Made by a program: the position numbers and the translations under genes. Of a stretch of DNA of 64,000 bases, positions 1 through 64,000 are shown one piece after another. The notes beneath the pieces were generated by a model. That model did no database searches and had not been told where the DNA came from. It saw only the letters and a list, made by a program, of their open reading frames with translations. Numbering within the stretch: position 1 is the stretch's first letter; every line of letters starts with the position of its first letter. The DNA lies in NCBI RefSeq assembly GCF_900403705.1, contig NZ_OUNR01000012.1:372001-436000 (forward strand). Direction: 5' to 3'. Source of the DNA: Nitrospira lenta (lineage in GTDB: Bacteria > Nitrospirota > Nitrospiria > Nitrospirales > Nitrospiraceae).

Positions 1-369
1 GTACTCTTTGACATCTTCCCCGTGGTTGCCTTCATTACTGGTGAGGCCGAAGAGGCGCTCCTTCAAAATAGGGTCCTGTCCGTTCCAGAGGGCGACGGCG
101 AAACAGATCATTTGATGGCGGTCGCAGATGCCCGCGATTCCGTCCTCGTTCCAGCGGTAGGCTCGTGATCTGGCATGATCGTGCGGGAAGGATTCCCACG
201 CGGTGCCGTGTGGGCTGTAATCTTCGCGTACGGTGCCCCAGGCTCGTTCACTTAAATAGGGGCCCCAGCGTTTCCAATGGCGCTGACGCTGGGTGTCTTC
301 ATCAAGGCGGTGTTGCTCGGCGAGGAGCGGAGATGAGGAACTCGGCGGGGGCTGGGGAGATGAGGCCAT
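1..369 (-). CDS. GH63/MGH1-like glucosidase, N-terminal part (runs off left edge)
   Basis: The reverse strand reads without a stop from an ATG at 369 to base 1, giving 123 residues that continue outside the window. The reading contains [20 protein letters not shown], then [20 protein letters not shown] and [20 protein letters not shown]. These are the strongly conserved N-terminal blocks of the large bacterial glucosidases annotated as GH63 or MGH1-like. Family members are usually several hundred residues longer, so only the first part is visible. The first ~20 residues are a Ser/Pro-rich tail with no homology signal. Substrate cannot be told from this part; an alpha-glucoside or trehalose/glycogen-type substrate is only a family-level guess. 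Confidence 0.85.
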
Positions 370-481
370 ACGACTCCTTCGGTCACAACAGTATGAAGCT
401 AGAGTCGGTCGATTTCGAAAATTACTGTAGTAACCTAATCCCCAATACTACCGGCCGTCAATCGGCGGCCTGGGCGATCGC

Positions 482-868
482 TCAGGTGAACGCGGGGCGG
501 TCAAGGGAGCGGAGGAAGCGAGTCCAGATGACCTGGTCGAGTTGCTGATGGGCACGTATGGGAAGGCGGATGAATTCAACGCCGAACATGCAGCCTTTGA
601 CCCAGCGGATTTTGCCGAGTTCAATCGCCAGGGAGGGTGCTTGATCAGGCATCAAGACATGGAGTCGCACATAGCTGCCGGAGAGGACGGTGCGATCGCA
701 GGCGATCGCGCAGCCGGAAGCGGACAGGTCCGTCAAGATGCCTTCGCCGACAAAAGGAGCACCACCAAACACGACGGGGTAGGTGACGGGAAAGCGATCC
801 GTGGAGCGGGCCTGGAGAGCGTGAATCATGTGGTACCCTGTGTGATCCTCAACAGGGTAGCGGTTCAT
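482..868 (-). CDS. PilZ domain protein
   Basis: A 128-residue single-domain protein. It has the two signatures of c-di-GMP-binding PilZ domains: an RxxxR block (RSTDR, about residues 21-25) and a downstream DLSASG (D/NxSxxG) about 27 residues later. The rest fits the small PilZ beta-barrel, ending with a short helix. It may sense c-di-GMP made by diguanylate cyclases such as the one at 4496-5464. A second in-frame ATG at 832 would remove 12 residues and keep both motifs. It lies 50 bp downstream of the secretin on the same strand, so the two may be co-transcribed. The output partner is unknown. Confidence 0.8.
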   Translation of the reverse strand: MNRYPVEDHTGYHMIHALQARSTDRFPVTYPVVFGGAPFVGEGILTDLSASGCAIACDRTVLSGSYVRLHVLMPDQAPSLAIELGKIRWVKGCMFGVEFIRLPIRAHQQLDQVIWTRFLRSLDRPAFT

Positions 869-918
869 ACAGCGGTCTACTACCCCTCAGAGGAGGGGCC
901 TGGGGAAGGCTCCGTCGG

Positions 919-2478
919 TCAGGGGGTCTTGTGAGCAGGTTCGATGGGGATTGGCGCAGGTTGCTCAAGGCGTTCGATGACGTCTTGTTTTAAACGCGTG
1001 GGTTCTTCGATCCGGTTATCGCGCTGAATGATCGTGAGTTCTTTCGCTTTCCGTTGGCTCAGCTCGGCAATATCGTTTTCGTCACGGATCAGATGCGGGG
1101 TGAGGAAGACGAGCAGGTTGAGTTTTTCTGTCTGTTTGCTTTGGTAGCGGAAGAGCCACCCCAGCCATGGAATGTCTCCGAAGAACGGCACCTTCCGTTC
1201 GCTGAGCGTAACGTTGTCTCGAACGAGTCCTCCCACCACGATGGTTTGGTTGTCCCTTGCAATGGTGGTGGTTTCCATTGAGCGTTTGGTGGTCGTAGGG
1301 CCGACCGGGATGGACGCGGTGCCCGATCCGATCGTCTGGGCAACATTCTCGGCGATGGCAGTGATTTCCTGCTTGAGTTCCAGGCGGATCAGATCATCTT
1401 CCAGGACCTGCGGGGTCAATTCCAGTGTGACGCCGACGTCTTTGCGCTCAATGGTCACCAACGTTCCTCCGGTGATGCCTTGAGCTTGCCCGGTCGGAAA
1501 CGGACGGTTTTCACCGACGACGATTTTGGCTTTCTGGTTATCGGCGGCCAATACCTGCGGGGTCGAAAGTATATTTGTGTCGGTGAGGCTCATCAGCAAG
1601 TTGAGAAACGCCCGGACGTTGATGGTGTTGAGAACGGTGACGGAACCACCTGAGGCCACGCCGCTGATGGTTTGAGCGATGGCGGCTAGGTCTTCCGGAG
1701 CGCGATTGAACCCTGCAATGCCTTGCATCGCACCTGATTTGCCGGCGCCGATGACCTGCAAGGGATCGGTTCCGATCTGTCGGAGGCGATCAACCTGCAC
1801 TTCCAGGATCACGGCCTCAACGAAGACTTGTTTTCTGCGGGTGTCCAAATCACGAATGACCGATTGGATCCGGCTATAGGCCGATTTGGTGGCGCTGACT
1901 ACGATGGAATTGGTGGCTTTGTCGGCAAACACTTGGACGGGAGCTTCAAATTCCGTCAGGGGGCGCAGGGGCGGCCTGGCACCGGGGGCTGTTTGCGCGA
2001 CCGTTTGGGATCGGGCGACGAGGTTGGTCAGGACCGCCGCCAGATCGGTTGCGTTGGCATGCTTGAGTTTATAGACGTAGACGCCGCGCTCAGGAGGGAG
2101 TTCTCCCATCGGCACGATCTGATAGACGCTGCCCTTGGGAACGACGGCAATCCGGCTGACCTCCAGAGCCGCCACAAACATGCTGTAGGCCTGATCCGGT
2201 GTGACTTTGGTCGGCGAGAACACCGAAATCTTTCCGCCCAACTTCTTGATCGCCTCGTCCAAGACGAAATTTTTGCCGGTCAATTCACTGATGAAGCGAA
2301 CAAAAACAGGAATCTCAACCTCGTTGAAGTCGAGGGTGATTTTATTGGAAGCGGACGCAGCGGTTTCTGCGTGGCTTATCGTGGGAAACGGCCCAGCAGA
2401 GAGCACTGCTGCCACCACAAGCCATGAATATTTTAAGGGAATGCGCCGGTGCGCATGCAACGATCGATCAGTCAGCAC
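919..2478 (-). CDS. Secretin, GspD/PilQ type (short, orphan)
   Basis: A 519-residue protein with an N-terminal signal sequence (about residues 14-37), an N0-type domain beginning at KITLDFNEVEIPVFVRF, an N1-type domain around VYVYKLKHANATDLAAVL, and a complete C-terminal secretin domain. The latter includes the VEAVILEV strand, TPQVLAADNQKAKIVVG and the closing VPFFGDIPWLGWLFR block typical of GspD and PilQ. It should form an outer-membrane channel. It is shorter than usual GspD (about 650-700), with fewer N-repeats. No GspE/F/G or PilM-P genes are next to it, so its partners must be elsewhere. The GTG start at 2478 follows a GAGG-type ribosome binding site. Confidence 0.88.
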   Translation of the reverse strand: MLTDRSLHAHRRIPLKYSWLVVAAVLSAGPFPTISHAETAASASNKITLDFNEVEIPVFVRFISELTGKNFVLDEAIKKLGGKISVFSPTKVTPDQAYSMFVAALEVSRIAVVPKGSVYQIVPMGELPPERGVYVYKLKHANATDLAAVLTNLVARSQTVAQTAPGARPPLRPLTEFEAPVQVFADKATNSIVVSATKSAYSRIQSVIRDLDTRRKQVFVEAVILEVQVDRLRQIGTDPLQVIGAGKSGAMQGIAGFNRAPEDLAAIAQTISGVASGGSVTVLNTINVRAFLNLLMSLTDTNILSTPQVLAADNQKAKIVVGENRPFPTGQAQGITGGTLVTIERKDVGVTLELTPQVLEDDLIRLELKQEITAIAENVAQTIGSGTASIPVGPTTTKRSMETTTIARDNQTIVVGGLVRDNVTLSERKVPFFGDIPWLGWLFRYQSKQTEKLNLLVFLTPHLIRDENDIAELSQRKAKELTIIQRDNRIEEPTRLKQDVIERLEQPAPIPIEPAHKTP

Positions 2479-2678
2479 GCAGCCTCAATAAGAGAGTGGG
2501 TCAATGGAAGGGGGATCCCTTTGACATGCAAGCTATCACACGAAGGCGGGTGAGACAACCGGAGCGGGGGTTTTGAACAGCGAGATTGCCGGTAAGAAGA
2601 TGGAGGGCTATATGGCGCAATGATCTCTCGGCTTGAGAAGGAGTGTCTTGTTTGGTTCGTGCTGTGTGGCCGCAACCG

Positions 2679-3419
2679 TCAGTGGGGCCCGCTTTCTCCG
2701 TCGGTGAAGGTGGCTGGCACCGCAGAGGCTATTGTTCCATTACGAAACTCATCTGGCTGGTGCTCAGGATTCATCCTCGTGGGCGAGGGGCAGAGCTTGC
2801 CGCGTGCCGCGCTCATCGCCAATGACTTTCCGAAGTTTTCAGCCACGGCATGTTTGAGCAAGAGCCAGAGATCATCATCAAGGTCACTGTATCCTTCGAT
2901 AAGTGTGAGGAGTTCGGCTAAAGGGTGGCGACCTTGAGCCAGCGCGGTGACGTCCGGATGGAGCTCAGGGCCAGCGTGGTCGTGAATGGCCTCACGCAAG
3001 GCGCGTGATTTGGCTTGGCTCTCGCTGAGCGGCGCGAAGTCCGGTTGGTCACGGTGTACGAGTGAGAGCAGTCGATCCAGCACGGTCAATGCTCGCATGC
3101 GCGCCTTTTCTTGTTGCGCGCGTTTGCGTTGGGCTTCTGCGGCCATTTGCAGCAGCGCCTCAAGCTCCTTCATCGACCCGATCTCTTCTGCGGCGGCATT
3201 CGGAGTTTCCGACATCAGGCCGACGAGTTCGATCGCCCGAGCTCTGAGGTCGGTGAAGTTCCGGCGGGACGCGGCGATTTCCTCAATCAAACTTTCCGAC
3301 GGAAGCACGCCGGTGGTTCTGACTTGCTCGGCCACTTCCGAGAGCCGTTGCCCCAGGTGCTCAAAACTTTTTGTGACGAGAGAAAAATCCTGCAGGAGAT
3401 CAGTGTGCGCTGTGTCCAT
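2679..3419 (-). CDS. Hypothetical protein, helical
   Basis: I do not recognise the family. The protein (246 residues from the chosen start) is mostly charged helix, with heptad-like stretches around residues 5-40 and 85-125 (rich in Ala, Glu, Arg, Gln), and a disordered Ser/Pro/Thr tail. No signal peptide or membrane segment is seen, so it is probably cytoplasmic. Two ATGs compete. The one at 3425 directly abuts the GGGAGG ribosome binding site, while the one at 3419 sits about seven bases from it, so 3419 is preferred. It lies 200 bp upstream of the secretin on the same strand; a functional link is possible but not shown. Confidence 0.6.
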   Translation of the reverse strand: MDTAHTDLLQDFSLVTKSFEHLGQRLSEVAEQVRTTGVLPSESLIEEIAASRRNFTDLRARAIELVGLMSETPNAAAEEIGSMKELEALLQMAAEAQRKRAQQEKARMRALTVLDRLLSLVHRDQPDFAPLSESQAKSRALREAIHDHAGPELHPDVTALAQGRHPLAELLTLIEGYSDLDDDLWLLLKHAVAENFGKSLAMSAARGKLCPSPTRMNPEHQPDEFRNGTIASAVPATFTDGESGPH

Positions 3420-4025
3420 GGACATCCTCCCTTGGGTAAATGGTCAATTCGGTAAGACGCTGCGATGTTCGGCATTTCTGGATTCGGAGTCCACATCTGC
3501 GCTCATATGGACTGACGGGATCATTTGGTCATAGCCGTGCCGCAGAGCCAAGAATTGGGAATCAAGTGTCCGAATAAGAACAACAGAGAAATCAAATGAG
3601 GGATTGAGCCAATCGGCTGAGCGGCTCAATCTGTTGGAACGGTCAGACATGCATGTGTGCCATGTGAGGGTGCAACGCACACTACTCATATATAGCCGGG
3701 CCATCATTGTCCATATGTGGCGGCCAGTCAATACATCTCTTTGATTATTATGGCTCTATCCTGCACTCCCAAACGACCCTAGGTATAAAAGAAATCGCGT
3801 TGGGTATACGGGGGGTACGATGGCGTTCAGTAGGGGAAGTAAGTGAGGAAGAGGAGCATTCGAGCAAGCAGGGGCATTCTAGATGAACCAGTGGCACGGA
3901 ACCTGCGATCTTGTGCTCGACAAGAAAATTCGTGACCAGATGGCGTGCTCGGATGAATTGGGCTCATGGATTGTCTGTAATCACCCGATAGATAGAGGAA
4001 CGTGGAAAATACGAAGGCATAAATC
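3420..4025. other. Intergenic region without a convincing gene
   Basis: About 600 bp between the divergently oriented genes at 3419 (minus) and 4026 (plus). It is AT-richer than its surroundings and should contain promoters for both. A TATAAA hexamer at 3784-3789 has no good -35 partner. Short open frames here have poor composition and no family resemblance. I see no RNA gene or repeat. Confidence 0.5.
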
Positions 4026-4415
4026 ATGGACTCTCAGCGGCTTCAAACAAAAGTTCAGGCGTTTGCCCACCGGCTTCTTGAGGAAGCCAATGGGGATCCT
4101 GTTCGAGCACTCGGACTTTTAGTTCTGGTGTTGGAAGATTCCGAGCTGGAGTCGGCAGATCATGCCCACCGGTTGGTCGCGGAAGTTCGAAAAGTCCTCC
4201 TTCCTCAAGACTTTTCCGAAGTCGGTCAGCCGGTTCAACATCTTGCCGGAGATCCATCATGGGAAGGTGTTCAGCACTGTCTGCGTTGTGGAAAAGTATT
4301 ATGTAAGAGCGCCGCGAATCAGGAAGGCGGGACGACCTATCCGTCCGGGTATGTCTATGAAGTAGGTTCGCGCTTTACCATCGAGGATTGTGATGAGTTC
4401 GAGCCCTGCCAGTAA
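4026..4415 (+). CDS. Hypothetical protein with CxxC-like cysteines
   Basis: A 129-residue protein that I do not recognise. The N-terminal ~60 residues form an amphipathic helical region (LLEEANGDPVRALGLLVLVL). The C-terminal half holds HCLRCGKVLC, a possible metal-binding or redox Cys cluster, and ends in an acidic FTIEDCDEFEPC. Composition and codon use look like real coding sequence, although the ribosome binding site (AAGG) is weak. It stands alone between divergent and convergent neighbours. Confidence 0.5.
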   Translation: MDSQRLQTKVQAFAHRLLEEANGDPVRALGLLVLVLEDSELESADHAHRLVAEVRKVLLPQDFSEVGQPVQHLAGDPSWEGVQHCLRCGKVLCKSAANQEGGTTYPSGYVYEVGSRFTIEDCDEFEPCQ

Positions 4416-4495
4416 CGTGTCGCTGTGCCTTCTCGCCATTGTCTCGATCCAATCACTAGTACTCGAAACATCGGATGCAGGCCCGCTGATTTGAG

Positions 4496-5464
4496 CTAAG
4501 CGGCCTCATCCTTTGCGACGGCGTCGGTTCCGCGCTGGTCCTTTACAAACACGCTTCCCTTGTGGGCTTTCGCGAGCTTTTTCAGCTCAGATGCGATCTT
4601 GCTGACATCGCCGGGATGATCGATCGGGTGGTGGCTGTTTGTCACGACCGCAATCGATAAGCTCATCATGGGGAATTGTTCGTGGTTCCCTTTTCGGTCG
4701 ACGGAATCGATATAGCCTTGCAGCCGATCGTCGCGATCGTAAAAATCAGGAATCACTAGGTCGAACCGTTTAATCACGGTTTCGCAAATCGCGTCGATAT
4801 GATCGGGGTGGCTCATAAAGACAAAGTCATCGCCGCCCACATGGCCCACGAACCCTTCTATTCCGGCACGTTCACCGACGACTGTCGTGAGAATACGACA
4901 GGCTACCACCAGTACCTCGTCCCCCCGACCGTATCCATACCGGTCATTGAACGACTTGAAATTGTCGACATCAAGATACGCCAACGCGAAGGGTTTGCCG
5001 CTCTCAATGCGGGCGGTCGTTTCGAATAGGATACTCGTGTTGCCGGGAAGTCGGGTGAGCGGGTTGGCGTCCAGCGACCGGGTCAACCGACTTAAACAGA
5101 GACGCACGCGGTGGACGATTTCATCCGGGCGATAGGGGAGGCAGATATAGTCATCGACGTCGACGCTGCCCCAGTCGACATCGTTGAGGCGAATGTCACG
5201 AATCAACACGATCAATGGCAGTCGTCCGAGAAAGGGATCGTTCTTAAGATGTCGGGTGAGAGATTCTACCGATCGGCCGCTCGTTCCTTCAGCTGCCAGG
5301 ATGACGTGGGGGGGATTGTGGACAAGCTCGTGCAGCGCGATGGTGGTGAGATCTCCGCCAGCTACCTGAAAGCCGGCTTTGGTGAGGATGCCGGAAAGGA
5401 TGGCGATTTCGCCAGGATCGTTGTGAAGTATCAGGACGCGCTGGGTTGCCGTGGGCTTCGTCAT
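4496..5464 (-). CDS. GGDEF protein with degenerate receiver domain
   Basis: A 322-residue protein. Residues 1-125 have the receiver fold of two-component regulators. The phospho-acceptor Asp is replaced (VILAAEG, Ala at about 57-58), and the conserved Lys is Leu (DDYICLPYRPDEI), so it is unlikely to be switched by phosphorylation. Residues 130-310 form a GGDEF domain with LDVDNFKSFND and the signature GGDDF at 210-214. Glu-to-Asp in the third acidic position leaves cyclase activity uncertain. No clear RxxD inhibitory site is seen. It is the last gene of a three-gene operon with four-base overlaps (HDOD protein and small partner upstream). Confidence 0.88.
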   Translation of the reverse strand: MTKPTATQRVLILHNDPGEIAILSGILTKAGFQVAGGDLTTIALHELVHNPPHVILAAEGTSGRSVESLTRHLKNDPFLGRLPLIVLIRDIRLNDVDWGSVDVDDYICLPYRPDEIVHRVRLCLSRLTRSLDANPLTRLPGNTSILFETTARIESGKPFALAYLDVDNFKSFNDRYGYGRGDEVLVVACRILTTVVGERAGIEGFVGHVGGDDFVFMSHPDHIDAICETVIKRFDLVIPDFYDRDDRLQGYIDSVDRKGNHEQFPMMSLSIAVVTNSHHPIDHPGDVSKIASELKKLAKAHKGSVFVKDQRGTDAVAKDEAA

Positions 5465-6297
5465 AGGTAGTCATCGATCGCAAGGAATTCTTCTGAAGCT
5501 CTGGAGATGCAGCCTGCCAGCGATTCCGTATCGAGCCCGACCAAATCCCAGGCCTGCCGGGAGAGGGGCGGAACCCATTCGTCGCCGGGGTGTCCGCAGG
5601 CCATCCCTTTGACCAGCACGTCCGCGACGTGTACGACGGCTGTTTGCAGCTGGGCATCCTGTGCCGCTCCCGGTTGGTGGTGGAAGAGAATCGGTTCGCG
5701 CAATGTGGCAGGCAGATGCCAGGCGTTGGCCAGCCAGCCGCCGACATCGGCGTGAGATACTTCATACAGATCTTGTTCAACGAGCATCATCGGGCGATCG
5801 CCGGATGGATTGGCGGTCTTGATCTTTTTCCCCACATCCGGCCATTTCACATACAGAATGACTTTACCGATGTCATGAAGCAATCCCGCAACGAAGACTT
5901 CTTCGACATTCTTCATCTCCAACCGTTTACCCAGGAGTTGTGCGGTAATGGCGACCCCCAATGAATGTCGCCAGAGCTGATCCAGCCCGGCATCTTTCAT
6001 GATGTCGTGCGCAGTCGCACAGAGGGTCAACCCTTTGACTACGTTGAGTCCCAACACGACGACGGCGTGGGGAACCGACGCGATGCGTGAGGGAAATCCG
6101 TAAAAAGGTGAATTGGCTAGCCGCAACACCTTTGCCGCGAGGACCTGGTCTTTCTCGATCAGGGAGCCGATCTCCTCTGCGGACACGTTTGGCCGTCCGA
6201 TCATGGAGGCGAGCTTTTGCACGACGTGCGGTAACGTCGGCAAGTCGCCAAGTTGTTCAATGCGGTTTCGAAAGTCGGTCGCCGCTGATGGACTCAT
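5461..6297 (-). CDS. HDOD domain signalling protein
   Basis: A 278-residue protein consisting of one HDOD domain. It starts with the typical LGDLPTLPHVVQKLASMI, followed by EEIGSLIEKDQVLAAKVLRLANSPFYGF in pieces, and contains LLHDIGKV. The HD pair is kept, but the full set of metal ligands of HD-GYP phosphodiesterases is not evident. HDOD proteins act in signal transduction, often with c-di-GMP enzymes. Here its stop overlaps the start of the GGDEF protein by four bases, and its own start overlaps the gene before it by four bases, so the three are translationally coupled. Confidence 0.88.
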   Translation of the reverse strand: MSPSAATDFRNRIEQLGDLPTLPHVVQKLASMIGRPNVSAEEIGSLIEKDQVLAAKVLRLANSPFYGFPSRIASVPHAVVVLGLNVVKGLTLCATAHDIMKDAGLDQLWRHSLGVAITAQLLGKRLEMKNVEEVFVAGLLHDIGKVILYVKWPDVGKKIKTANPSGDRPMMLVEQDLYEVSHADVGGWLANAWHLPATLREPILFHHQPGAAQDAQLQTAVVHVADVLVKGMACGHPGDEWVPPLSRQAWDLVGLDTESLAGCISRASEEFLAIDDYL

Positions 6298-6629
6298 GAT
6301 GCAGGCGCCCCTTTCTCAAGATCGGCTGTTCCATGGGTACTGTGAAGATGTTCTCGCAGAGCCGCGAGAATGGTCTGTTGAAGCGGATCTTGGCCTACGT
6401 GCCGAAAGCGATGTTCCAGCTCAACCTCCAGCTCCGCCAGCGTTTTGCCTCCGGCCGAGCCAGCCTCGCCCTCAACAAAGACGGATGGGAGGTCCAGCTT
6501 CTTGAACCGCGCGATCATCACGTCATCCAGGATGGCCCCTTCAGCAACGACCGGCAGTCCCGCGGAGTTCGTGACCGGCTTCGCGAGGACCATTCCCGGT
6601 AATAATTCGGTCAGTATCACTCGTTTCAT
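6294..6629 (-). CDS. Small conserved partner of the HDOD/GGDEF operon
   Basis: A 111-residue protein, first gene of the operon, with a good GGAG ribosome binding site. The N-terminus (LTELLPGMVLAKPVTNSAG) resembles the short beta-rich segment found before HD-GYP domains (DUF3391-like: the 'G-M-x-L-A-x-x-V' pattern) and ends in a charged helical half (residues 65-105). It contains no catalytic motif. It probably works together with the HDOD protein; that is inferred from the overlap only. Confidence 0.7.
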   Translation of the reverse strand: MKRVILTELLPGMVLAKPVTNSAGLPVVAEGAILDDVMIARFKKLDLPSVFVEGEAGSAGGKTLAELEVELEHRFRHVGQDPLQQTILAALREHLHSTHGTADLEKGAPAS

Positions 6630-7115
6630 CAGAAAATTCTCCGAGTTCCAATATCGTCACAACACTCCCGTCCTCTCAGGGCAAGGAAGCAAGAGAGAGG
6701 AATGAGACACATCCACTCCGTGCCTCTCTTATCGGATCTTGTGCTCCATTTCTGAAGGTTTGCACTGCTTCTTGTGTTTTAGAGGGACTTTGGAGGGACG
6801 ATGTTTGGTGCATGATTTGATGAATTAAGGATGGAGTCGGCAGGAACTCGTCATCTCGATCGCCGTAACAGAATTCCGCCATTCCGTTCAAAAATGGTGA
6901 ATTGATCAAGAGCCGAAGAGAGAGACCTTTGGCCAGGTGTCAGTAATTCAACGGGTTGTGCGCAGGAACATTTGAAGTAGAGGGGGGCACCTAGCTTGCA
7001 GTCTCGTGGGCGGTTTGGCTCCCAGGTGCGGAATAATCGGCGAGAATATTCGATTGGTCCAAATCAGCCACCAGTACGGCTTATAACCCTGTTGTGATCT
7101 GCTAGAGTTACTATC
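6630..7115. other. Intergenic region without a convincing gene
   Basis: About 490 bp between the divergent genes at 6629 (minus) and 7116 (plus). One possible hairpin is visible: an AAGAGAGG arm around 6690 pairs with CCTCTCTT around 6722, with a loop of over 20 bases. No good promoter pair, RNA gene or coding region could be supported. Confidence 0.4.
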
Positions 7116-10100
7116 GTGCGTGCTGATAAGAAAATTCCGCTCAAAGCCGACAAGAAGGTTCCATCCCGTAGTCACAAGCGGGGTGTGATCGGATACAGCA
7201 AGAAGTCCGCTCTTCTCGAAGATGCCATTACCCAAATGAATGCGGGGAAGTATGGCCGGTCGTCAGCCGCGCTGAAAGAATTGCTGGCGCTCGATCCTGC
7301 GAATATGGAGGCGCGGCGGCTGTTTGCCACCCTTCATCTTCGATTGGGGAGCCTGCTCCCGGCGAGGCAGGCCTTCGAATCATTGGCGAACGAGGCGCTT
7401 GAACGACAAGACTACTGGCTGGCGGAATCGTTACTCCGCGAGTATCTCGCAGCCGGTCCCCGGTGTGTCCCCTTCATTGAGAAATTGGGATCGGTCTACC
7501 AGGAAAAGGGAGATGCACTCGCCGCGTCCGAAGAGTTTGCCAAGGCGATCGACATTCTCATCGAAGACCCTGACCCTGATCGCCCTGCCTTGCCGACTGA
7601 ACTGTATGCCAAGATTCGTGAGCTAGCTCCGGCTAGTCCTCCTGCATTCCGTCTCGCATCCCATTTCGATGCACAGACAGGAGAGTTAATCGCCCGTGTG
7701 GCGATTGCGCCGAGCTTGACCCAGGATGACGCCCTAGCACCGCCTATGGCGGTTGAGTCATCGGAATCCGCAGCGCCGAGTCCATCGACCTTGCTGGCTG
7801 ACCCGGTTTCCGGCGTCATGCCGTGGGATGATGTATCAGCCGATACTTCGGTATTGTCAGCCCAGAGCGTACAACCTGATATTTCAGATCAGTTCGCTTC
7901 ATCGACAGTGGGTCCGCTTGAATCGACAGCTGAATTACCCGCCGCATCGGAGGCTGTTCCGCTTGCGGAGGAGATTTCTGCTCCAGAGGGCGCTTCTTTT
8001 GATCGAGTTCCGGTGGAATCGAGTTTGAGTCTCTCGCTCCCGATTTCAAGCAGTGAGAGCTCATCTCCGATTGCGCTTCAGGACGCAGCGCCCACCAGTC
8101 TTTCGCCAATGCATGAGGAGACAGTGGGGGCGGTTCGTGTCTCGCCGGATGTGGAATGGGGCGTGGCTTCTTTGCCAATACCCCAAGATTTTGTGCCCAC
8201 CAGTTCGAATGAGATGACTCATGTAGCTGAAGCGGTGCAGTCTTCTCAATCGGATGTGTCTGCTACGGTGTCGAGTCCCATATCGGATACTCTCGCTGCT
8301 TCATTGCCTTGCGAGCAGGTTCAGGAAGCAACCGTTGCGAGTCCTCAACCGGACAGGGAATCTCTCTCGGCGGATTTTCAGAGCGCAGAGTCCATCGTTT
8401 CGGGGGCGCAGGAAGATTCACCAATCAAGGTCATGTCTTCTGATGAGTCAGGTGGGGCGCAAGAAGAAGAGTCTTCCGTATTGGCGGGGATGGGCACAAC
8501 GCTGTCGTTAGCCACAACCGAAGAATATTCACCGGATGTGGCTTGGTCAGCACCGGACATGGCGGCTACTGAGCCGGCGAGTTCGTATTCACCGGCACCG
8601 GAGCCAGCTCAGACAATTTCTGACTTGGAGGAACAGCGGTCGGATGGACTGGCTGAGTCTGTGCCTTTACCTATGCCATGGGAGCAGGCACAGGAGTCGC
8701 CGATTCGTGTTGAAGAATTCACGCAGGAGCCTATCGTTCTGCCAGAAGCGACTCCGGATTCACTTCTGATTCAACGACAGGAAGTATCTCCCCCTGACGT
8801 CAGCGATCAGATTTCCGCGGAGGCTATCGCGCCTTCTCCCGAGCTTGGCAGCCTAGCGTCGCACGACACGCTGTCCGCTCCGACCGGCGATGTTCCGTTT
8901 TCGCCGGAGAGCCTCGCTGCTCCCGAGCCGAGTCCAAAGATCGGGGAGTTTTCGTGGGCCTCAATTTTCAACAGTGCCTGGACATTTGGCTCGTCGTCTC
9001 CGGCCCCGCACGACTCCCTCCATTATTCATCGCCGGGTGAACCATCTGAGTTTGCGGCACCAGCCATATCCCAGGAGGCTGTAGACAGGCCTATCCTCTA
9101 CGAGGAACAGACGCCGGCTATCTCCTTGGAGGTGATGTCGGAATCGGTGCCAATGTCTGCAAGTGATGTAGAGCCGGTGATCTCACGGATGCCTGAGGAG
9201 CAGGCCCACCACGCGTCCGTTACGATTCCATTCGCTGATAGTGCTCCGAGCGCACCCGATGAGGTTCTGGAAGAGTGTAGGGTTGTGCCTGTCGAGCTGC
9301 CTGAGAATGTCGTTGTTCCGGAAGAGCCGGCGGTAGCTCCTGTCTATACGGATGAACGAACGGACGCAGTCGTTTCTGTGGAGATTTCAGAATCAGTGTC
9401 CGCATCTGTCAGTCTGGCCGAGCCGGCAGTCTCGCCGATATCTTGGGACCAGGTCCAAGATACGCCTGCCCCGATTTCATCCGCTGACATTGCCATGGAT
9501 TCAGGCGACCCATTGGGGGAGCCTCCGGCGATGCCGGTTGCGCCCATCGATATTCTTGATGCAGCCGTCGCTCACGATGTTCCGCAAGTTCTTGCTCCGG
9601 TCGAAGCCCCGGCAGTCTCGCTGGATGTTCGCATCGAAGAATCTCGGTCTCTGGAGGCGGTTCCCGTTGAGTCGGCGGAGCCTGCGTTCCGTTTCAAGGA
9701 TTCCATTCGCGCCGAAGAAGGGACGCCAGCAATTGGCGAGGAGCTGCAGGCGCACCATCCAACGGTATCCGCTATACCACCGGCAGACGTACCATCGGCT
9801 GTGAGCTCGGTACTGGCCGATGACCATGCATTGGTACATTCCGAGGAGTTTCGAATCGTGTCCCAGGTCGAGCCGGCGTCTGTCGCTCAAGAATCGATCG
9901 AGCTGGACGCGCCAGTTTTGAGTGCAGCGCCAGCTCTTGCGCCCTCTCTTTCTTCGGAATCGGTTCCGCCAGTGTTGCCGCAGGAGTTGTTGCCGGTCCT
10001 GCAGACGCTGGTCGATCAACTGTCGGTGGTGACCAACACGATTCCTGCAACTTCTGCTGAGTCAAGATCTTCGGAGCGTGCTTCTGAAAGCCAAGAGGGC

Positions 10101-12107
10101 GCTTCGGAGGCCACAACGTTACGAGAGCCGTCAACGGCGCCGAGTTCCGCGGAGCTCGCGGCGAATCCCTCATCGGCACAGATGCCTCCGGCTGAAGATG
10201 GGCCGCTGTCGCAGTGGAAGACCGGTGAAGTGGCCGTTCAAACTCATCGTCCTTCGGCCAAGAAACGAAAACATTCGATCGAGCCGGCCTCTGAAGTTCC
10301 GGCCGTCATACTACCGCTTGACGATTTGCCGGCAGCTCCTGCTGATTCGGTATCCCAGGCGGATTCGATGGTCATCGAGGCAATCGAGACAGTGGTGCCG
10401 ACTCCTCCGACTGTTCAGGATAAAGAAGAGTGGATTCGAACCGGCGAGGCCATTCGGTTCATCGATCCGGTTGTAGCCGAGCCTGTCCATCTGATGCCGC
10501 AGGCCTCTCCTGTGCCAGATGACGAAAGCCCGGCAGCCTCCGCACCGTCGGCGGCCGCGTCGGCCGTCGATGTGCTCTTTCAGTCATCGGGGCGTCATAC
10601 GCGAATCCAGACGGCTGAGCGAACGGTTGCTCCCAAACCACGTCCTCGGTTGAGCGCGAAGCTGGCACGCGTCCGTATTGGGTTGTCGGTGCTCATAGGT
10701 TCCTGCTTCTCGACGACGCGTGCACTCGTGGCGTCGATTGTGGGGCTGGGGGTGTTGTCCGTGGCGATTGTGGCAATGGCCATTGGGGCAGTGGGTTTGA
10801 CCTGGCTGGTGATGGAAGAAAAGCCGAGCCCGGCATTTCAAAGTCTGACGACGCCCCCGCAACGTGTCATGACGGACTCCGGAAAAAACGGATATCTGCT
10901 CTTGCTCGGATTTGAGGCAGGGGCGACGGCGGATCCGGTTCAGGCTGGGTACGAACGAAAATCTGACGCCAAGGATGGAGGGATGGCCGCGGTCTGCTAT
11001 GGTGAAAATGAGGGCGTGACCGGAGCCAATCAGAAGAACGCGTCGGCGAGCGTGGCGCAGGATTGGTATCGGTCGGCGGATCCGGCTGGGCAGTTCAAGG
11101 TCCGAGCGGACAGCCTGAAAGACTGGACGAGCCAGGCGAATGTGTCCCTCGGCCGGTATCGGCAATGGCTCAAGATGCCGTTCGAGGATTGGGGGTATGG
11201 GCAGGCGGTGACGCCACCCTGTGCGGCGATTCTCTTCGCACATCGGCTGCATGTGGCGGAAGGGTTTAGTCAAGGGGCAAATCCTGACGCCGGAGTTGAA
11301 CGGCTGGAGGGGGATATGGAAGCTTGGCGGACCACGCTGAGCCAGGCGAAGACCCTTCCCGTCAAGGTGATGGCTCTACAAGCGATCAACGATGATATTG
11401 CGGTTGCCTCAGGACTGCTGGGCAAGCCGGACTTCGATGGGAAGACGCTTCCGCAGATCACCAAGATGCTTCGTCCGCTCGATCCGGTTGAGTCGTCGAT
11501 GCGGTGGCCGATGCAAAGTCAGTTGGTCTTGGCGGCCAAATCGTACGAGTCGCAACTCGATACTGACCGGAGTGAGGACGTGCCGCTCCATGTCAGCGTG
11601 GCCAGCATGCTGCCGTTGCCGAAACAACGGCGATTCAACGACTACGCTGAATACTACGAATCGTCCTATAAAGCTGCCGGAGAAGGCCGGTATGGCGCCA
11701 TGCCAAAGCGCTCCGCGTATATCAAGCATCCGGCGACCGGTGTCATGGACTATGTGACCAATCCGATAGAAAATATTATCGGTATCGATCCGCTTCCGGC
11801 CTGGGATCATTACAATGGTCTGGTCATCGATACCGATGCGCATCTCCGTCTGGCGAGTCTGCAAGCTTGGTTGCGGCGGGGTCCGCAGGACGCCGATCTC
11901 CTCGCGCGGATCGCCAAAGCCGGTCAGCGCTTCTATGATCCCTATACGGGCCTCCCGATGTTGGTCAATCTCAAGCGAGGGGTCATGTATAGCGTGGGAC
12001 ACGATGGCAAGGACCAAGATGCGGACCCGCAGCAGGACGTCGTCGTCTCTATTCCTTCCAACCAGCCTGCGGTTGCAAGTGCCAAAACCGCTCCGAAGTC
12101 GAAGTAA
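7116..12107 (+). CDS. Giant TPR / low-complexity / transmembrane protein
   Basis: A 1663-residue protein starting with GTG. Residues ~25-145 are TPR-like helices (MNAGKYGRSSAALKELLALD and following). Residues ~200-1150 are a long, acidic, Pro/Ser/Glu/Val/Ala-rich disordered region that holds degenerate repeats of the type MPWEQAQES (see 7801, 8305, 8665, 9433). One strong membrane segment follows at ~1201-1232. The C-terminal ~430 residues form a folded, presumably periplasmic domain with no family I recognise, ending with a 'YDPYTGLPM...YSVGHDGKDQDADP' type block that resembles closing motifs of some surface proteins. Predicted topology: cytoplasmic TPR and linker, periplasmic C-terminus. 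It stands alone; no operon partner is evident. Confidence 0.8.
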   Translation: MRADKKIPLKADKKVPSRSHKRGVIGYSKKSALLEDAITQMNAGKYGRSSAALKELLALDPANMEARRLFATLHLRLGSLLPARQAFESLANEALERQDYWLAESLLREYLAAGPRCVPFIEKLGSVYQEKGDALAASEEFAKAIDILIEDPDPDRPALPTELYAKIRELAPASPPAFRLASHFDAQTGELIARVAIAPSLTQDDALAPPMAVESSESAAPSPSTLLADPVSGVMPWDDVSADTSVLSAQSVQPDISDQFASSTVGPLESTAELPAASEAVPLAEEISAPEGASFDRVPVESSLSLSLPISSSESSSPIALQDAAPTSLSPMHEETVGAVRVSPDVEWGVASLPIPQDFVPTSSNEMTHVAEAVQSSQSDVSATVSSPISDTLAASLPCEQVQEATVASPQPDRESLSADFQSAESIVSGAQEDSPIKVMSSDESGGAQEEESSVLAGMGTTLSLATTEEYSPDVAWSAPDMAATEPASSYSPAPEPAQTISDLEEQRSDGLAESVPLPMPWEQAQESPIRVEEFTQEPIVLPEATPDSLLIQRQEVSPPDVSDQISAEAIAPSPELGSLASHDTLSAPTGDVPFSPESLAAPEPSPKIGEFSWASIFNSAWTFGSSSPAPHDSLHYSSPGEPSEFAAPAISQEAVDRPILYEEQTPAISLEVMSESVPMSASDVEPVISRMPEEQAHHASVTIPFADSAPSAPDEVLEECRVVPVELPENVVVPEEPAVAPVYTDERTDAVVSVEISESVSASVSLAEPAVSPISWDQVQDTPAPISSADIAMDSGDPLGEPPAMPVAPIDILDAAVAHDVPQVLAPVEAPAVSLDVRIEESRSLEAVPVESAEPAFRFKDSIRAEEGTPAIGEELQAHHPTVSAIPPADVPSAVSSVLADDHALVHSEEFRIVSQVEPASVAQESIELDAPVLSAAPALAPSLSSESVPPVLPQELLPVLQTLVDQLSVVTNTIPATSAESRSSERASESQEGASEATTLREPSTAPSSAELAANPSSAQMPPAEDGPLSQWKTGEVAVQTHRPSAKKRKHSIEPASEVPAVILPLDDLPAAPADSVSQADSMVIEAIETVVPTPPTVQDKEEWIRTGEAIRFIDPVVAEPVHLMPQASPVPDDESPAASAPSAAASAVDVLFQSSGRHTRIQTAERTVAPKPRPRLSAKLARVRIGLSVLIGSCFSTTRALVASIVGLGVLSVAIVAMAIGAVGLTWLVMEEKPSPAFQSLTTPPQRVMTDSGKNGYLLLLGFEAGATADPVQAGYERKSDAKDGGMAAVCYGENEGVTGANQKNASASVAQDWYRSADPAGQFKVRADSLKDWTSQANVSLGRYRQWLKMPFEDWGYGQAVTPPCAAILFAHRLHVAEGFSQGANPDAGVERLEGDMEAWRTTLSQAKTLPVKVMALQAINDDIAVASGLLGKPDFDGKTLPQITKMLRPLDPVESSMRWPMQSQLVLAAKSYESQLDTDRSEDVPLHVSVASMLPLPKQRRFNDYAEYYESSYKAAGEGRYGAMPKRSAYIKHPATGVMDYVTNPIENIIGIDPLPAWDHYNGLVIDTDAHLRLASLQAWLRRGPQDADLLARIAKAGQRFYDPYTGLPMLVNLKRGVMYSVGHDGKDQDADPQQDVVVSIPSNQPAVASAKTAPKSK

Positions 12108-12334
12108 CCTCACGGTTTCAGGTCTTACCGCACAGTCGAGATTCTGCTGGCTACCGCGGTTATGTCCCCCATCGGTGTCAACCCACGGCTCCTCAAGACG
12201 TTTATATCAGGAGGCGGCTCTTTCGAACCGGGAGTCGCATGGAATGCACGCCTTGACCTGGAGAGCCGATCTCATGACAATCAGTTGTACGGCGCAGGAT
12301 CGTGTTCCGTCAGCATCGAGGTGAGGAGCTGCGA

Positions 12335-12946
12335 ATGGCACTCGCTCGCCGCCTGACACCGGCCCACAGCGGTCAATGTTATCTCGGTGGGAGGATCTCG
12401 ACTCTGGAGGAGACACGGGCGCTTGATCGATTTTTAGCCGGGGTCGAACGCCGCGCGTTTCGGATGGCACAGATCGCCACGGGACACGATGACGAAGCGC
12501 TCGATCTTGTGCAGGAGGCCATGCTCAAACTGGTCGAGCGGTATGGTACGCGCGACGAAGCCGAATGGGGGCCGTTGTTTCATCGGATTTTACAATCCAA
12601 GATTCGCGATTGGTATCGGCGGACAAAAGTTCGGTCCCGCTGGCATCTTTGGCTGGGCCGTGATGAGGACAGCGAGGAGGCCGGCGATCCATTGGACGCG
12701 ATCGCTGATACGACGACTCCGGCGGCAGACCACCAACTAAAGGTCAAAGAGGCTTCGTCGGCGCTCGATGCGGCCTTGCGAACGCTGCCTCTCCGACAGC
12801 AGCAAGCGTTCTTACTGCGGGCCTGGGAAGAACTCGATGTGGCGCAAACGGCGGCGGCGATGGGTTGTTCCGAAGGGAGTGTGAAGACGCACTATTTTCG
12901 CGCCATTCACACGCTTCGAGCACAATTAGGACAGCATTGGCCATGA
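12335..12946 (+). CDS. RNA polymerase sigma factor, ECF type
   Basis: A 203-residue sigma-70-family protein. Region 2 (ALDLVQEAMLKLVERYG, FHRILQSKIRDWYRR) is followed by a Glu/Asp-rich linker and region 4 (LPLRQQQAFLLRAWEELDVA, MGCSEGSVKTHYFRA helix-turn-helix). The ATG at 12335 is chosen because it follows a strong GAGGTGAGGAG ribosome binding site; an upstream in-frame ATG at 12302 lacks one. Its stop overlaps the next gene by four bases. The set sigma factor + DUF3619 + DUF3106 occurs together in other bacteria, which suggests that the following membrane and periplasmic proteins control or serve this sigma factor. Confidence 0.9.
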   Translation: MALARRLTPAHSGQCYLGGRISTLEETRALDRFLAGVERRAFRMAQIATGHDDEALDLVQEAMLKLVERYGTRDEAEWGPLFHRILQSKIRDWYRRTKVRSRWHLWLGRDEDSEEAGDPLDAIADTTTPAADHQLKVKEASSALDAALRTLPLRQQQAFLLRAWEELDVAQTAAAMGCSEGSVKTHYFRAIHTLRAQLGQHWP

Positions 12947-13296
12947 GTCAGGATCTGCAGCACAGCGACCATGAGTTTGTCGGCCAGGCCAAGGGCGTAT
13001 TGGATCGCGCCCTCGGCGAGGTGGATCATGCGACGGCCCTCCGACTGCAGCAGGGACGGCTAGCCGCGTTGGATGCGCGCGCGCGCCGGTCTTCCTGGCG
13101 TATCTGGGCTTCCGGCCTGGCCGTCGCCTCGTTCGCGGCGCTGGCCCTGCTGCTCTGGACGCAACCGGCGGCGCCTCCTCAGCATGCGGCCGTACCATTG
13201 GATGATTTCGAGCTCGTCACCTCTGTCGAGAATGTCGAGCTAGCCGAAGATCTCGAGTTTTTCCATTGGCTGGCCGACGATGACCAGACAGGGTAG
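12943..13296 (+). CDS. DUF3619-like inner membrane protein, possible anti-sigma factor
   Basis: A 117-residue protein. It has a helical N-terminus (GQAKGVLDRALGEVDHATA), one membrane span (about residues 53-70, WASGLAVASFAALALLLW) and an acidic periplasmic tail that ends in EFFHWLADDD-type sequence. This matches the DUF3619 layout. Its ATG overlaps the sigma factor stop (ATGA). Position and topology fit a membrane-bound regulator of the sigma factor, but anti-sigma activity is inferred. Confidence 0.7.
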   Translation: MSQDLQHSDHEFVGQAKGVLDRALGEVDHATALRLQQGRLAALDARARRSSWRIWASGLAVASFAALALLLWTQPAAPPQHAAVPLDDFELVTSVENVELAEDLEFFHWLADDDQTG

Positions 13297-13618
13297 CAGG
13301 CATGCGGGCCTTGGTTGGTGGATGTGCTGCGCGCTGCTGTGGATGGCGGTATCGGCGGCTGCCGCGCCGCCTGAGGTCATGCCAGTGCCGGATGCGGACT
13401 TCCTGGAATTTTTAGGGAACTGGCACACGGGCGATGGCCGATGGGTGGATCCGTTTCATGCCGCTGATTTATCCAGTGCCGAGGCGGTGACTTCGCCAAA
13501 GGGCCAGCGACCTGGGCCGACGCAAGACATGCCGCGAACGAATCGACGGGAAACCCGTGAAGGGGCCGATCAGCACAATGCTCGTCCAATCGATGCCATG
13601 CAAGAGATGAAGCGATGA
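13280..13618 (+). CDS. Hypothetical exported protein of the sigma operon
   Basis: A 112-residue protein with a signal peptide (about residues 10-29, WWMCCALLWMAVSAAAA), then a segment DADFLEFLGNWHTGDGRW, and a disordered Arg/Pro/Gln-rich tail. I do not recognise the family, although the LEFLGNW segment is common in small proteins encoded between sigma factor and DUF3106 genes. It overlaps both neighbours (17 bp with the gene before, 4 bp with the gene after), so it belongs to the operon. Confidence 0.65.
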   Translation: MTRQGSRHAGLGWWMCCALLWMAVSAAAAPPEVMPVPDADFLEFLGNWHTGDGRWVDPFHAADLSSAEAVTSPKGQRPGPTQDMPRTNRRETREGADQHNARPIDAMQEMKR

Positions 13619-14145
13619 TAGGACTGGTCCTCAATATTATGCTGTTGTTTGGCTGGAGCCTTGCGTCCTGGGCCCAGGCTGAAGTCCAAGGCGTGCCGTG
13701 GAGCCAACTGAATCAGCAGGAGCAACAGCTGTTGCAGAAATTCAATCAGGACTGGGATCAGTTGCCGGTGGATCGTCAGGAACGCTTGCGCAACGGCGCG
13801 CGGCAGTGGGCGGACATGAATCCCGAAGAGCGGACCGAGGCACGGCAGCGGTTCCAGGAGTGGCGGCAGATGTCCCCGGACGATCAACAGCGATTGCGAG
13901 AACGGTTCCAGCGATTTCGTGAGTTGCCGCCGGAAAAGCGCGAGGCGATTCGCAACGCGCGCCAGTGGTTTCGGTCGTTGCCGCCTGAGGAGCGCCAGGA
14001 CATGCGCCAGCGCTGGAAGAATATGACGCCCGATGAACGGCGCGCGCTTCGCCGACAGTTCAAAAAGAACTTCGGGGCCGACGGGTCTGCTCCACCCTCA
14101 AATCAATTTCCGCACCGCGACCGGCCATTCCGTCCTAATCGCTAA
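13615..14145 (+). CDS. DUF3106 periplasmic protein
   Basis: A 176-residue protein with a signal peptide ending near ASWAQA (residue ~22). The rest is a series of short degenerate helical repeats of the type 'W..L...ERQ.L...' (LPVDRQERLRNGARQW, MNPEERTEARQRFQEW, MSPDDQQRLRERFQRF, LPPEKREAIRNARQWF, LPPEERQDMRQRWKNM). This pattern defines DUF3106. It is strongly basic and Gln/Arg-rich, resembling CpxP/Spy-like periplasmic helical proteins in character. Last gene of the sigma operon. Confidence 0.85.
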   Translation: MIGLVLNIMLLFGWSLASWAQAEVQGVPWSQLNQQEQQLLQKFNQDWDQLPVDRQERLRNGARQWADMNPEERTEARQRFQEWRQMSPDDQQRLRERFQRFRELPPEKREAIRNARQWFRSLPPEERQDMRQRWKNMTPDERRALRRQFKKNFGADGSAPPSNQFPHRDRPFRPNR

Positions 14146-14258
14146 GCGATTTCTGATGTGTGCTTGACAGTGTCGCACGCATTCCACAGAATCACTCAGC
14201 GGTGAGTCTTGTCTCTGGAGCATGTCCAGACTGCGCGTCTATTTCAGGAGATCAATCG

Positions 14259-14942
14259 ATGAAAAGCGAAATTCTTTATCCGGGGGCGTTCCCGATGGTG
14301 CGTGTCGAGTTGGCGGCCGGGGAGCACATCAAAGCCGAATCGGGCGCGATGGTGGGTTCTTCGCCGACCGTGGACGTCGAAAGTAAGATGGAGGGCGGCT
14401 TTCTTGGGGCGCTCTCGCGCAAGCTGTTGACGGGGGAAAAGTTCTTTTTCCAGACCTTGCGGGCCAGCCGCGGGCCGGGCGAGGTCTTGCTGGCGCCGAC
14501 GGTGCCGGGCGAAGTCGTCATTCTGGAGCTCGACGGTGTGAACGAATACATGGTGCAGAAAGATGGGTTCCTGGCGGGCGCCGAGGGCATCAACATCGAA
14601 AGCAAAATGCAGAGTTTGAGCCGCGGACTTCTGGGCGGCGAAGGATTTTTCATTTTGAAGATTGGCGGCAAGGGAATGCTGGCGATGAATAGCTTCGGCG
14701 CTATTCATAAGATCGAACTCAGGCCGGATCAGGAATACATCGTGGACAACAGCCATCTCGTAGCCTGGTCCGCGACGACCTCGTACAACATCGAGAAAGC
14801 CGCGTCCGGTTGGGTTGCCAGCTTCACGTCCGGCGAAGGGCTGGTATGCCGTTTCCGTGGACCGGGGATCGTCTATATCCAGAGCCGGAACCCGGGCGGC
14901 TTTGGGTCTTGGATCAGGCAATTCATCCCGGTGTCGGAATAA
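14259..14942 (+). CDS. AIM24 / TIGR00266 family protein
   Basis: A 227-residue beta-rich protein. Landmarks are LAAGEHIKAESGAMVGSSP at the N-terminus, GGFLGALSRKLLTGEKFFFQ, a second half with the same pattern (SRGLLGGEGFFILKIGGKG), and VYIQSRNPGGFGSWI at the C-terminus. These match the AIM24 fold; bacterial members have no firm function. The ATG at 14259 follows TTCAGGAGAT; the frame stays open further upstream without a better site. No signal peptide. Confidence 0.88.
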   Translation: MKSEILYPGAFPMVRVELAAGEHIKAESGAMVGSSPTVDVESKMEGGFLGALSRKLLTGEKFFFQTLRASRGPGEVLLAPTVPGEVVILELDGVNEYMVQKDGFLAGAEGINIESKMQSLSRGLLGGEGFFILKIGGKGMLAMNSFGAIHKIELRPDQEYIVDNSHLVAWSATTSYNIEKAASGWVASFTSGEGLVCRFRGPGIVYIQSRNPGGFGSWIRQFIPVSE

Positions 14943-15143
14943 CCGGCGGCTGACAATGGCAACTATCTCACCCGCCAGACTCCCGCGCTGTATTCTCGGC
15001 TTGATCCAATCCTCAACGGACTCCATATGAGGAACGAGCTGTCTTGGCAGTTTGGAACGGGCGGGTGGAAACAGTCACGCCTCCGGTTGCTGTTCGCTTG
15101 CGGCCTCGTTCGAGACCATTTCGAGCAGCCGGATAACCTCTAA

Positions 15144-16289
15144 ATGGCCACTACGTTTTCTCCCAACGCCCTCTGTTTCGGTGAGGAGTTCCCCGCCAGC
15201 GGTGCCCCCTGTCTTGTCCAAATTGAAGGCGATGGGCTCACGATTACCCATGAGCTGACAGAACCGGCTGCTCCATCTGAGCGAGTCCTGTTTACGGGGC
15301 TGACGGTGTCTGCCGGTGGGCTGGATCATGATCATCTCGTCTTGAAATGGGGGGAGGGTGGGCAGGCGCGCACGCTATACCTCAAACATCCCGACCTCAT
15401 TCGAGCCTTTCGTGAAGCGGCGCCGGACCACTTGAGTCAGCCGTTCGAGCAGGCCGCGGAGCGAGTGCGGCAGGTCCGCCACCGGCATCGCGTCATGTGG
15501 GCTTCTGTCGGCGGGTCTATCCTGGCCGTAGTGGTGGGGCTTTGGTTCGGAGCCGATCTGCTGGTGGAGATGGCGGTCAGTCGGATTCCAGTCGAGTGGG
15601 AGCAGAAGCTCGGCGAAGCCGCCTACAAGGATTTTCTCAGTCATCAGGACGTGATGAAAGAGGGCCCTGCCGTCAAGGCTGTCGAGGAGATGACGCAGCG
15701 CTTGGCGGAGCAGATTCCGGACAATCCCTATAAGTTTCAGGTGACCGTGGTGAAGAGCGATGTCGTCAATGCGTTTGCGCTGCCGGGCGGCTACGTGGTC
15801 GTCTTTACTGGGTTGATGAAGAAAGCGGACAGCGGAGAGGAAGTAGCGGGCGTGTTGGGGCATGAGCTCAACCACGTGTTGCAGCGCCACGGGATGGAGC
15901 GGATTGTGAAAAGCTTGGGCGTGATGACGGTGGTCGCGATCATTGTCGGCGACCAGCAGGGGCTCATCGGATTGATGCGCCAAGTCGGTGTCGAATTGCT
16001 GACGCTGAAGTTCGACCGCGCGCAGGAAATGGAAGCCGATCTCACCGGGTTGCAGTTGGTGTATCGCGCGAAGATCGATCCTCGCGGCATGATTACGTTC
16101 TTTGAGAAGCTTTCGGAGAAGGACGAGGGCCGTATCGAGTGGTTCTCGACGCATCCGATGAGCCGCGCGCGGGCGGACCGATTGCAAGCCGAGCTCGCCG
16201 CGTTACCGAAGCGGACGTCGGAGCCCTTCACCTTTGAGTGGAAAACCGTGCAGGATGCGCTCGGAGGTTCACCCGTTGCGATTCCGTGA
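15144..16289 (+). CDS. M48 family membrane metallopeptidase
   Basis: A 381-residue protein. Residues 1-110 are a beta-rich N-terminal region (DUF7092-like, LYLKHPDLIRAF). One membrane span follows at about 119-136 (ASVGGSILAVVVGLWFGADL). The peptidase domain carries the zinc motif HELNH (LGHELNHVLQRHG, about residue 238), the downstream Glu ligand in QEMEADLTGLQ, and WFSTHPMSRARADRL near the end. M48 enzymes of this layout act at the membrane or in the periplasm on misfolded or outer-membrane proteins. It stands alone and has only a weak ribosome binding site. Confidence 0.88.
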   Translation: MATTFSPNALCFGEEFPASGAPCLVQIEGDGLTITHELTEPAAPSERVLFTGLTVSAGGLDHDHLVLKWGEGGQARTLYLKHPDLIRAFREAAPDHLSQPFEQAAERVRQVRHRHRVMWASVGGSILAVVVGLWFGADLLVEMAVSRIPVEWEQKLGEAAYKDFLSHQDVMKEGPAVKAVEEMTQRLAEQIPDNPYKFQVTVVKSDVVNAFALPGGYVVVFTGLMKKADSGEEVAGVLGHELNHVLQRHGMERIVKSLGVMTVVAIIVGDQQGLIGLMRQVGVELLTLKFDRAQEMEADLTGLQLVYRAKIDPRGMITFFEKLSEKDEGRIEWFSTHPMSRARADRLQAELAALPKRTSEPFTFEWKTVQDALGGSPVAIP

Positions 16290-16301
16290 AGCGTCGAATT
16301 A

Positions 16302-16330
16302 TTGACAATTTGCAAGGTGAATTCTATATT
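16302..16330 (+). promoter_or_regulatory. Sigma-70 promoter for the TRL-like lipoprotein
   Basis: A consensus TTGACA (16302-16307) lies 17 bases from TATATT (16325-16330). It is about 90 bases before the start of the lipoprotein gene at 16419. Confidence 0.75.
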
Positions 16331-16418
16331 CTTGCTCGGTTCCTAGGTGAACTTGCCGAGTGTGGCATAGGGTGCATACGGTATCGTCTGGTTCTTAACT
16401 CAATCTAAGGGGGATTTC

Positions 16419-16760
16419 ATGAAAAGAGTATTGATGTCGCTGAGCGTAGTGGTATTCGCAGGGATGTTGTCGGCTTGTGCCGGAGTGGGCGGCTACACGC
16501 AGCCTGCGGGGATGACGCCAACGGCGTGGATATTTATGGAAACAACGTCCGGTGGAATCTTGCATGACAACGGTGCAACTCCGACGAAGGTTGGCAAAGC
16601 CTGCGGGACGAGCATCATGGGAATCGTTGCAACTGGCGATACCTCTGTCGAGGCGGCGATGAATCAAGGGGGCATCAAGAAGGCGGTCTATACCGAACAG
16701 TATATCAAGAGTATCATGGGATTCTTCGTTGAAGTCTGCACCGTCGTCAAGGGGAACTAA
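16419..16760 (+). CDS. TRL-like small lipoprotein
   Basis: A 113-residue lipoprotein. The signal peptide ends in the lipobox LSAC (Cys at 20). The mature part has the TRL-like pattern: a Gly/Thr-rich strand, KVGKACGTSIMGIVATGDTS (small-residue SxxGxxxxGDxS block), then EAAMNQGGIKKAVYTEQ and a final strand. Function is unknown; the family is typical of Gram-negative envelopes. It follows a strong promoter and precedes a strong terminator, so it is a single-gene transcript and likely well expressed. Confidence 0.85.
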   Translation: MKRVLMSLSVVVFAGMLSACAGVGGYTQPAGMTPTAWIFMETTSGGILHDNGATPTKVGKACGTSIMGIVATGDTSVEAAMNQGGIKKAVYTEQYIKSIMGFFVEVCTVVKGN

Positions 16761-16798
16761 TCGGGCGCAAGTCCGGTCATGAGGGCAAGGGCCTCGAA

Positions 16799-16833
16799 GC
16801 GTGGGTGGCGGGTTGCCATCCACGCTTTTTTTT
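16799..16833 (+). terminator. Rho-independent terminator
   Basis: An 11-base stem (GCGTGGGTGGC / GCCATCCACGC, one G-T pair) with a five-base loop is followed by eight T residues. It closes the lipoprotein transcript. Confidence 0.9.
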
Positions 16834-16945
16834 ACCTTCTGTCCTGGCTCCATCTGGTTGACGCGAGAGGAATGGCTGTGCGTAGGCTGTGTGCAGATGG
16901 TTCGCTTGTGCCGGAGAGAGAGCCTGAAACCCGCATGGTGTATGG

Positions 16946-17617
16946 ATGAAATTGTCGATTCATAGAATGCCGGCGCTGTTCAGGGTCATCCTCGCGGGAG
17001 GAGTGATCGGGGGCCTGTCTTTGCTGGGCGGCGTGGTAGAGCTCTCACGAGTGTGGGCGGCAGAGTCCGCTGATGTGTATGTGAGTGTGTTTCTGGCGGG
17101 TGGATTTCCTGACATTCACGGAATGACTCTGGCGGGGCAAAATGTGAGTGTCGTGAATGCCAGAAATCAAGTCGGGGGAGGCGCCAGAGTCGGGCTGTTT
17201 CCGCAATTTACCGAGCGCATAGTTGGAATCGAGTTGGAATATTTCGGGACGACGGGAAAGTTATCGGCCTCCAATAGCAGCGGCGCCGAAGGCGGAGCGC
17301 ATTTGACCGTGCTGAATAGCATGGTCAATCTCATCGTCCGGCGGCCAACGGGGGCTGTACGGCCTTACGGAGGAGTGGGAATAGGATATTCAGGAGGAGT
17401 GCTCCATCGGGCAGATTTCCCCGGACGCGCCAATCGGGACATTGATTCGACTCCGGGGTTTGCCTATCAGTTTTTGGCGGGGGTTCAGTGGGATGTCAGC
17501 GCCAGAACGTTTCTATTTGTCGAATACAAACATCTAGTGACGGGGTTCCATTGGAAAGGAGTGGCCCTCGACTACCAAACCAACTACGCCGTTGGAGGAA
17601 TTGGCTGGAGCTTCTAG
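16946..17617 (+). CDS. Outer-membrane beta-barrel protein
   Basis: A 223-residue exported protein. The signal peptide covers about residues 1-38 (VWAAES at the cleavage region). Alternating hydrophobic strands follow, with an aromatic C-terminus (GGIGWSF) as expected for Bam-inserted barrels. Recognisable segments are VRPYGGVGIGY, FAYQFLAGVQWDV and LFVEYKH. The same segments occur in the protein at 36315-37019, so the two are paralogues of one OmpW/OmpA-barrel-like family. Length suggests 8 strands. Ligand unknown. Confidence 0.8.
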   Translation: MKLSIHRMPALFRVILAGGVIGGLSLLGGVVELSRVWAAESADVYVSVFLAGGFPDIHGMTLAGQNVSVVNARNQVGGGARVGLFPQFTERIVGIELEYFGTTGKLSASNSSGAEGGAHLTVLNSMVNLIVRRPTGAVRPYGGVGIGYSGGVLHRADFPGRANRDIDSTPGFAYQFLAGVQWDVSARTFLFVEYKHLVTGFHWKGVALDYQTNYAVGGIGWSF

Positions 17618-17781
17618 CCCTGAGCCGCCGTGTGATCCCATCGACAAGAAAATTCTACGATCAGTTGGTCGTGCTGCCGCCATACGCGGAGTGGATTGCT
17701 TTGTGCAGAACAGAGGGGCCGCTTTGCAGGCGATCGGGTCTATCAATGGTTTTCAGCGGCCGGTCGGTGAATCGATTTTTT

Positions 17782-17811
17782 TTGAGACATCTATTTCCGG
17801 TTGGATTATAT
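17782..17811 (+). promoter_or_regulatory. Probable promoter for the DUF3015 gene
   Basis: TTGAGA (17782-17787) is 18 bases from TTATAT (17806-17811), in an AT-rich stretch 58 bases before the ATG at 17869. Confidence 0.4.
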
Positions 17812-17868
17812 TTATACATATCTCCCGTAAGGTGGGAGCATGCACTCATTCACAAAGGAGGAGAACGT

Positions 17869-18381
17869 ATGCTGAAGAAATTGATTCTCGCATCATTGGC
17901 AGTGGCCTTCCTGGGAATGCAGGCGGGGCTGGCGATGGCGGCAAATCCAGATACGGGACCGGGTTGCGGCCTTGGAAAGCTTGCCTGGCAGAATTATCCT
18001 AACCAGAAGACGGTTGGCGTCCAAACGATGGAAGCGACCACGAACGGGTCGTTCGGCACCCAGACGTTTGGGATCAGCAGTGGAACATCCGGCTGTACCA
18101 ATGACGGCAAGTTCTGGGCGCAGGAGAAGGTTAACGTATTTGCGGCGCTGAACTTTGAAAATTTGGCACAAGATATGGCTCAGGGACAGGGGGAACATCT
18201 GGCGTCCTTGGCGACGCTGATGGGTATTCCGGCGGCGCAGCAGCCGGCGTTCTTCGCGATGACTCAGGAGAAGTATGCCTCCCTCGTTTCAGCAGGCGAG
18301 ACCTCTCCGATTGCACTCGTGAAGGCCTTGAATGACGCGGTGGCCACGCATCCGATGCTGGCTAAGGTTTCCGTCAACTAG
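17869..18381 (+). CDS. DUF3015 periplasmic protein
   Basis: A 170-residue protein with a clear signal peptide (MLKKLILASLAVAFLGMQAG, cleaved after AMA). The mature protein begins NPDTGPGCGLGKLAWQ and contains TMEATTNGSFGTQTFGISSG, SGC and a helical second half, matching DUF3015. The family is exported and of unknown function. The ATG is fixed by the strong ribosome binding site AAAGGAGGAG. It lies 11 bp upstream of the DUF4105 gene; such pairs are seen in other Gram-negatives, so they probably form one operon. Confidence 0.85.
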   Translation: MLKKLILASLAVAFLGMQAGLAMAANPDTGPGCGLGKLAWQNYPNQKTVGVQTMEATTNGSFGTQTFGISSGTSGCTNDGKFWAQEKVNVFAALNFENLAQDMAQGQGEHLASLATLMGIPAAQQPAFFAMTQEKYASLVSAGETSPIALVKALNDAVATHPMLAKVSVN

Positions 18382-18392
18382 TTGTTGTCTCC

Positions 18393-20345
18393 GTGAGGTT
18401 CTGGTTGCAACGACTGGGACCTCACGGCTTTTTCAGAATCTTCCCGGTCATTTTCCTGCTCACCTTCCTCACGTGCCTTGTTCCCTCTCACGGAATCAGC
18501 AGCCCACTCGGCGACCAGTCTTATCTGAACGAATTGCTGAGCCGTGCCGCAATCCTGCGCCTCGCGGAGGAGCGTGAGTGGCAGGTCCTCCTCCATTACC
18601 GCCGGACGTGGCTCGGTGGAGTAGAGAGTATGCAGGACGATCCGGGGTTCTTTCTTGCTCCGCAAGGGAAAACCAACCCGCAGGCCGAGCTTGCCGCCAC
18701 GCTGACTCATTTTTTTGTCGACGAGGTCGTCGGTCGCTCGAAGCAGCCCGCGCAATGCGCATTCGTGGCCCGATACCACTGGCTGAAAGAACGCCTGCTG
18801 TTTGATGACGCTCGTCTGCCGCCGTTGCCTTGTGAGCGGTTCAAAAATTGGTTCGACGAGTTCAATGCCGAGGCGATCAGCCTTATCTTTCCGACGGGGT
18901 TCATGAACAATCCCTCGTCCATGTTCGGCCATACATTTTTACGAGTCGATGGCAAGGATCAGACGCCGCAGACGAGAATTCTGGCCTATACCATCAACTA
19001 TGCGGCCCAGCTCCCGCCTAATGCCGGCCTCGAGTACGCGGTTAAAGGGCTTGTCGGCATGTATCCCGGATATTTCTCCACCATTCCGTATTACCTCAAG
19101 GTGCAGGAATATCGGGATATCGACAATCGAGACATCTGGGAATACCGGTTGAATTTGACGGAACGGCAGGTGACCCGCCTCTTGATGCACACCTGGGAGT
19201 TGGGGAATGCCTATTTCGACTATTACTTTTTCGGTGAAAACTGCGCCTACCATATCCTTTCCTTGATAGAGGCGGCTGAACCATCTGTCCATCTGCTGGA
19301 TGCGTTTCCCGCCTATACGATTCCCGTCGATACGGTTCGGCTTCTGCGGGAGTCGGGACTTGTCGGAGAGGTGACTTCCCGGCCATCCCGCAGTACGCTC
19401 GTGCGTCGCAAGCGCGCGTCGATGACCGGCGATGAGCGTGGGTGGCTCGATCGTGCGATCAGAAATCCTGCCGAGATCAGGGAGGACGGATTTCAATCGC
19501 TTCACAGTGAACGGCAAGCCTTTATCTTGGAGGCGGCTTCGGACTATCTCCTTCAGCACAGTGCCGGAGCAGGGGAGGAGGGGGTTCCGTATCGAGAGAA
19601 AAATAGGACCATTCTGAGAGCCAGGAGTGAACTGAAAGTCACTCCATCGGCGGTACGGATTGAACCCTATGTGACCCAGCCGGATCTTGGGCATGGGACC
19701 AGCCGCATCGGTGTCGGAGCAGGGTGGCGAAATCACAGAGCATTTGAAGAAGTGAGCTTCCGTGGCGCATACCATGACCTGCTCGACCCCGAGCCCGGGT
19801 ATACCCCTGATGCACAAATCGAGGCGGTATCAATCAGTGTTCGTCACTATCACGACCAGTCGCAGGCGCGCGTCGAACGCTTCGGACTGATCAATATTAC
19901 CTCTCTTGCGCCGATCGATGGGCTTTCACGATCGCCCTCCTGGAAAGTCAATGTCGGGATGAACACGATCCGGCATAACGGCTGTCAGCTCTGCAGCAAT
20001 GGCGTGGCCAGCGGCGGCATCGGTGCCGCCATGGAATCCAGCCTGTTCAAGCGGGAAGTCTATTTCGCGTTTGCCGAAGCGGAGGCCAATTACAGCAAGG
20101 CGTATGACGAACACCATCGCGTTGGCGGCGGCGGAACGGTCGGTGTACTGAGTGATCTCACCGATCGGTGGAAGCTGATGCTGTCGGGCACGTATCTCCG
20201 CTATGCCTTGGGGGACAAGTCCGAGGATCTCCGCTGGTTTGTCGGGTCGCGGTATACCCTGAGCCAGGACTGGGCATTGCGTGTCGAGTATAACCATCGA
20301 GACCGAGATAACGACGTGGTGTTCTCCATTCAAGCCTTCTTTTGA
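18393..20345 (+). CDS. DUF4105 (Lnb-type) outer-membrane protein
   Basis: A 650-residue protein with a GTG start and signal peptide (about residues 12-35). The central region has the DUF4105 landmarks: IFPTGFMNNPSSMFGHTFLR, YAAQLPPNAGLEYAVKGLVG, GYFSTIPYYLKVQEY and YYFFGENCAYHILSLIE. The Cys/His pattern resembles NlpC/P60-like active sites, so a papain-like hydrolase activity is possible. The C-terminal ~230 residues alternate like beta-barrel strands and end in FSIQAFF. Found 11 bp after the DUF3015 gene. Not part of the pigment operon by function, but it directly precedes it on the same strand. Confidence 0.85.
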   Translation: MRFWLQRLGPHGFFRIFPVIFLLTFLTCLVPSHGISSPLGDQSYLNELLSRAAILRLAEEREWQVLLHYRRTWLGGVESMQDDPGFFLAPQGKTNPQAELAATLTHFFVDEVVGRSKQPAQCAFVARYHWLKERLLFDDARLPPLPCERFKNWFDEFNAEAISLIFPTGFMNNPSSMFGHTFLRVDGKDQTPQTRILAYTINYAAQLPPNAGLEYAVKGLVGMYPGYFSTIPYYLKVQEYRDIDNRDIWEYRLNLTERQVTRLLMHTWELGNAYFDYYFFGENCAYHILSLIEAAEPSVHLLDAFPAYTIPVDTVRLLRESGLVGEVTSRPSRSTLVRRKRASMTGDERGWLDRAIRNPAEIREDGFQSLHSERQAFILEAASDYLLQHSAGAGEEGVPYREKNRTILRARSELKVTPSAVRIEPYVTQPDLGHGTSRIGVGAGWRNHRAFEEVSFRGAYHDLLDPEPGYTPDAQIEAVSISVRHYHDQSQARVERFGLINITSLAPIDGLSRSPSWKVNVGMNTIRHNGCQLCSNGVASGGIGAAMESSLFKREVYFAFAEAEANYSKAYDEHHRVGGGGTVGVLSDLTDRWKLMLSGTYLRYALGDKSEDLRWFVGSRYTLSQDWALRVEYNHRDRDNDVVFSIQAFF

Positions 20346-20365
20346 TTTGTCTCGGGGCCTCCCTC

Positions 20366-20394
20366 TTGCCCGCTCGAAATAGTCCTGCTACAAG
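20366..20394 (+). promoter_or_regulatory. Weak candidate promoter of the aryl-polyene operon
   Basis: TTGCCC (20366-20371) is 17 bases from TACAAG (20389-20394), about 30 bases before the methyltransferase start. The hexamers match poorly; read-through from 18393 is an alternative. Confidence 0.3.
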
Positions 20395-20424
20395 AATGCC
20401 CGAGAGAGGGATCGGAGACCCGCG

Positions 20425-21228
20425 ATGATGTCCGCGACAGAGCCACAGGGTGAATCGTCCGTTGCCCGCGTCCCCATGGTGCCGGTGGCGCCGCACCCGC
20501 CGTTGCGTCGCTACTATGCCGAGGAGGGTGAACGGCAAGTATTCTTGAATGAGCTGTTCAATCGCACGGCCTATCAGTATCGCAATATCGATAAAGCGAC
20601 CGGCTTCGGATCGGGTCTTTGGTATCGGCGGAAGGCGTTGCGTGAAGCCGGGCTCAAGCCCGGTATGCACGTGCTGGACGTCGCCTGTGGGCCCGGATTA
20701 GTTGCGCAATGCGCGCGGGCGATCGTCGGTCCTTCCGGTTCGGTCATCGGGTTGGATCCCAGTATCGGGATGTTGCGAGAAGCGCAGAAGGGACCCTGTC
20801 GGAATTTCGTACGGGGCATCGGCGAGCAGTTGCCGTTTCCCGATCGGACGTTCGATTTTCTGAGCATGGGGTACGCCCTCCGCCATGTCTCCGATCTCAA
20901 GACGGCATTTTCGGAGTATCGCCGGGTCTTAAAGCCCGGCGGGATCGTGCTGTTGCTGGACATCTGTCGTCCGCGGTCGCCGTTTCTTTTGTCGTTGTCC
21001 CGGTTCTATATCAAGACCATGATGGGCATCGTCTTCGCGGCTTCGACCGGCAACCGCGACATGAAAACGCTGATGGAGTATTGGTGGGATACCACCGAGT
21101 ATTGCGTGCCGTCGGAGACGATCCTGAGCGCGCTGGGCGAAATGGGGTTTGTTGACGCCTCGTTGCACGAAATCTTTAACGGGCTCTTGCGGGACTATCG
21201 CGCGGTGAAAGCCGAGAAGACTGTATGA
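20425..21228 (+). CDS. SAM-dependent methyltransferase, UbiE-like
   Basis: A 267-residue class I methyltransferase. The SAM site is LDVACGPGLVAQCA (about residues 83-96), followed by IGLDPSIGMLREA and FPDRTFDFLSMGYALRHV (motif II region), and VLKPGGIVLLLDI (motif III). This layout is that of ubiquinone/menaquinone-type C- or O-methyltransferases. As first gene of the pigment operon, with its stop overlapping the ACP start (ATGA), it probably methylates the aryl ring or its hydroxyl, as in known aryl polyenes. Substrate is inferred. Confidence 0.85.
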   Translation: MMSATEPQGESSVARVPMVPVAPHPPLRRYYAEEGERQVFLNELFNRTAYQYRNIDKATGFGSGLWYRRKALREAGLKPGMHVLDVACGPGLVAQCARAIVGPSGSVIGLDPSIGMLREAQKGPCRNFVRGIGEQLPFPDRTFDFLSMGYALRHVSDLKTAFSEYRRVLKPGGIVLLLDICRPRSPFLLSLSRFYIKTMMGIVFAASTGNRDMKTLMEYWWDTTEYCVPSETILSALGEMGFVDASLHEIFNGLLRDYRAVKAEKTV

Positions 21229-21497
21229 CTGATTCAAGCCGCTCATCGTTGGAACAGGATTTAGCGGCCTTGATCGTTCAGACCCTCAAGCTCAAGGTCG
21301 ATCCGGCGACCATTCAACCGGACGCCGCGTTGTTCGGTGACGGGCTTGGGCTCGATTCCATCGATGCGCTGGAGCTCTCGCTGGCCATTTCTCAAACATA
21401 CGGCTATCAATTGAAATCGAGCGACCCGGAGATCAAGGCGATCTTTTCTTCTCTGCGCGCGCTGGCCAACGCGATTGAGAAGAACCGTACCAAGTGA
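21225..21497 (+). CDS. Acyl carrier protein of the aryl-polyene pathway
   Basis: A 90-residue ACP. The phosphopantetheine Ser sits in GLGLDSIDALELSLAI (Ser at about 45), and helix III is followed by a basic tail. The protein carries the growing aryl-polyene chain. It overlaps the methyltransferase by four bases. Aryl-polyene loci usually have two ACP genes; here a decayed partial copy of this gene follows immediately (21524-21667), leaving one functional ACP. Confidence 0.92.
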   Translation: MTDSSRSSLEQDLAALIVQTLKLKVDPATIQPDAALFGDGLGLDSIDALELSLAISQTYGYQLKSSDPEIKAIFSSLRALANAIEKNRTK

Positions 21498-21690
21498 ATG
21501 ATACGGTGTCATGCTGGATGTGCCATTCGATCAATGTCCTGGATCTCTCGCTGGGTATTTCCTAAATGTACGGCCATCAATTGAAATCGAGCGACCTGGA
21601 GATCAACGCGATCTGTTCTTCTCTGCGCGCGCGCTCGAACGCGATCGAGAAGAATCGTACGAAGTGAATCATGTGGTGCCATGCACGACG
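21341..21690 (+). repeat. Tandem partial duplication (ACP 3' end to ligase start)
   Basis: The stretch from about 21354 to 21520 recurs at an offset of 170 bases (21524-21690), with scattered mismatches. For example CGGCTATCAATTGAAATCGA at 21401 matches CGGCCATCAATTGAAATCGA at 21571. The repeat runs through the ACP stop and includes the ligase start context (GGTGTCATGC at 21506; GGTGCCATGC at 21676). Confidence 0.9.
21524..21667 (+). pseudogene. Decayed partial ACP copy
   Basis: In frame it reads HSINVLDLSLGIS, a TAA stop (21563-21565), then MYGHQLKSSDLEINAI, SSLRARSNAIEKNRTK and a TGA. The intact ACP reads DSIDALELSLAIS, Q, TYGYQLKSSDPEIKAI, SSLRALANAIEKNRTK. The stop arises from CAA to TAA at the Gln. 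The N-terminal half, including the Asp of the DSL-type motif, is missing. It cannot give a working ACP. Confidence 0.9.
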
Positions 21691-23027
21691 CTCCACTGAT
21701 CGGCCCCTACAATCCTGACGAGGTCCTGGCCCGGGAAATCGACGGGCCGCGCACGGCCCGTCAATTCCTGTCCGATGTTTCCCGCCTGGCCGATTCGTTG
21801 CCTGATCGCCCTGCTGTCCTCAATCTGTTGTCCAGCCGGTATGAATTCCTTGTCGGGTTCGCCGCGGCGATGCTGCGGGGGCAGGTGACGTTGCTGCCTC
21901 AGAGCCGGGCGCCCCAGACGCTTCGCCGGATTGCCGGCGACTATCCTGAGAGCTATTGCCTGACAAATCCGAATGAGCCGGTTGAGGGGATCGAGTCCGT
22001 GGTTCCTCGGCGGCAGGGTAGTCTCGCCGGATGGCCGAAGCGGATGCCGCATATCCCACTCGACCAGGTCGCGGCGATCGCGTTTACCTCAGGCAGCACT
22101 GGCCAGCCGATGCCAAACAAGAAAACCTGGGGAGCCTTGACGGCTGTCGCCCGGGCGACGGGAACCAGACTTGGCCTGAAGGCCGGCGAACCTGCTGCGG
22201 TAGTGGCGACCGTGCCGCACCAGCATATGTTCGGGCTGGAAGCATCCGTCATGCTGCCGATCGTGCATGGGCTGGTCATGCATGCGGGGCGTCCGCTCTT
22301 TCCGGCCGACATCCGTGACGTCTTGGCCGAGGTGACGGGGACGCGCCTACTTGTGACGACGCCGTTGCATCTCCGGGCCTGTGTGGCCGAAGGCCTGCGC
22401 GTGCCGCCGGTCGGATTGATTCTCTCTGCGACCGCGCCGCTTGCGCGAAGTCTGGCGCAAGCAGCCGAACGGCATTTCCAGACGGAGGTGCATGAAATTT
22501 TCGGGTTTGCCGAAGCGGGCAGCGTGGCTGAGCGGCGGACGACCGCCGATGATCGGTGGTGGCCGCTGGACGGGGTGCGTCTGGCGCAAGACCATACGGT
22601 GTGGACGGTACAGGCCGACTATCTTCCGGTTCCGGTCCGCGTTCCGGACCGTATCACCGTCGATGCCGACGGTCAGTTCCTCGTGCATGGCCGGGAAGCC
22701 GATCAGATCAATATCGCGGGCCATCGCGTTGCGCTCGGCGATCTGAACCAAAAACTGCTGGAGGTCGAGGGCGTACAGGACGGAGTCTTTTTCCTGCCCG
22801 ATGAGGGAGCGGATCTCGTGACCCGGCTGATCGCCTGCGTGGTGGCGCCGGGAAAAACCGTGGAGGAAGTTCAGCAGGCCTTGCGCACGCGCATCGATCC
22901 CGTGTTTCTCCCCCGTCCGCTTCTGCTCGTGCCGCGCCTGCCCCGCAATGACACGGGCAAGTTGCCGCGCGAGGCCTTGCTGAAGCTTGCGGCGCAACAG
23001 GCCGGAGGGGCATCGCATGACGCATAA
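21681..23027 (+). CDS. AMP-dependent (acyl-CoA/ACP) ligase, starter activation
   Basis: A 448-residue adenylate-forming enzyme. The P-loop FTSGSTGQPMPNKKTW lies at about 136-151; HQHMFGLEASVMLP and EIFGFAEAG (A5-like) follow, then GREADQINIAGHRV (A8) and the catalytic Lys in NDTGKLPREAL near the C-terminus. It is shorter than typical acyl-CoA synthetases, as are the ligases of aryl-polyene clusters (ApeH/XanA2 type). It should activate a hydroxybenzoate starter and load it on the ACP. The likely source of this acid is the chorismatase at 32803-33849. Confidence 0.9.
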   Translation: MHDAPLIGPYNPDEVLAREIDGPRTARQFLSDVSRLADSLPDRPAVLNLLSSRYEFLVGFAAAMLRGQVTLLPQSRAPQTLRRIAGDYPESYCLTNPNEPVEGIESVVPRRQGSLAGWPKRMPHIPLDQVAAIAFTSGSTGQPMPNKKTWGALTAVARATGTRLGLKAGEPAAVVATVPHQHMFGLEASVMLPIVHGLVMHAGRPLFPADIRDVLAEVTGTRLLVTTPLHLRACVAEGLRVPPVGLILSATAPLARSLAQAAERHFQTEVHEIFGFAEAGSVAERRTTADDRWWPLDGVRLAQDHTVWTVQADYLPVPVRVPDRITVDADGQFLVHGREADQINIAGHRVALGDLNQKLLEVEGVQDGVFFLPDEGADLVTRLIACVVAPGKTVEEVQQALRTRIDPVFLPRPLLLVPRLPRNDTGKLPREALLKLAAQQAGGASHDA

Positions 23028-23343
23028 GCGTGTCGTCTCGATCGGTCCGGATCATCCGGCGCTGCCCGGTCATTTCCCCGGCCATCCGGTCGTCCCCGGC
23101 GTGCTGGTGATGGACGAAGTCATCGAGACCCTGCGGGAGCATTACGGGCAAGCCCTGATCGTCACCGGGCTGCCGTCGGTCAAGCTGTCGTCGCCGCTGT
23201 CGCCGGGCGAGCCGCTGACGATCGATATCGCGCAGGAGGATTCCACGACCGCTGCCTTTACCTGCCGGGTCGGCCATCGAACTGTGGCTGCCGGATCGAT
23301 CCGGTTCCGCCTTCCGGCCGACGCCCGGCCGCTGCTGTCATGA
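23017..23343 (+). CDS. Hot-dog 3-hydroxyacyl-ACP dehydratase, ApeI/FabZ-like
   Basis: A 108-residue hot-dog protein with GHFPGHPVVPGVLVMDEVIE, which matches the FabZ/FabA active-site block (His in HFPG). It dehydrates the 3-hydroxyacyl-ACP intermediate to give each double bond. The ATG at 23017 overlaps the ligase stop by 11 bases; an upstream in-frame ATG at 22987 would overlap more. Its stop overlaps the acyltransferase start (ATGA). Confidence 0.88.
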   Translation: MTHKRVVSIGPDHPALPGHFPGHPVVPGVLVMDEVIETLREHYGQALIVTGLPSVKLSSPLSPGEPLTIDIAQEDSTTAAFTCRVGHRTVAAGSIRFRLPADARPLLS

Positions 23344-24236
23344 CGCCTGGCTGGAAACAGCAACAGGAGCGCGGCAACCGTCGGGTCATCCGTCTCATGG
23401 CCTGGGTGGCGCAGGCGTTGGGGCGGCCGGTTGCCCGGGCGCTGCTCTATCCGATTTGTCTGTACTATCTCTGTGGCTCACCGCAGGCGAACCGGGCCCT
23501 GCGCCGCTATTACGAACATCTCCAGGGCCATGCTCCTGGCTGGCCGGCGCTCTTCCGTCACTATCACTCGTTCGCCGCAACCATTCTGGACCGAGTGTAT
23601 TGTCTGCGGGGCCGGTTTGATTTGTTCGATATTCGCATTCATGGACTTGACGTGCTGGATAGCGCCTTGGCGAAGGGAAGCGGATGTCTTTTGCTCGGGT
23701 CGCATCTCGGTAGTTTCGAAGTCGTGCGCGCGGTCGGTCTATCGCGCGAACAGATTGCCGTCAAAGTGCTGATGGACGAGCAGAATGCGCCGTTGATCCG
23801 CGCCTTGATACAGGAACTGAACCCCGCCGTGGCCGAGACGGTGATTCAAGTCGGCGGGGTGGATACGATGCTCCAGGTGCAGGAATGCCTGGCTGGCGGC
23901 GGGGTCGTCGGTATTATGGGCGACCGGCTGATGGTGGAAGATCAATCGGTGCGCTGTGAGTTTCTCGGCGAGGGCGCGGCGTTCCCGAGCGGACCGGTGC
24001 GGCTGGCGCATGCCGTGCGCGCGCCGATCGTGTTGTTTTTCGGACTCTACCGAGGAGGCAACCGGTATGACATCCATCTAGAATTGCTGAGTGAGTCCGT
24101 CCGGTTGTCCGCAGACCATCGGCACGAGGATGTGCGGCGATGGACACAACACTATGCGGATCGACTGGCACATTACAGTCATGACGCGCCGGATAATTGG
24201 TTTAATTTTTATGATTTTTGGCAAGCCTCTTCGTAA
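23340..24236 (+). CDS. LpxL/HtrB-like acyltransferase
   Basis: A 298-residue membrane-associated acyltransferase. It has the catalytic His-x4-Glu motif in GSHLGSFEVVRA (about residues 121-132) and GGVVGIMGDRLMVEDQ and FPSGPVRLAHAVRAPIV downstream, as in the lysophospholipid/lipid A acyltransferase superfamily. In aryl-polyene loci such enzymes move the finished chain from ACP to a lipid or sugar acceptor. Overlaps the dehydratase by four bases and the LolA-like gene by 26. Confidence 0.88.
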   Translation: MTPGWKQQQERGNRRVIRLMAWVAQALGRPVARALLYPICLYYLCGSPQANRALRRYYEHLQGHAPGWPALFRHYHSFAATILDRVYCLRGRFDLFDIRIHGLDVLDSALAKGSGCLLLGSHLGSFEVVRAVGLSREQIAVKVLMDEQNAPLIRALIQELNPAVAETVIQVGGVDTMLQVQECLAGGGVVGIMGDRLMVEDQSVRCEFLGEGAAFPSGPVRLAHAVRAPIVLFFGLYRGGNRYDIHLELLSESVRLSADHRHEDVRRWTQHYADRLAHYSHDAPDNWFNFYDFWQASS

Positions 24237-24831
24237 GGCCGCGACCAGTTTTTCGTTCCTGCTCGTGCTCCTGCTCGGCAGCGTCGCCCCGGCAGCGGTC
24301 GATGCTCCCCCTGCGCCATGGACGGTCGACGGGCTGGTGGCGCTGCTCAAGGAACAGCGCGAACCTTCCATGGCGTTTGAAGAAGCCACGTACTCCTCCT
24401 TATTGACCGAACCGTTGATCGTGAAGGGCCAGTTGCGATTCACCCCGCCGGCGACGATGGAGAAAGCGATCACCCAGCCGTTTCGCGAGCGGTACGTGAT
24501 CGAAGGAGATCGGGTGTTGTTTGAGAGCGAGCGGAAAGGAATCAAGCGGACGATCTCGCTCGAAGACTATCCCGCGCTCCGCAGTTTTGTCGACGCCTTC
24601 CGCGCGAGTTTTACGGGCGACGCGGCTCGCCTGCAGAAGGTGTATGAAGCCACGCTGGAGGGCACCCGCCGGCAGTGGACGCTGCTGCTGCGCCCGCGTG
24701 AGCAGGCGGGACGGTCGATGGTGGACTACATTCTTTTCACCGGTTCGGAGGGCCGCGTCGCCACGATCGCCATCCGTTCCCCCGACGGAGACCGGTCGGT
24801 CATGACGCTCCTCCATGGAGCGGCTCGATGA
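24211..24831 (+). CDS. LolA-like periplasmic carrier of the pigment pathway
   Basis: A 206-residue exported protein. The signal peptide (FSFLLVLLLGSVAPA) is followed by a LolA/LolB-like half-barrel: LIVKGQLRFTPPATMEKAI, ERYVIEGDRVLFESE and LLLRPREQAGR. LolA-like proteins of aryl-polyene clusters are thought to carry the hydrophobic product across the periplasm. The start is uncertain: ATGs at 24211 and 24181 both give a signal peptide and neither has a good ribosome binding site. Four-base overlap with the exporter gene. Confidence 0.82.
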   Translation: MIFGKPLRKAATSFSFLLVLLLGSVAPAAVDAPPAPWTVDGLVALLKEQREPSMAFEEATYSSLLTEPLIVKGQLRFTPPATMEKAITQPFRERYVIEGDRVLFESERKGIKRTISLEDYPALRSFVDAFRASFTGDAARLQKVYEATLEGTRRQWTLLLRPREQAGRSMVDYILFTGSEGRVATIAIRSPDGDRSVMTLLHGAAR

Positions 24832-27161
24832 GCCGGCCGTTCGGTGTGCGGTTCAGTGTGATGGGTCTCTGGATCCTGGCGATGGCCTGCGGGCTGTGGC
24901 TGATAACCACGCGGGTGAACGTGCATAGCGAGCTGGCTGACCTGTTGCCGGAAGGCACGACGGCGACCCAACGGTTGCTCCTCACGCAAGTGCGCACCGG
25001 GATTGCCGGCCGGCTCATGTTGCTGGCTATCGAAGGTGGAGAGCCGGACGATCTGGCTCAGGCCAGTCGAGAGCTCGGCACGCAACTTCGCGCAACCGGG
25101 CATTTCAACGTCATCGGAAACGGCGCGCAGGCTTTGTCGAAACCGGATCAGGACCTGCTGTTCCGGTCGCGCTATCTGTTGAGCCGGCAGGTAACTCCGG
25201 AGGCTTTCTCCGTCGAATCCCTGCGACACTCGCTCGAGCAGCGGCTCGATGATCTTCGTTCCCCGCTGGCGCCCATGATGAAAGCGACGATTCCGGAAGA
25301 TCCGACGGGAGTCTTTCTGGGCATCCTGAAAGACTGGGCGGGGCAGGAGGGACCGGCGAAACATCGCGGTGTCTGGATGTCGGAGGATCAGACGAAGGCC
25401 CTGCTGGTCGTGGAAACCAAAGCGACAGGGTTTGACGCCGATGCGCAGGCGGCGATCCAGCGCGATATCCGCAAGGCGTTCGAGGATTTGCCCGGCCGGC
25501 CGGCGTCTCTTCGTTTGCTCATGAGCGGTCCCGGTGTGTTTGCCGTGGAGATCAAGCAGACCATCGAAGCGGAGATCTGGTGGCTCTCAACCGCCGCGTC
25601 CACGCTCGTCGTGCTCTTGCTCTATGCGAGCTACCGGTCGGTGACGTTGGTGCTGCTGAGCGCGATCCCGCTGTCGACCGGCATCGTCGCGGGCGTGCTG
25701 GCCGTCAATAGTTGGTTCGGCTTTATTCACGGCATCACGCTTGGCTTCGGCATCACCCTGCTCGGCATCGTCGACGATTATCCGATCCATCTGTTCAGCC
25801 ATGTGAATGTGCGTGGTTCCGCGCCGGCGGTGATCCGGGCGATTTGGCCGACGATGCGACTGGGTGTTCTGACGACCGTGATCGGATTTTCCTCGCTGCT
25901 CCTGTCCGGATTTCCTGCCTTGGCGCAGTTGGGCATTTTTGCGGTCGTTGGGCTCATCGCGGCGGCCTTGGTGACCCGGTATGTGTTGCCGGTCTGTGTT
26001 CCGCCCGCGTTTGTTCCTCGTGCGGTACCGCGCGGGATCGTCCCGGCGGTGGCACGGCTCACTCGGTTCAAGTGGCTGGTGCCGGGGTCAGTCGTTCTTG
26101 CCACATTCATGCTGTTATGGTCTGATACACCTCTGTGGCAAACGGATCTCGGGAGCCTGAGTCCGGTGTCGGAAGTGAGCAAGCGGCTCGATCTGCAGCT
26201 CCGCCACGACTTGGGGGTGCCGGATGTCCGCGATCTGCTCGTCATTGAGGGGGGAACGGAAGAGGACGTACTCCAACGCGGGGAAGCTGTGATGGCGCAA
26301 CTGGACCAACTGCGAACCGGCGAGCTGGTGGCGGGCTATGACCTGGTGTCTTCGTATCTGCCGAGCCGCCGCAGTCAGCAGGCCAGGCAGCAGGCTCTTC
26401 CTGAACGGAGTGCGCTGGAACAGAATCTCCGGACCGCGCTATCGGGGCTGCCGTTCGCGCCCGGACTGTTTACGCCGTTTCTTGATTCTATTGAGGCCGC
26501 GCGGACGCAACCGCTGATCGATCGCGCCACCTTCAACGGTACCGCCGTAGGGCTGAAGCTGGAGTCCTTGTTGATTGAACAGCAGGAGCAATGGTCTGCC
26601 GTGGTGCCGCTGCGGGGTGTGGCGGATAGGGCACGCCTCGGTGAAATCGTCGCCGGATGGCATGCGCCTGGTGTGGCCTACGTGGATCTCAAGGAGGAGT
26701 CCAACCGGTTGATGACGGCCTATCGAGACCGAACCCTGGCGATCGTGGCCTGGGGGCTGCTGGTGATTGCCGTCATGCTGGCGGCTGGGCTGAAGTCGAT
26801 CAGCATCTTGCGGCCGGTCCTATTACCCATGATGAGCGCGCTGGTGGTGGTCGCCGCCCTCGTGAATGCGGCGGGCGAATCGCTTTCGCTTTTTCACGTC
26901 GCCACCTTCCTGTTGGTCATCGGGCTCGGACTCGACTACGCGCTATTTTTCAACCGGCCGGAGGGCACGGGCGAGGAACGCGCCAGGACGCTGTACGGCT
27001 TGCTGGTGTGCAGCACCACGACGATTCTCGTGTTCGGCGTGTTGGCCTGCTCGACGATCCCTGTATTGCATGCGATCGGGATGACGGCGGCGATCGGGTC
27101 GTTCTGCTGCCTGTTGTTTGCAGGCATGATGGCGGAGCAGGAGCCAGTCGCACATGTCTAA
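24828..27161 (+). CDS. MMPL/RND family exporter
   Basis: A 777-residue protein of the RND superfamily. TM1 is at about 10-26, a periplasmic loop follows to ~245, TM2-6 lie at ~250-395, TM7 at ~412-428, a second loop extends to ~630 and TM8-12 are at ~635-765. The repeat symmetry and GITLGFGITLLGIVDDYPIH (with the membrane Asp pair) and LLVIGLGLDYALFF are typical of MMPL/HpnN-like exporters. Found in aryl-polyene loci next to the LolA-like carrier; probably moves the polyene lipid out of the inner membrane, driven by protons. Confidence 0.9.
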   Translation: MSRPFGVRFSVMGLWILAMACGLWLITTRVNVHSELADLLPEGTTATQRLLLTQVRTGIAGRLMLLAIEGGEPDDLAQASRELGTQLRATGHFNVIGNGAQALSKPDQDLLFRSRYLLSRQVTPEAFSVESLRHSLEQRLDDLRSPLAPMMKATIPEDPTGVFLGILKDWAGQEGPAKHRGVWMSEDQTKALLVVETKATGFDADAQAAIQRDIRKAFEDLPGRPASLRLLMSGPGVFAVEIKQTIEAEIWWLSTAASTLVVLLLYASYRSVTLVLLSAIPLSTGIVAGVLAVNSWFGFIHGITLGFGITLLGIVDDYPIHLFSHVNVRGSAPAVIRAIWPTMRLGVLTTVIGFSSLLLSGFPALAQLGIFAVVGLIAAALVTRYVLPVCVPPAFVPRAVPRGIVPAVARLTRFKWLVPGSVVLATFMLLWSDTPLWQTDLGSLSPVSEVSKRLDLQLRHDLGVPDVRDLLVIEGGTEEDVLQRGEAVMAQLDQLRTGELVAGYDLVSSYLPSRRSQQARQQALPERSALEQNLRTALSGLPFAPGLFTPFLDSIEAARTQPLIDRATFNGTAVGLKLESLLIEQQEQWSAVVPLRGVADRARLGEIVAGWHAPGVAYVDLKEESNRLMTAYRDRTLAIVAWGLLVIAVMLAAGLKSISILRPVLLPMMSALVVVAALVNAAGESLSLFHVATFLLVIGLGLDYALFFNRPEGTGEERARTLYGLLVCSTTTILVFGVLACSTIPVLHAIGMTAAIGSFCCLLFAGMMAEQEPVAHV

Positions 27162-27349
27162 TCGACCGAGGACTCCATTAACACTCTCGGCCTACACACT
27201 GGTCACGGCGAATGGGCGTCGTTGGATCGCCGCGGTCGCGGCTGTTTATCGGGATTGTCGTGGTGAACGAGGCCTCGGCCATGTCTAATCGACGGATGAC
27301 TCCATTAACGTTATCCGCCTACACGCTGGTCACGGCGAATGGGCGCGGG
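27154..27349 (+). repeat. Partial duplication of the ketosynthase 5' end
   Basis: The first 65-69 bases of the ketosynthase gene occur twice, 127 bases apart (27154-27222 and 27281-27349). The first copy starts at ATGTCTAA, whose last bases are the exporter stop. It reads MSNRPRTPLTLSAYTLVTAN, loses similarity after GR, and stops after 44 codons. The second copy (MSNRRMTPLTLSAYTLVTAN) continues into the full gene. The first copy is a dead fragment or at best a short leader. Confidence 0.88.
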
Positions 27350-28492
27350 GTCGGCGCGGTCTCCCAGGCCTTGCGCGAGCGCCGTTCAGGGCTGAAGCCG
27401 TGCGATTTCGAGGATGCGCTGCTTAAAACCTACATCGGGCGGGTCGCAGGGCTGGAAGATTTTTCTCTCGGCGCGGATTTAGAACAATTTGAATGCCGGA
27501 ACAATCGGCTGGCCTGGCTGGGCCTGCAACAGGACGGGTTCATGGTCGCGGTGGCGGAAGCGATCCAACGCTACGGAGCCGACCGGATCGCGGTGGTCAT
27601 GGGCACCAGCACCTCGGGCATTCTGGAGACGGAACATGCCTACCGGGATCGTGATCCTCTCACCGGTTCGTTGCCGCCCTGGTACAGCTCGCGGTATCGC
27701 TATACGCACAACATGTTTTCGTTAGGCCATTTCGTGCGGGCTTGCGTGGGCCTGCAGGGGCCGGCCATGGTCATCTCGACGGCTTGTTCGTCGAGCGCCA
27801 AAGTCTTTGCGACGGCCGCCCGCTTTCTCCAGGCGGGTCTGTGCGATGCGGCCATCGTCGGAGGAGTCGATAGTCTGTGCCATACGACGCTGCACGGATT
27901 TTCCTCTCTGCAGCTGCTGTCGACCAGTCCTTGCCGGCCCTGCGATGAAGATCGCGACGGGCTTTCGCTGGGCGAAGCGGCAGGCTATGCGTTATTGGAG
28001 TCGAGCGAGCGGGTAGGGCGGAAAGGGGCCGTTGCATTGCTGGGGTACGGCGAAAGCTCCGACGGGTACCACATGTCGCATCCGCATCCGGAAGGCGCCG
28101 GGGCGATTCGGGCCATTCGCCAGTCGTTGGATCGCGCCGGGTTGCAGCCGTCCGACATCGACTACATCAACCTGCACGGCACCGCGACCCGGGCCAACGA
28201 TGCGGTTGAGGATAAAGCGGTGTACTCTATTTTCGGTGACGGGCCCGCCTGCAGTTCGACGAAAGGCTGGACCGGACATGCGTTAGGAGCGGCGGGGATC
28301 ACGGAAGCCTTGATTGCGGCGCTGTGCGTGAAGCAGGGATTCATCCCCGGCACGCTCAATTGCGAGCGGGTCGATCCGGCGTTGCGCAGCCGCATTCTCC
28401 GCGAGAACGAGGACCGCCCGATCCGGCGCGTGGTGAGCAATATTTTCGGGTTCGGCGGTAATAACTGCAGCCTCGTCTTGGGGGTCTTGTGA
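27281..28492 (+). CDS. 3-ketoacyl-ACP synthase (KAS II-like, ApeO-type)
   Basis: A 403-residue ketosynthase with the full Cys-His-His triad: Cys 169 in ISTACSSSAK, His in NLHGTATRAND and His in GWTGHALGAAG. It extends the aryl-primed chain with malonyl-ACP. The ATG at 27281 was chosen because the duplicated fragment upstream (27154) starts with the same codons; the frame is open further upstream but has no similarity there. Its stop overlaps the next gene by four bases. Confidence 0.92.
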   Translation: MSNRRMTPLTLSAYTLVTANGRGVGAVSQALRERRSGLKPCDFEDALLKTYIGRVAGLEDFSLGADLEQFECRNNRLAWLGLQQDGFMVAVAEAIQRYGADRIAVVMGTSTSGILETEHAYRDRDPLTGSLPPWYSSRYRYTHNMFSLGHFVRACVGLQGPAMVISTACSSSAKVFATAARFLQAGLCDAAIVGGVDSLCHTTLHGFSSLQLLSTSPCRPCDEDRDGLSLGEAAGYALLESSERVGRKGAVALLGYGESSDGYHMSHPHPEGAGAIRAIRQSLDRAGLQPSDIDYINLHGTATRANDAVEDKAVYSIFGDGPACSSTKGWTGHALGAAGITEALIAALCVKQGFIPGTLNCERVDPALRSRILRENEDRPIRRVVSNIFGFGGNNCSLVLGVL

Positions 28493-29292
28493 TGCGGGTC
28501 GGGATTCTCGGCGTCGGACTGCTCGCGGCCGGCCTCGAAGGCTGGCTGATTGGGCGCGAGGTGTTGGCCGGTACCAGGCCGTTCGATCCCGCGAAAGTGC
28601 CGGATCCTGACGCATCGCTTCTCCCGGCGAATGAGCGGCGGCGGAGCAGCGATTGTGTCCGGTGGGCGGTGCAGGTGGCGCAGGAAGCCATGGCGCAATC
28701 CGGGCTGGATCCTCATGACGTCGCGACCGTCTTTGCCTCGTCCGGCGGCGAGATGGATGTGCTCGATAAACTGTGCCGGGCGCTGGCGACCGCCGAGCGG
28801 GTGGTCTCACCGACGCTGTTCCATCAGTCGGTCCACAATACCGCCGCCGGCTATTGGGGCATTGCGACGAGTTGCCAGCAGTCCTCGACGGCGTTGTCCT
28901 GTTATGACGATTCCTGCGCGGCGGGGCTGTTGGAGGCCGTCACCTATGCCTGCGTCGAAGCGCGTCCGGTTCTCTTTGTCGCCTATGATTTGCCGGCGCC
29001 GGCGCCGCTCAACGGCGCCCGGCCGATCGCCTCGGCGTTTGCCGCGGCCGTGGTCTTCACGCCGCTGGCGGAACAGGCGCCCGCGAGGGCCACGGTGAGA
29101 TTGACGACCGCCGCCGGCCATGATGTCAGCAGTGCATTCAGTCATGAATTCGAACGGCTCAGGCTCGATAATCCGGCTGCCCGCCTGCTGCCGGTGTTGC
29201 AGGCGCTTGCCATGGAACGCCGCGCCACGATCAATCTCAACTGGTTGGACGATCAACGGGTGACCGTAGAGGTTGAGTCCTGCCGCCGCTGA
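28489..29292 (+). CDS. Ketosynthase-like chain-length factor (ApeC-type)
   Basis: A 267-residue protein with the N-terminal half of a thiolase/ketosynthase fold: VRWAVQVAQEAMAQSGLDP, ATVFASSGGEMD and FHQSVHNTAAGYWGIATSC. The catalytic Cys-His-His set is not complete, and the C-terminal half is absent. Such truncated ketosynthase-like proteins pair with the active ketosynthase in aryl-polyene systems and set chain length. Coupled to ketosynthase by a four-base overlap. Confidence 0.82.
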   Translation: MMRVGILGVGLLAAGLEGWLIGREVLAGTRPFDPAKVPDPDASLLPANERRRSSDCVRWAVQVAQEAMAQSGLDPHDVATVFASSGGEMDVLDKLCRALATAERVVSPTLFHQSVHNTAAGYWGIATSCQQSSTALSCYDDSCAAGLLEAVTYACVEARPVLFVAYDLPAPAPLNGARPIASAFAAAVVFTPLAEQAPARATVRLTTAAGHDVSSAFSHEFERLRLDNPAARLLPVLQALAMERRATINLNWLDDQRVTVEVESCRR

Positions 29293-29720
29293 CGAAAGAC
29301 GAGATCGGCCGGCTGCTTCCGCATGGCGGGTCCATGCGTCTGCTCGATACGGTGGAGGCCTGGGACGAGACGACAATCCGCTGCCGGACGGCCACGCACC
29401 GGGACCCAAACCATCCGCTCCGCTTCCGTGGCCGCCTTTCGGTGGCGGTTGGTTTGGAGTACGCCGCCCAGGCGATGGGTGTGCATGTGGGACTGCTCGA
29501 TCATGATCGGAAGACGGAAGGACGGATCGGGTATGTCGGCAGCGTCCGGGACGTCACCTTCGAGGTGGAGCGGCTCGATGACACTGCAGCCGATCTGATC
29601 GTGGAAGCGACACGCCTGGTGGAGGGAGATCAGAGTTATATGTATCGTTTCACGGTGCTGCTCGACAGTCGGGCGATCATCGAAGGCCGCGCGTCGATCT
29701 TTATCAAGGCGGTGGCATGA
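29280..29720 (+). CDS. Hot-dog dehydratase, ApeP-like (non-ATG start)
   Basis: From the first ATG (29334) the protein would be 128 residues, but the frame is open upstream to a stop at 29274 and encodes EIGRLLPHGGSM, which matches the conserved N-terminal 'LLPHxxPMxLLD' block of ApeP-like dehydratases. A CTG at 29280 lies seven bases after AGAGG, so it is the best start (146 residues). The core reads LRFRGRLSVAVGLEYAAQAM. It works with the other hot-dog protein in chain dehydration. Start confidence is lower than family confidence. Overlaps the neighbour genes on both sides. Confidence 0.78.
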   Translation: MPPLTKDEIGRLLPHGGSMRLLDTVEAWDETTIRCRTATHRDPNHPLRFRGRLSVAVGLEYAAQAMGVHVGLLDHDRKTEGRIGYVGSVRDVTFEVERLDDTAADLIVEATRLVEGDQSYMYRFTVLLDSRAIIEGRASIFIKAVA

Positions 29721-30445
29721 TGGCAAAGAAGCGCGCATTGGTCACGGGAGGCAGCGGCGAGATCGGTGCCGCGATCTGCGAGCGGCTCGCCGCGGACGGC
29801 TATGCAGTTATCGTGCATGCCTATCGGCACAGCGAATCGGCGAAGCGGGTGGCAGAGAAGGTCATAGCCGGAGGAGGAGCGGCGACGGTAGCGACTTTCG
29901 ATATTGTCGATGGTGTGGCTACCGGACAAGCCTTGCAGACGCTTCTCGCCGACGGCCCTATCCAGGTGCTCGTCAATAACGCTGGCATCCATGAGGATGC
30001 CCCCATGGCCGGGATGACCGCAACGCAGTGGATGAAGGTTGTGGACCTGTCGCTGAACGGATTCTTCCACGTCACCCAGCCGCTGTTGTTGCCGATGATC
30101 GGCACCCGCTGGGGCAGGATTGTCTCGATTTCGTCGCTGGCCGGCGTGACTGGGAATCGCGGCCAGACGAATTATGCGGCGGCGAAGGCCGGCCTGCACG
30201 GAGCCAGCAAGTCGCTGGCGATCGAGCTGGCGTCCAGAGGGATCACCGTGAATGTCGTCGCGCCCGGCTTGATCGAGTCATCGGCGACGAGACAGTCCTT
30301 CAAGCCGGAGCAGGTCGATGCGATGGTGCCGATGAAACGAGTGGGGACGCCGGAAGAAGTTGCGGCGCTCGTCTCGTTTCTCGTGTCCGAGCAAGCCGGA
30401 TATATCACGGGTCAGGTCATCGGCATCAACGGAGGCATGGCGTGA
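29717..30445 (+). CDS. 3-ketoacyl-ACP reductase, FabG-like
   Basis: A 242-residue short-chain dehydrogenase. The nucleotide site is ALVTGGSGEIGAAI (residues ~7-20), followed by LVNNAGIHED, the catalytic Ser in IVSISSLAGV and Tyr/Lys in TNYAAAKAGLHG, and YITGQVIGINGGMA at the end. It reduces the 3-keto group after each extension. Its ATG overlaps the dehydratase stop and its stop overlaps the glycosyltransferase start. Confidence 0.93.
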   Translation: MMAKKRALVTGGSGEIGAAICERLAADGYAVIVHAYRHSESAKRVAEKVIAGGGAATVATFDIVDGVATGQALQTLLADGPIQVLVNNAGIHEDAPMAGMTATQWMKVVDLSLNGFFHVTQPLLLPMIGTRWGRIVSISSLAGVTGNRGQTNYAAAKAGLHGASKSLAIELASRGITVNVVAPGLIESSATRQSFKPEQVDAMVPMKRVGTPEEVAALVSFLVSEQAGYITGQVIGINGGMA

Positions 30446-31197
30446 CGGACCTGTCCGAACTCGCCCAATCCTACTGGGTTCTCATTCCTGCGTATAACGA
30501 AGCCCACACGGTTCGCGATGTGGCTCTGCGCGCCAGACAGCACTGCGCCAACGTGATCGTCGTAGACGACGGTTCAACGGATGGCACGGCCGAGGCGCTG
30601 GCTGGCCTTGATGTGACTCTGCTCAGGAACGAAACCAATCTTGGAAAGGCGGGCAGTCTCTGGAAGGGATTTCAGTATGCCCTGGAGCAGAGAGCTGAGG
30701 GCGTGATTACGCTCGATGCCGACGGGCAGCATGCTCCCGAGGAAATTCCGTTGTTCCTCACCTCCTTCCAGAATGGTCCACAGGCCTTCCTCATCGGTGC
30801 GCGCCATCGCGATCAGCGGAAGGCGACATTTTGGCGATACGGCGCGAATCGCGTGGCGGATTTCTGGATCGGGTTGGCAGCCGGAACCCCGATTGAGGAT
30901 AGTCAGTCGGGATTTCGCCTCTATCCCGCCGCGTTGCTTCGGGCGATCGACATTTCGCATGAGCGATCACGCAGCTTCGTATTCGAGAGCGAGATTCTGA
31001 TCGAGGCTGCCAGGCAGGCTCTGAGTATCCGGAATATTTCGATTACGGTGCGGCCGCGATCGGGGCCCTGTCCCAGCCATTTTCGTCCCGTGCTGGATAT
31101 CGTCAAGATCACCCGGATGGTGGCCTGGAAGATTCTTTCGAAGGGATTGCCTCTCGGCGGGCTGTGGTGTGTTTTTCGCGGCGGGCTGTCGGCGTAA
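30442..31197 (+). CDS. Family 2 glycosyltransferase
   Basis: A 251-residue GT2 enzyme starting with a GTG at 30442 that overlaps the ketoreductase stop (GTGA). Landmarks are LIPAYNEAHTVRDVA, VIVVDDGSTDGTAEAL, GVITLDADGQHAPEEI (DxD) and DSQSGFRLYP, and a C-terminal segment that may contact the membrane. It resembles dolichol-phosphate-mannose-synthase-like transferases. In this operon it probably adds a sugar to the polyene or its lipid anchor. Last gene of the plus-strand operon. Confidence 0.88.
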   Translation: MTDLSELAQSYWVLIPAYNEAHTVRDVALRARQHCANVIVVDDGSTDGTAEALAGLDVTLLRNETNLGKAGSLWKGFQYALEQRAEGVITLDADGQHAPEEIPLFLTSFQNGPQAFLIGARHRDQRKATFWRYGANRVADFWIGLAAGTPIEDSQSGFRLYPAALLRAIDISHERSRSFVFESEILIEAARQALSIRNISITVRPRSGPCPSHFRPVLDIVKITRMVAWKILSKGLPLGGLWCVFRGGLSA

Positions 31198-31304
31198 GAG
31201 CAACACGCGTGGATCTGGGCAGGCCGCTGTTCGCCCGCGACACGAATGCTCTGAGTGAACGCGGGTTATCACGATGGCGAGCGGGGCAGAGGGCGGCGAA
31301 ACGA

Positions 31305-31325
31305 GGCCCGGGTTTACCCCGGGCC
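31305..31325. terminator. GC-rich hairpin between convergent genes
   Basis: GGCCCGGG (31305-31312) pairs with CCCGGGCC (31318-31325) over a five-base loop, between the glycosyltransferase (+) and the lipoprotein (-). There is no T run, so its role as bidirectional terminator is a guess. Confidence 0.4.
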
Positions 31326-31347
31326 CCCTCGACGGCGAATGAGGCGA

Positions 31348-31761
31348 TTACGGGGCGGAGGCGGCCATCAGGCGGCCCTTGATGGCGTTATCGAGATTCC
31401 GAACCCAGCCGATATAGGCTTCGTGGATCGTCTGCTTGTCCGCATTGTATTTGAGATTGACGCTGTCTTTGTAGGTGATGCTGTACGACTTGGTGGTGTA
31501 GTCGATGTCGACGACCGCAGTATGGCTGCGGGCGTTTTGGGTCCCGAGAATATGGCCTGGCTTGTCGGGAGTCATGATCCATCGTAAGCTCAGTCCGGCT
31601 TCCACAATGGCTTTCTGAACCTGTTCCATCGTGAGTTCTTTCCCGGTAGCGGTCGCCACGGGTGCCTCTTTGACGTTGTAGACTTGTCCGGCTCCCCGGC
31701 AGCCGGTGATGACGACGATCGTCAAGCAGGCCATGACGACCGCGGATAGGATTCGATTCAT
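31348..31761 (-). CDS. Small lipoprotein, unknown function
   Basis: A 137-residue lipoprotein with lipobox VITGC (Cys at 21). The mature part contains LTMEQVQKAIVEAGLSLRW and DYTTKSYSITYKDSVNLKY, a helix-then-strands pattern also seen in other small envelope lipoproteins. I cannot name the family. It overlaps the deacetylase stop by four bases, so it is the last gene of the minus-strand pigment operon. Confidence 0.75.
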   Translation of the reverse strand: MNRILSAVVMACLTIVVITGCRGAGQVYNVKEAPVATATGKELTMEQVQKAIVEAGLSLRWIMTPDKPGHILGTQNARSHTAVVDIDYTTKSYSITYKDSVNLKYNADKQTIHEAYIGWVRNLDNAIKGRLMAASAP

Positions 31762-32729
31762 CGCTGTCCCTCCTCTCGATAGATGGATTCTGATTGCAGC
31801 CCTCTTGCTCTTAGTATGGCTGACGGCATCAAGTCAAGCTGCCGTGCGGCCGTATCGGTCATTCTGGTCGCGATATAGCCGGCCTCGTGAATGTGCGCGA
31901 GCAACTCGTCCACGAAAATCAAGTTGCCCGGGCTCATTCTCTTCTGATTCCATGTGGACATGGATTGGGGAAACGTTTGTTCGGCGGCCCGCACGAATTC
32001 GCCCGGGTGGCAGTAGAACACGAGATGGCGCGAGCGCGCTCCGATCCATCGGATCATATGCCGGAATGTTCCGAGGCCGACCGTGCGCAGGGTGGCCAGA
32101 TTGATCGGAAACAGACAGGACGATGGCGGCACTTCCACGATGGCGCTGTCGCCGGGACGATTGAGGTTGCTACGGGATGGACGGTATGGGTCTCGGGGAG
32201 CGCTGAAATATTTGAGATAGTGGACACGGCCGAGTCCCATGTCGAATCGCCTGGCGGGAACGGACGAGTCGTAGCGATAGCCTTCTTCTTCGAGGACCCG
32301 CAGCGTCGTTTCGCTGATCCACAGATTCGGCGCCCGGAATACGACGGGCCTGACGCCGGAGGCCTTCTCCACGGCATCCGTTGCCCGCCGGATCCATTGC
32401 CGTTGCTGCTCGTAGGGCGCGATACGGAAGTCCTCGTCTTCCTCCAGCCCTCCGTGCGCCCATCCGTGGGTGCCGAGCTGGTGCCCGCGCTGGAGGCACT
32501 CGCGGACGAGGTCCGGATAGGTTTCGGCGAAGCGGCCGGCGAAGAAAATCGTCGCTTTGATGTGAAACCGATCGCAGCCGTCCAGGAGCGACGCCAATCC
32601 GACATGCGAACCGGGAACCCAGTCGCAATCGATGGTGAAGTAAAACTGCTTGACCGGCTTTGCGGTTCGTCCGGTCCCTTGTCCGGTGATCGGCGGGCCG
32701 GCTTGTCGGGAGGGGTCAGTCCAGCCCAT
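31758..32729 (-). CDS. Polysaccharide deacetylase family protein (NodB fold)
   Basis: A 323-residue protein of the NodB/CE4 type. The first motif is FTIDCDW (DxD-like), then TIFFAGRFAETYPDLVREC and the metal-binding GTHGWAHGGLEEDE (HxxxH-like), and PVVFRAPNLWIS (motif 3). It resembles the deacetylases near exopolysaccharide loci. The frame is open up to 32834, but MGWTD at 32729 avoids a long overlap with the chorismatase. As part of this operon it may act on an amino-sugar attached to the pigment lipid; that is inferred only. Confidence 0.82.
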   Translation of the reverse strand: MGWTDPSRQAGPPITGQGTGRTAKPVKQFYFTIDCDWVPGSHVGLASLLDGCDRFHIKATIFFAGRFAETYPDLVRECLQRGHQLGTHGWAHGGLEEDEDFRIAPYEQQRQWIRRATDAVEKASGVRPVVFRAPNLWISETTLRVLEEEGYRYDSSVPARRFDMGLGRVHYLKYFSAPRDPYRPSRSNLNRPGDSAIVEVPPSSCLFPINLATLRTVGLGTFRHMIRWIGARSRHLVFYCHPGEFVRAAEQTFPQSMSTWNQKRMSPGNLIFVDELLAHIHEAGYIATRMTDTAARQLDLMPSAILRARGLQSESIYREEGQR

Positions 32730-32802
32730 TACAGACCTGCCTGGGGCGGGGTGAGTGCTTGGGTCGCGGGCTGTGAGGATTGGTATGGAGACATGGCGCG
32801 GC

Positions 32803-33849
32803 TCAGTCTGTGGTGACCACCCCTTCGATTTCAACCAGCAGTTCCTTGCGGCAGAGATCCCCCTGAAGATAGACGATCTGGCTCGACGCGAACAGGGGAA
32901 TATCGAGGGCTCGCTGGATGGCGTCGAGATGATTGGGTTCGCGGACGTAGACCTTATACCGACCGCGGGCGGCGGGCCGGCTGTGCGTCGTTCCCGCTAT
33001 GTCGTCGGCATGGGCTAACAAGGCATGCAGGTTGTCGACGGTTTCCAGTATCTGCGTTTCAGGGTGGCCGATGTGGCGGCTCTCATGTCCCACGATGCTG
33101 GCCGTGCCGGAGATGAGCAGTTGCGCGTGGAGATCCGATTGGAGGAGCGTGGCGCGCGCAAACGACGGGCTGCGGGGACCGTAGTGGTCCGGGTATTCAT
33201 AGGCATGGACTTGACGGGGATTGCCGAGATGGATGGCCGGATGAGTTCCCGCAAGCACATAGAGCTGGAGCGGACCGGATTTGGTGCCGACGGCTGTTCC
33301 AGCCGGAAGCGACTCGGGGAATCCTTGCAGCGTTCCGTCAAGCGCCTGATACCGTCCGATGCAAAACTGGCGGTAGCGTTCGAGGCCGTCCTCGTCTTCG
33401 TTGATGCCGGGAAAGAAATTCCAGGCGCGCCACAGATACGGATAGCCTAATTCCTGGATGTGATGCAGGAGGCGACGGTAGGCCCGTTCCGTCGTCTCGC
33501 GCAATCCTTCGCCGGGTTCCTCTTCAAGTTGAACCATGCTGGCCAGCATATTCCCGCTCGTCGCGGCAACCAATTCATTCCGTCTGTGAACGGTCACCGG
33601 CTGGTCGCTGGTCCACACTTCCAGGTCCGCGTGGTTGCCCAGCTGTGGAAGGTCCAGCGTGATGACCGGGCAGGAGATGGATGCGGGAACCGGCGCGCCA
33701 AAGGACACAATGGCTAGGGGATGGGTGGCGGAGGCGGCGAGCCACCGCGACAGATGGGCGGATTCGATATAGTCCATCCGCAGATGGGGGGCGGCTTCGA
33801 GCAACGGCTGATGCGATCTCAGAGGTCGCGGTATGGCGCGCTGTCCCAT
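32803..33849 (-). CDS. Chorismatase, FkbO/Hyg5/XanB2 family
   Basis: A 348-residue protein. The characteristic blocks are YLWRAWNFFPGINEDEDGLE (about 138-157), RYRQFCIGRYQAL, YGPRSPSFARATL (about 223-235) and GTASIVGHES (248-257). This is the FkbO/Hyg5 family, which splits chorismate to hydroxybenzoates or dihydroxycyclohexadiene acids plus pyruvate. The closest functional parallel is XanB2, which makes 3- and 4-hydroxybenzoate for xanthomonadin pigment. Its place, 16 bp after the halogenase-like gene and facing the aryl-polyene operon, fits provision of the aryl starter. Product type cannot be told from sequence alone. Confidence 0.85.
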   Translation of the reverse strand: MGQRAIPRPLRSHQPLLEAAPHLRMDYIESAHLSRWLAASATHPLAIVSFGAPVPASISCPVITLDLPQLGNHADLEVWTSDQPVTVHRRNELVAATSGNMLASMVQLEEEPGEGLRETTERAYRRLLHHIQELGYPYLWRAWNFFPGINEDEDGLERYRQFCIGRYQALDGTLQGFPESLPAGTAVGTKSGPLQLYVLAGTHPAIHLGNPRQVHAYEYPDHYGPRSPSFARATLLQSDLHAQLLISGTASIVGHESRHIGHPETQILETVDNLHALLAHADDIAGTTHSRPAARGRYKVYVREPNHLDAIQRALDIPLFASSQIVYLQGDLCRKELLVEIEGVVTTD

Positions 33850-33865
33850 ATCTATTTCCTGATAC

Positions 33866-35227
33866 CTAGCGTGACGCGTTGACCTGGTTCACGGCGTAAT
33901 CTTTGACTTCAGTGACAGTCGTTCTGGGGCCCTGCTTGCGGCGGCGGGCCACGGCCCAATTTTCTTTCCAATTCAATACGAAAACGGCGTAGTACACAAC
34001 TTTAAAACAGAAAAGAGGGATGCGCGTTTGGGATTGAGCGAACACATCCCCGGCCAGCAAAGACAGTACCGCCCGTTCGATTTTCGGTGGCCGGTTGGTT
34101 GAGACAAACAGCGACTGAAAAGCCGGCTGGTTGAATCGATGGATAAACCAGGAAAAGGTTTTGATGCCGCGGCGGACCATGCGCTCAAATTCCTGGAGGC
34201 GTGCGGCATAGTCCGGTGACTGGCGAAGATAGGCGTCGACGACGGTGGCGCCCCGCGTGCCGCTATTGAGGGCCAGGTGAACGCCGCTGGAGAAGACCGG
34301 GTCAATGAAGGCGAAGGCGTCGCCGACCATGAGATAGCCGTCGCCTGACATGGTGTCACGCCGATAGGAAAAGTTCGCGGCGGCATAGGTTTGCGTCAGG
34401 GGCTTGGCCTGTTCCATGCGTCGAGCGATCGGAGGCGATTGGCGAAGGGTATCCAAGAGAAATTGATCGAGCGGAGCGGTTCTCGACTTAATATAGTCCG
34501 GATGGCAGACAACGCCGACGCTGGTGGTGCCATCCTTGAACGGAATCAGCCAGCACCAGCCGTCATCCAACCAACCGGCGGTGATATTGCCTTCGTCCTT
34601 GCCGGGAAGCCTCTCGACCCCCTCGAAGTGGCCGAAGATCGCCGCGCTGCTATGGTCCGGACTACGGCGCTTGCCGCCGAGCTGGTTCGAGAGAAACGTG
34701 TCCCGGCCGCTGGCGTCGACGACAAACTTTGCGTCCCAGGTTCGTGGCCGGCCGTCGCGATCCTCCGTATGGACTAATGAGGTCTGCCCGGGGCGAAATT
34801 CGACGCGCTGGGCTTTGACGCCTTCGTGGACCGTCACGCCTTTGGCGATTGCGTTCTTCAAGAGAATGGCATCGAACTCGGACCGCTTCACTTCGAACGC
34901 ATAGGGTTGGGATTCGTCGAACGCCTTGGAGAAATAGAACATCTGCGCGCGCCCGTAGCGGTGCGAAATCATCTCGGCGCCGTATTTGATGATGCCGATG
35001 CGCTCGACGTCGGCAAGCACTCCCAGTTGTTTCAAGATGGGAAGCGATTGAGGCAGGAGCGACTCCCCGATGTGGAAACGTGGGTAAGGGTCTTTTTCTA
35101 GAATGTGCACCGTCCAGCCCTGTTCGACTAGCAGGGTGGAGATCGTGGAGCCGGCCGGCCCGCCGCCGACGACCAGCACGTCGCAGGTGACGGGTGTCAA
35201 CTCAGATTTCATCGTCGTGTGACCCAA
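33866..35227 (-). CDS. Flavin-dependent halogenase-like enzyme
   Basis: A 453-residue FAD enzyme. It has the Rossmann motif VVGGGPAGST (19-28), RFHIGESLLPQSLPIL, a Lys (81) in IIKYGAEM where related halogenases have the catalytic Lys, the halogenase signature WCWLIP (224-229, WxWxIP), and MVGDAFAFIDPVFSSGVHLA. The layout is that of CndH/CmlS-like halogenases. Xanthomonadins are brominated, so ring halogenation of the polyene is plausible. Related FAD oxidoreductases that do not halogenate share much of this. The TTG at 35227 has AAGGAG eight bases before it and is preferred to ATG 35212. First gene of the minus-strand operon. Confidence 0.82.
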   Translation of the reverse strand: MGHTTMKSELTPVTCDVLVVGGGPAGSTISTLLVEQGWTVHILEKDPYPRFHIGESLLPQSLPILKQLGVLADVERIGIIKYGAEMISHRYGRAQMFYFSKAFDESQPYAFEVKRSEFDAILLKNAIAKGVTVHEGVKAQRVEFRPGQTSLVHTEDRDGRPRTWDAKFVVDASGRDTFLSNQLGGKRRSPDHSSAAIFGHFEGVERLPGKDEGNITAGWLDDGWCWLIPFKDGTTSVGVVCHPDYIKSRTAPLDQFLLDTLRQSPPIARRMEQAKPLTQTYAAANFSYRRDTMSGDGYLMVGDAFAFIDPVFSSGVHLALNSGTRGATVVDAYLRQSPDYAARLQEFERMVRRGIKTFSWFIHRFNQPAFQSLFVSTNRPPKIERAVLSLLAGDVFAQSQTRIPLFCFKVVYYAVFVLNWKENWAVARRRKQGPRTTVTEVKDYAVNQVNASR

Positions 35228-35447
35228 AGAAGCGCTCCTTCAGCGAGAAAACGATCTGCGCGGAGTATACCCAAGCGGTTCAGCCATGGCTAGTTGTGGG
35301 GCGCATAATGTTCCCGTCTCGTTGACAAGAGTGTAGGTCTTTCATGTCTTGACCAGGTTCCAAGCGCATGGTACTTGTTTCCGCTCCGAAGTAACAGTGT
35401 TCCTAAGTGGTTCAGGGGACGAAATCATCATTCGCAAGGAGGGCTCC

Positions 35448-35774
35448 ATGAGAGTCGGTTCCATGGTACTAGGCGCACTGCTTCTGTTTTCTACCACCGC
35501 CTGCGTGTCATCTCAGGTGAAGCTCCCTTCAGCCGCAGTGGGGGCCAGCGAGAAAGCGTTGGGCCACACCGAGGGGTCGGCGGTTGGGATCCTGCTCTTC
35601 GGGTATATCCCAATCATGCAAAACGGTCGCTTTGAGCGTGCCTACTTAGAGGCCGTGCAAAACGGCGGAGGAAATAGGCTGACGGATGTCGAGATTTCAG
35701 AACGGTGGTTTTGGGGAGGAGTTCTGAACGGATTTATATTCAAAGTTGAAGGAACAGCCGTCGCAAACAAATAG
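35448..35774 (+). CDS. Small lipoprotein, paralogue 1
   Basis: A 108-residue lipoprotein. Lipobox TTAC (Cys at 19), then a short Gly-rich strand (VGILLFGYIPIMQNGRFERA) and the block RLTDVEISERWFW near the C-terminus. The protein encoded 35 bp downstream has the same layout and the same block, so they are tandem paralogues. The ATG at 35448 has AAGGAGG in front. Function unknown; the small-residue strand resembles the TRL-like fold but is not a clear member. Confidence 0.82.
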   Translation: MRVGSMVLGALLLFSTTACVSSQVKLPSAAVGASEKALGHTEGSAVGILLFGYIPIMQNGRFERAYLEAVQNGGGNRLTDVEISERWFWGGVLNGFIFKVEGTAVANK

Positions 35775-35809
35775 CAATTTGCAAGTTTTTGTTCAACGAG
35801 GAGGCTTCT

Positions 35810-36136
35810 ATGAAACGAGGGTTCTTTATTCTTGGCCTGCTTCTTTTATTGACGAATGCCGCGTGCCATTCCACGCAACTACGGATGCCGTCAGAGCCAA
35901 TTGGCGCCAATGAGAGGTCAACGGGAATATCCGAAGGACATAGTGGCGGGTTCATGCTCATGGGATTTATCCCGATCAATCAGAACGACCGGTTCCAATC
36001 AGCACTCAATACGGCAGTGGCGAAGTCAGGAGGCACGCGTCTTACCGATGTCGTGATTTCCGAACGGTGGTTCTGGACTCCGGTCGGTAACGGGTTAGTC
36101 TTTAAGGTGCAAGGAGTGGGTGTTGCTCCCAAGTAG
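35810..36136 (+). CDS. Small lipoprotein, paralogue 2
   Basis: A 108-residue lipoprotein with lipobox NAAC (Cys at 19). It shares PIGANERSTGISEGHSGGF, FIPINQNDRFQSAL and RLTDVVISERWFW with the preceding gene. ATG preceded by GAGGAGG. The pair is probably co-transcribed and ends at the terminator at 36147. No enzymatic motif; likely structural envelope proteins. Confidence 0.82.
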   Translation: MKRGFFILGLLLLLTNAACHSTQLRMPSEPIGANERSTGISEGHSGGFMLMGFIPINQNDRFQSALNTAVAKSGGTRLTDVVISERWFWTPVGNGLVFKVQGVGVAPK

Positions 36137-36146
36137 TCACTGTTTT

Positions 36147-36187
36147 GCGGGGGCGCCATCGATTAGGAAGGTGCCCCGCATTCTTTT
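36147..36187 (+). terminator. Rho-independent terminator
   Basis: GCGGGGGCGCC pairs with GGTGCCCCGC (one bulge) over a 12-base loop and is followed by ATTCTTTTCT. It lies 11 bases after the second lipoprotein gene. Confidence 0.7.
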
Positions 36188-36314
36188 CTCGCTGCGACAT
36201 GTACCGTATGCCTGCTGAGTTGCCTTATCCTCGCCAGTTCAACAAATCTGAGAGATACTCAGAGGTGAGTATTTCCCCTCTCGTAGACCTCCGTATTGGT
36301 CGAAGCTATCAACT

Positions 36315-37019
36315 ATGATGAGTTTAGGGTGCCGCGGGCTCATACTCATGCTTCTGGTTGCAATGAGTCCAAATAGCGTATGGGCTGAAGGGCTTGGCGA
36401 TCCGGCTTCTCAGAAGCCGCCGGAGAAGAAGGTTGATCTTTATTTGAGTGGCCATGCGATGGGTTTTTTTCCGCAGGACAAAGACCTCACCGTTGGCGGC
36501 GCAGGTGTTCCGCGGACCGATATCCGCGGCACCTTCGGAGCCGGCATTAAATTCGAAGCCTATCCGTGGTTTACCAACAAAATTCTTGGCGGAGAAATTG
36601 AAGCGTTCGGTCTTGGGGGCAGCGTGCGGGCTCCGCGCATCACGTCCGGATCGGGGACTACTCAGGCGCAAGGGAACCTGATTGCGGTGAATACGATGTA
36701 CAACGTCATGCTGCGGTATCCGGGCGAGATGGTTCAGCCGTATATCGGGGTCGGTGGAGGCACCTCAATAGGAGTGCTCTATGATGCGTTGATTCAACAC
36801 GGCAATCTGGCACTCACGGGAACTTCTGGCGATATGGCCTTCGCCTATCAGTTCTTAGGCGGCATCAAAGCATTCGTGACAAAGCGACTGTTTGTGTTTG
36901 GCGAGTACAAATACTTTGGAACGAAGTATAGTTTTGATAGTGAAGGGGCCAGCCACTCCAAAGTAAAGCTCGATTTTCAAACCCACATTGTGTCGGGCGG
37001 CATCGGCTGGTCGTTTTAG
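36315..37019 (+). CDS. Outer-membrane beta-barrel protein, paralogue of 16946-17617
   Basis: A 234-residue exported protein, signal peptide about 1-25 (cleavage near VWAEG). Beta-barrel pattern with VNTMYNVMLRYPGEMVQPYI, FAYQFLGGIKAFVTKRLFVF and the C-terminal VSGGIGWSF. These segments align with the protein at 16946-17617, also ending in GGIGWSF. Eight-stranded barrel is likely. The gene's stop (37017-37019) is followed in the same frame by the hydrolase gene. Confidence 0.82.
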   Translation: MMSLGCRGLILMLLVAMSPNSVWAEGLGDPASQKPPEKKVDLYLSGHAMGFFPQDKDLTVGGAGVPRTDIRGTFGAGIKFEAYPWFTNKILGGEIEAFGLGGSVRAPRITSGSGTTQAQGNLIAVNTMYNVMLRYPGEMVQPYIGVGGGTSIGVLYDALIQHGNLALTGTSGDMAFAYQFLGGIKAFVTKRLFVFGEYKYFGTKYSFDSEGASHSKVKLDFQTHIVSGGIGWSF

Positions 37020-37142
37020 TCACAGAACGAACATCGTTCTATCGAGGTCTCTATCAGCATCCTCGATCAATTCTTCGTCTATCACCCTGACCCGTGGGAA
37101 GACCGCGATTGGAGAGGCGCGAGTGGTCTTCCGCTGGAAGAT

Positions 37143-37814
37143 GTGTGGTTTTCGTCGGCTGACGGCACCAAACTCTTCGGCTGGTACGCCGAAGCGCGCG
37201 CGGATGCCGCCGTGCTGCTCTGGTGTCATGGCAACGCCGGAAGCGTGATCCACCGTCTTGAAAACCTTCGGGAGCTCTATCGGCTCGGATTGTCGATTTT
37301 CATTTTCGACTATCGCGGGTATGGCCGCAGCCAGGGGAAGCCGTCAGAAGACGGGCTCTATCACGATGCCATCGGCGCCTACGACTATCTGACCAGGGTG
37401 CGGCAGATTCGACCGGAGCGGCTGGTCGTGTTCGGCCGATCGTTGGGCACTGCCGTCGCAACCGATCTTGTCTCGCGAAAGCCGGCGGCCGGATTGATTC
37501 TGGAATCGGCGTTCCCGTCGATTGCCGCCGTCGCACAATACCACTATGGCGGGTTGCCGGTGCATTGGCTGCTCGGGGCGGAATTCAAGCTCATTGACCG
37601 TCTTCCGCGGCTGTCTCTTCCCACGCTCATGATCCATGGCGATCGGGACGATATTATTCCGATTGAGTTCGGCCGCCAGGTGTTTGATGCCGCCAAGCCG
37701 CCGAAATGGTGGTATGGGATAGCCGGCGCGGATCACAACACCACCTACCAAGTCGGTGGGAGTGCGTACTTCCGCCGGTTCGCTGATTTTATTCGCGGCG
37801 CGAGTTCCGCCTAG
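37143..37814 (+). CDS. Alpha/beta hydrolase (Bem46/YfhR-like), start unclear
   Basis: An alpha/beta hydrolase with the oxyanion region LWCHGNAGSVIHRLENL, YGRSQGKPSEDGLYHDA, the nucleophile motif VVFGRSLGTAVATD (GxSxG), the acid in MIHGDRDDIIPIE and the His in AGADHNTTY. The family's N-terminus (FVYHPDPWEDRDW...LPLEDVWF) is encoded upstream of the GTG at 37143, from about 37062. Between the preceding gene's stop at 37017 and 37143 there is no ATG, GTG or TTG in this frame. The product is either initiated at a rare codon near 37053 or shortened by ~27 residues. Confidence 0.8.
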   Translation: MWFSSADGTKLFGWYAEARADAAVLLWCHGNAGSVIHRLENLRELYRLGLSIFIFDYRGYGRSQGKPSEDGLYHDAIGAYDYLTRVRQIRPERLVVFGRSLGTAVATDLVSRKPAAGLILESAFPSIAAVAQYHYGGLPVHWLLGAEFKLIDRLPRLSLPTLMIHGDRDDIIPIEFGRQVFDAAKPPKWWYGIAGADHNTTYQVGGSAYFRRFADFIRGASSA

Positions 37815-37931
37815 CCGGACAGAGAGTGGCCTTCCTGAAATATGCATTTGGTGATTGGGCCGCATATTTGGTACAGTGCGCCGGGCATTGCACTTGTCCG
37901 GGCCCAGGGCAGCTGACACGAGGCATAACGA

Positions 37932-38843
37932 ATGACGATGAAGCGAACAAACGGAACGACCGATCAGCGAGCGATGGGGCTCGGCGTGCTCATGGTAATG
38001 GCGATGTTATGGCTGCCGGGCTGTGCCGGCCGAACCGGCTCGCCGATCGCTCAGCTTGAGCCGCCCACGCCGCCGGTGTTGCTCGCGGATGCAGCGGGAG
38101 CTTCGGCGCAGGTCTCTGATGCCACGGAGAAGTCGTCCGATGATCTCTTCGATCCCTTCGCGAAGTCCGGCGAAGACGGCATTGAAGAATACGATCCGTG
38201 GGAGCCGCTCAATACGAAGGTTTTCGAATTCAATCGACAGGTCGATCGCTGGATCTTGAAGCCGGTGGCGCAGGGCTACAATTTTGTGATGCCGAATCCG
38301 GTCCAGATCGGGATCAGCAACTTTTTCTACAACCTCCGGTTCCCGCCCAGATTTTTCAATAATATTTTTCAAGGCAAAGCGAAGGGCGCGGGCATTGAGA
38401 TGGGCCGATTTCTGGTCAATACCACGGCGGGGGTTGGCGGGCTCTTTGATGTGGCCCAACATCTCGATCTGAAAACGCCCGAAGAAGACACCGGCCAGAC
38501 GCTCGGGTTTTATGGTGTGGGCCCCGGTCCCTATCTCATGATTCCGCTGTTGCCGCCGTTCACGGTGCGCGATCTATTCGGGTTTCTCGGGGATATCGCG
38601 CTGAACCCGATCAACTGGCTGGTGGCGCCGATCATTGAAGTCAAGGGAGTCCCATCGGTGATCGCCCATAAGAATCGCATGACGAGTTCGGTCGTGCAGC
38701 TCGGCAGCCGGGTATTTGAAATCGTGAATGACCGTTCATTGAACCTGGAAAAGTACCAGGGTGTCGAAGAAGCCACGCTAGATCTGTATGCTGCGGTGCG
38801 CAACGCCTACCTTCAGCAGCGGGCCAAGGCGATTCGCGAATAA
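37932..38843 (+). CDS. mlaA: MlaA (VacJ) outer-membrane lipoprotein
   Basis: A 303-residue lipoprotein. Lipobox LPGC (Cys at ~30), then the MlaA core: YDPWEPLNTKVFEFNRQVDR, ISNFFYNLRFPPRFFNNIFQ, GRFLVNTTAGVGGLFDVAQ and LGFYGVGPGPYLMIPLLPP. MlaA removes phospholipids from the outer leaflet of the outer membrane and hands them to the Mla periplasmic/inner-membrane system. mlaB-F are not nearby, which is common outside Enterobacteria. Confidence 0.93.
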   Translation: MTMKRTNGTTDQRAMGLGVLMVMAMLWLPGCAGRTGSPIAQLEPPTPPVLLADAAGASAQVSDATEKSSDDLFDPFAKSGEDGIEEYDPWEPLNTKVFEFNRQVDRWILKPVAQGYNFVMPNPVQIGISNFFYNLRFPPRFFNNIFQGKAKGAGIEMGRFLVNTTAGVGGLFDVAQHLDLKTPEEDTGQTLGFYGVGPGPYLMIPLLPPFTVRDLFGFLGDIALNPINWLVAPIIEVKGVPSVIAHKNRMTSSVVQLGSRVFEIVNDRSLNLEKYQGVEEATLDLYAAVRNAYLQQRAKAIRE

Positions 38844-38879
38844 TCGCGAACAACCACGCGGAACTGCTCCGTTCTCTGC

Positions 38880-38930
38880 CGCCGGCTAGGTGCGCGCGGC
38901 CGGCGCTGCTCCTCCTACCCTTCAGTTTTT
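38880..38930 (+). terminator. Possible terminator after mlaA
   Basis: CGCCGGC (38880-38886) pairs with GCCGGCG (38899-38905) over a 12-base loop, followed after 20 bases by a run of five T. Weak. Confidence 0.35.
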
Positions 38931-38993
38931 CGGCAATTCTCCGACAAGAACAGGCAGGCCTTGCGAGTCAACCCGCATGGCGGCATTGCTCTT

Positions 38994-39701
38994 ATGAATA
39001 CCCCTGCCTTGAGCCAGAGCCCAGGTTTTCCCGCAGCCGTCCACCTGGCGCCGCCGGAGGTGTCGGTCTATGACGTTGCGCGGATCATGCATTGGCGGAA
39101 AGTCGGGGTCGTGATCGTTGTGCAGCGCCATCGCCCGGTGGGAATCGTCACTGATCGGGATTTGACGACGCGAGTCGTGGCCCATGGACTTGATCCCCGG
39201 TCAATTACGATGGGCCGCATTATGACCGCGCCGGTGGTGACGGCGGCTGCCGACGCGTCCGATGAACACCTGCTCCGCTTGCTGGCGCAGAGTCGAGTGC
39301 GACAGGTTCCATTGATTGACGGCGAGGGAAATGTGGCCGGCTTGGCCGCCTGGAACCTCACCGAAATTGCTGGCGGTTCGGGGTCTTTCGAGGCCGCGCT
39401 GGTTCGATCGACGGCGATGGTCCCGATGGTGAAACGTCGCACGTTTAGGCGGGCGCTCTATGGCGTCCAACAAGAGATCCGTCAGCACGCTCGCTGGATC
39501 GGCGCGACGATTGCGCTGGCGGCGATCGTCGCCGCGATTTCTCTGATCGCGGCCGGGCACTGGAATCCGTGGAGTTCGACCCCCATGGTGTCGCTGTACG
39601 CAACCGAATCCAGCCGATCAGGCAAGCCCAATCCGGTCGCGCCGCCGTCCCCTCATGGAGATCCGAGCCCGGCATCTCCTTCGTTTACCCCGACCCGATA
39701 A
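38994..39701 (+). CDS. CBS-pair protein with C-terminal membrane segment
   Basis: A 235-residue protein. Two CBS motifs lie in residues ~15-130 ([35 protein letters not shown] and [17 protein letters not shown]). A linker is followed by one membrane span (about 168-186, [20 protein letters not shown]) and a Pro/Ser tail. The CBS pair should bind an adenosine-type ligand in the cytoplasm. An in-frame TTG at 38961 is an alternative start. Its C-terminus overlaps the convergent kbl gene by 17 bp. Confidence 0.82.
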
Positions 39702-40881
39702 TCCCTATCTCCCGACCGACTTTCGCGAAGGCCGAGATGGCATGCTCTAATTGCGCTCTCGTATGCGCGGCGGACATCTGCACGCGGATGCGCGCTTGGC
39801 CCTTCGGCACGACCGGAAAACTGAAGCCGACCACGTAGACGCCTTCCCGCAGGAGGCGATCAGCCATGCTGGTGGCGAGTGTGGCGTCACCCAGCATCAC
39901 CGGAATAATGGGGTGATTGCCTGGGACGAGACGGAATCCAAGCGCAGTCAACTGCGAACGAAAGAACGCGGCGTTGTCCTGCAGTCGAGTCCGTAAGGCA
40001 TCGCCTTGCGCGACCAGCGTCACCGCCTGCAATGCGGCGGCGGCGATGACGGGAGGCAGGGCGTTGGAGAATAGATATGGACGCGAGCGCTGACGCAGGA
40101 GTTCGACGATTTCCGCCCGTCCCGAGGTGAATCCTCCGGCCGCACCGCCGAGGCTTTTCCCGAGCGTGCTCGTCACGATATCCACTCGATCGACCACCCC
40201 GAAATGCGCGGGCGTTCCGCGCCCGTTCGGACCCAGCACCCCGGTGGCATGACTGTCGTCGACCATGACGATGGCGTCGTAGCGATCGGCCAGCTGGACG
40301 ATCTGATCGAGTTTGGCGAGATCCCCATCCATGGAAAACACCCCGTCCGTGGCGATCAGGCGCAGCCGATTCCCGCGCGATTCCTGTAGTCGGGTTTCCA
40401 ACTCAGCCATGTCGGCATGGGCATATCGAAGGCGTTTCGCCTTACAGAGGCGAATGCCGTCGATCACGCTGGCATGATTCAGCGCGTCGCTGATGACGGC
40501 ATCCTCTTCATTGAGCAGCACTTCAAACAAGCCGCCGTTGGCGTCGAAACAGGAGCTGTAGAGGATCGTGTTCTCTGTACCCAGGAAAGTGCTGATCGCC
40601 TGTTCCAGCTCAATGTGCAGATCCTGGGTGCCGCAGATGAATCGCACGGACGCCATGCCGTATCCGTGCTCGGTGAGTCCGGTGGCGGCGGCCTTTAGGA
40701 TATCCGGGTGATTGGCGAGGCCCAGGTAGTTGTTCGCGCAGAGGTTCAGCGCCGAGCCTTGCGCCACGCGGATATCGGTCCCTTGCGGGCCGAGGAGTTG
40801 TCGTTCCTGCTTCTCGAGACCGGCTGCGCGAATGTCGGCGAGTTGTTGTGCGAGCACCGTCTTGAGTGACTGGTACGCCAT
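39685..40881 (-). CDS. kbl: 2-amino-3-ketobutyrate CoA ligase
   Basis: A 398-residue PLP enzyme of the alpha-oxoamine synthase family. Landmarks are [57 protein letters not shown], and the PLP Lys in [13 protein letters not shown]. The length matches Kbl (~398). It cleaves 2-amino-3-ketobutyrate with CoA to glycine and acetyl-CoA, the second step of threonine degradation, following the product of the adjacent tdh (7 bp away). Confidence 0.95.
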
Positions 40882-40888
40882 GGTTGGA

Positions 40889-41923
40889 TCAGGGAAATAA
40901 GACGACTTTGCCGCACTGGCCGGAATTGATCAACTCAAATCCCCGGGCGTAGTCGCTCATCGGGAAGGTATGCGTAACGATCGGCTTGATGTTGAGCCCT
41001 GCTTTGAAGAGCCCGGCCAGGCGATACCACGTGCTGAAGAGGCGTCGGCCCGTAATCCCGTGCACGCGAATCCCTTTGAAGATAATTTCATTGGCCAGAT
41101 CGAACGAGATTGGCCCAGTCGGAATGCCGAAGAGGGTCACCCGTCCGCCGTTTTTGACCGCGCCAAACGCCTGGTGCAAGGCGCTGGGATGACCGGACAT
41201 TTCCAGCGAGGCATCGACGCCTTCTCCGGCGGTGATCTCGCGAATCGCGGCCGCGATCTGCGCGGGAGTCTCGGTTTTGGCGTTCAGTATATAGTCCGCG
41301 CCGACCTGTTTGGCCAGGCCGAGGCGATAGTCACTCACATCCGTGGCAATGATCGTCGCTGCGCCGGCGGTTCTGGCGACAGCGGCGGAGAACAGTCCGG
41401 TCGGTCCGCAGCCGGTGATCAGGACGGTGTGGCCGGTCAGGTCTTCCGCAAGGGCGGCATCGACCGCATTGCCGAGCGGTTCCTGAACCGAGGCGAATTC
41501 CGGTGGTATGGACGACGATGTGTTCCAGAGCACATTGTCGGGCAGGGCGATGTACTCGGCGAATGAACCGTCGCGATCGACTCCGAGGATGCGATAGTTC
41601 CGGCAGACGTGCGCCTGGCCGGTACGGCATTGAAAACATTGGCCGCAGGTAATGTGCGATTCGGCGGCGACATAGTCGCCGATCTTGACCCGCGTGACAT
41701 CGCGGCCGATTTCGACGACCTCGCCGCACATTTCATGGCCGATGATGCGGGGCGGATGAATGCGGCTATGCGCCCAAGGATCCCAGTTGTAGATATGGGC
41801 ATCCGTGCCGCAGAGCGAGGTCGCCGTGACCTTCACAATGACATCGGTGGGTCCGGCGGCGGGATCCGGACAGGTCATGGCGGTCAACCCGGGACCGGCG
41901 GAAGTTTTCACCAGCGCACGCAT
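40889..41923 (-). CDS. tdh: L-threonine 3-dehydrogenase
   Basis: A 344-residue zinc alcohol dehydrogenase-family protein. The catalytic Zn Cys is in [24 protein letters not shown] carries the catalytic His/Glu region, structural Zn Cys residues are in [15 protein letters not shown], and the Rossmann motif is [15 protein letters not shown]. It matches Tdh in length and in the downstream [17 protein letters not shown] block. It oxidises threonine to 2-amino-3-ketobutyrate for Kbl. Confidence 0.95.
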
Positions 41924-42014
41924 AGGTGCATTCTAACGTAACCCTATGAAGGAGGCACGTGTTGGGTGAAAAAACGGGTTGCACTCAATCCCGTGGCTGA
42001 GTAGGATGATTTTT

Positions 42015-43004
42015 ATGTACCACCCGGTGCCCAGTCCTCTTGCCTTGCTGGCCGGCGTTCTCGGTCTCTGTCTTCTTCCGCTCACTGTCGTGTCGGTCAG
42101 TCCGGCGGCAGGCTCCCCGTCAGAAGCCTCTCTCGCGCCATCCGGAACGCGCTGGATAAAAATTGACCTGGAGACGGCCGATGCGTCCGGCGACATACAG
42201 CCGGGGAAGCCGTTCGATCTGTCGATTGCCGTCGGCGGGGTCGCCCGAGGCGGCGCTCCACTGGTGGCGATCTGCGAGTCGGTGCTGTTTCAGCGGCACG
42301 TCGTCGCATTGGAGTCTGACGACGGCGACATGGTGATGAAGGGGGAGGCCACGATGGAGCCGATCCCGTCGGGGAAACTCTCGGTTCCTCCCAAGGCCGC
42401 CAGAATTCAAGTGACGATCGCCCGCGTGAAGAAAGACAAGTTCGAGCGGGTGCTCACGCGTGTCGTGTATGTCACGATGGGAAAGCAGGAGGCGGCGAAT
42501 GAAGGCAGCGATACCCCGCTGCCGAGTTCGGAAGAGTCGCCGGGCGTAGAGTCGGTGCAAGAGGAAGCCCAGCCGGATGCCTTGCCGATCTCAGGCGGGC
42601 TGGTGGTCGAAGAAGATTTGCTCCCGATGCCGGCGCCGGGACAGGGCAAGGCCTACTGGCAGCAGATCAGTTATTTGGTGAGCCGCAGCTGGAGCCGTAC
42701 GGTCCGCCACATCCGCCATGCGCCGACGAGCGAGACGGTGCGGGTGAAGTTCCGGCTTTACCCCAGCGGGCGTGTGCAGTTGATCCAGATTGAACAAGGG
42801 TCCGGCGCGCGGGAAGTCGATGAGGCGGGGATTTATGCGGTGGTCCATGCGCAGCCCTTTCCTCCGTTCCCGGACAATCTGGAGACGGAAGCCGTCGATG
42901 TGCATGTGCGGATGCGAACGGGGGCGAAGACCGGAGCCCGAGAGGTGCAGTCGATTGTGAACAGCCCGGCCGGTGCGCCTGAGGCCGGGTTGTCTAAAAA
43001 ATGA
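42015..43004 (+). CDS. Exported protein with TonB-C-like domain
   Basis: A 329-residue protein. Signal peptide or N-terminal anchor (PSPLALLAGVLGLCLLPLTV) is followed by a beta-rich domain (about 30-165), a Glu/Pro/Ser-rich linker (166-205), and a C-terminal TonB/TolA-like domain (TVRVKFRLYPSGRVQLIQIE, VDEAGIYAVVHAQPFPPFP). The N-terminal domain is not recognised. ATG 42015 is preferred because AGTAGG precedes it at a proper distance; 42006 is also possible. Role in trans-envelope energy coupling or periplasmic scaffolding is a guess. Confidence 0.75.
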   Translation: MYHPVPSPLALLAGVLGLCLLPLTVVSVSPAAGSPSEASLAPSGTRWIKIDLETADASGDIQPGKPFDLSIAVGGVARGGAPLVAICESVLFQRHVVALESDDGDMVMKGEATMEPIPSGKLSVPPKAARIQVTIARVKKDKFERVLTRVVYVTMGKQEAANEGSDTPLPSSEESPGVESVQEEAQPDALPISGGLVVEEDLLPMPAPGQGKAYWQQISYLVSRSWSRTVRHIRHAPTSETVRVKFRLYPSGRVQLIQIEQGSGAREVDEAGIYAVVHAQPFPPFPDNLETEAVDVHVRMRTGAKTGAREVQSIVNSPAGAPEAGLSKK

Positions 43005-43056
43005 TGGAATGGAAGGTGAGTCAGCGTGCTGGGGTAATTCATCTCATGGAGGGTAC

Positions 43057-43668
43057 ATGTATCAACGGACCTGTGTGAAAGCCGGTGTCTTGTGTGCGGT
43101 GTTACTGGCCGGGTGGCCGGTGGGGGCTGGGGCTGAAATGGCGCGATGGGACTTGGATCCCGACCATTCCATCATTGAATTCCGTGTTGCCCACATGGTG
43201 GTTTCAAAAACGGCAGGGCGCTTCATGGATTACAGTGGGGTCGTGGAAATGGATGCGGAGGCGCACCAGTTCAAGACGATCGAAGCGACGATCAACACGG
43301 CGTCGGTCAACACCAACCAGGAGAAGCGTGACGCGCATCTTCGGAACGCGGATTTCTTCGATGTCGAAAAGTTTCCGACGATGACCTACAAGATGAAAAG
43401 TTACAAGAAGACCGGCGAGGGCTACACGGCGCTCGGGGACCTGACGCTCCATGGCGTGACGAAAGAGATCACCTTAGTCGGAACATTTAACGGCGTGACC
43501 AAAGATCCCTGGGGGAACACCCGCGGGGGATTTACCGCCGAGGGAAAAGTGAATCGCAAGGACTTCGGCATGGTCTGGAATAAGACGCTCGACACCGGCG
43601 GGTTTGTCGTCGGCGACGACGTGAGCATCCGCCTCGACATCGAGTGTATCAAGGCCAAGAAGCCGTAG
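43057..43668 (+). CDS. YceI family periplasmic protein
   Basis: A 203-residue protein with signal peptide (VLCAVLLAGWPVGAGA). The mature sequence follows the YceI lipocalin-like pattern: WDLDPDHSIIEFRVAHMVVS, DAHLRNADFFDVEKFPTMTY, LTLHGVTKEITLVG and DFGMVWNKTLDTGGFVVGD. YceI proteins bind isoprenoids such as polyprenyl quinones in the periplasm. ATG preceded by GGAGGG. The strong hairpin at 43691 follows. Confidence 0.93.
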   Translation: MYQRTCVKAGVLCAVLLAGWPVGAGAEMARWDLDPDHSIIEFRVAHMVVSKTAGRFMDYSGVVEMDAEAHQFKTIEATINTASVNTNQEKRDAHLRNADFFDVEKFPTMTYKMKSYKKTGEGYTALGDLTLHGVTKEITLVGTFNGVTKDPWGNTRGGFTAEGKVNRKDFGMVWNKTLDTGGFVVGDDVSIRLDIECIKAKKP

Positions 43669-43690
43669 CCGTTTCCCGCCCTTCTCAGAT

Positions 43691-43721
43691 CCCGGCCGCC
43701 TCACTCAGTGAGGCGGCCGGG
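43691..43721. terminator. Strong perfect hairpin after yceI-like gene
   Basis: A 14-base perfect stem (CCCGGCCGCCTCAC / GTGAGGCGGCCGGG) with a three-base loop. It lacks a T run, so it may stabilise the 3' end rather than end transcription by itself. Confidence 0.6.
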
Positions 43722-43753
43722 CCACTCACCAGCCATGACCCATCGGAGCCTGT

Positions 43754-44218
43754 ATGAAGGCAATGGTCCTCGACCATATCGGAGATGTGGCGGGCAGTCC
43801 GTTGCAGCTTCGCGACATTCCTATGCCCCTTCCGGGGCCGGACGAGGTGCTGGTGAAGGTGCATGTCTGCGCGGTCTGTTGCACGGATCTGCATGTCATT
43901 GAGTGAGAACTGACCGATGGAAAGCGCCTGCTGCTGCCTCCTGCGCTACGCGCGCTCGAACGGGGCGGCACGTTGGCGCTGGCCGGTATCCACATGTCGC
44001 CGATTCCGTCGCTGACCTACACCCGTGAGCTCTTCGGTGAGCGGATCCTTCGAAGTGTCACGGCCAATACCAGGCAAGACGGGATTGACCTCCTCCGTGA
44101 GGCGGCTGCCATTCCGATCAAGCCCCGCACCGTCCGTTTTCCCTTGTCGGAAGCCAATCAGGCGTTGCAAGCCCTCAAAGCCGGATCGTTTCAAGGCGCC
44201 GCCGTCCTTACGATCTGA
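43754..44218 (+). pseudogene. Zinc alcohol dehydrogenase, internally deleted, with stop
   Basis: The frame starts MKAMVLDHIGDVAGSP and has VHVCAVCCTDLHVIE (the catalytic Zn Cys block), then TGA at 43904-43906 in place of the Gly of 'EGEL', then ELTDG. It then jumps to the C-terminal part: LPPALRALERGGTLALAGIH, RSVTANTRQDGIDLL and FPLSEANQALQALKAGSFQG. About 190-200 middle residues (structural zinc and most of the Rossmann domain) are missing, all without loss of frame. It cannot be an active enzyme. Related to the AdhA/propanol-preferring group. Confidence 0.88.
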
Positions 44219-44268
44219 TCCCGTACCATCTAGCATTCGCTCATGCAGATTAGGTAGATTGGGCGGCT

Positions 44269-44859
44269 ATGCGTCGAATACTGACAGCGTTGATCATCAC
44301 CCTGGGGATCGGTTTCTGCGGCGCCGCCTGGGCGTTGGAGTTTACGGCCGATCGGATCACTAAGATCGACGGCCGCACGAGCAAAGCCAACATCTATTAC
44401 CGCGACAACATGTGGCGCATCGAGCACCATACGATGGGGCCGGTGAACGTCAGCATCGTGCGGAAAGACAAGCAAGTTGTATGGATGTTGCTGTCGCGGA
44501 TGAAGCATTTTAAGACTATCCCCTACAGCGCGGATCAGGATTTGTGGGTGACGGAGAAGTTGGATGGCGAGGTGTCGCGGGAAGAAATCGGCCAGGAAGC
44601 CCGGGAAGGCCATCCCACCATCCTCTACGAAGTCGTGACCAAGCATGGGGAGCGCACCGAAGTCTATTATCAGTGGCTGGCGACCGATATTCATTTCCCG
44701 ATGAAGCTGGCGAAGAAGGACGGAAGTTGGATCGTGGAATACCAGCATGTGAAGTTACGGACGGTGACAGATTATCTGTTCCAGCTCCCGCTGAACTTTC
44801 AGCCGTTGGAAGATTTCAATAAAGGCGCGGAGCCGGAGAAGAAAGAACAGGGGATGTAG
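44269..44859 (+). CDS. Periplasmic protein, DUF4412-like
   Basis: A 196-residue protein with a signal peptide (cleaved near AWA, residue 22). Mature part: LEFTADRITKIDGRTSKANI, YYRDNMWRIEHH, VWMLLSRMKHFKTIPY and LATDIHFPMKLAKKDGSWIV, a beta-rich lipocalin/LolA-like pattern as in DUF4412 proteins. Function unknown. It is one base before the ATG of the next gene, so the two form an operon. Confidence 0.78.
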   Translation: MRRILTALIITLGIGFCGAAWALEFTADRITKIDGRTSKANIYYRDNMWRIEHHTMGPVNVSIVRKDKQVVWMLLSRMKHFKTIPYSADQDLWVTEKLDGEVSREEIGQEAREGHPTILYEVVTKHGERTEVYYQWLATDIHFPMKLAKKDGSWIVEYQHVKLRTVTDYLFQLPLNFQPLEDFNKGAEPEKKEQGM

Positions 44860-44860
44860 C

Positions 44861-45823
44861 ATGCAAGGAGGCCGGATTTTGAAACGCATGGGTGGGATGA
44901 CGGGGCTCGTGATGGCGGGGTTGTTGGGAACCTCCGGGGTCGCCTGGTCGCTGGATGTGGGCGATGTGAAGCAGGAATGGACTGCCGAGGGACGCAAGCT
45001 CGCCGCCGAGCGCATCAAGCTGCCGGCCTATGACGAGATGGTTCGTATTCAGGCGGGACCGTTCACGATGGGCAGCGACAAGAAAACGGATAAGAACGCC
45101 TATCTGGTGGAGATGCCGCAGCGCTCGGTCTATCTCGATGCGTACGAGATCGACAAATACGAAGTGACGACGGTGCAATATTTGAAATTCGTCCTGGCGA
45201 CCAATCGCCCGCCTCAGGTGGACTGGAAATTCGACGGCGGTAACTTTCAAGAGACCATGGTGTCGCATCCCATCATGCATGTGACCTGGTACGAAGCCGA
45301 CGAGTATTGTAAGTGGGCCGGGAAGCGCCTGCCGACCGAAGCGGAGTGGGAAAAGGCGGCGCGGGGCGAGACCGATACGCGGATTTATCCTTGGGGTAAC
45401 GAAATGGCCGGTCTGTCGCGAGCCAATTTCGGCCGCACCGGCCTGTCGGGTCCGGTCCGCGATCGTCCGGAGCGGCTCTTGCTCTATCCCCCGATCATCT
45501 CCGTATTCAAGTACGACAACGCCGCGAGTCCCTATGGCGTGTTTCAAATGGCCGGCAATGTGGCTGAGTGGGTGTCCGACTGGTACGACAAGGATTACTA
45601 CAAGACAGCGCCGGACAAAAATCCCAAGGGGCCCGACAAGGGCTCGCAGAAAGCCTTCCGTGGCGGAGGCTGGATCGACAGCACGCCGAGCGTGCGCGTC
45701 TCACAACGTAACGGAACCGACCCCAAGACCTCGATGAACTGGATGGGCGTCCGCTGCGCCCGCGATGCGAAAGCCGGCGACGCACCGGAGACCGCGCCGG
45801 CGCAGCCGATCGTAACCCCCTAA
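44861..45823 (+). CDS. Formylglycine-enzyme-fold (SUMF1-like) protein
   Basis: A 320-residue protein with an N-terminal membrane/signal segment and the full SUMF1 fold pattern: AGPFTMGSDKKTDKNAY, LDAYEIDKYEVTTVQYLKF, KRLPTEAEWEKAARGETDT, YPWGNE, GVFQMAGNVAEWVSDWY and FRGGGWIDSTPSVRVSQRN. The paired active-site cysteines of true formylglycine-generating enzyme are absent, so sulfatase maturation is unlikely. SUMF1-like proteins without them have varied or non-enzymatic roles. It is exported, so it may act in the periplasm. Confidence 0.88.
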   Translation: MQGGRILKRMGGMTGLVMAGLLGTSGVAWSLDVGDVKQEWTAEGRKLAAERIKLPAYDEMVRIQAGPFTMGSDKKTDKNAYLVEMPQRSVYLDAYEIDKYEVTTVQYLKFVLATNRPPQVDWKFDGGNFQETMVSHPIMHVTWYEADEYCKWAGKRLPTEAEWEKAARGETDTRIYPWGNEMAGLSRANFGRTGLSGPVRDRPERLLLYPPIISVFKYDNAASPYGVFQMAGNVAEWVSDWYDKDYYKTAPDKNPKGPDKGSQKAFRGGGWIDSTPSVRVSQRNGTDPKTSMNWMGVRCARDAKAGDAPETAPAQPIVTP

Positions 45824-45835
45824 GTGTCACCCTGT

Positions 45836-45873
45836 CCGAAGAGATGTCCGGGATTGCCCGAACATCTCTTCGG
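45836..45873. terminator. Strong hairpin after the SUMF1-like gene
   Basis: CCGAAGAGATGT (45836-45847) pairs with ACATCTCTTCGG (45862-45873); the inner bases CCGGG/CCCG extend the stem. Only a pyrimidine-rich stretch follows. Confidence 0.65.
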
Positions 45874-45962
45874 CCTCCCTCTCGACTCGCTTCACCGACT
45901 CAGGTACAGTTCGCCGGCTTCATGTTGTTAGCCATCCTCATTCACCGTCTGGAGAATGCGCC

Positions 45963-47465
45963 ATGGTTGCGTTGAGAAGGTTGCCGGCACTCATCCTGTC
46001 CTTCGCGCTCTGCCTGACCTGGTCCGGCTGCGCATCCGATCAATCCACTAGTATCTCCGAATCTCCGCAAAGCCAGACTCTCGAAGACGTGATCCCTCTG
46101 ACCTCGGCCAATCTTCGCGGCCATCGGATGTTGTATGACGAAGGCTGGTACGTCATCACTTCCAGCAGGAAATCCCTGGAGTACGCCAAAGAGAAATCCA
46201 TCCGCTCGTCCCGGGCCGCGATGCAGGAAGCGTCACACCGCATGGCGATCCACTCGTCCGAGTACAAGGCCGGGCTCGGACCGGATCTTCAACGATCGTA
46301 TGAGAGAGGGAAGTCGCTGGTGCAATCCGGCACGGAACGCAGCGGTGAGATTCTCGACCGGACAAAGTTCATGACCAAAGCGGAATGGACCTATGCCACC
46401 GGGCACTTCGGCGAGGCCTGGGACGCATTCATTCAAGGGAATCTTTCGCTCGGCAAACGCACCGAGCAGGATCGCGCGGCGCTCCTGGCTCTTCCGGGGC
46501 GTGAATTCGCGTCGCTGAAACAGGACTTCAGCAATATCTTGGACATCACCACAGTCGTTCGCGAGAATTTCTCGGGGCGGATCCAGGTGTCGTGGGAGGC
46601 CGCGTTCGAGCGAGCCGGCCGTGATTTTCGAGCGGAGTATGAGCGGTCCGGTGAGCAGTCGAATGCCCTGCGCGCGCTCGGCCCGATCCTCCAGGGTTAT
46701 CTCAAGGCGTTGTACCATGGAGGCCTGGCGCCTGCTGCAAAGACCATCGTGCGCACCAGCGCGAAAGGAACCGGTGCCGCGACCGGCGCCGTGTTTCTTC
46801 CGGTTGCAGCAACCTCCATTGTGACGGGCCGCACCATTCAAGCCGCCGGCATGACGTTGTTTTACACGGGCAAGACCGGTGTGAAATTGATTTCGCCCAC
46901 GGTCGAAAGCGGGCTGTTGGCAAGCCTGGCGATTCTCTCGATTGGATCGATCCCTGCGACCGCGGCGGGCGGCACCATGTTCGGGGCCGTCAATCAGGTG
47001 GCCTTTACGACCGCGGGCCCGACGGCGACGGTCGGAGAGGCGGCGGCGCTCATCACGTTCGATACGGGCAAATATGTCGGGTTTGTGGCCTACGATGCGT
47101 TAGCCGGTGCGACGAAGGTGGCGATCAACCAGGCCTCCTCCGGCGTGGTGCTCGGCTATAACGCCCTCTCGGCTCTGCCCGCGCATCTCTTCATGGGCGT
47201 GGAGGATGTGGCCATTCTGCTGGCATGGGAAGGTCCTAAGCTGCTCATCGTGAAAGCGACGGGACGGTTGAAATCCAAGTCGGGACAAGCCGACTCATCG
47301 GCCGGCGATCTTCCGGTCGGGACCGTCATCAATCTGAAGCAGTTGCAGTCGACGGACGGGGTCACGGTCAAAGTTTTGTCTGAGGATCCGAAGCAGATTC
47401 GTGATGTGCTGCAACAACTCCCCTGTGACGTGAGGGACACCGATGGCCCATGCACTCCAGAATAA
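45963..47465 (+). CDS. Long lipoprotein with Gly/Ala-rich hydrophobic half, paralogue A
   Basis: I do not recognise the family. A 500-residue lipoprotein-like protein (TWSGC, Cys at 23). Residues ~30-240 are charged helix; ~243-430 are Gly/Ala/Val/Thr-rich hydrophobic stretches (TGAATGAVFLPVAATSIVTG, LLASLAILSIGSIPATAAGG) that look membrane-inserting; the end is a folded tail (AWEGPKLLIVKATGRL...GTVINLKQLQS). The gene downstream has the same three-part layout and tail, so they are paralogues. Ends overlap: this gene runs 23 bp into the next. Role unknown. Confidence 0.75.
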   Translation: MVALRRLPALILSFALCLTWSGCASDQSTSISESPQSQTLEDVIPLTSANLRGHRMLYDEGWYVITSSRKSLEYAKEKSIRSSRAAMQEASHRMAIHSSEYKAGLGPDLQRSYERGKSLVQSGTERSGEILDRTKFMTKAEWTYATGHFGEAWDAFIQGNLSLGKRTEQDRAALLALPGREFASLKQDFSNILDITTVVRENFSGRIQVSWEAAFERAGRDFRAEYERSGEQSNALRALGPILQGYLKALYHGGLAPAAKTIVRTSAKGTGAATGAVFLPVAATSIVTGRTIQAAGMTLFYTGKTGVKLISPTVESGLLASLAILSIGSIPATAAGGTMFGAVNQVAFTTAGPTATVGEAAALITFDTGKYVGFVAYDALAGATKVAINQASSGVVLGYNALSALPAHLFMGVEDVAILLAWEGPKLLIVKATGRLKSKSGQADSSAGDLPVGTVINLKQLQSTDGVTVKVLSEDPKQIRDVLQQLPCDVRDTDGPCTPE

Positions 47466-49305
47466 GCTGAATCGCGTGCACGCGTTTGTGGCGCTGCTGC
47501 TCCTGGCGATGGCTCTGGGCAGCTGTGCCACGGCCGATCCCGCCGATGATCCGCTCAAGCACACGAAGAAGCTGGTCGTTGAAGGCCACGTGTCGCTCTA
47601 CAACAACGGCGCCTTCAATGTGCCGCAAACTTCCATCCGGTTGATCCCGGCAGGCCCCAGCGCCTGGGAACTTGCCGGCTCACTCATGGGTCTCCGCGCG
47701 CGGCAGGCCTTTCTGCTGGCGATCTCCAAAGCCAAAGAGTCCGTGACGATTCTAGCGGAAGGCACCACGCTCAGTTACCACATGGCCGAGGGGATTCACC
47801 AGGCGACGGGCACGGTTGCAGATGAGATCACCAAAGCCACGCGCGAGAACAGCAGGCTGCTGGCATCACGTTCCTGGGCGGATGCCACAGGCATCGTCGG
47901 GAAGTCTTGGGACTTATCCAAAGAGACCGCCGCCGATATGGACCGGCTGGGCATCGCGATGATTGAGGAGTCGTCCCACCGTGGAGAGACGGTCTCGCAA
48001 CAGATGAACGAAGAAGGCAAACGGATTGTCCGGCAGTCGCTCGAACAGGCGCACGAACTCTCGAAGGGCGGCACGGCGCGTTCGTCGGAGGCGCTGGCGT
48101 TTGCCCGTGAGCGGTTTACCAAAGGCTATGCGGCGGTCTCCGCCAATGCCAAGGCTCGGGCCAAGGCCGTGGGTGACAACATTCGCGAGCTGGACCTCTC
48201 CGGCATGCTCGACGAAGAGAGCGAACGCCGCCGCCGCTGGTCCAAGGCCATGACCGATCTGGCGGGCAAGACCGTTTCAACCTACGGCGAAGACGTTCGA
48301 CATTCGTTCAGCGAAGCCAAGCGAGAGATTTCGGACTACCGAACTTCAGGTATCAGCCTCGCCACGTTGCGTTCCTTGCGATGGGTACTTCAAGGCCTCT
48401 TCTGGGATGTGGCGATCGAACCGATCGGCAAGATCTCGGCTGCGTCGGTCGGCTACATCAGTGTTAACGCACTGGCCTATCCCACGCTGGTGGCCATACG
48501 CGAAGGGATGGCGATGACGGCTATCGCGGTGGAAGTCGTCTGGAATACCTCCAAGTCCGGCTATGATTTGGTCGCGCCGTCCGCCACCGCCGCCGTGGCA
48601 TCCTTATATAGCGTGCTCGACTTCACCGGGTCGAATCTCGTCGCCGGAACCGTGGCCGGAGCCGGATCAGCAATGGGTCTGAGCGAGCGGGCTGCGAGCA
48701 AAGCGGTCGGCGTGACGATCAAGGGGGCGGGCTATGCAGCGGGGAAGACGGTGCAGTATGTCGGCGTCCCGCTCGCGGCCGCCGGTGTGGCAGTCGGCGG
48801 CGGCACATTCGGCGTGGTGGCGGGCACAGTGGAAGCCGCGTCAGCTGGCACCTTGCGGGTGGCGGGGGAAACCGGCATGGCCTCGACCTATTTCATGGGC
48901 AACGTCATCGCTGGAACGACATTGATTGGCGGCACCGCCGCAACCGTGGGTGCAGCAGCCTGGCAGGGATACTATCAGTCGGCGAAAGCCGTCATTTTGC
49001 CGGCGGGTTTCCAATTCGCGGGCGGCCTGGTCCTCAGCTATGGCACCATGGCGCATCTCGGCGCGCACACCATCCTCGCCGCAGCGGACATGTCATACCT
49101 CGTGCTCTCACTCGAAGGCCCTCGCTGGGTACTCTATGCCGTCAAAGGCCAACTTGGCAAAGGGGAAGACCTCGTACCGGGCGCGATGCTCGATCTGAAA
49201 TCGATGCAAGAAGCCGGTGAAGAGATTTACAACATCCCGGTGTCAGACGAAGAGATGAAGAACGTGGTGGAGTCGGTGTACGGAGCGTTGCCGGAGGTCG
49301 AGTGA
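47443..49305 (+). CDS. Long lipoprotein with Gly/Ala-rich hydrophobic half, paralogue B
   Basis: A 620-residue lipoprotein (lipobox ALGSC, Cys at 28). Residues ~45-300 are charged helix with coiled-coil character (EESSHRGETVSQQMNEEGKR). Residues ~320-575 are Gly/Ala/Val-rich apolar segments (AAAGVAVGGGTFGVVAGTVE and similar), followed by LVLSLEGPRWVLYAVKGQLG and GAMLDLKSMQEAGEEIYNIP. The tail matches paralogue A (EGP-xxx-KG-xL, then G-xxx-x-LKxxQ). The tract resembles hydrophobic hairpins of pore-formers only in composition. Ends 21 bp before the convergent NACHT-like gene. Confidence 0.75.
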   Translation: MAHALQNKLNRVHAFVALLLLAMALGSCATADPADDPLKHTKKLVVEGHVSLYNNGAFNVPQTSIRLIPAGPSAWELAGSLMGLRARQAFLLAISKAKESVTILAEGTTLSYHMAEGIHQATGTVADEITKATRENSRLLASRSWADATGIVGKSWDLSKETAADMDRLGIAMIEESSHRGETVSQQMNEEGKRIVRQSLEQAHELSKGGTARSSEALAFARERFTKGYAAVSANAKARAKAVGDNIRELDLSGMLDEESERRRRWSKAMTDLAGKTVSTYGEDVRHSFSEAKREISDYRTSGISLATLRSLRWVLQGLFWDVAIEPIGKISAASVGYISVNALAYPTLVAIREGMAMTAIAVEVVWNTSKSGYDLVAPSATAAVASLYSVLDFTGSNLVAGTVAGAGSAMGLSERAASKAVGVTIKGAGYAAGKTVQYVGVPLAAAGVAVGGGTFGVVAGTVEAASAGTLRVAGETGMASTYFMGNVIAGTTLIGGTAATVGAAAWQGYYQSAKAVILPAGFQFAGGLVLSYGTMAHLGAHTILAAADMSYLVLSLEGPRWVLYAVKGQLGKGEDLVPGAMLDLKSMQEAGEEIYNIPVSDEEMKNVVESVYGALPEVE

Positions 49306-49326
49306 TCAGCATAGCAAGGCAGCTCT

Positions 49327-52300
49327 TTAGTGAAGAGAAGCATCAAGCACAACAGACCTTATTCTGATTGGACTATTTGAGAGCTCCAAAGCGGAGGCGG
49401 CTAACGTCTGTCTCGTGTCATCAATCTTGGGACAGAGTCTTTCAGCTTGTCCTTTCCGACCATCCTGAGCAGACCAGTTCACACAATTAAACCACCCCAC
49501 CAAGTAGAGACCATGTTGGCAGTGGTTATTTTTTAGGTACATCTCTGCCAGTTGATCCTTCATCGCATCATACAAACCAGGGTTCCAGCATCCTTTGCAT
49601 TCGATGATGACAGTGATCGAATCATAGGGCTCCCCTGGAGCAGCCTGAGTAATCGCGTCAACATGAATATCGGTTCTTTGCCCTCTATGAATGCGGACTT
49701 CTCTGTTTAGAATGATGCCTTTCGTTTTCAAATCTTTTTCGAGAAAGATTTTTACGTAATCGGAGAACATATTTTCATCTTTGGGCCTAGAGTCAGACTT
49801 GGAAACGTTATCCCAAAGATATGGGGCTTCTGGTGTTTCTCCCTGTAGCAGAGATTGAAACCGTTCCAAGGACTCAATCAGCAACTCTAGTAGCTGGTCT
49901 CCGCTCTGGATCAAACAAAACTTACGGTCAGCCGTGAGCTTAATAATTTCATGCGGTCGAGGTGGGACCCATGTGGCCCTACGAGCCTCTGTTTGCGCAT
50001 CCACGAGCACCCATTTGAGCCACTCCAGCTCAGGAAGTTCTCGCTGAAGTCTTTTGATTGCATCACATGCCCGGGAGCTTCCCCGATGTGTTAAGAGCAG
50101 GATAATGGCATTTCGCCACATATCGATATGCTCAGAAGGCCCAACCCAGTGGGCTCTGCCACTTGGATGGTTCGGCGAATCGAATCGGTGTGTGAGCCAC
50201 ACGTAAAGATCTGCGAGTTGATCTTCATTTAGCCTGGGCCCAATTGATGCGTAATCAGAGCACACTCCAAGAATGATTTGCTTGCCAAAATCTTCATCCG
50301 CTTGCATTGCTGGCCACACTATCGACCAACCGGCGTCTTTTGTATCGAGTATTAGGGTTTGCGCTGCGGCAACTGCCCGCGCTCTTTCTGGATCGGCCGT
50401 TGGTGGCGGTACCGAAATCAAAGAGGTCGCAAATGACTGTGCTCCCAAGTTGTCATGAGCAAACAATACGCTGAGCAAAGAACCCATAGATTTTGGCTTG
50501 GTCTCGTTGCTCTTGGCATATTGTAGAAGTAAGTTTCCTATCCGCTCGTCCCAGATTCCATTCAGTTCTTTCGCAATGTGTATCGTCTCTCCCTGTTCAA
50601 TTTCCTTTTCTATTAAAACCTTTGCTGTATCAAGCACGGCGTGTGGAGATTTGCGGTGGGCCAGCGTGAGCAATTCCTCCTTAACGGATCGGTCGCTGTC
50701 ATTATCTAGAAATGGGAAGGCAAGAATAATCGGGCACCACTTCTCAATCTGATCAGGCAACAAGTTTTGCATGACCATGGGCCTAACATTTTGGAGTAAA
50801 GCTACGGCGCTCCACTGCGACATTACCGACCAACTCCATTGTCCTGTCCCAAGCCAATTGGATGTAGGGGGAACGCCAGATTGAATATACTTCTCTGCCA
50901 CGTGAGCGATTCTTTCTCGGGTCGCTTCGTCGGCCGATACCCAGCCCGGGAGCTTCATTACATTCCATTCGAAACCATAACTATAGTTCGTGCTGGTTGG
51001 TTCCAGGGTCAATTCGCGAGTAACGCTCCACCACGCGGACGGGTTGCAACCCTCACATTCTTCAAGGGCTCTAGCCAGTCTTTCAGCTGGGGATGGACTG
51101 AGCGGAGGTTTATCTCTTCGCCTCTGCCATGCCTCCTCTTTTTCATGTCGGGCCTTTAGTTGTTGAACATGCGCGGAATCTAAAAGTATCGGCTCCCAAA
51201 CCCAATTGAATTTACTCGCAACTAGTGGGTGCTTATTGCCAGCGGTATAAATTGCGTCAAGGTGTTCTGGGGAACGATCGAACAACCTCGAAAGGAGATC
51301 AACGACGATGCTCTGAATTGCACTCCCCGGATTTGTGTCAAGGAATGAGATGAGCCAATAGAAATCCTCTGACCTCACGATTGGTGTGTCCGTAAAGACG
51401 ATCCAGGTAGCCTCGCTATTGGGATCCTCTGCAGTGACCGAAAGAACCTCCTTAAGCAACCGCCGTCTCTTGTCCTCATCTTGGAGAAAAGTGAGATGGC
51501 CTGTTTTGACAAGTTTGCCTCTTATCAGGGCATCGTGATGCTTCAACCTCGACGCCACAAATTTTGCGAGTGCGTCAGTCACTCCTGGCTCATTAAGGTT
51601 TTCCCATGCTTTCATCACGATGCTGTCCATCAGTGACTCAAGGGACGTATCCATTTCATGCCGAGGCTGTGACAGATTGCTGATGAATTGGAGGGCTGAG
51701 ACTAGATCCTCTGGAGTCAGGTTTGTGGCAAGCTCAGACGACAGGAAGAATCGGTAAGCACCTACAAACCCTTCACTTCTTGGCTCCTTCAGATGGGCGA
51801 ATAGCTCTGCAGCTGTAATGTGGAAGGGCCAGAGTGCTCTAAGAACGCAGCCTTTAAGTTCATCACGAACATCATCAGAAGTATCTACAGCGACCAATGG
51901 TTTGAGCCTTTTTCTTGTTGCGTCGTCCCCTATCCTGCCAATCGCATATGCGGCCTGTACTCGGATATCTAGGCTGTCTGACGGATCAAGAACTACGGCT
52001 AAAAAGGCTTCGTTGAGGCTTTGGACGTTGCAGGACTCCGTAATATCAATCGCAACTCGTCGGACAATGAATCCTTTTGTCTTATCGACGATGTAGGGGA
52101 GAAGTTGGTTTGCTAATCCAGGATGGGACAAGTTCTGGTAGTGCTCACTATCGCGGTCGAAGGTCGTTTCTCCCTCAAAAAGCTGTAACAATGCTTCGAC
52201 CAAAGCAGCCCGCTGCTGCGAGTCTCCAGTGGCTACTTCACTCCTTAAGAGCAGATCTGGTTCAGTTTGTACGATGCTCTCGAATATCTCTGAGATCATC

Positions 52301-53511
52301 CCTGCCAGCCATGCAGCCGTCTCGCCCAATTGGGGAATGGTCTTCTCGCTAGAATCATCGGGATGAATGATTAGGCTTTTGATCTGAGCGACTGAAACGT
52401 CGTGCTTCTTGAGATGCCATGCAGCGAGAAATTCCGCATATGTCTGATGCCCCCAACCAATACGATTGAGACCTCGAGTTGAAAATAGACCGGTGCTAAG
52501 TGTCTCTCGAATCTCTTTTTCTGTTATTGTGAACCGCGCACCGTTATCTGTTTCGTAGCCTCCTGACAGATCACGAAGAAGCATGTCTTCATCAGATGAC
52601 TCTGGTAGATCCATGCCAGAATAGATCGCATTTCGATTGCCGAAAACCATACATGCTGCAATGCGAGCAGCCACAGCCAATCGTTGATCCGGGCTTAGCT
52701 GTCCAGCTTCCCTTGCAGCAATACGACTTTTACTTTTCTCCGCAACTAACTCGCGACATCCTGCCAAATACAATTCAATCTGTGAGGAGGGAAGACCCCC
52801 CTGCTTTTGGGAAAGCATGAGCAAGAACTTCAAAGTGACGGGCTTTATAGCAAAGGGGACCGCTCCTGAAGATTCGACTTGGTTGAGGAAGGCTTTGACA
52901 TCCAAACCGCTGGCTCTGGCTGATTCTTCGACATCGGCTTTTCTCAAGGGAGCCAGCACGTAATACTGCACCGCCTCCTGGCCCAACCACTCTGCTAGTC
53001 CCTCCTCAAGAAGGCTTGGCCATTCGATTGTCCTACACGCTATTCTGAGTCTTAATCGATCGGACGGCAGTCTCTTAAGTTGGTCTGCTAAGAGCGAAGC
53101 TAGAACTTTAACGGACAGTAATCCCTCGTCCAAGCTATCCAGGAAAAGATGTAGGGTGTGCGTGCCTGTTAGCCAGTCCTTGAGGATGGGACTATCGAAC
53201 GTATCGGCAATTACCCGTGTTTCGGTTTGGTAAGACCGAAGGTTTATGAACAAATGTCTATCAGTTGGGTCACGTGGTGTGGATTTCAATAGCAATTCTT
53301 CGTCAGCGAGAACGGTTGACTTGCCCATCCCAGGATCGCCAAGTAAGACAAGTGCCTTCGACTCATGGATTTTCGAGAGAGAAAGAATCTGTGGATTCGC
53401 AAATCTCCCAGTTTGCGAATGCGGATCAGGCAGGTAGCCTCCATCGGTGAGATTGAGGCTGGATCCCCTTGGATGCCAAAACCGTTCCCAGTTAAAACGG
53501 ATATTGCTCAC
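49327..53511 (-). CDS. NACHT/STAND-like NTPase with HEAT-like repeats and C-terminal nuclease-like domain
   Basis: A 1394-residue cytoplasmic protein. Walker A is GDPGMGKST (58-66) and Walker B LHLFLDSLDEG (120-130); the sensor-like LRIACRTIEW and the YYVLAPLRKADVE block fit NACHT/STAND ATPases. From ~380 to ~1150 it is all-helical with HEAT-like units (IRVQAAYAIGRIGDDATRKR). The C-terminus has D1281/D1285 (RTDIHVDA) and ECK at 1304-1306 in VIIECKGCW, a PD-(D/E)XK-like pattern. It is visibly AT-richer than its neighbours, with different codon use, which suggests transfer. GTG start after AAGGTAAGG. Probably an antiviral sensor-effector; known Avs proteins carry the effector at the other end. 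Confidence 0.8.
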   Translation of the reverse strand: MSNIRFNWERFWHPRGSSLNLTDGGYLPDPHSQTGRFANPQILSLSKIHESKALVLLGDPGMGKSTVLADEELLLKSTPRDPTDRHLFINLRSYQTETRVIADTFDSPILKDWLTGTHTLHLFLDSLDEGLLSVKVLASLLADQLKRLPSDRLRLRIACRTIEWPSLLEEGLAEWLGQEAVQYYVLAPLRKADVEESARASGLDVKAFLNQVESSGAVPFAIKPVTLKFLLMLSQKQGGLPSSQIELYLAGCRELVAEKSKSRIAAREAGQLSPDQRLAVAARIAACMVFGNRNAIYSGMDLPESSDEDMLLRDLSGGYETDNGARFTITEKEIRETLSTGLFSTRGLNRIGWGHQTYAEFLAAWHLKKHDVSVAQIKSLIIHPDDSSEKTIPQLGETAAWLAGMISEIFESIVQTEPDLLLRSEVATGDSQQRAALVEALLQLFEGETTFDRDSEHYQNLSHPGLANQLLPYIVDKTKGFIVRRVAIDITESCNVQSLNEAFLAVVLDPSDSLDIRVQAAYAIGRIGDDATRKRLKPLVAVDTSDDVRDELKGCVLRALWPFHITAAELFAHLKEPRSEGFVGAYRFFLSSELATNLTPEDLVSALQFISNLSQPRHEMDTSLESLMDSIVMKAWENLNEPGVTDALAKFVASRLKHHDALIRGKLVKTGHLTFLQDEDKRRRLLKEVLSVTAEDPNSEATWIVFTDTPIVRSEDFYWLISFLDTNPGSAIQSIVVDLLSRLFDRSPEHLDAIYTAGNKHPLVASKFNWVWEPILLDSAHVQQLKARHEKEEAWQRRRDKPPLSPSPAERLARALEECEGCNPSAWWSVTRELTLEPTSTNYSYGFEWNVMKLPGWVSADEATRERIAHVAEKYIQSGVPPTSNWLGTGQWSWSVMSQWSAVALLQNVRPMVMQNLLPDQIEKWCPIILAFPFLDNDSDRSVKEELLTLAHRKSPHAVLDTAKVLIEKEIEQGETIHIAKELNGIWDERIGNLLLQYAKSNETKPKSMGSLLSVLFAHDNLGAQSFATSLISVPPPTADPERARAVAAAQTLILDTKDAGWSIVWPAMQADEDFGKQIILGVCSDYASIGPRLNEDQLADLYVWLTHRFDSPNHPSGRAHWVGPSEHIDMWRNAIILLLTHRGSSRACDAIKRLQRELPELEWLKWVLVDAQTEARRATWVPPRPHEIIKLTADRKFCLIQSGDQLLELLIESLERFQSLLQGETPEAPYLWDNVSKSDSRPKDENMFSDYVKIFLEKDLKTKGIILNREVRIHRGQRTDIHVDAITQAAPGEPYDSITVIIECKGCWNPGLYDAMKDQLAEMYLKNNHCQHGLYLVGWFNCVNWSAQDGRKGQAERLCPKIDDTRQTLAASALELSNSPIRIRSVVLDASLH

Positions 53512-53605
53512 ATCCTTACCTTCTTACCTTGAAGATACCGAAGGTGTGTGTAGTATGAGGTGCTTCTCTTCTCAAATGGGCTTTATAAAGCATCGGATGC
53601 GCTGA

Positions 53606-53642
53606 GGCCAGTGCTGAGATGGACGTTGAGCGGGTCGGGGAG
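53606..53642. repeat. Degenerate copy of the polA 3' end
   Basis: This 37-base stretch matches 54016-54052 (inside the end of polA) with six mismatches. Reverse-strand reading gives PLNVHLSTG, against PLKVDLGTG in polA. The copies flank the small gene at 53709-53966. Confidence 0.8.
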
Positions 53643-53708
53643 TTTTAGTTTTCCCCCATTTCTTCCATCGGTTTGTTTCAGCCGCCGCGTTGCCCTTACC
53701 GACGGTTT

Positions 53709-53966
53709 TCACTTCTTAAAAATCAGCCTCGGCTCCGTCATGTTTCCCATCGAGACTGCGATCAGTTCCCATCCGTTTGATCCAAATTCGTTCAGCTTCG
53801 TTTGCATAGTCTGCGTATCGGGAAGTACCTCGACGATTTGGTACTGAAACCGCTTCGGCTCTTGCGCCTTCGCGGTGAACGGTTGCCCCATGAGCATCAG
53901 AAGTCCCAATGCGCCAAGGCTCACGCCCGCGATCAGCCACGCTAGTGAAAGTCGTACGTTCTGCAT
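53709..53966 (-). CDS. Small exported/membrane protein, DUF4177-like
   Basis: An 85-residue protein with an N-terminal membrane or signal segment (LAWLIAGVSLGALGLLMLMG), and a short domain FQYQIVEVLPDTQTMQTKLN, EFGSNGWELIAVSMGN. The 'LNxxGxxGWELIAV' pattern is that of DUF4177. Function unknown. It lies between polA and the NACHT-like gene on the same strand, and is bracketed by the polA end and its degenerate copy, so it may have come in with a local duplication. Confidence 0.75.
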   Translation of the reverse strand: MQNVRLSLAWLIAGVSLGALGLLMLMGQPFTAKAQEPKRFQYQIVEVLPDTQTMQTKLNEFGSNGWELIAVSMGNMTEPRLIFKK

Positions 53967-53989
53967 AGGTCACCTCACGGAGGTTATTG

Positions 53990-56644
53990 TTAGGGATGCG
54001 CGGCGCGCCAGTTGTGGCCGGTGCCGAGATCGACTTTGAGCGGGACGGAGAGGTGCAGCTGTTTGCCCACACCTTCCATCTCGTGTTTCACCAGCCGTTT
54101 GGCTTCGTCCAGTTCCTTCTCAGGCACTTCGAAGATCAATTCGTCGTGGACCTGGAGGATCATCTTTGTGTGGGGCATCTCGTGATGAAGCGCTTTACTC
54201 ACGTTGATCATCGCCACTTTGATCAGGTCGGCGGCGGAACCCTGGATGGGACTGTTCACCGCCATGCGTTCGCCGAAGCCGCGCTGCACGGGGTCGCCGC
54301 TCTGTAATTCAGGAATCGGCCGCCGCCGCCCCAGGATGGTGGTGGTGAAGCCTTTCTCTTTGCCTTCGGCGATATTCCGATCCATCAAGGCCCGCACGCC
54401 CGCATACTTTTCAAAATAGGTTTCGATGTACTTCTTCGCTTCCGCCTGCGGGACGCCGATGTTCTGCGAGAGGCCGAAGGGGCTGATGCCGTACACGATG
54501 CCGAAGACGACGCTCTTGGCCGCCCGCCGCATCTCGCGGGTGATCTGCGACGCGGGGAGATGAAAAATATCCATGGCGGTGGCCATATGGATATCTTCGC
54601 CCTTCTCGAACACTTGGAGCAATCGTGGATCCTGCGACAGATGCGCGAGGATGCGCGGTTCGATCTGACTATAGTCGGCGCAGAGCAGGGTGTGGGCCTT
54701 GGGTGCGATGAAGGCCTCTCGAATGCGCAGGCCGTAGTCGCCCTTCACGGGGATGTTCTGGAGATTGGGGTCGGTCGATGACAGCCGGCCGGTGGCGGCG
54801 ACGGTTTGATTCAACGACGTGTGGAGCCGCTTCGTATCGGGATTCACCAATTCGGGCAGTGCATCGACGTAGGTCGATTTGAGTTTGCTGAGGCTGCGAT
54901 AGGTCAGGATCTGCGCCGGCAAATCATGCTGGGTGGCGAGCTGGGTGAGCGTGTCTTCGTCGGTCGAATAACCGGTCTTGGTTTTGCGGCCCGGCTTGAG
55001 GCCGAGTTTCTCGAAAAGCACGACGGCCAGTTGTTTCGGTGAATTGATGTTGAATTCGCCGCCCGCCAGACCGGCGATGGTCCCCATCATCTTGTCGAGT
55101 TCGTGTTCCAATTCCTTGCTCAAGACTGTCAGGCCCTCGACGTCGAGCAGGAAGCCGTTTCGTTCGATCTCGGCCAGCACCGGCACAAGCGGCATTTCAA
55201 TGTCATGAAACAGTTTCAGGCTGCCTTGGGCGGTCAATCGCTCAAGCATGACCGGCGCCAGCTGGGCCAGCACCATGGCTTGTTCGGCTGCCTCGTCGCG
55301 CGAGCCGGTATCTTCGTCGAAGAGCGACTGCGGCGCCTTGGCCTCGGAGTGGGATTCGCCTAGGCGGTGGCCGACGGCCTCCAGTGCAATGGTCGCAAGG
55401 CTGTGGTCGCGCCGGTTGGGGTTGAGCAGATAGTCCGCGACCATCGTGTCGAGATAGGGGCCGGCAATGGTGACGCCGATGCGATGGAAGGCGAGCAGCG
55501 TGGCTTTCAGATCATGCACGACTTTGGTGCGCGACTGGTCCTGTAGCAGCGTCGTGATCGGGCGCATGTAGGTGTGTACATCGAGCGGGAAGAAGGCGGT
55601 CTGTCCTCCCGACGACAGCGCGAATCCGAGTACGTCGGCTCTGATGCTGGATCCGCCCGAGAGCAGACATTGCACGGCGAGGGGACTTCCTGCGGGAAGT
55701 TTTGCGACAAATCGTTCTGCGGAAGGCTCGTCTTGTATGATTGTGAGTGCCGCCGCCGGAGTCTCAGCAGGCTTGGCTGCCGGTTGAAGGGTCTTCAGCA
55801 ACGCCGTAAATTCCAGTTCGCGGAGCAGGTCGGTTAGTTGATCCTGATGCGGCGGCTTGACCCGGAAGGCTTCCGCGTCGAATTCGACCGGGCTGTTGAC
55901 GTCGATGGTTGCCAGCTTGCGGCTGAGCCGGGCGTTGTCGGCCTGTTCGATCAGCATTGCCTTGATGCGGGGCGGGGTGACTTCCTCGACGCGGCGGAGT
56001 AATTCGTCGATCGTGCCGAACTGCGCGATGAGCTTAATCGCGGTTTTTTCACCGATGCCTTTGACGCCGGGGATGTTGTCCGAGGCATCGCCCATAAGTC
56101 CCATGATCTCGATCACCCGCGCCGGTTCGACGCCGAACTTTTCGACACACTCGGGTTCGCCGGACCATTTGTCCTTCACGGGGTCATAGATACGCACGTG
56201 CGGCGTGATGAGCTGCAGCATGTCCTTGTCGCCGGTGACGATCACGACGTCATCGCCGGCGTGTTCCGCCTTTTGCGCCAGCGTGCCGATCAGATCGTCG
56301 GCTTCGTAGCCGGCCTGCTTGACCGCAGGAATGTTCAAGGCTGCTACGACTCGATGGATGTAGGGGATTTGGGCGCTCATGCCGTCGGGCATCGGGGGGC
56401 GCTGGGCTTTGTACTCTTTGAACTCCTGCTGCCGCAGCGTCGGCCCGCGCTCATCGAATGCGACGACGATGCCGTCTGGTTTCCGTTCGCGCAGGATCTT
56501 CAGCAGCGTGGTCATGAAGCCATAAACCGCGTTCGTCTGGAGGCCTTTGGAATTATTTAGGGCGGGGAGGGCGAAGAAGGCGCGATAGATATAGGCGCTC
56601 CCGTCGATCAGATAGAGCGTCTTGCGGCTGGAGTCAGTCGTCAT
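53990..56644 (-). CDS. polA: DNA polymerase I
   Basis: An 884-residue family A polymerase. Residues 1-290 are the 5'-3' exonuclease (YLIDGSAYIYRAFFALP, VIVTGDKDMLQLI, GVKGIGEKTA). Residues ~305-480 hold a proofreading-like domain whose acidic residues are lost: the Exo I position reads LAVQCLL instead of DxE, and Exo II has HDLKATL without the Asp. Residues ~500-884 are the polymerase: motif A CADYSQIEPRILAHLS, motif B RRAAKSVVFGIVYGISPFGL, motif C LQVHDELIFEV. It should fill gaps and remove primers without proofreading. Confidence 0.96.
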   Translation of the reverse strand: MTTDSSRKTLYLIDGSAYIYRAFFALPALNNSKGLQTNAVYGFMTTLLKILRERKPDGIVVAFDERGPTLRQQEFKEYKAQRPPMPDGMSAQIPYIHRVVAALNIPAVKQAGYEADDLIGTLAQKAEHAGDDVVIVTGDKDMLQLITPHVRIYDPVKDKWSGEPECVEKFGVEPARVIEIMGLMGDASDNIPGVKGIGEKTAIKLIAQFGTIDELLRRVEEVTPPRIKAMLIEQADNARLSRKLATIDVNSPVEFDAEAFRVKPPHQDQLTDLLRELEFTALLKTLQPAAKPAETPAAALTIIQDEPSAERFVAKLPAGSPLAVQCLLSGGSSIRADVLGFALSSGGQTAFFPLDVHTYMRPITTLLQDQSRTKVVHDLKATLLAFHRIGVTIAGPYLDTMVADYLLNPNRRDHSLATIALEAVGHRLGESHSEAKAPQSLFDEDTGSRDEAAEQAMVLAQLAPVMLERLTAQGSLKLFHDIEMPLVPVLAEIERNGFLLDVEGLTVLSKELEHELDKMMGTIAGLAGGEFNINSPKQLAVVLFEKLGLKPGRKTKTGYSTDEDTLTQLATQHDLPAQILTYRSLSKLKSTYVDALPELVNPDTKRLHTSLNQTVAATGRLSSTDPNLQNIPVKGDYGLRIREAFIAPKAHTLLCADYSQIEPRILAHLSQDPRLLQVFEKGEDIHMATAMDIFHLPASQITREMRRAAKSVVFGIVYGISPFGLSQNIGVPQAEAKKYIETYFEKYAGVRALMDRNIAEGKEKGFTTTILGRRRPIPELQSGDPVQRGFGERMAVNSPIQGSAADLIKVAMINVSKALHHEMPHTKMILQVHDELIFEVPEKELDEAKRLVKHEMEGVGKQLHLSVPLKVDLGTGHNWRAAHP

Positions 56645-56650
56645 GGCCGT

Positions 56651-57082
56651 TTACGAATCGGGCGCGAGGGTCAGGGGTGGTTTGTCGAACTTGGCGCGCA
56701 TGGCATTGAGGGCCTGCAACACGGTGCGTTGACCGACGATTTTTGCCTCCAGCTTCCGTTTGCCTGGAAAATCAAGGAGCGAGATACCGATGAGCATGGT
56801 CAGGATTCCCTGGCCGGGAAGAAACAGCATGGCGAGACCGGCCAGCAGAAACACGGCGCCGACCACATTCTTGACGATCAGCCCGGTCAATCGAATGATC
56901 GGGTTATAATTCTTCATCCAGTGCCGTGGTGTGCGCGTGTCGAAATAATCGGCTGGGAGCCGCACCATAATGAATGGAATGGCAATCAGGGTACCGATAA
57001 ATCCGACCAGTGAGCAGACGGTCAGCCAGATGAGCACGTGGACCGGGACATATTGTGTAACCGTTGCGAGAAAGGCATCCAT
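56651..57082 (-). CDS. PGPGW-type membrane protein
   Basis: A 143-residue inner-membrane protein with two to three spans (about 15-40, 72-100) and the block FLPGQGILTMLIGISLLDFP, then KRKLEAKI. This is the 'PGPGW' family pattern (proline-glycine turn followed by GISLL). Function unknown. It lies 6 bp upstream of polA on the same strand, so they are probably co-transcribed. Confidence 0.82.
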   Translation of the reverse strand: MDAFLATVTQYVPVHVLIWLTVCSLVGFIGTLIAIPFIMVRLPADYFDTRTPRHWMKNYNPIIRLTGLIVKNVVGAVFLLAGLAMLFLPGQGILTMLIGISLLDFPGKRKLEAKIVGQRTVLQALNAMRAKFDKPPLTLAPDS

Positions 57083-57201
57083 GCGGGGGAGATCCTAGCA
57101 TGGGAATCCTCTCAACCGGAAGGGCCAGGCGCGCCTGGTTTACCTCGCAACGGACGGCGTCATATAATGGCGGCAGTGTTATCGGAGGAAGTGAATCCTT
57201 T

Positions 57202-57561
57202 ATGGGTATGCGGGCTCTCATGACCTGGCGACTGCTGGTGTTCTCGGCCTGCTTGGCAGTGCTCGGAGTGGTGCTGTGCGCGGTTCCTAGAGTTGCACTG
57301 GCCGAGGGAAAAGACGATCTCCAGGTTGAGATCACGAAAAAAGGGCTGGGAAAAGAAGTGGTCATCACCCAGGGCGCGAAAGAATGGTTTATGCTGATTG
57401 AAGTGACTCCGGAAAATACGGTCGTGGTCCGGCAGGAAAAGGATCAGGACAAGTATCTCGTCGATGAAAGCGAAACCCACGACCGGCCGTTGGTGCCTGC
57501 CGAAGTCGACGCGGCCATAGCCGACTACATCAATAGCGTGAAGGCACGCGCCAAGAAGTAA
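57202..57561 (+). CDS. Small exported protein upstream of dsrE-like gene
   Basis: A 119-residue protein with a signal peptide (WRLLVFSACLAVLGVVLCAV, cleaved near ALA). The mature part has KKGLGKEVVITQGAKEWFML and VVVRQEKDQDKYLVDE, and a helical C-terminus. I do not recognise the family. ATG 57202 follows CGGAGGAAG. The DsrE-like gene starts 7 bp after its stop, so they form one operon. Confidence 0.7.
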   Translation: MGMRALMTWRLLVFSACLAVLGVVLCAVPRVALAEGKDDLQVEITKKGLGKEVVITQGAKEWFMLIEVTPENTVVVRQEKDQDKYLVDESETHDRPLVPAEVDAAIADYINSVKARAKK

Positions 57562-57568
57562 CGGCACC

Positions 57569-57988
57569 ATGTCCAAGAAGCCCAAATTCGTCATCTTCGC
57601 GCATAACGCTACCTACGATAAGCTGCATCAAGTCGCGACGCTCGGCATGACCGCTGCCGCGATGGGCAAAGATGTGATTGTTGTGTTGTTGTTCTGGACG
57701 ATCAAGAAGTTGGCCGAAGGAAAGATCGACCAGATCGACTTTCCGCCGGAGTATGCGGACTCTGCCGAGGAAGTCAGCCGTCTGCTGAAAGAGAAGAAGG
57801 TTCCGAAGATTTCCGAAATGTTTCAGGATGCCAAGCATGTCGGCCAGTTTCGCCTGATCGCCTGCAGCGCCGGCCTGGAATATATGGGCGTTGACGGAAA
57901 AGCGGTTGAGGCGAACGTCGATGAGGTCTTAGGGCTCCCCGCCATTTTGAGTCTGACCGCCGAAGCCGAAACGAAGTTGTTTATTTAG
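57569..57988 (+). CDS. DsrE/DsrF-like protein
   Basis: A 139-residue protein with the DsrE fold: VIFAHNATYDKLHQVATLGM, AAAMGKDVIVVLLFWTIKKL, and a Cys in LIACSAGLEYMGVDG. DsrE-type proteins bind and transfer sulfur on Cys, or serve as membrane-associated carriers. It shares its last bases with the convergent nth gene. Further sulfur-carrier genes are at 60564 and 60833. Confidence 0.85.
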   Translation: MSKKPKFVIFAHNATYDKLHQVATLGMTAAAMGKDVIVVLLFWTIKKLAEGKIDQIDFPPEYADSAEEVSRLLKEKKVPKISEMFQDAKHVGQFRLIACSAGLEYMGVDGKAVEANVDEVLGLPAILSLTAEAETKLFI

Positions 57989-58644
57989 CGGGATTTCTCT
58001 ACTCCCACCCGATCGCAATACTCTGTCAGTTTGCACTTGCTGCACCAGGGAGAGACTGGTTGGCAGAGGTTCTGTCCGAAGGGTACCAGCAGGTCGTTAA
58101 AGGTAATCCAGTATTGCGGGGGGAGTTTCCGGCGCAATGCTTCTTCGCTCTCGTCAGGTGCTTCGGTTTTGATGTAGCCCCAGCGGTTGCTGATCCGGTG
58201 CACGTGGATATCCACACAGATGCCTGGCTTGCCGTAGCCGACCGTGACAACCAGGTTCGCCGTCTTCCGCCCTACCCCTGAGAGCGTGACCAGTTCATCG
58301 ATGGAATCGGGCACGACTCCATCGTAGGTTCCGAGGATCCGCTGACAAATTTTGTGAATGGATTTGGCTTTTGTCCGGTAGAAGCAGACCGGATAAATGG
58401 CCTGTTCAATGGCCTTGAGTGGAAGCGCCAGCATGGTGGCGGGTTCATACGCGAGGGCAAACAGCCGCTCGCTGGCTTCCCCGGTGGTTTTGTCTTTGGT
58501 GCGGAGACTGAGGAGGCAGGAAATCAGAATGCGGAACGGATCGCGGTTCGATTCTCGCGCGACGACCCCCACGACCGGTTCCTGCCATTGACGGATCTCT
58601 CGCCTGACGATCCTGATGGCGGCATGGATCTGGTCCTGACGCAT
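57985..58644 (-). CDS. nth: Endonuclease III
   Basis: A 219-residue DNA glycosylase/AP lyase. The helix-hairpin-helix is LSGVGRKTANLVV (catalytic Lys), the catalytic Asp is in CVDIHVHRISNRWG, and the [4Fe-4S] ligands follow the C-x6-C-x2-C-x5-C spacing in CQPVSPWCSKCKLTEYC. It removes oxidised pyrimidines. Normal length (211 in E. coli). Confidence 0.95.
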   Translation of the reverse strand: MRQDQIHAAIRIVRREIRQWQEPVVGVVARESNRDPFRILISCLLSLRTKDKTTGEASERLFALAYEPATMLALPLKAIEQAIYPVCFYRTKAKSIHKICQRILGTYDGVVPDSIDELVTLSGVGRKTANLVVTVGYGKPGICVDIHVHRISNRWGYIKTEAPDESEEALRRKLPPQYWITFNDLLVPFGQNLCQPVSPWCSKCKLTEYCDRVGVEKSR

Positions 58645-58722
58645 CTGGTCCGACTAGCGTAGAGTGGAAGAGCACGCTGACCGAGGAGAGAGCACGAGGA
58701 AAGCTCAGCCCGAGGCTGTCAG

Positions 58723-58917
58723 CTACTCAGGCTTCCGCTTGGACAACCACTTCTGACGGCGGCGCTGAGCTTCGCGCAGCTTCGCTTTTTTCCTGACGCT
58801 CGGCTTTTCGTAGAAACGGCGACGCTTCAGTTCGCGGAACAAACCTTCGCCTGCCAGCTTCTTCTTGGCAACCTTCAGAGCTTTTTCAACGTTGTTATTG
58901 AAAACTTTAATTTCCAT
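58723..58917 (-). CDS. rpsU: 30S ribosomal protein S21
   Basis: A 64-residue basic protein: VFNNNVEKALKVAKKKLAGE, LFRELKRRRFYEKPSVRKK and an Arg/Lys-rich C-terminus, matching S21. It helps mRNA binding at the 16S rRNA 3' end. Genes usually near it (dnaG, rpoD, GatB/Yqey) are not in the window. Confidence 0.95.
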   Translation of the reverse strand: MEIKVFNNNVEKALKVAKKKLAGEGLFRELKRRRFYEKPSVRKKAKLREAQRRRQKWLSKRKPE

Positions 58918-58967
58918 CCGGTCCGACTTTCAACTTTCTCAGGCCGTGCCTGGCTGCACCCATGACA

Positions 58968-60461
58968 CTACGTACTAGGCGGCGGAGTGTAACATAGCCC
59001 CTTGAGTTCCTCAAGGCTGTTGGCGATCTTGGCGATTCGTTGTATCTGATCTGCATTAACCTGCTGATTACGTTGCAATTTTACATTTGTTTTGGCTGTA
59101 TGCAGACCGGCTTCTGTCGCGGCGATAGCCAAGATAATTCCAACAGTTGCATCTGATTGCACGGCTTGCGACAGAACCGCTCGCACGGTTGTAATGATGT
59201 GTCCTGCCTCGCAGGCAAGCTCCGCGATTTTGAGCGGAACCTCTGTGGCCTTCTCAAGTGCCGTTGCGAGAAACAGGGGACGGTCTGCGTGATCTACAGG
59301 GAGACGTCGGGCGCGTGAGACCGCTTCATAGGCCTCGCAGTCATCCCGCATCAAGTCAGCGAGTCTTTGACTGAGGCTGTTGAGCGATTGCTCGGGCTCC
59401 GTCTGCTTCCCGATTCGAGCTCCCATGGTGCCCAATGATGCCGCGAGGGCTCCCGCCAGCGCCGCGACCGCACCACCGGCCGGTGTCGGTGTGGCTGCCG
59501 ATACCGTGCGAAGAAATTCGCTGAGGGTTGGTTCAGACCCTGGATCGGGTTGAGCGGCATGAGCGCCTGCTAGCCTCGTCTCAAGAATTTGTGTGGGGTC
59601 GAAGCGCCCGAGATGTAAGAGCGTCGCAGCGGCCTGATTCAAGGCAGCTTGCGGCACGAGCCCGATCAGTTCGCTTTCGGCTATCTCTACACCGGCCTTG
59701 GCTGCCTCGGTTTGAATCGTGTGGAAGGCTGTGTCCATCGAGGTGACGCGGTAATCGGTGAGATTCATGGAGATCTGCACCATTCCGCGACTGGCCAATG
59801 GCACCCCGATGGCTTTCACGCAAGGCAGACCGCCATTGGACTGCCTGATTGTCTGAGCAATCGTCTTCGCGATAGTGAGATCGGCCGTCTTCAGATTCAC
59901 ATTGAAAGCAATCAGTGGTTGCCTGGCGCCGATGACAATGGCCCCTGCGCGTTCATGGAGACGAGATGGGCCGAAGTCTGGCTGCCAATTTCGGTCGGCT
60001 GCCATGCGCGTCTCCAGCCCGGACAGCCCTCCCTGTCTGATTGCTTCCAACCTTGTCCGGTTTGGATGGCCGGCCGCTTGTTCATAGAGAAACACCGGGA
60101 TGTTCAGTTCACCTCCTACCCGTTTGCCGAGCCGGCGGGCGAGTTGAATACAGTCCTCCATCGTTACCCCCTGGAGCGGAACAAAGGGAACGACATCGGT
60201 CGCTCCGATACGTGGATGGACTCCCGTATGGCGGCGCAGATCGATCAGCTGTGTTGCGATCTGTATTGCGTGAAACGCCGCTTCTAGAACCGCATCGGGA
60301 TCGCCTGCAAAGGTCAGCACGGACCGATGGTGATCGGGGTCGCTGGTTCGATCTAGCAGGCGGATGCCCGGGATCGATTCCACCGCCGCGAGCAGCGCTT
60401 GGATCGTAGCGGGATTCCGGCCTTCGCTGAAATTGGGGATGCACTCGACGATCTTCGGCAT
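58968..60461 (-). CDS. Glutamate formimidoyltransferase / formimidoyl-THF cyclodeaminase fusion
   Basis: A 497-residue bifunctional protein. Residues 1-300 are the formiminotransferase (CIPNFSEGRNPATIQALL, DPDHHRSVLTFAGDPDAV, TGVHPRIGATDVVPFVPL). Residues ~305-495 are the cyclodeaminase (LSEFLRTVSAATPTPAGGAV, ALAGALAASLGTMGARIGKQ). It moves the formimino group from formiminoglutamate to THF and deaminates it to methenyl-THF. No other histidine-degradation genes are near, so in this host it may mainly feed the folate pool. Confidence 0.93.
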   Translation of the reverse strand: MPKIVECIPNFSEGRNPATIQALLAAVESIPGIRLLDRTSDPDHHRSVLTFAGDPDAVLEAAFHAIQIATQLIDLRRHTGVHPRIGATDVVPFVPLQGVTMEDCIQLARRLGKRVGGELNIPVFLYEQAAGHPNRTRLEAIRQGGLSGLETRMAADRNWQPDFGPSRLHERAGAIVIGARQPLIAFNVNLKTADLTIAKTIAQTIRQSNGGLPCVKAIGVPLASRGMVQISMNLTDYRVTSMDTAFHTIQTEAAKAGVEIAESELIGLVPQAALNQAAATLLHLGRFDPTQILETRLAGAHAAQPDPGSEPTLSEFLRTVSAATPTPAGGAVAALAGALAASLGTMGARIGKQTEPEQSLNSLSQRLADLMRDDCEAYEAVSRARRLPVDHADRPLFLATALEKATEVPLKIAELACEAGHIITTVRAVLSQAVQSDATVGIILAIAATEAGLHTAKTNVKLQRNQQVNADQIQRIAKIANSLEELKGLCYTPPPST

Positions 60462-60490
60462 TGGATCTCTATTAGATGAGTAGATGAGAA

Positions 60491-60527
60491 CAAAAAAGCC
60501 GGAGGGACTATCTGAGTTCCCTCCGGC
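60491..60527 (-). terminator. Rho-independent terminator of the tusA-like operon
   Basis: On the minus strand a 10-base stem (GCCGGAGGGA with TCCCTCCGGC) with a 10-base loop is followed by six T residues. It is 37 bases after the tusA-like stop. Confidence 0.9.
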
Positions 60528-60563
60528 TTGTCTTTGACCTCAACGAAGGAAGCTGCTCCGGCG

Positions 60564-60806
60564 TTACTTGGTTTTCTTGACGAAGGTTTTGTAGATCCGG
60601 CCAGAGGCGGCCTGTTCTTCTTCCATGCCGACCAGTTGATGTCCCGTCGTGTCGCACCAGGCGGGCATGTCTTTCTTGATCCCCTCGTCGTCGGACACCA
60701 CTTCGAGCACCTGCCCGAGGGTGAGTTCCTTGATCTTCTTCGAAGTCAGAATAATCGGCATGGGGCAAAAATATCCGAGTGTGTCGAGTTTCACATCAGC
60801 CTGCAT
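60564..60806 (-). CDS. TusA-like sulfur carrier
   Basis: An 80-residue protein with the TusA motif LDTLGYFCPMPIILTSKKIK (Cys-Pro-x-Pro, Cys at ~14) and VLEVVSDDEGIKKDMPAWCD. The motif Cys carries a persulfide. Followed by a terminator; preceded 26 bp upstream by the DsrE2-like gene, so they are an operon. Confidence 0.9.
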   Translation of the reverse strand: MQADVKLDTLGYFCPMPIILTSKKIKELTLGQVLEVVSDDEGIKKDMPAWCDTTGHQLVGMEEEQAASGRIYKTFVKKTK

Positions 60807-60832
60807 CGTCGGTATCTCCGTCTGTGAACAAG

Positions 60833-61375
60833 TTATATGAAGAGGTTGACGCTACCCTGTTTGGCTTCGGCCAGATAGGTCGTGACCCCGGCGAATTGAT
60901 CGATTCCGTCGATTAACGTGTCCTTGGTAATGCCCATCAGGCCCATCGTCGTGGTGCAGGCAATGAACCGCACGCCCAGATCCAGCGCCGTCTCCATCAG
61001 CTCGGGCACCCCCGGCATTCGGTTCTGCTTCATCACGAGTTTCATCATGCTGGTGCCGAGTCCGCCGAAGTGGAATCGTGAGAGCGGGAGATTGTCGGCT
61101 CCTCCCTTGTTCAGCATGCCGAATATGCGGCGCAGCCAGTCCTTGGCCGAACTGGCCGCCCCTTTCTTGCGGATCGTATTCAAGCCCCAGAAGGTGAAGA
61201 AAACGGTGACCTGCATGCCCATGGCGGCCGCACCGGTGGCAATGATGAAGGCGGCCATTGCGCGATCCAAGTCGCCGCTTAAAAGGACAATCGTCACCCG
61301 GTCAGGTTTCGATTCCTGCAACTGCGCCAGCGTGGCGGAGGGTTCGATTTGTGGCATCTGCTGCGTCATCTGCAT
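60833..61375 (-). CDS. DsrE2-like (DsrE/F/H family) protein
   Basis: A 180-residue protein: VTIVLLSGDLDRAMAAFIIA, MGMQVTVFFTFWGLNTIRKK, and MPGVPELMETALDLGVRFIA ending in CTTTMGLMG (Cys) and the VNLFI tail. This matches the DsrE2-type carriers that work with TusA and rhodanese in sulfur transfer, often with a membrane-near hydrophobic part. It is driven by the strong promoter at 61440-61469. Confidence 0.88.
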   Translation of the reverse strand: MQMTQQMPQIEPSATLAQLQESKPDRVTIVLLSGDLDRAMAAFIIATGAAAMGMQVTVFFTFWGLNTIRKKGAASSAKDWLRRIFGMLNKGGADNLPLSRFHFGGLGTSMMKLVMKQNRMPGVPELMETALDLGVRFIACTTTMGLMGITKDTLIDGIDQFAGVTTYLAEAKQGSVNLFI

Positions 61376-61439
61376 GGGTACCTCAATTTGCGCGATAGGA
61401 CTGTGCGGTGCGAATGTCCGCTGTTTTCGCGGCGATTTG

Positions 61440-61469
61440 ACTATAGTCTCCGTATCTTTTTCTTGTCAA
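61440..61469 (-). promoter_or_regulatory. Sigma-70 promoter for the dsrE2-tusA operon
   Basis: On the minus strand TTGACA (61464-61469) is 18 bases from TATAGT (61440-61445), about 65 bases before the start at 61375. It is arranged back to back with the promoter at 61480. Confidence 0.75.
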
Positions 61470-61479
61470 GGCGACGCGC

Positions 61480-61508
61480 TTGACCGCACCCGTGGGGCTG
61501 GCTATAGT
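61480..61508 (+). promoter_or_regulatory. Sigma-70 promoter for the Rieske oxygenase gene
   Basis: TTGACC (61480-61485) is 17 bases from TATAGT (61503-61508), 45 bases before the ATG at 61553. Confidence 0.7.
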
Positions 61509-61552
61509 CCCGCCCGTATGTTTTTTTGCATGATGCAGGATACTATAACGGC

Positions 61553-62641
61553 ATGAGCACCGTTCTCGAACAAGACCCCGCACCGTTACGCAGTCCGCCG
61601 CTGTTGGGCTTCTGGTATGCGGCTGCGACCAGTTCTGAGGTGGCCCCTGGCACCATGAAGGGCGTGACGCTGCTCAGTACGCCGATTTTGCTCTGTCGCA
61701 CCAAAGACGGCCGTGTCTCCGCGATGCTCGATCTGTGTCCCCATCGGGGGATGCCCCTGTCCTTCGGGCGGATGGAGGGCGATCGGGTGGAGTGTTACTA
61801 TCACGGCTGGCAGTTTGAAACCGACGGACGGTGCGCGGCGATTCCGTCCCTCGTAAGCGATTCCCCGATCGACCCCAAGAAAATCTGCGTCACCTCCTAT
61901 CCCTGTCAGGACCAGGACGGTTATCTCTGGGTCTACATGGGCGACAGCCGCTATCCGGACCGGCCGATCCCTCCGCTGATGCGGCATCCGCTTCCATCCA
62001 GTCCCTATCTGATGTTCCAGCATTCGCAGATGTTGTCCAGTACGCTTGATGACGGCGTGGTGGGATTGATGGATCCGGCGCATGGCCCCTATGTGCATCA
62101 GAGCAGTTTGTGGCGGAAGCCCGCCAGCCAGCACGACAAGGCCAAGACGTTTGAACCGATCCCAAACGGATTCCGGATGATCGGCCATGCGCCGTCGAAG
62201 AATAGCCCGCCGTATCAATTATTGAAGTGGGTTTCCGGGGGAGAGCTCACCACCACGATCGACTTCGTGCTGCCGAATCAGCGGTATGAATTGATCCAGT
62301 GCGGATCGCTGTGGGTCTCGATCAGGGTCCTGATGACGCCGATTACGGAACATGAAACCCGCATGGACTTCTGCGCGGCATGGAACGTCTTCCGTTGGTT
62401 GCCGTTCGGCTCATCGATTTTCAAGTATTTCGCTAAGGGCTTTCTGGCCCAGGACAAAGTGGCGATGGACCGCCAGTCAATCGGGCTCAAGCACAAGCCG
62501 CCGTTCCGCCTGGTCGGCGATGCTGATCAGCAGGCCAAGTGGTATCACAAGTTGAAAGCGGCTCATGTCGCATCGCTTCAGACCGGACAACCGCTCGATC
62601 ATCCGCTCAAAGGCCCGGTCACACTGCGCTGGCGCAGCTGA
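61553..62641 (+). CDS. Rieske-type oxygenase, PaO/ring-hydroxylating alpha subunit-like
   Basis: A 362-residue protein. The N-terminal Rieske [2Fe-2S] domain has CPHRG (about residues 62-66) and CYYHGW (about 82-87). The C-terminal catalytic domain has a mononuclear-iron-type block LMDPAHGPYVHQ (His-x4-His with an upstream Asp). This combination is typical of pheophorbide-a-oxygenase-like and aromatic-ring-hydroxylating enzymes. No reductase or beta subunit is nearby. The substrate is unknown. ATG 61553 is preferred to 61526. Confidence 0.88.
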   Translation: MSTVLEQDPAPLRSPPLLGFWYAAATSSEVAPGTMKGVTLLSTPILLCRTKDGRVSAMLDLCPHRGMPLSFGRMEGDRVECYYHGWQFETDGRCAAIPSLVSDSPIDPKKICVTSYPCQDQDGYLWVYMGDSRYPDRPIPPLMRHPLPSSPYLMFQHSQMLSSTLDDGVVGLMDPAHGPYVHQSSLWRKPASQHDKAKTFEPIPNGFRMIGHAPSKNSPPYQLLKWVSGGELTTTIDFVLPNQRYELIQCGSLWVSIRVLMTPITEHETRMDFCAAWNVFRWLPFGSSIFKYFAKGFLAQDKVAMDRQSIGLKHKPPFRLVGDADQQAKWYHKLKAAHVASLQTGQPLDHPLKGPVTLRWRS

Positions 62642-62712
62642 TTGTTTCCGTCGTTCGGAGAGGGCCTCACGCTCAATATCCGATGGAAGACAGTGAGATC
62701 AGCGGGCGGGCG

Positions 62713-64000
62713 CTACTGTTCTTTGGATTCAGACGGCAGGATTAACTCCATTGCCCGGCGGATCTGATCACGGGAGCCAAGTAACACCACAATATCGCCG
62801 GGGAGCAGTTTGGTTTTTTCCGACGGGTTTGACTCGGTCACTCCCGCTCTGGTCCAGGCAATGACCGAGGCTCCGGTCCGTGGTCGCAGGGACAGTTGGG
62901 AAAGCAGTTTGCCGGCTGCCGGTGAGGCTTCTTCAATCCGGCAGGTTTCTACCTCCACATCGCTGAGGGTTCCCCCGCGAAGATGATGGGCCAGTTCCGG
63001 CAAATCGCTCCGGCGTAACAGGGCGTACCCTTCCCGGCGCACCTGCTCGGCCTTCCGCATGACGAATTCCTGCGGCATATTGTAGGTGCGGAGCACCAGC
63101 GCGAAGATTTCAATCGACGTCTCAAATTCTTCCGGCACCACGTCATCGGCGCCGAGCTGATGGAGTTCTTCCAGTTCCCGCAGGTAGCGGGTCCGCACGA
63201 CGATGTGGAGTTTCGGGTTCAACCCTCTGGCCACCTGTACGGTGCGCCGGGCCATGAAGGGATCGGAAATCGCCACGACCAACACGCGCGCATCTTCGAT
63301 CTTCACATGGCGGAGCACGTTCGGGTTCGTCGCATCGCCGTAGTACAGCGGGAGTCCATGCGTGGTTTCCCGTTGGACGGTATCGCCGTCGAGATCCAGC
63401 GCGATATACGGCACTTCCGTTTCGCTCAGCACCCGCGCGAGGTTTCGCCCGTTCAGCCCGTATCCCACGATGATCACGTGATCCTTGATCCGGAGATGCC
63501 GCCCTTCCGTTTCCAAGACGTGGGCGGTCGTTCGACCGGGGAACCAGTGGCGGAGCCGCTGCATCGCTTCAGCCCGGCGGGCGAGGTGCGGGGACCATTG
63601 CATGAGGAACGGAGTAATAATCATCGAACACACCGACACCGCCAGGAATATTTGATAGGGCACGCCGGTCAGCAATTTGTTCTCTTGTCCAACTTGCGCG
63701 AGGATGAAACTGAATTCGCCGACCTGCGCGAGGGCCACGCCGGCCATCACGGCGGAACGCGGGGGGGCGGCGACGGCCAGGACGGCTCCGGCCCCGGTCA
63801 CAAATTTGATCACGAGGATGGCGGCGAGGAGGCCGGTCACCACGGCGGGATATTCCAGCAGGATCCGCCAGTCCATTAAGATGCCGATGGACACGAAGAA
63901 CAGGCTGTTGAAGCTGTCGCGAAACGGCAGGACTTCGGCCATGGCCTGGTGGCTGAATTCCGACTCTGAAATGACGAGCCCGGCGATGAAGGCGCCGAGG
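62713..64000 (-). CDS. Cation:proton antiporter with TrkA domains, KefB-like (start outside window)
   Basis: The frame is open to the right edge; 429 residues are visible. The first ~130 contain the last membrane helices of a CPA2 antiporter (AFIAGLVISESEF, FFVSIGILMDWRILLEY, MAGVALAQVGEFSFILAQVG). A TrkA-N (RCK-N) domain follows: HVIIVGYGLNGRNLARVLSE, ALDLDGDTVQRE, GDATNPNVLRH. The end is a TrkA-C domain (SLRPRTGASVIAWTRAGV, LLPGDIVVLLGSRDQI). It exchanges K+ or Na+ for H+ under control of NAD(H) or other ligands. Confidence 0.9.
   Translation of the reverse strand, partial: LGAFIAGLVISESEFSHQAMAEVLPFRDSFNSLFFVSIGILMDWRILLEYPAVVTGLLAAILVIKFVTGAGAVLAVAAPPRSAVMAGVALAQVGEFSFILAQVGQENKLLTGVPYQIFLAVSVCSMIITPFLMQWSPHLARRAEAMQRLRHWFPGRTTAHVLETEGRHLRIKDHVIIVGYGLNGRNLARVLSETEVPYIALDLDGDTVQRETTHGLPLYYGDATNPNVLRHVKIEDARVLVVAISDPFMARRTVQVARGLNPKLHIVVRTRYLRELEELHQLGADDVVPEEFETSIEIFALVLRTYNMPQEFVMRKAEQVRREGYALLRRSDLPELAHHLRGGTLSDVEVETCRIEEASPAAGKLLSQLSLRPRTGASVIAWTRAGVTESNPSEKTKLLPGDIVVLLGSRDQIRRAMELILPSESKEQ

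Follow-up and report, generated by a model that had tools for sequence, protein, structure and literature searches.

A halogenase-like flavoenzyme of the XanB1/ArcA type in the aryl-polyene locus of Nitrospira lenta

The closest described systems are the aryl-polyene pigment clusters of Xanthomonas and Azoarcus. In Xanthomonas, XanB1 is labelled "putative reductase/halogenase" and a separate gene, H, is labelled "halogenase" (PMC3838355). XanB1 and XanB2 were both reported as required for xanthomonadin (PMC3838355); little weight is given to this requirement in the case of XanB1, because an insertion in xanB1 could act via the downstream xanB2. The cluster that contains XanB1 is associated with a brominated pigment (PMC3691225, PMC3838355), and the xanthomonadins carry 0 to 2 Br per molecule (PMC3691225). 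In Azoarcus sp. BH72, the gene arcA forms a pair with arcB and is labelled "halogenase" (PMC3949708). The Azoarcus pigment, arcuflavin (C41H52O4), was obtained from cells grown in LB with 0.5% NaCl and contains no halogen although arcA is present, nor does it contain added oxygen (PMC3949708). The published Azoarcus clusters have no second halogenase. A dibrominated pigment exists in Steroidobacter. Concerning Nitrospira, aryl-polyene clusters are already on record for N. inopinata, N. lenta and N. japonica (PMC9765116).

The window analysed here is a whole stretch of 64,000 nucleotides from N. lenta. It contains, at positions 33866 to 35227, an open reading frame for a FAD enzyme of 453 amino acids. 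This ORF had been proposed in a sequence-only reading of the window that gave no strand; it is real and is located on the minus strand. The initiation codon is the TTG at 35227, and the same TTG is found in the close orthologs. It is preceded at a distance of 7 nt by the Shine-Dalgarno-like sequence AAGGAG (35235 to 35240, minus strand). The gene is present in one copy in the N. lenta genome, it displays a dN/dS of about 0.10 against close orthologs and it is under purifying selection. The dinucleotide-binding motif GGGPAG corresponds to codons 21 to 26 (35150 to 35167, minus strand).

The FAD gene is at the head of a minus-strand run. It is followed, after a gap of 16 nt, by a XanB2-type chorismatase gene (3-/4-hydroxybenzoate synthase, 32803 to 33849; Pfam FkbO_Hyg5-like_N, 124 bits), then by a polysaccharide deacetylase gene (31758 to 32834, start codon uncertain) and by a small lipoprotein gene (31348 to 31761) that is conserved in Nitrospirales clusters. 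This run converges on the plus-strand aryl-polyene genes. These comprise a UbiE-type methyltransferase (20425 to 21228), an acyl carrier protein conserved across clusters (21225 to 21497), an AMP-ligase of the ArcT/XanA2 type for starter activation (21681 to 23027), a FabA/FabZ-type dehydratase (22987 to 23343), a LpxL-like acyltransferase (23340 to 24236), a LolA-like protein with an uncertain start (24091 to 24831) and a MMPL exporter (24828 to 27161). They continue with a ketosynthase (KS, 27212 to 28492), its chain-length-factor-like partner of the ORF16/ArcJ type (CLF, 28489 to 29292), a dehydratase (29334 to 29720), a FabG-type ketoreductase (29717 to 30445) and a family 2 glycosyltransferase (GT2, 30442 to 31197). 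The polyene locus recognised in the sequence-only reading is thus a xanthomonadin-type aryl-polyene cluster extending from 20425 to 33849. Beyond it, paralogous small proteins resembling outer-membrane beta-barrels are encoded on either side of the pigment cluster (16946-17617 and 36315-37019; 36% identity over 204 amino acids). Two tandem small lipoproteins sharing 50% identity (35349-35774 and 35789-36136) are divergent from the FAD gene. An ORF of 1663 amino acids (7116-12107) shows a repeat-like N-terminus, then a very long stretch rich in Ser, Pro, Ala and Glu and a transmembrane-like segment.

Within the genus, the association of the FAD gene with the aryl-polyene cluster is near-perfect: the gene occurs in 18 Nitrospira genomes, the polyene CLF in 19 and both together in 17. 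One exception is a draft genome that is 78% complete (G047) and another is a genome whose CLF shows 51% identity (G007). Two Nitrospira genomes, G005 and G007, have a polyene CLF and no detectable XanB1/ArcA gene. The distant type of CLF (51%) is found in G007 and as a second copy in G017, which suggests another aryl-polyene cluster in Nitrospira.

A scan of species genomes recovered at least 541 relatives of the FAD enzyme. The best 80 of these belong to Nitrospirota, Nitrospinota and Pseudomonadota, with one Rokubacterium. The Nitrospira orthologs share 66-93% identity with the FAD enzyme. In most of the loci extending far enough, the FAD gene directly adjoins XanB2, and this pair is kept across Nitrospirota, Nitrospinota and Pseudomonadota. 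Among the matches listed in the plasmid search, the clade was represented by Azospirillum, Caballeronia, Roseomonas and Variovorax alone. One locus of the Rhodospirillales (L090) carries two adjacent, divergent genes of the clade, at 6227-7537 on the minus strand and 7974-9275 on the plus strand, a possible natural duplication.

In the comparison, the Xanthomonas-type loci (L150, L151, L152) were labelled from the gene order ACP-XanB1-XanB2-AMP-ligase and from the presence of H beside GT2-CLF-KS, and the Azoarcus-type locus (L154) from the arcK-arcA order given in PMC3949708. The FAD enzyme and the Azoarcus-type and Xanthomonas-type proteins form one clade (support 97/99, 96% of bootstrap trees), with pairwise identities of 41-48%; the FAD enzyme is 46% identical to the Azoarcus-type protein and 41% to the Xanthomonas-type protein. 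Sequence comparison thus shows the FAD enzyme to be the Nitrospira ortholog of xanB1 and arcA, and the gene is a further case of a known, little characterised XanB1/ArcA group. The three systems are alike in clade, in the adjacency to XanB2/ArcB, in the aryl-polyene cluster and in the motifs, whereas the Nitrospira run adds the deacetylase and the small lipoprotein, and the Nitrospira genome has no H. The clade is separate and appears to branch deep among the halogenase lineages, with a support of 62/38 for its deep branching relative to the halogenases. A quick tree had joined it to the halogenases and left 3nix and APE2 outside (89); this grouping was dropped, since the careful tree gave only 62/38.

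The motifs named in the sequence-only reading were recovered. The WxWxIP signature is present as WCWLIP at codons 224 to 229 (34541 to 34558, minus strand), and the Lys of IIKYGAEM (residues 79 to 86) is Lys81 (34985 to 34987, minus strand), which aligns with the catalytic Lys in all eight halogenase sequences compared (seven characterised and one annotated). Lys81, Trp224, Trp226, Ile228 and Pro229 are each invariant in the 130 distinct members of the clade. By chance, W.W.IP arose in 37 of 100,000 composition shuffles of the protein. The same reading had warned that related FAD enzymes share much of this pattern, and this is indeed the case: two further sets of flavoproteins from aryl-polyene clusters keep Lys and WxWxI without exception, on one hand APE2 (about 32% identity to the FAD enzyme), which groups with 3nix, and on the other hand H (about 25%). 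As APE2, H and 3nix all have them, these motifs were ruled out as proof of halogenation; they support the family, not the activity.

The protein matches Pfam PF04820 (Trp_halogenase) with 97.9 bits (cut-off 21); despite this match, no PrnA or RebH chain was among its PDB sequence matches. The Lys/Glu catalytic pair named in the sequence-only reading belongs to these tryptophan halogenases. The PDB halogenases were matched with E-values from 3e-59 to 8e-44; in the PDB as a whole, the top matches were Mpy16, ChlB4, 3nix, CndH and PltA (3e-59 to 7e-51). In NCBIfam, the FAD enzyme scored 185 bits with the CmlS equivalog NF033113 (cut-off 900 bits) and 158 bits with the QhpG equivalog NF049967 (cut-off 240 bits), in both cases below the cut-off. 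The AlphaFold2 model (pLDDT 88.1, pTM 0.89) is most similar to 3nix (Z 46.4), Bmp2 (Z 45.0 for the triple mutant and 44.2 for the wild type) and FasV (Z 44.4), followed by ChlB4, Mpy16 and PltA (Z 43), CndH (Z 39.8), CmlS (Z 35.1) and p-hydroxybenzoate hydroxylase (Z about 35). The CndH/CmlS-like layout perceived from the sequence is therefore supported by the model, with higher scores for 3nix, Bmp2 and FasV. Together with the motifs, the predicted fold supports the assignment to a halogenase-like flavoenzyme in an aryl-polyene locus.

Mpy16, ChlB4, PltA and Bmp2 resemble the FAD enzyme in fold (Z 43-45), in the Lys, in WxWxIP and in the motif GDA..DP.FSSG. They are however 28-34% identical to it, and, in a residue comparison with Mpy16, ChlB4 and PltA, the FAD enzyme has Asn285 in place of Asp, His200 in place of Trp and a shorter loop before the Lys. 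The characterised pyrrolyl halogenases act on pyrrolyl-carrier proteins, and the starter context of these enzymes and of Bmp2 differs from that of the Nitrospira FAD enzyme. CndH, CmlS, RadH and FasV share the fold, the Lys and WxWxIP, and CndH also the stretch GNI...DGWxWxIP, but they form a separate clade, and the C-terminal part is longer in CndH and CmlS. The protein 3nix from Cytophaga hutchinsonii and the APE2 flavoproteins share the Lys, WxWxI and His200, and the APE2 flavoproteins sit, like the FAD enzyme, in aryl-polyene loci. They differ by an identity of about 30-34%, by GNA..EF where the FAD enzyme has GDA..AF, by Gly or Ala at position 285 and by a longer loop before the Lys; 3nix and the flavoproteins of APE clusters have no known halogenase activity. 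QhpG and the LodB/GoxB maturases have a CmlS-like fold, with the WxW pair in QhpG, but act on peptides (QhpG is a peptidyl-tryptophan dihydroxylase) in a different gene context, and the NCBIfam matches of the FAD enzyme to this group stay below the cut-offs.

From the residue comparison, we have identified three positions at which the whole clade departs from the characterised halogenases. Position 285 (34373 to 34375, minus strand) is Asn in 130 of 130 clade members and Asp in all eight halogenase sequences, where it belongs to the motif D(Y/W/F)SY; this Asp is a mark of the PltA/CndH/CmlS-type halogenases without being strictly defining. In CmlS the aligned residue is Asp277 (sequence index 297 minus an offset of 20), the one covalently bound to the flavin. 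The title of the CmlS paper states that the flavin linkage of this enzyme is covalent. Position 200 (34628 to 34630, minus strand) is His in the 130 clade members and in eight of eight APE2 sequences, and Trp or Tyr in the eight halogenase sequences; His200 is thus common to the clade and to the APE2/3nix group. Finally, the step from Gly78 to the Lys is three residues throughout the clade (130/130) versus four in the halogenases, so that the loop is one residue shorter. The Xanthomonas-type proteins also carry Asn285, His200 and the shortened loop.

The H-like flavoproteins comprise 520-546 amino acids, with the motif KVGEST and with the Lys and WxWxIP kept, and they probably represent the gene called H in Xanthomonas. 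Their genes were observed in six loci from Xanthomonadales (L152, L158, L161, L163, L170 and L171) and in two from Nitrospirales (L044, 15054-16616; L047, 15087-16649). They adjoin GT2-CLF-KS in the majority of the loci; in the two from Nitrospirales, their neighbour is the KS. Among 151 Xanthomonadales genomes, XanB1 and H occur together in 20, XanB1 only in 6 and H only in 16; the two genes are therefore linked but separable. No H was found in Nitrospira with the Xanthomonas-type genomes as positive controls, and the Azoarcus-type genome gave no close match. A search for QhpG in Xanthomonadales gave no match, and neither did its controls, hence it is uninformative. Three characterised species can be compared: Xanthomonas has XanB1, H and bromine, the Azoarcus type has XanB1 with neither H nor bromine, and Lysobacter OH11 has neither gene and a pigment without bromine. 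In these three species, bromine tracks H no less closely than it tracks XanB1.

The explanation that we tentatively prefer, with slightly less than an even chance, is that the FAD enzyme is a FAD/O2-dependent enzyme of the halogenase type that halogenates the pigment head group. It would bind FADH2 delivered by a flavin reductase and form a C4a-hydroperoxyflavin, which would oxidise a halide, bromide being likelier than chloride, to hypohalous acid. Following the mechanism described for the family (PMC10696468), Lys81, behind the WxWxIP shield, would direct the hypohalous acid. The target may be the electron-rich 3-hydroxyphenyl head group, either on 3-hydroxybenzoyl-ACP or on the growing aryl polyene. 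The tailoring step would be optional, halide-dependent and coupled to the neighbouring XanB2, the maker of 3-hydroxybenzoate. In its favour are the invariant Lys81 and WxWxIP, the closeness of the model to Bmp2, FasV and the pyrrolyl halogenases, the adjacency to XanB2, the co-occurrence with the polyene CLF, the low dN/dS and the brominated pigment of Xanthomonas. Halogenation by XanB1/ArcA is put in doubt by arcuflavin, since this pigment has no halogen despite arcA and chloride, and further by the second candidate H of Xanthomonas, by the three clade-wide departures and by the CmlS score below the cut-off. One alternative is that ArcA needs bromide and that LB supplied too little of it; moreover, the absence of added oxygen in arcuflavin would fit a halide-requiring enzyme better than a constitutive hydroxylase. 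A variant that we regard as unlikely, and which is a special case of the halogenation reading, attributes one Br of the dibrominated xanthomonadin I to XanB1 and the other to H. The presence of both genes in Xanthomonas-type clusters, the range of 0-2 Br per xanthomonadin (PMC3691225) and the bromine-free pigment of Lysobacter, which lacks both genes, are consistent with it, but Azoarcus, having ArcA alone, shows no halogen. It is very improbable that the Nitrospira protein is a mere remnant or is no longer active: the cluster has no known product and the gene is in single copy, but this view is contradicted by the selection data, by the intact motifs and by the near-perfect co-occurrence with the cluster.

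The main competitor, quite plausible though clearly short of even, is that XanB1/ArcA is a flavoenzyme of halogenase fold that carries out another FAD-dependent step, the bromine of Xanthomonas being brought by H. On a 3-hydroxybenzoyl or polyene intermediate, the step could be a redox reaction, a form of quality control, or a hydroxylation that is masked or lost at a later stage. The halogen-free arcuflavin made in the presence of arcA and chloride points in this direction, as do the distribution of bromine with H in the three species, the Xanthomonadales genomes with H (16 of 151 without XanB1, 20 of 151 with it) and the three clade-wide departures, of which His200 is common to the APE2/3nix clade. 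In addition, QhpG has a CmlS-like fold with Trp181 and Trp183 and is able to hydroxylate (PMC7876137). Nevertheless, Lys81 and WxWxIP are perfectly kept in the clade, and this motif was proposed to prevent hydroxylation (PMC10696468); the alternative chemistry would also have left no visible mark on arcuflavin. According to a broader proposal, the whole XanB1/ArcA clade, halogenase-looking by its Lys and WxWxIP, performs another reaction, of which Asn285, His200 and the shortened loop would be the marks, and H brominates xanthomonadin; we regard this as slightly less likely still. As to the halogenated aryl polyene that the sequence-only reading had called a real possibility, the conserved Lys81 and WxWxIP still speak for it. 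Against it are the invariance of these non-diagnostic motifs in two other clades from pigment clusters, the unhalogenated arcuflavin from chloride-rich LB, the distinctness of H from XanB1 with no H in Nitrospira, the departure of the clade from characterised halogenases at three positions, and the fact that the Lys/Glu pair is a feature of tryptophan halogenases. The case is overall weaker than it first looked, and bromine or chlorine in the Nitrospira pigment is no more than a possibility.

XanB1/ArcA-type genes carry a halogenase annotation in many aryl-polyene clusters, and it is usual to credit the cluster's "halogenase" with the bromine of xanthomonadin. Two candidates, XanB1 and H, are told apart by the present comparison. 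The usual motifs do not settle halogenation, and three residue-level markers are named instead. If the XanB1/ArcA clade does perform another chemistry, many "halogenase" labels in aryl-polyene clusters would be wrong. If XanB1 and H each add one Br, the most to be expected of Nitrospira, which has XanB1 but no H, would be a halogenated pigment of the XanB1 type. Nitrospira are key nitrite oxidisers, and the result is relevant to the question of halogen in their pigment.
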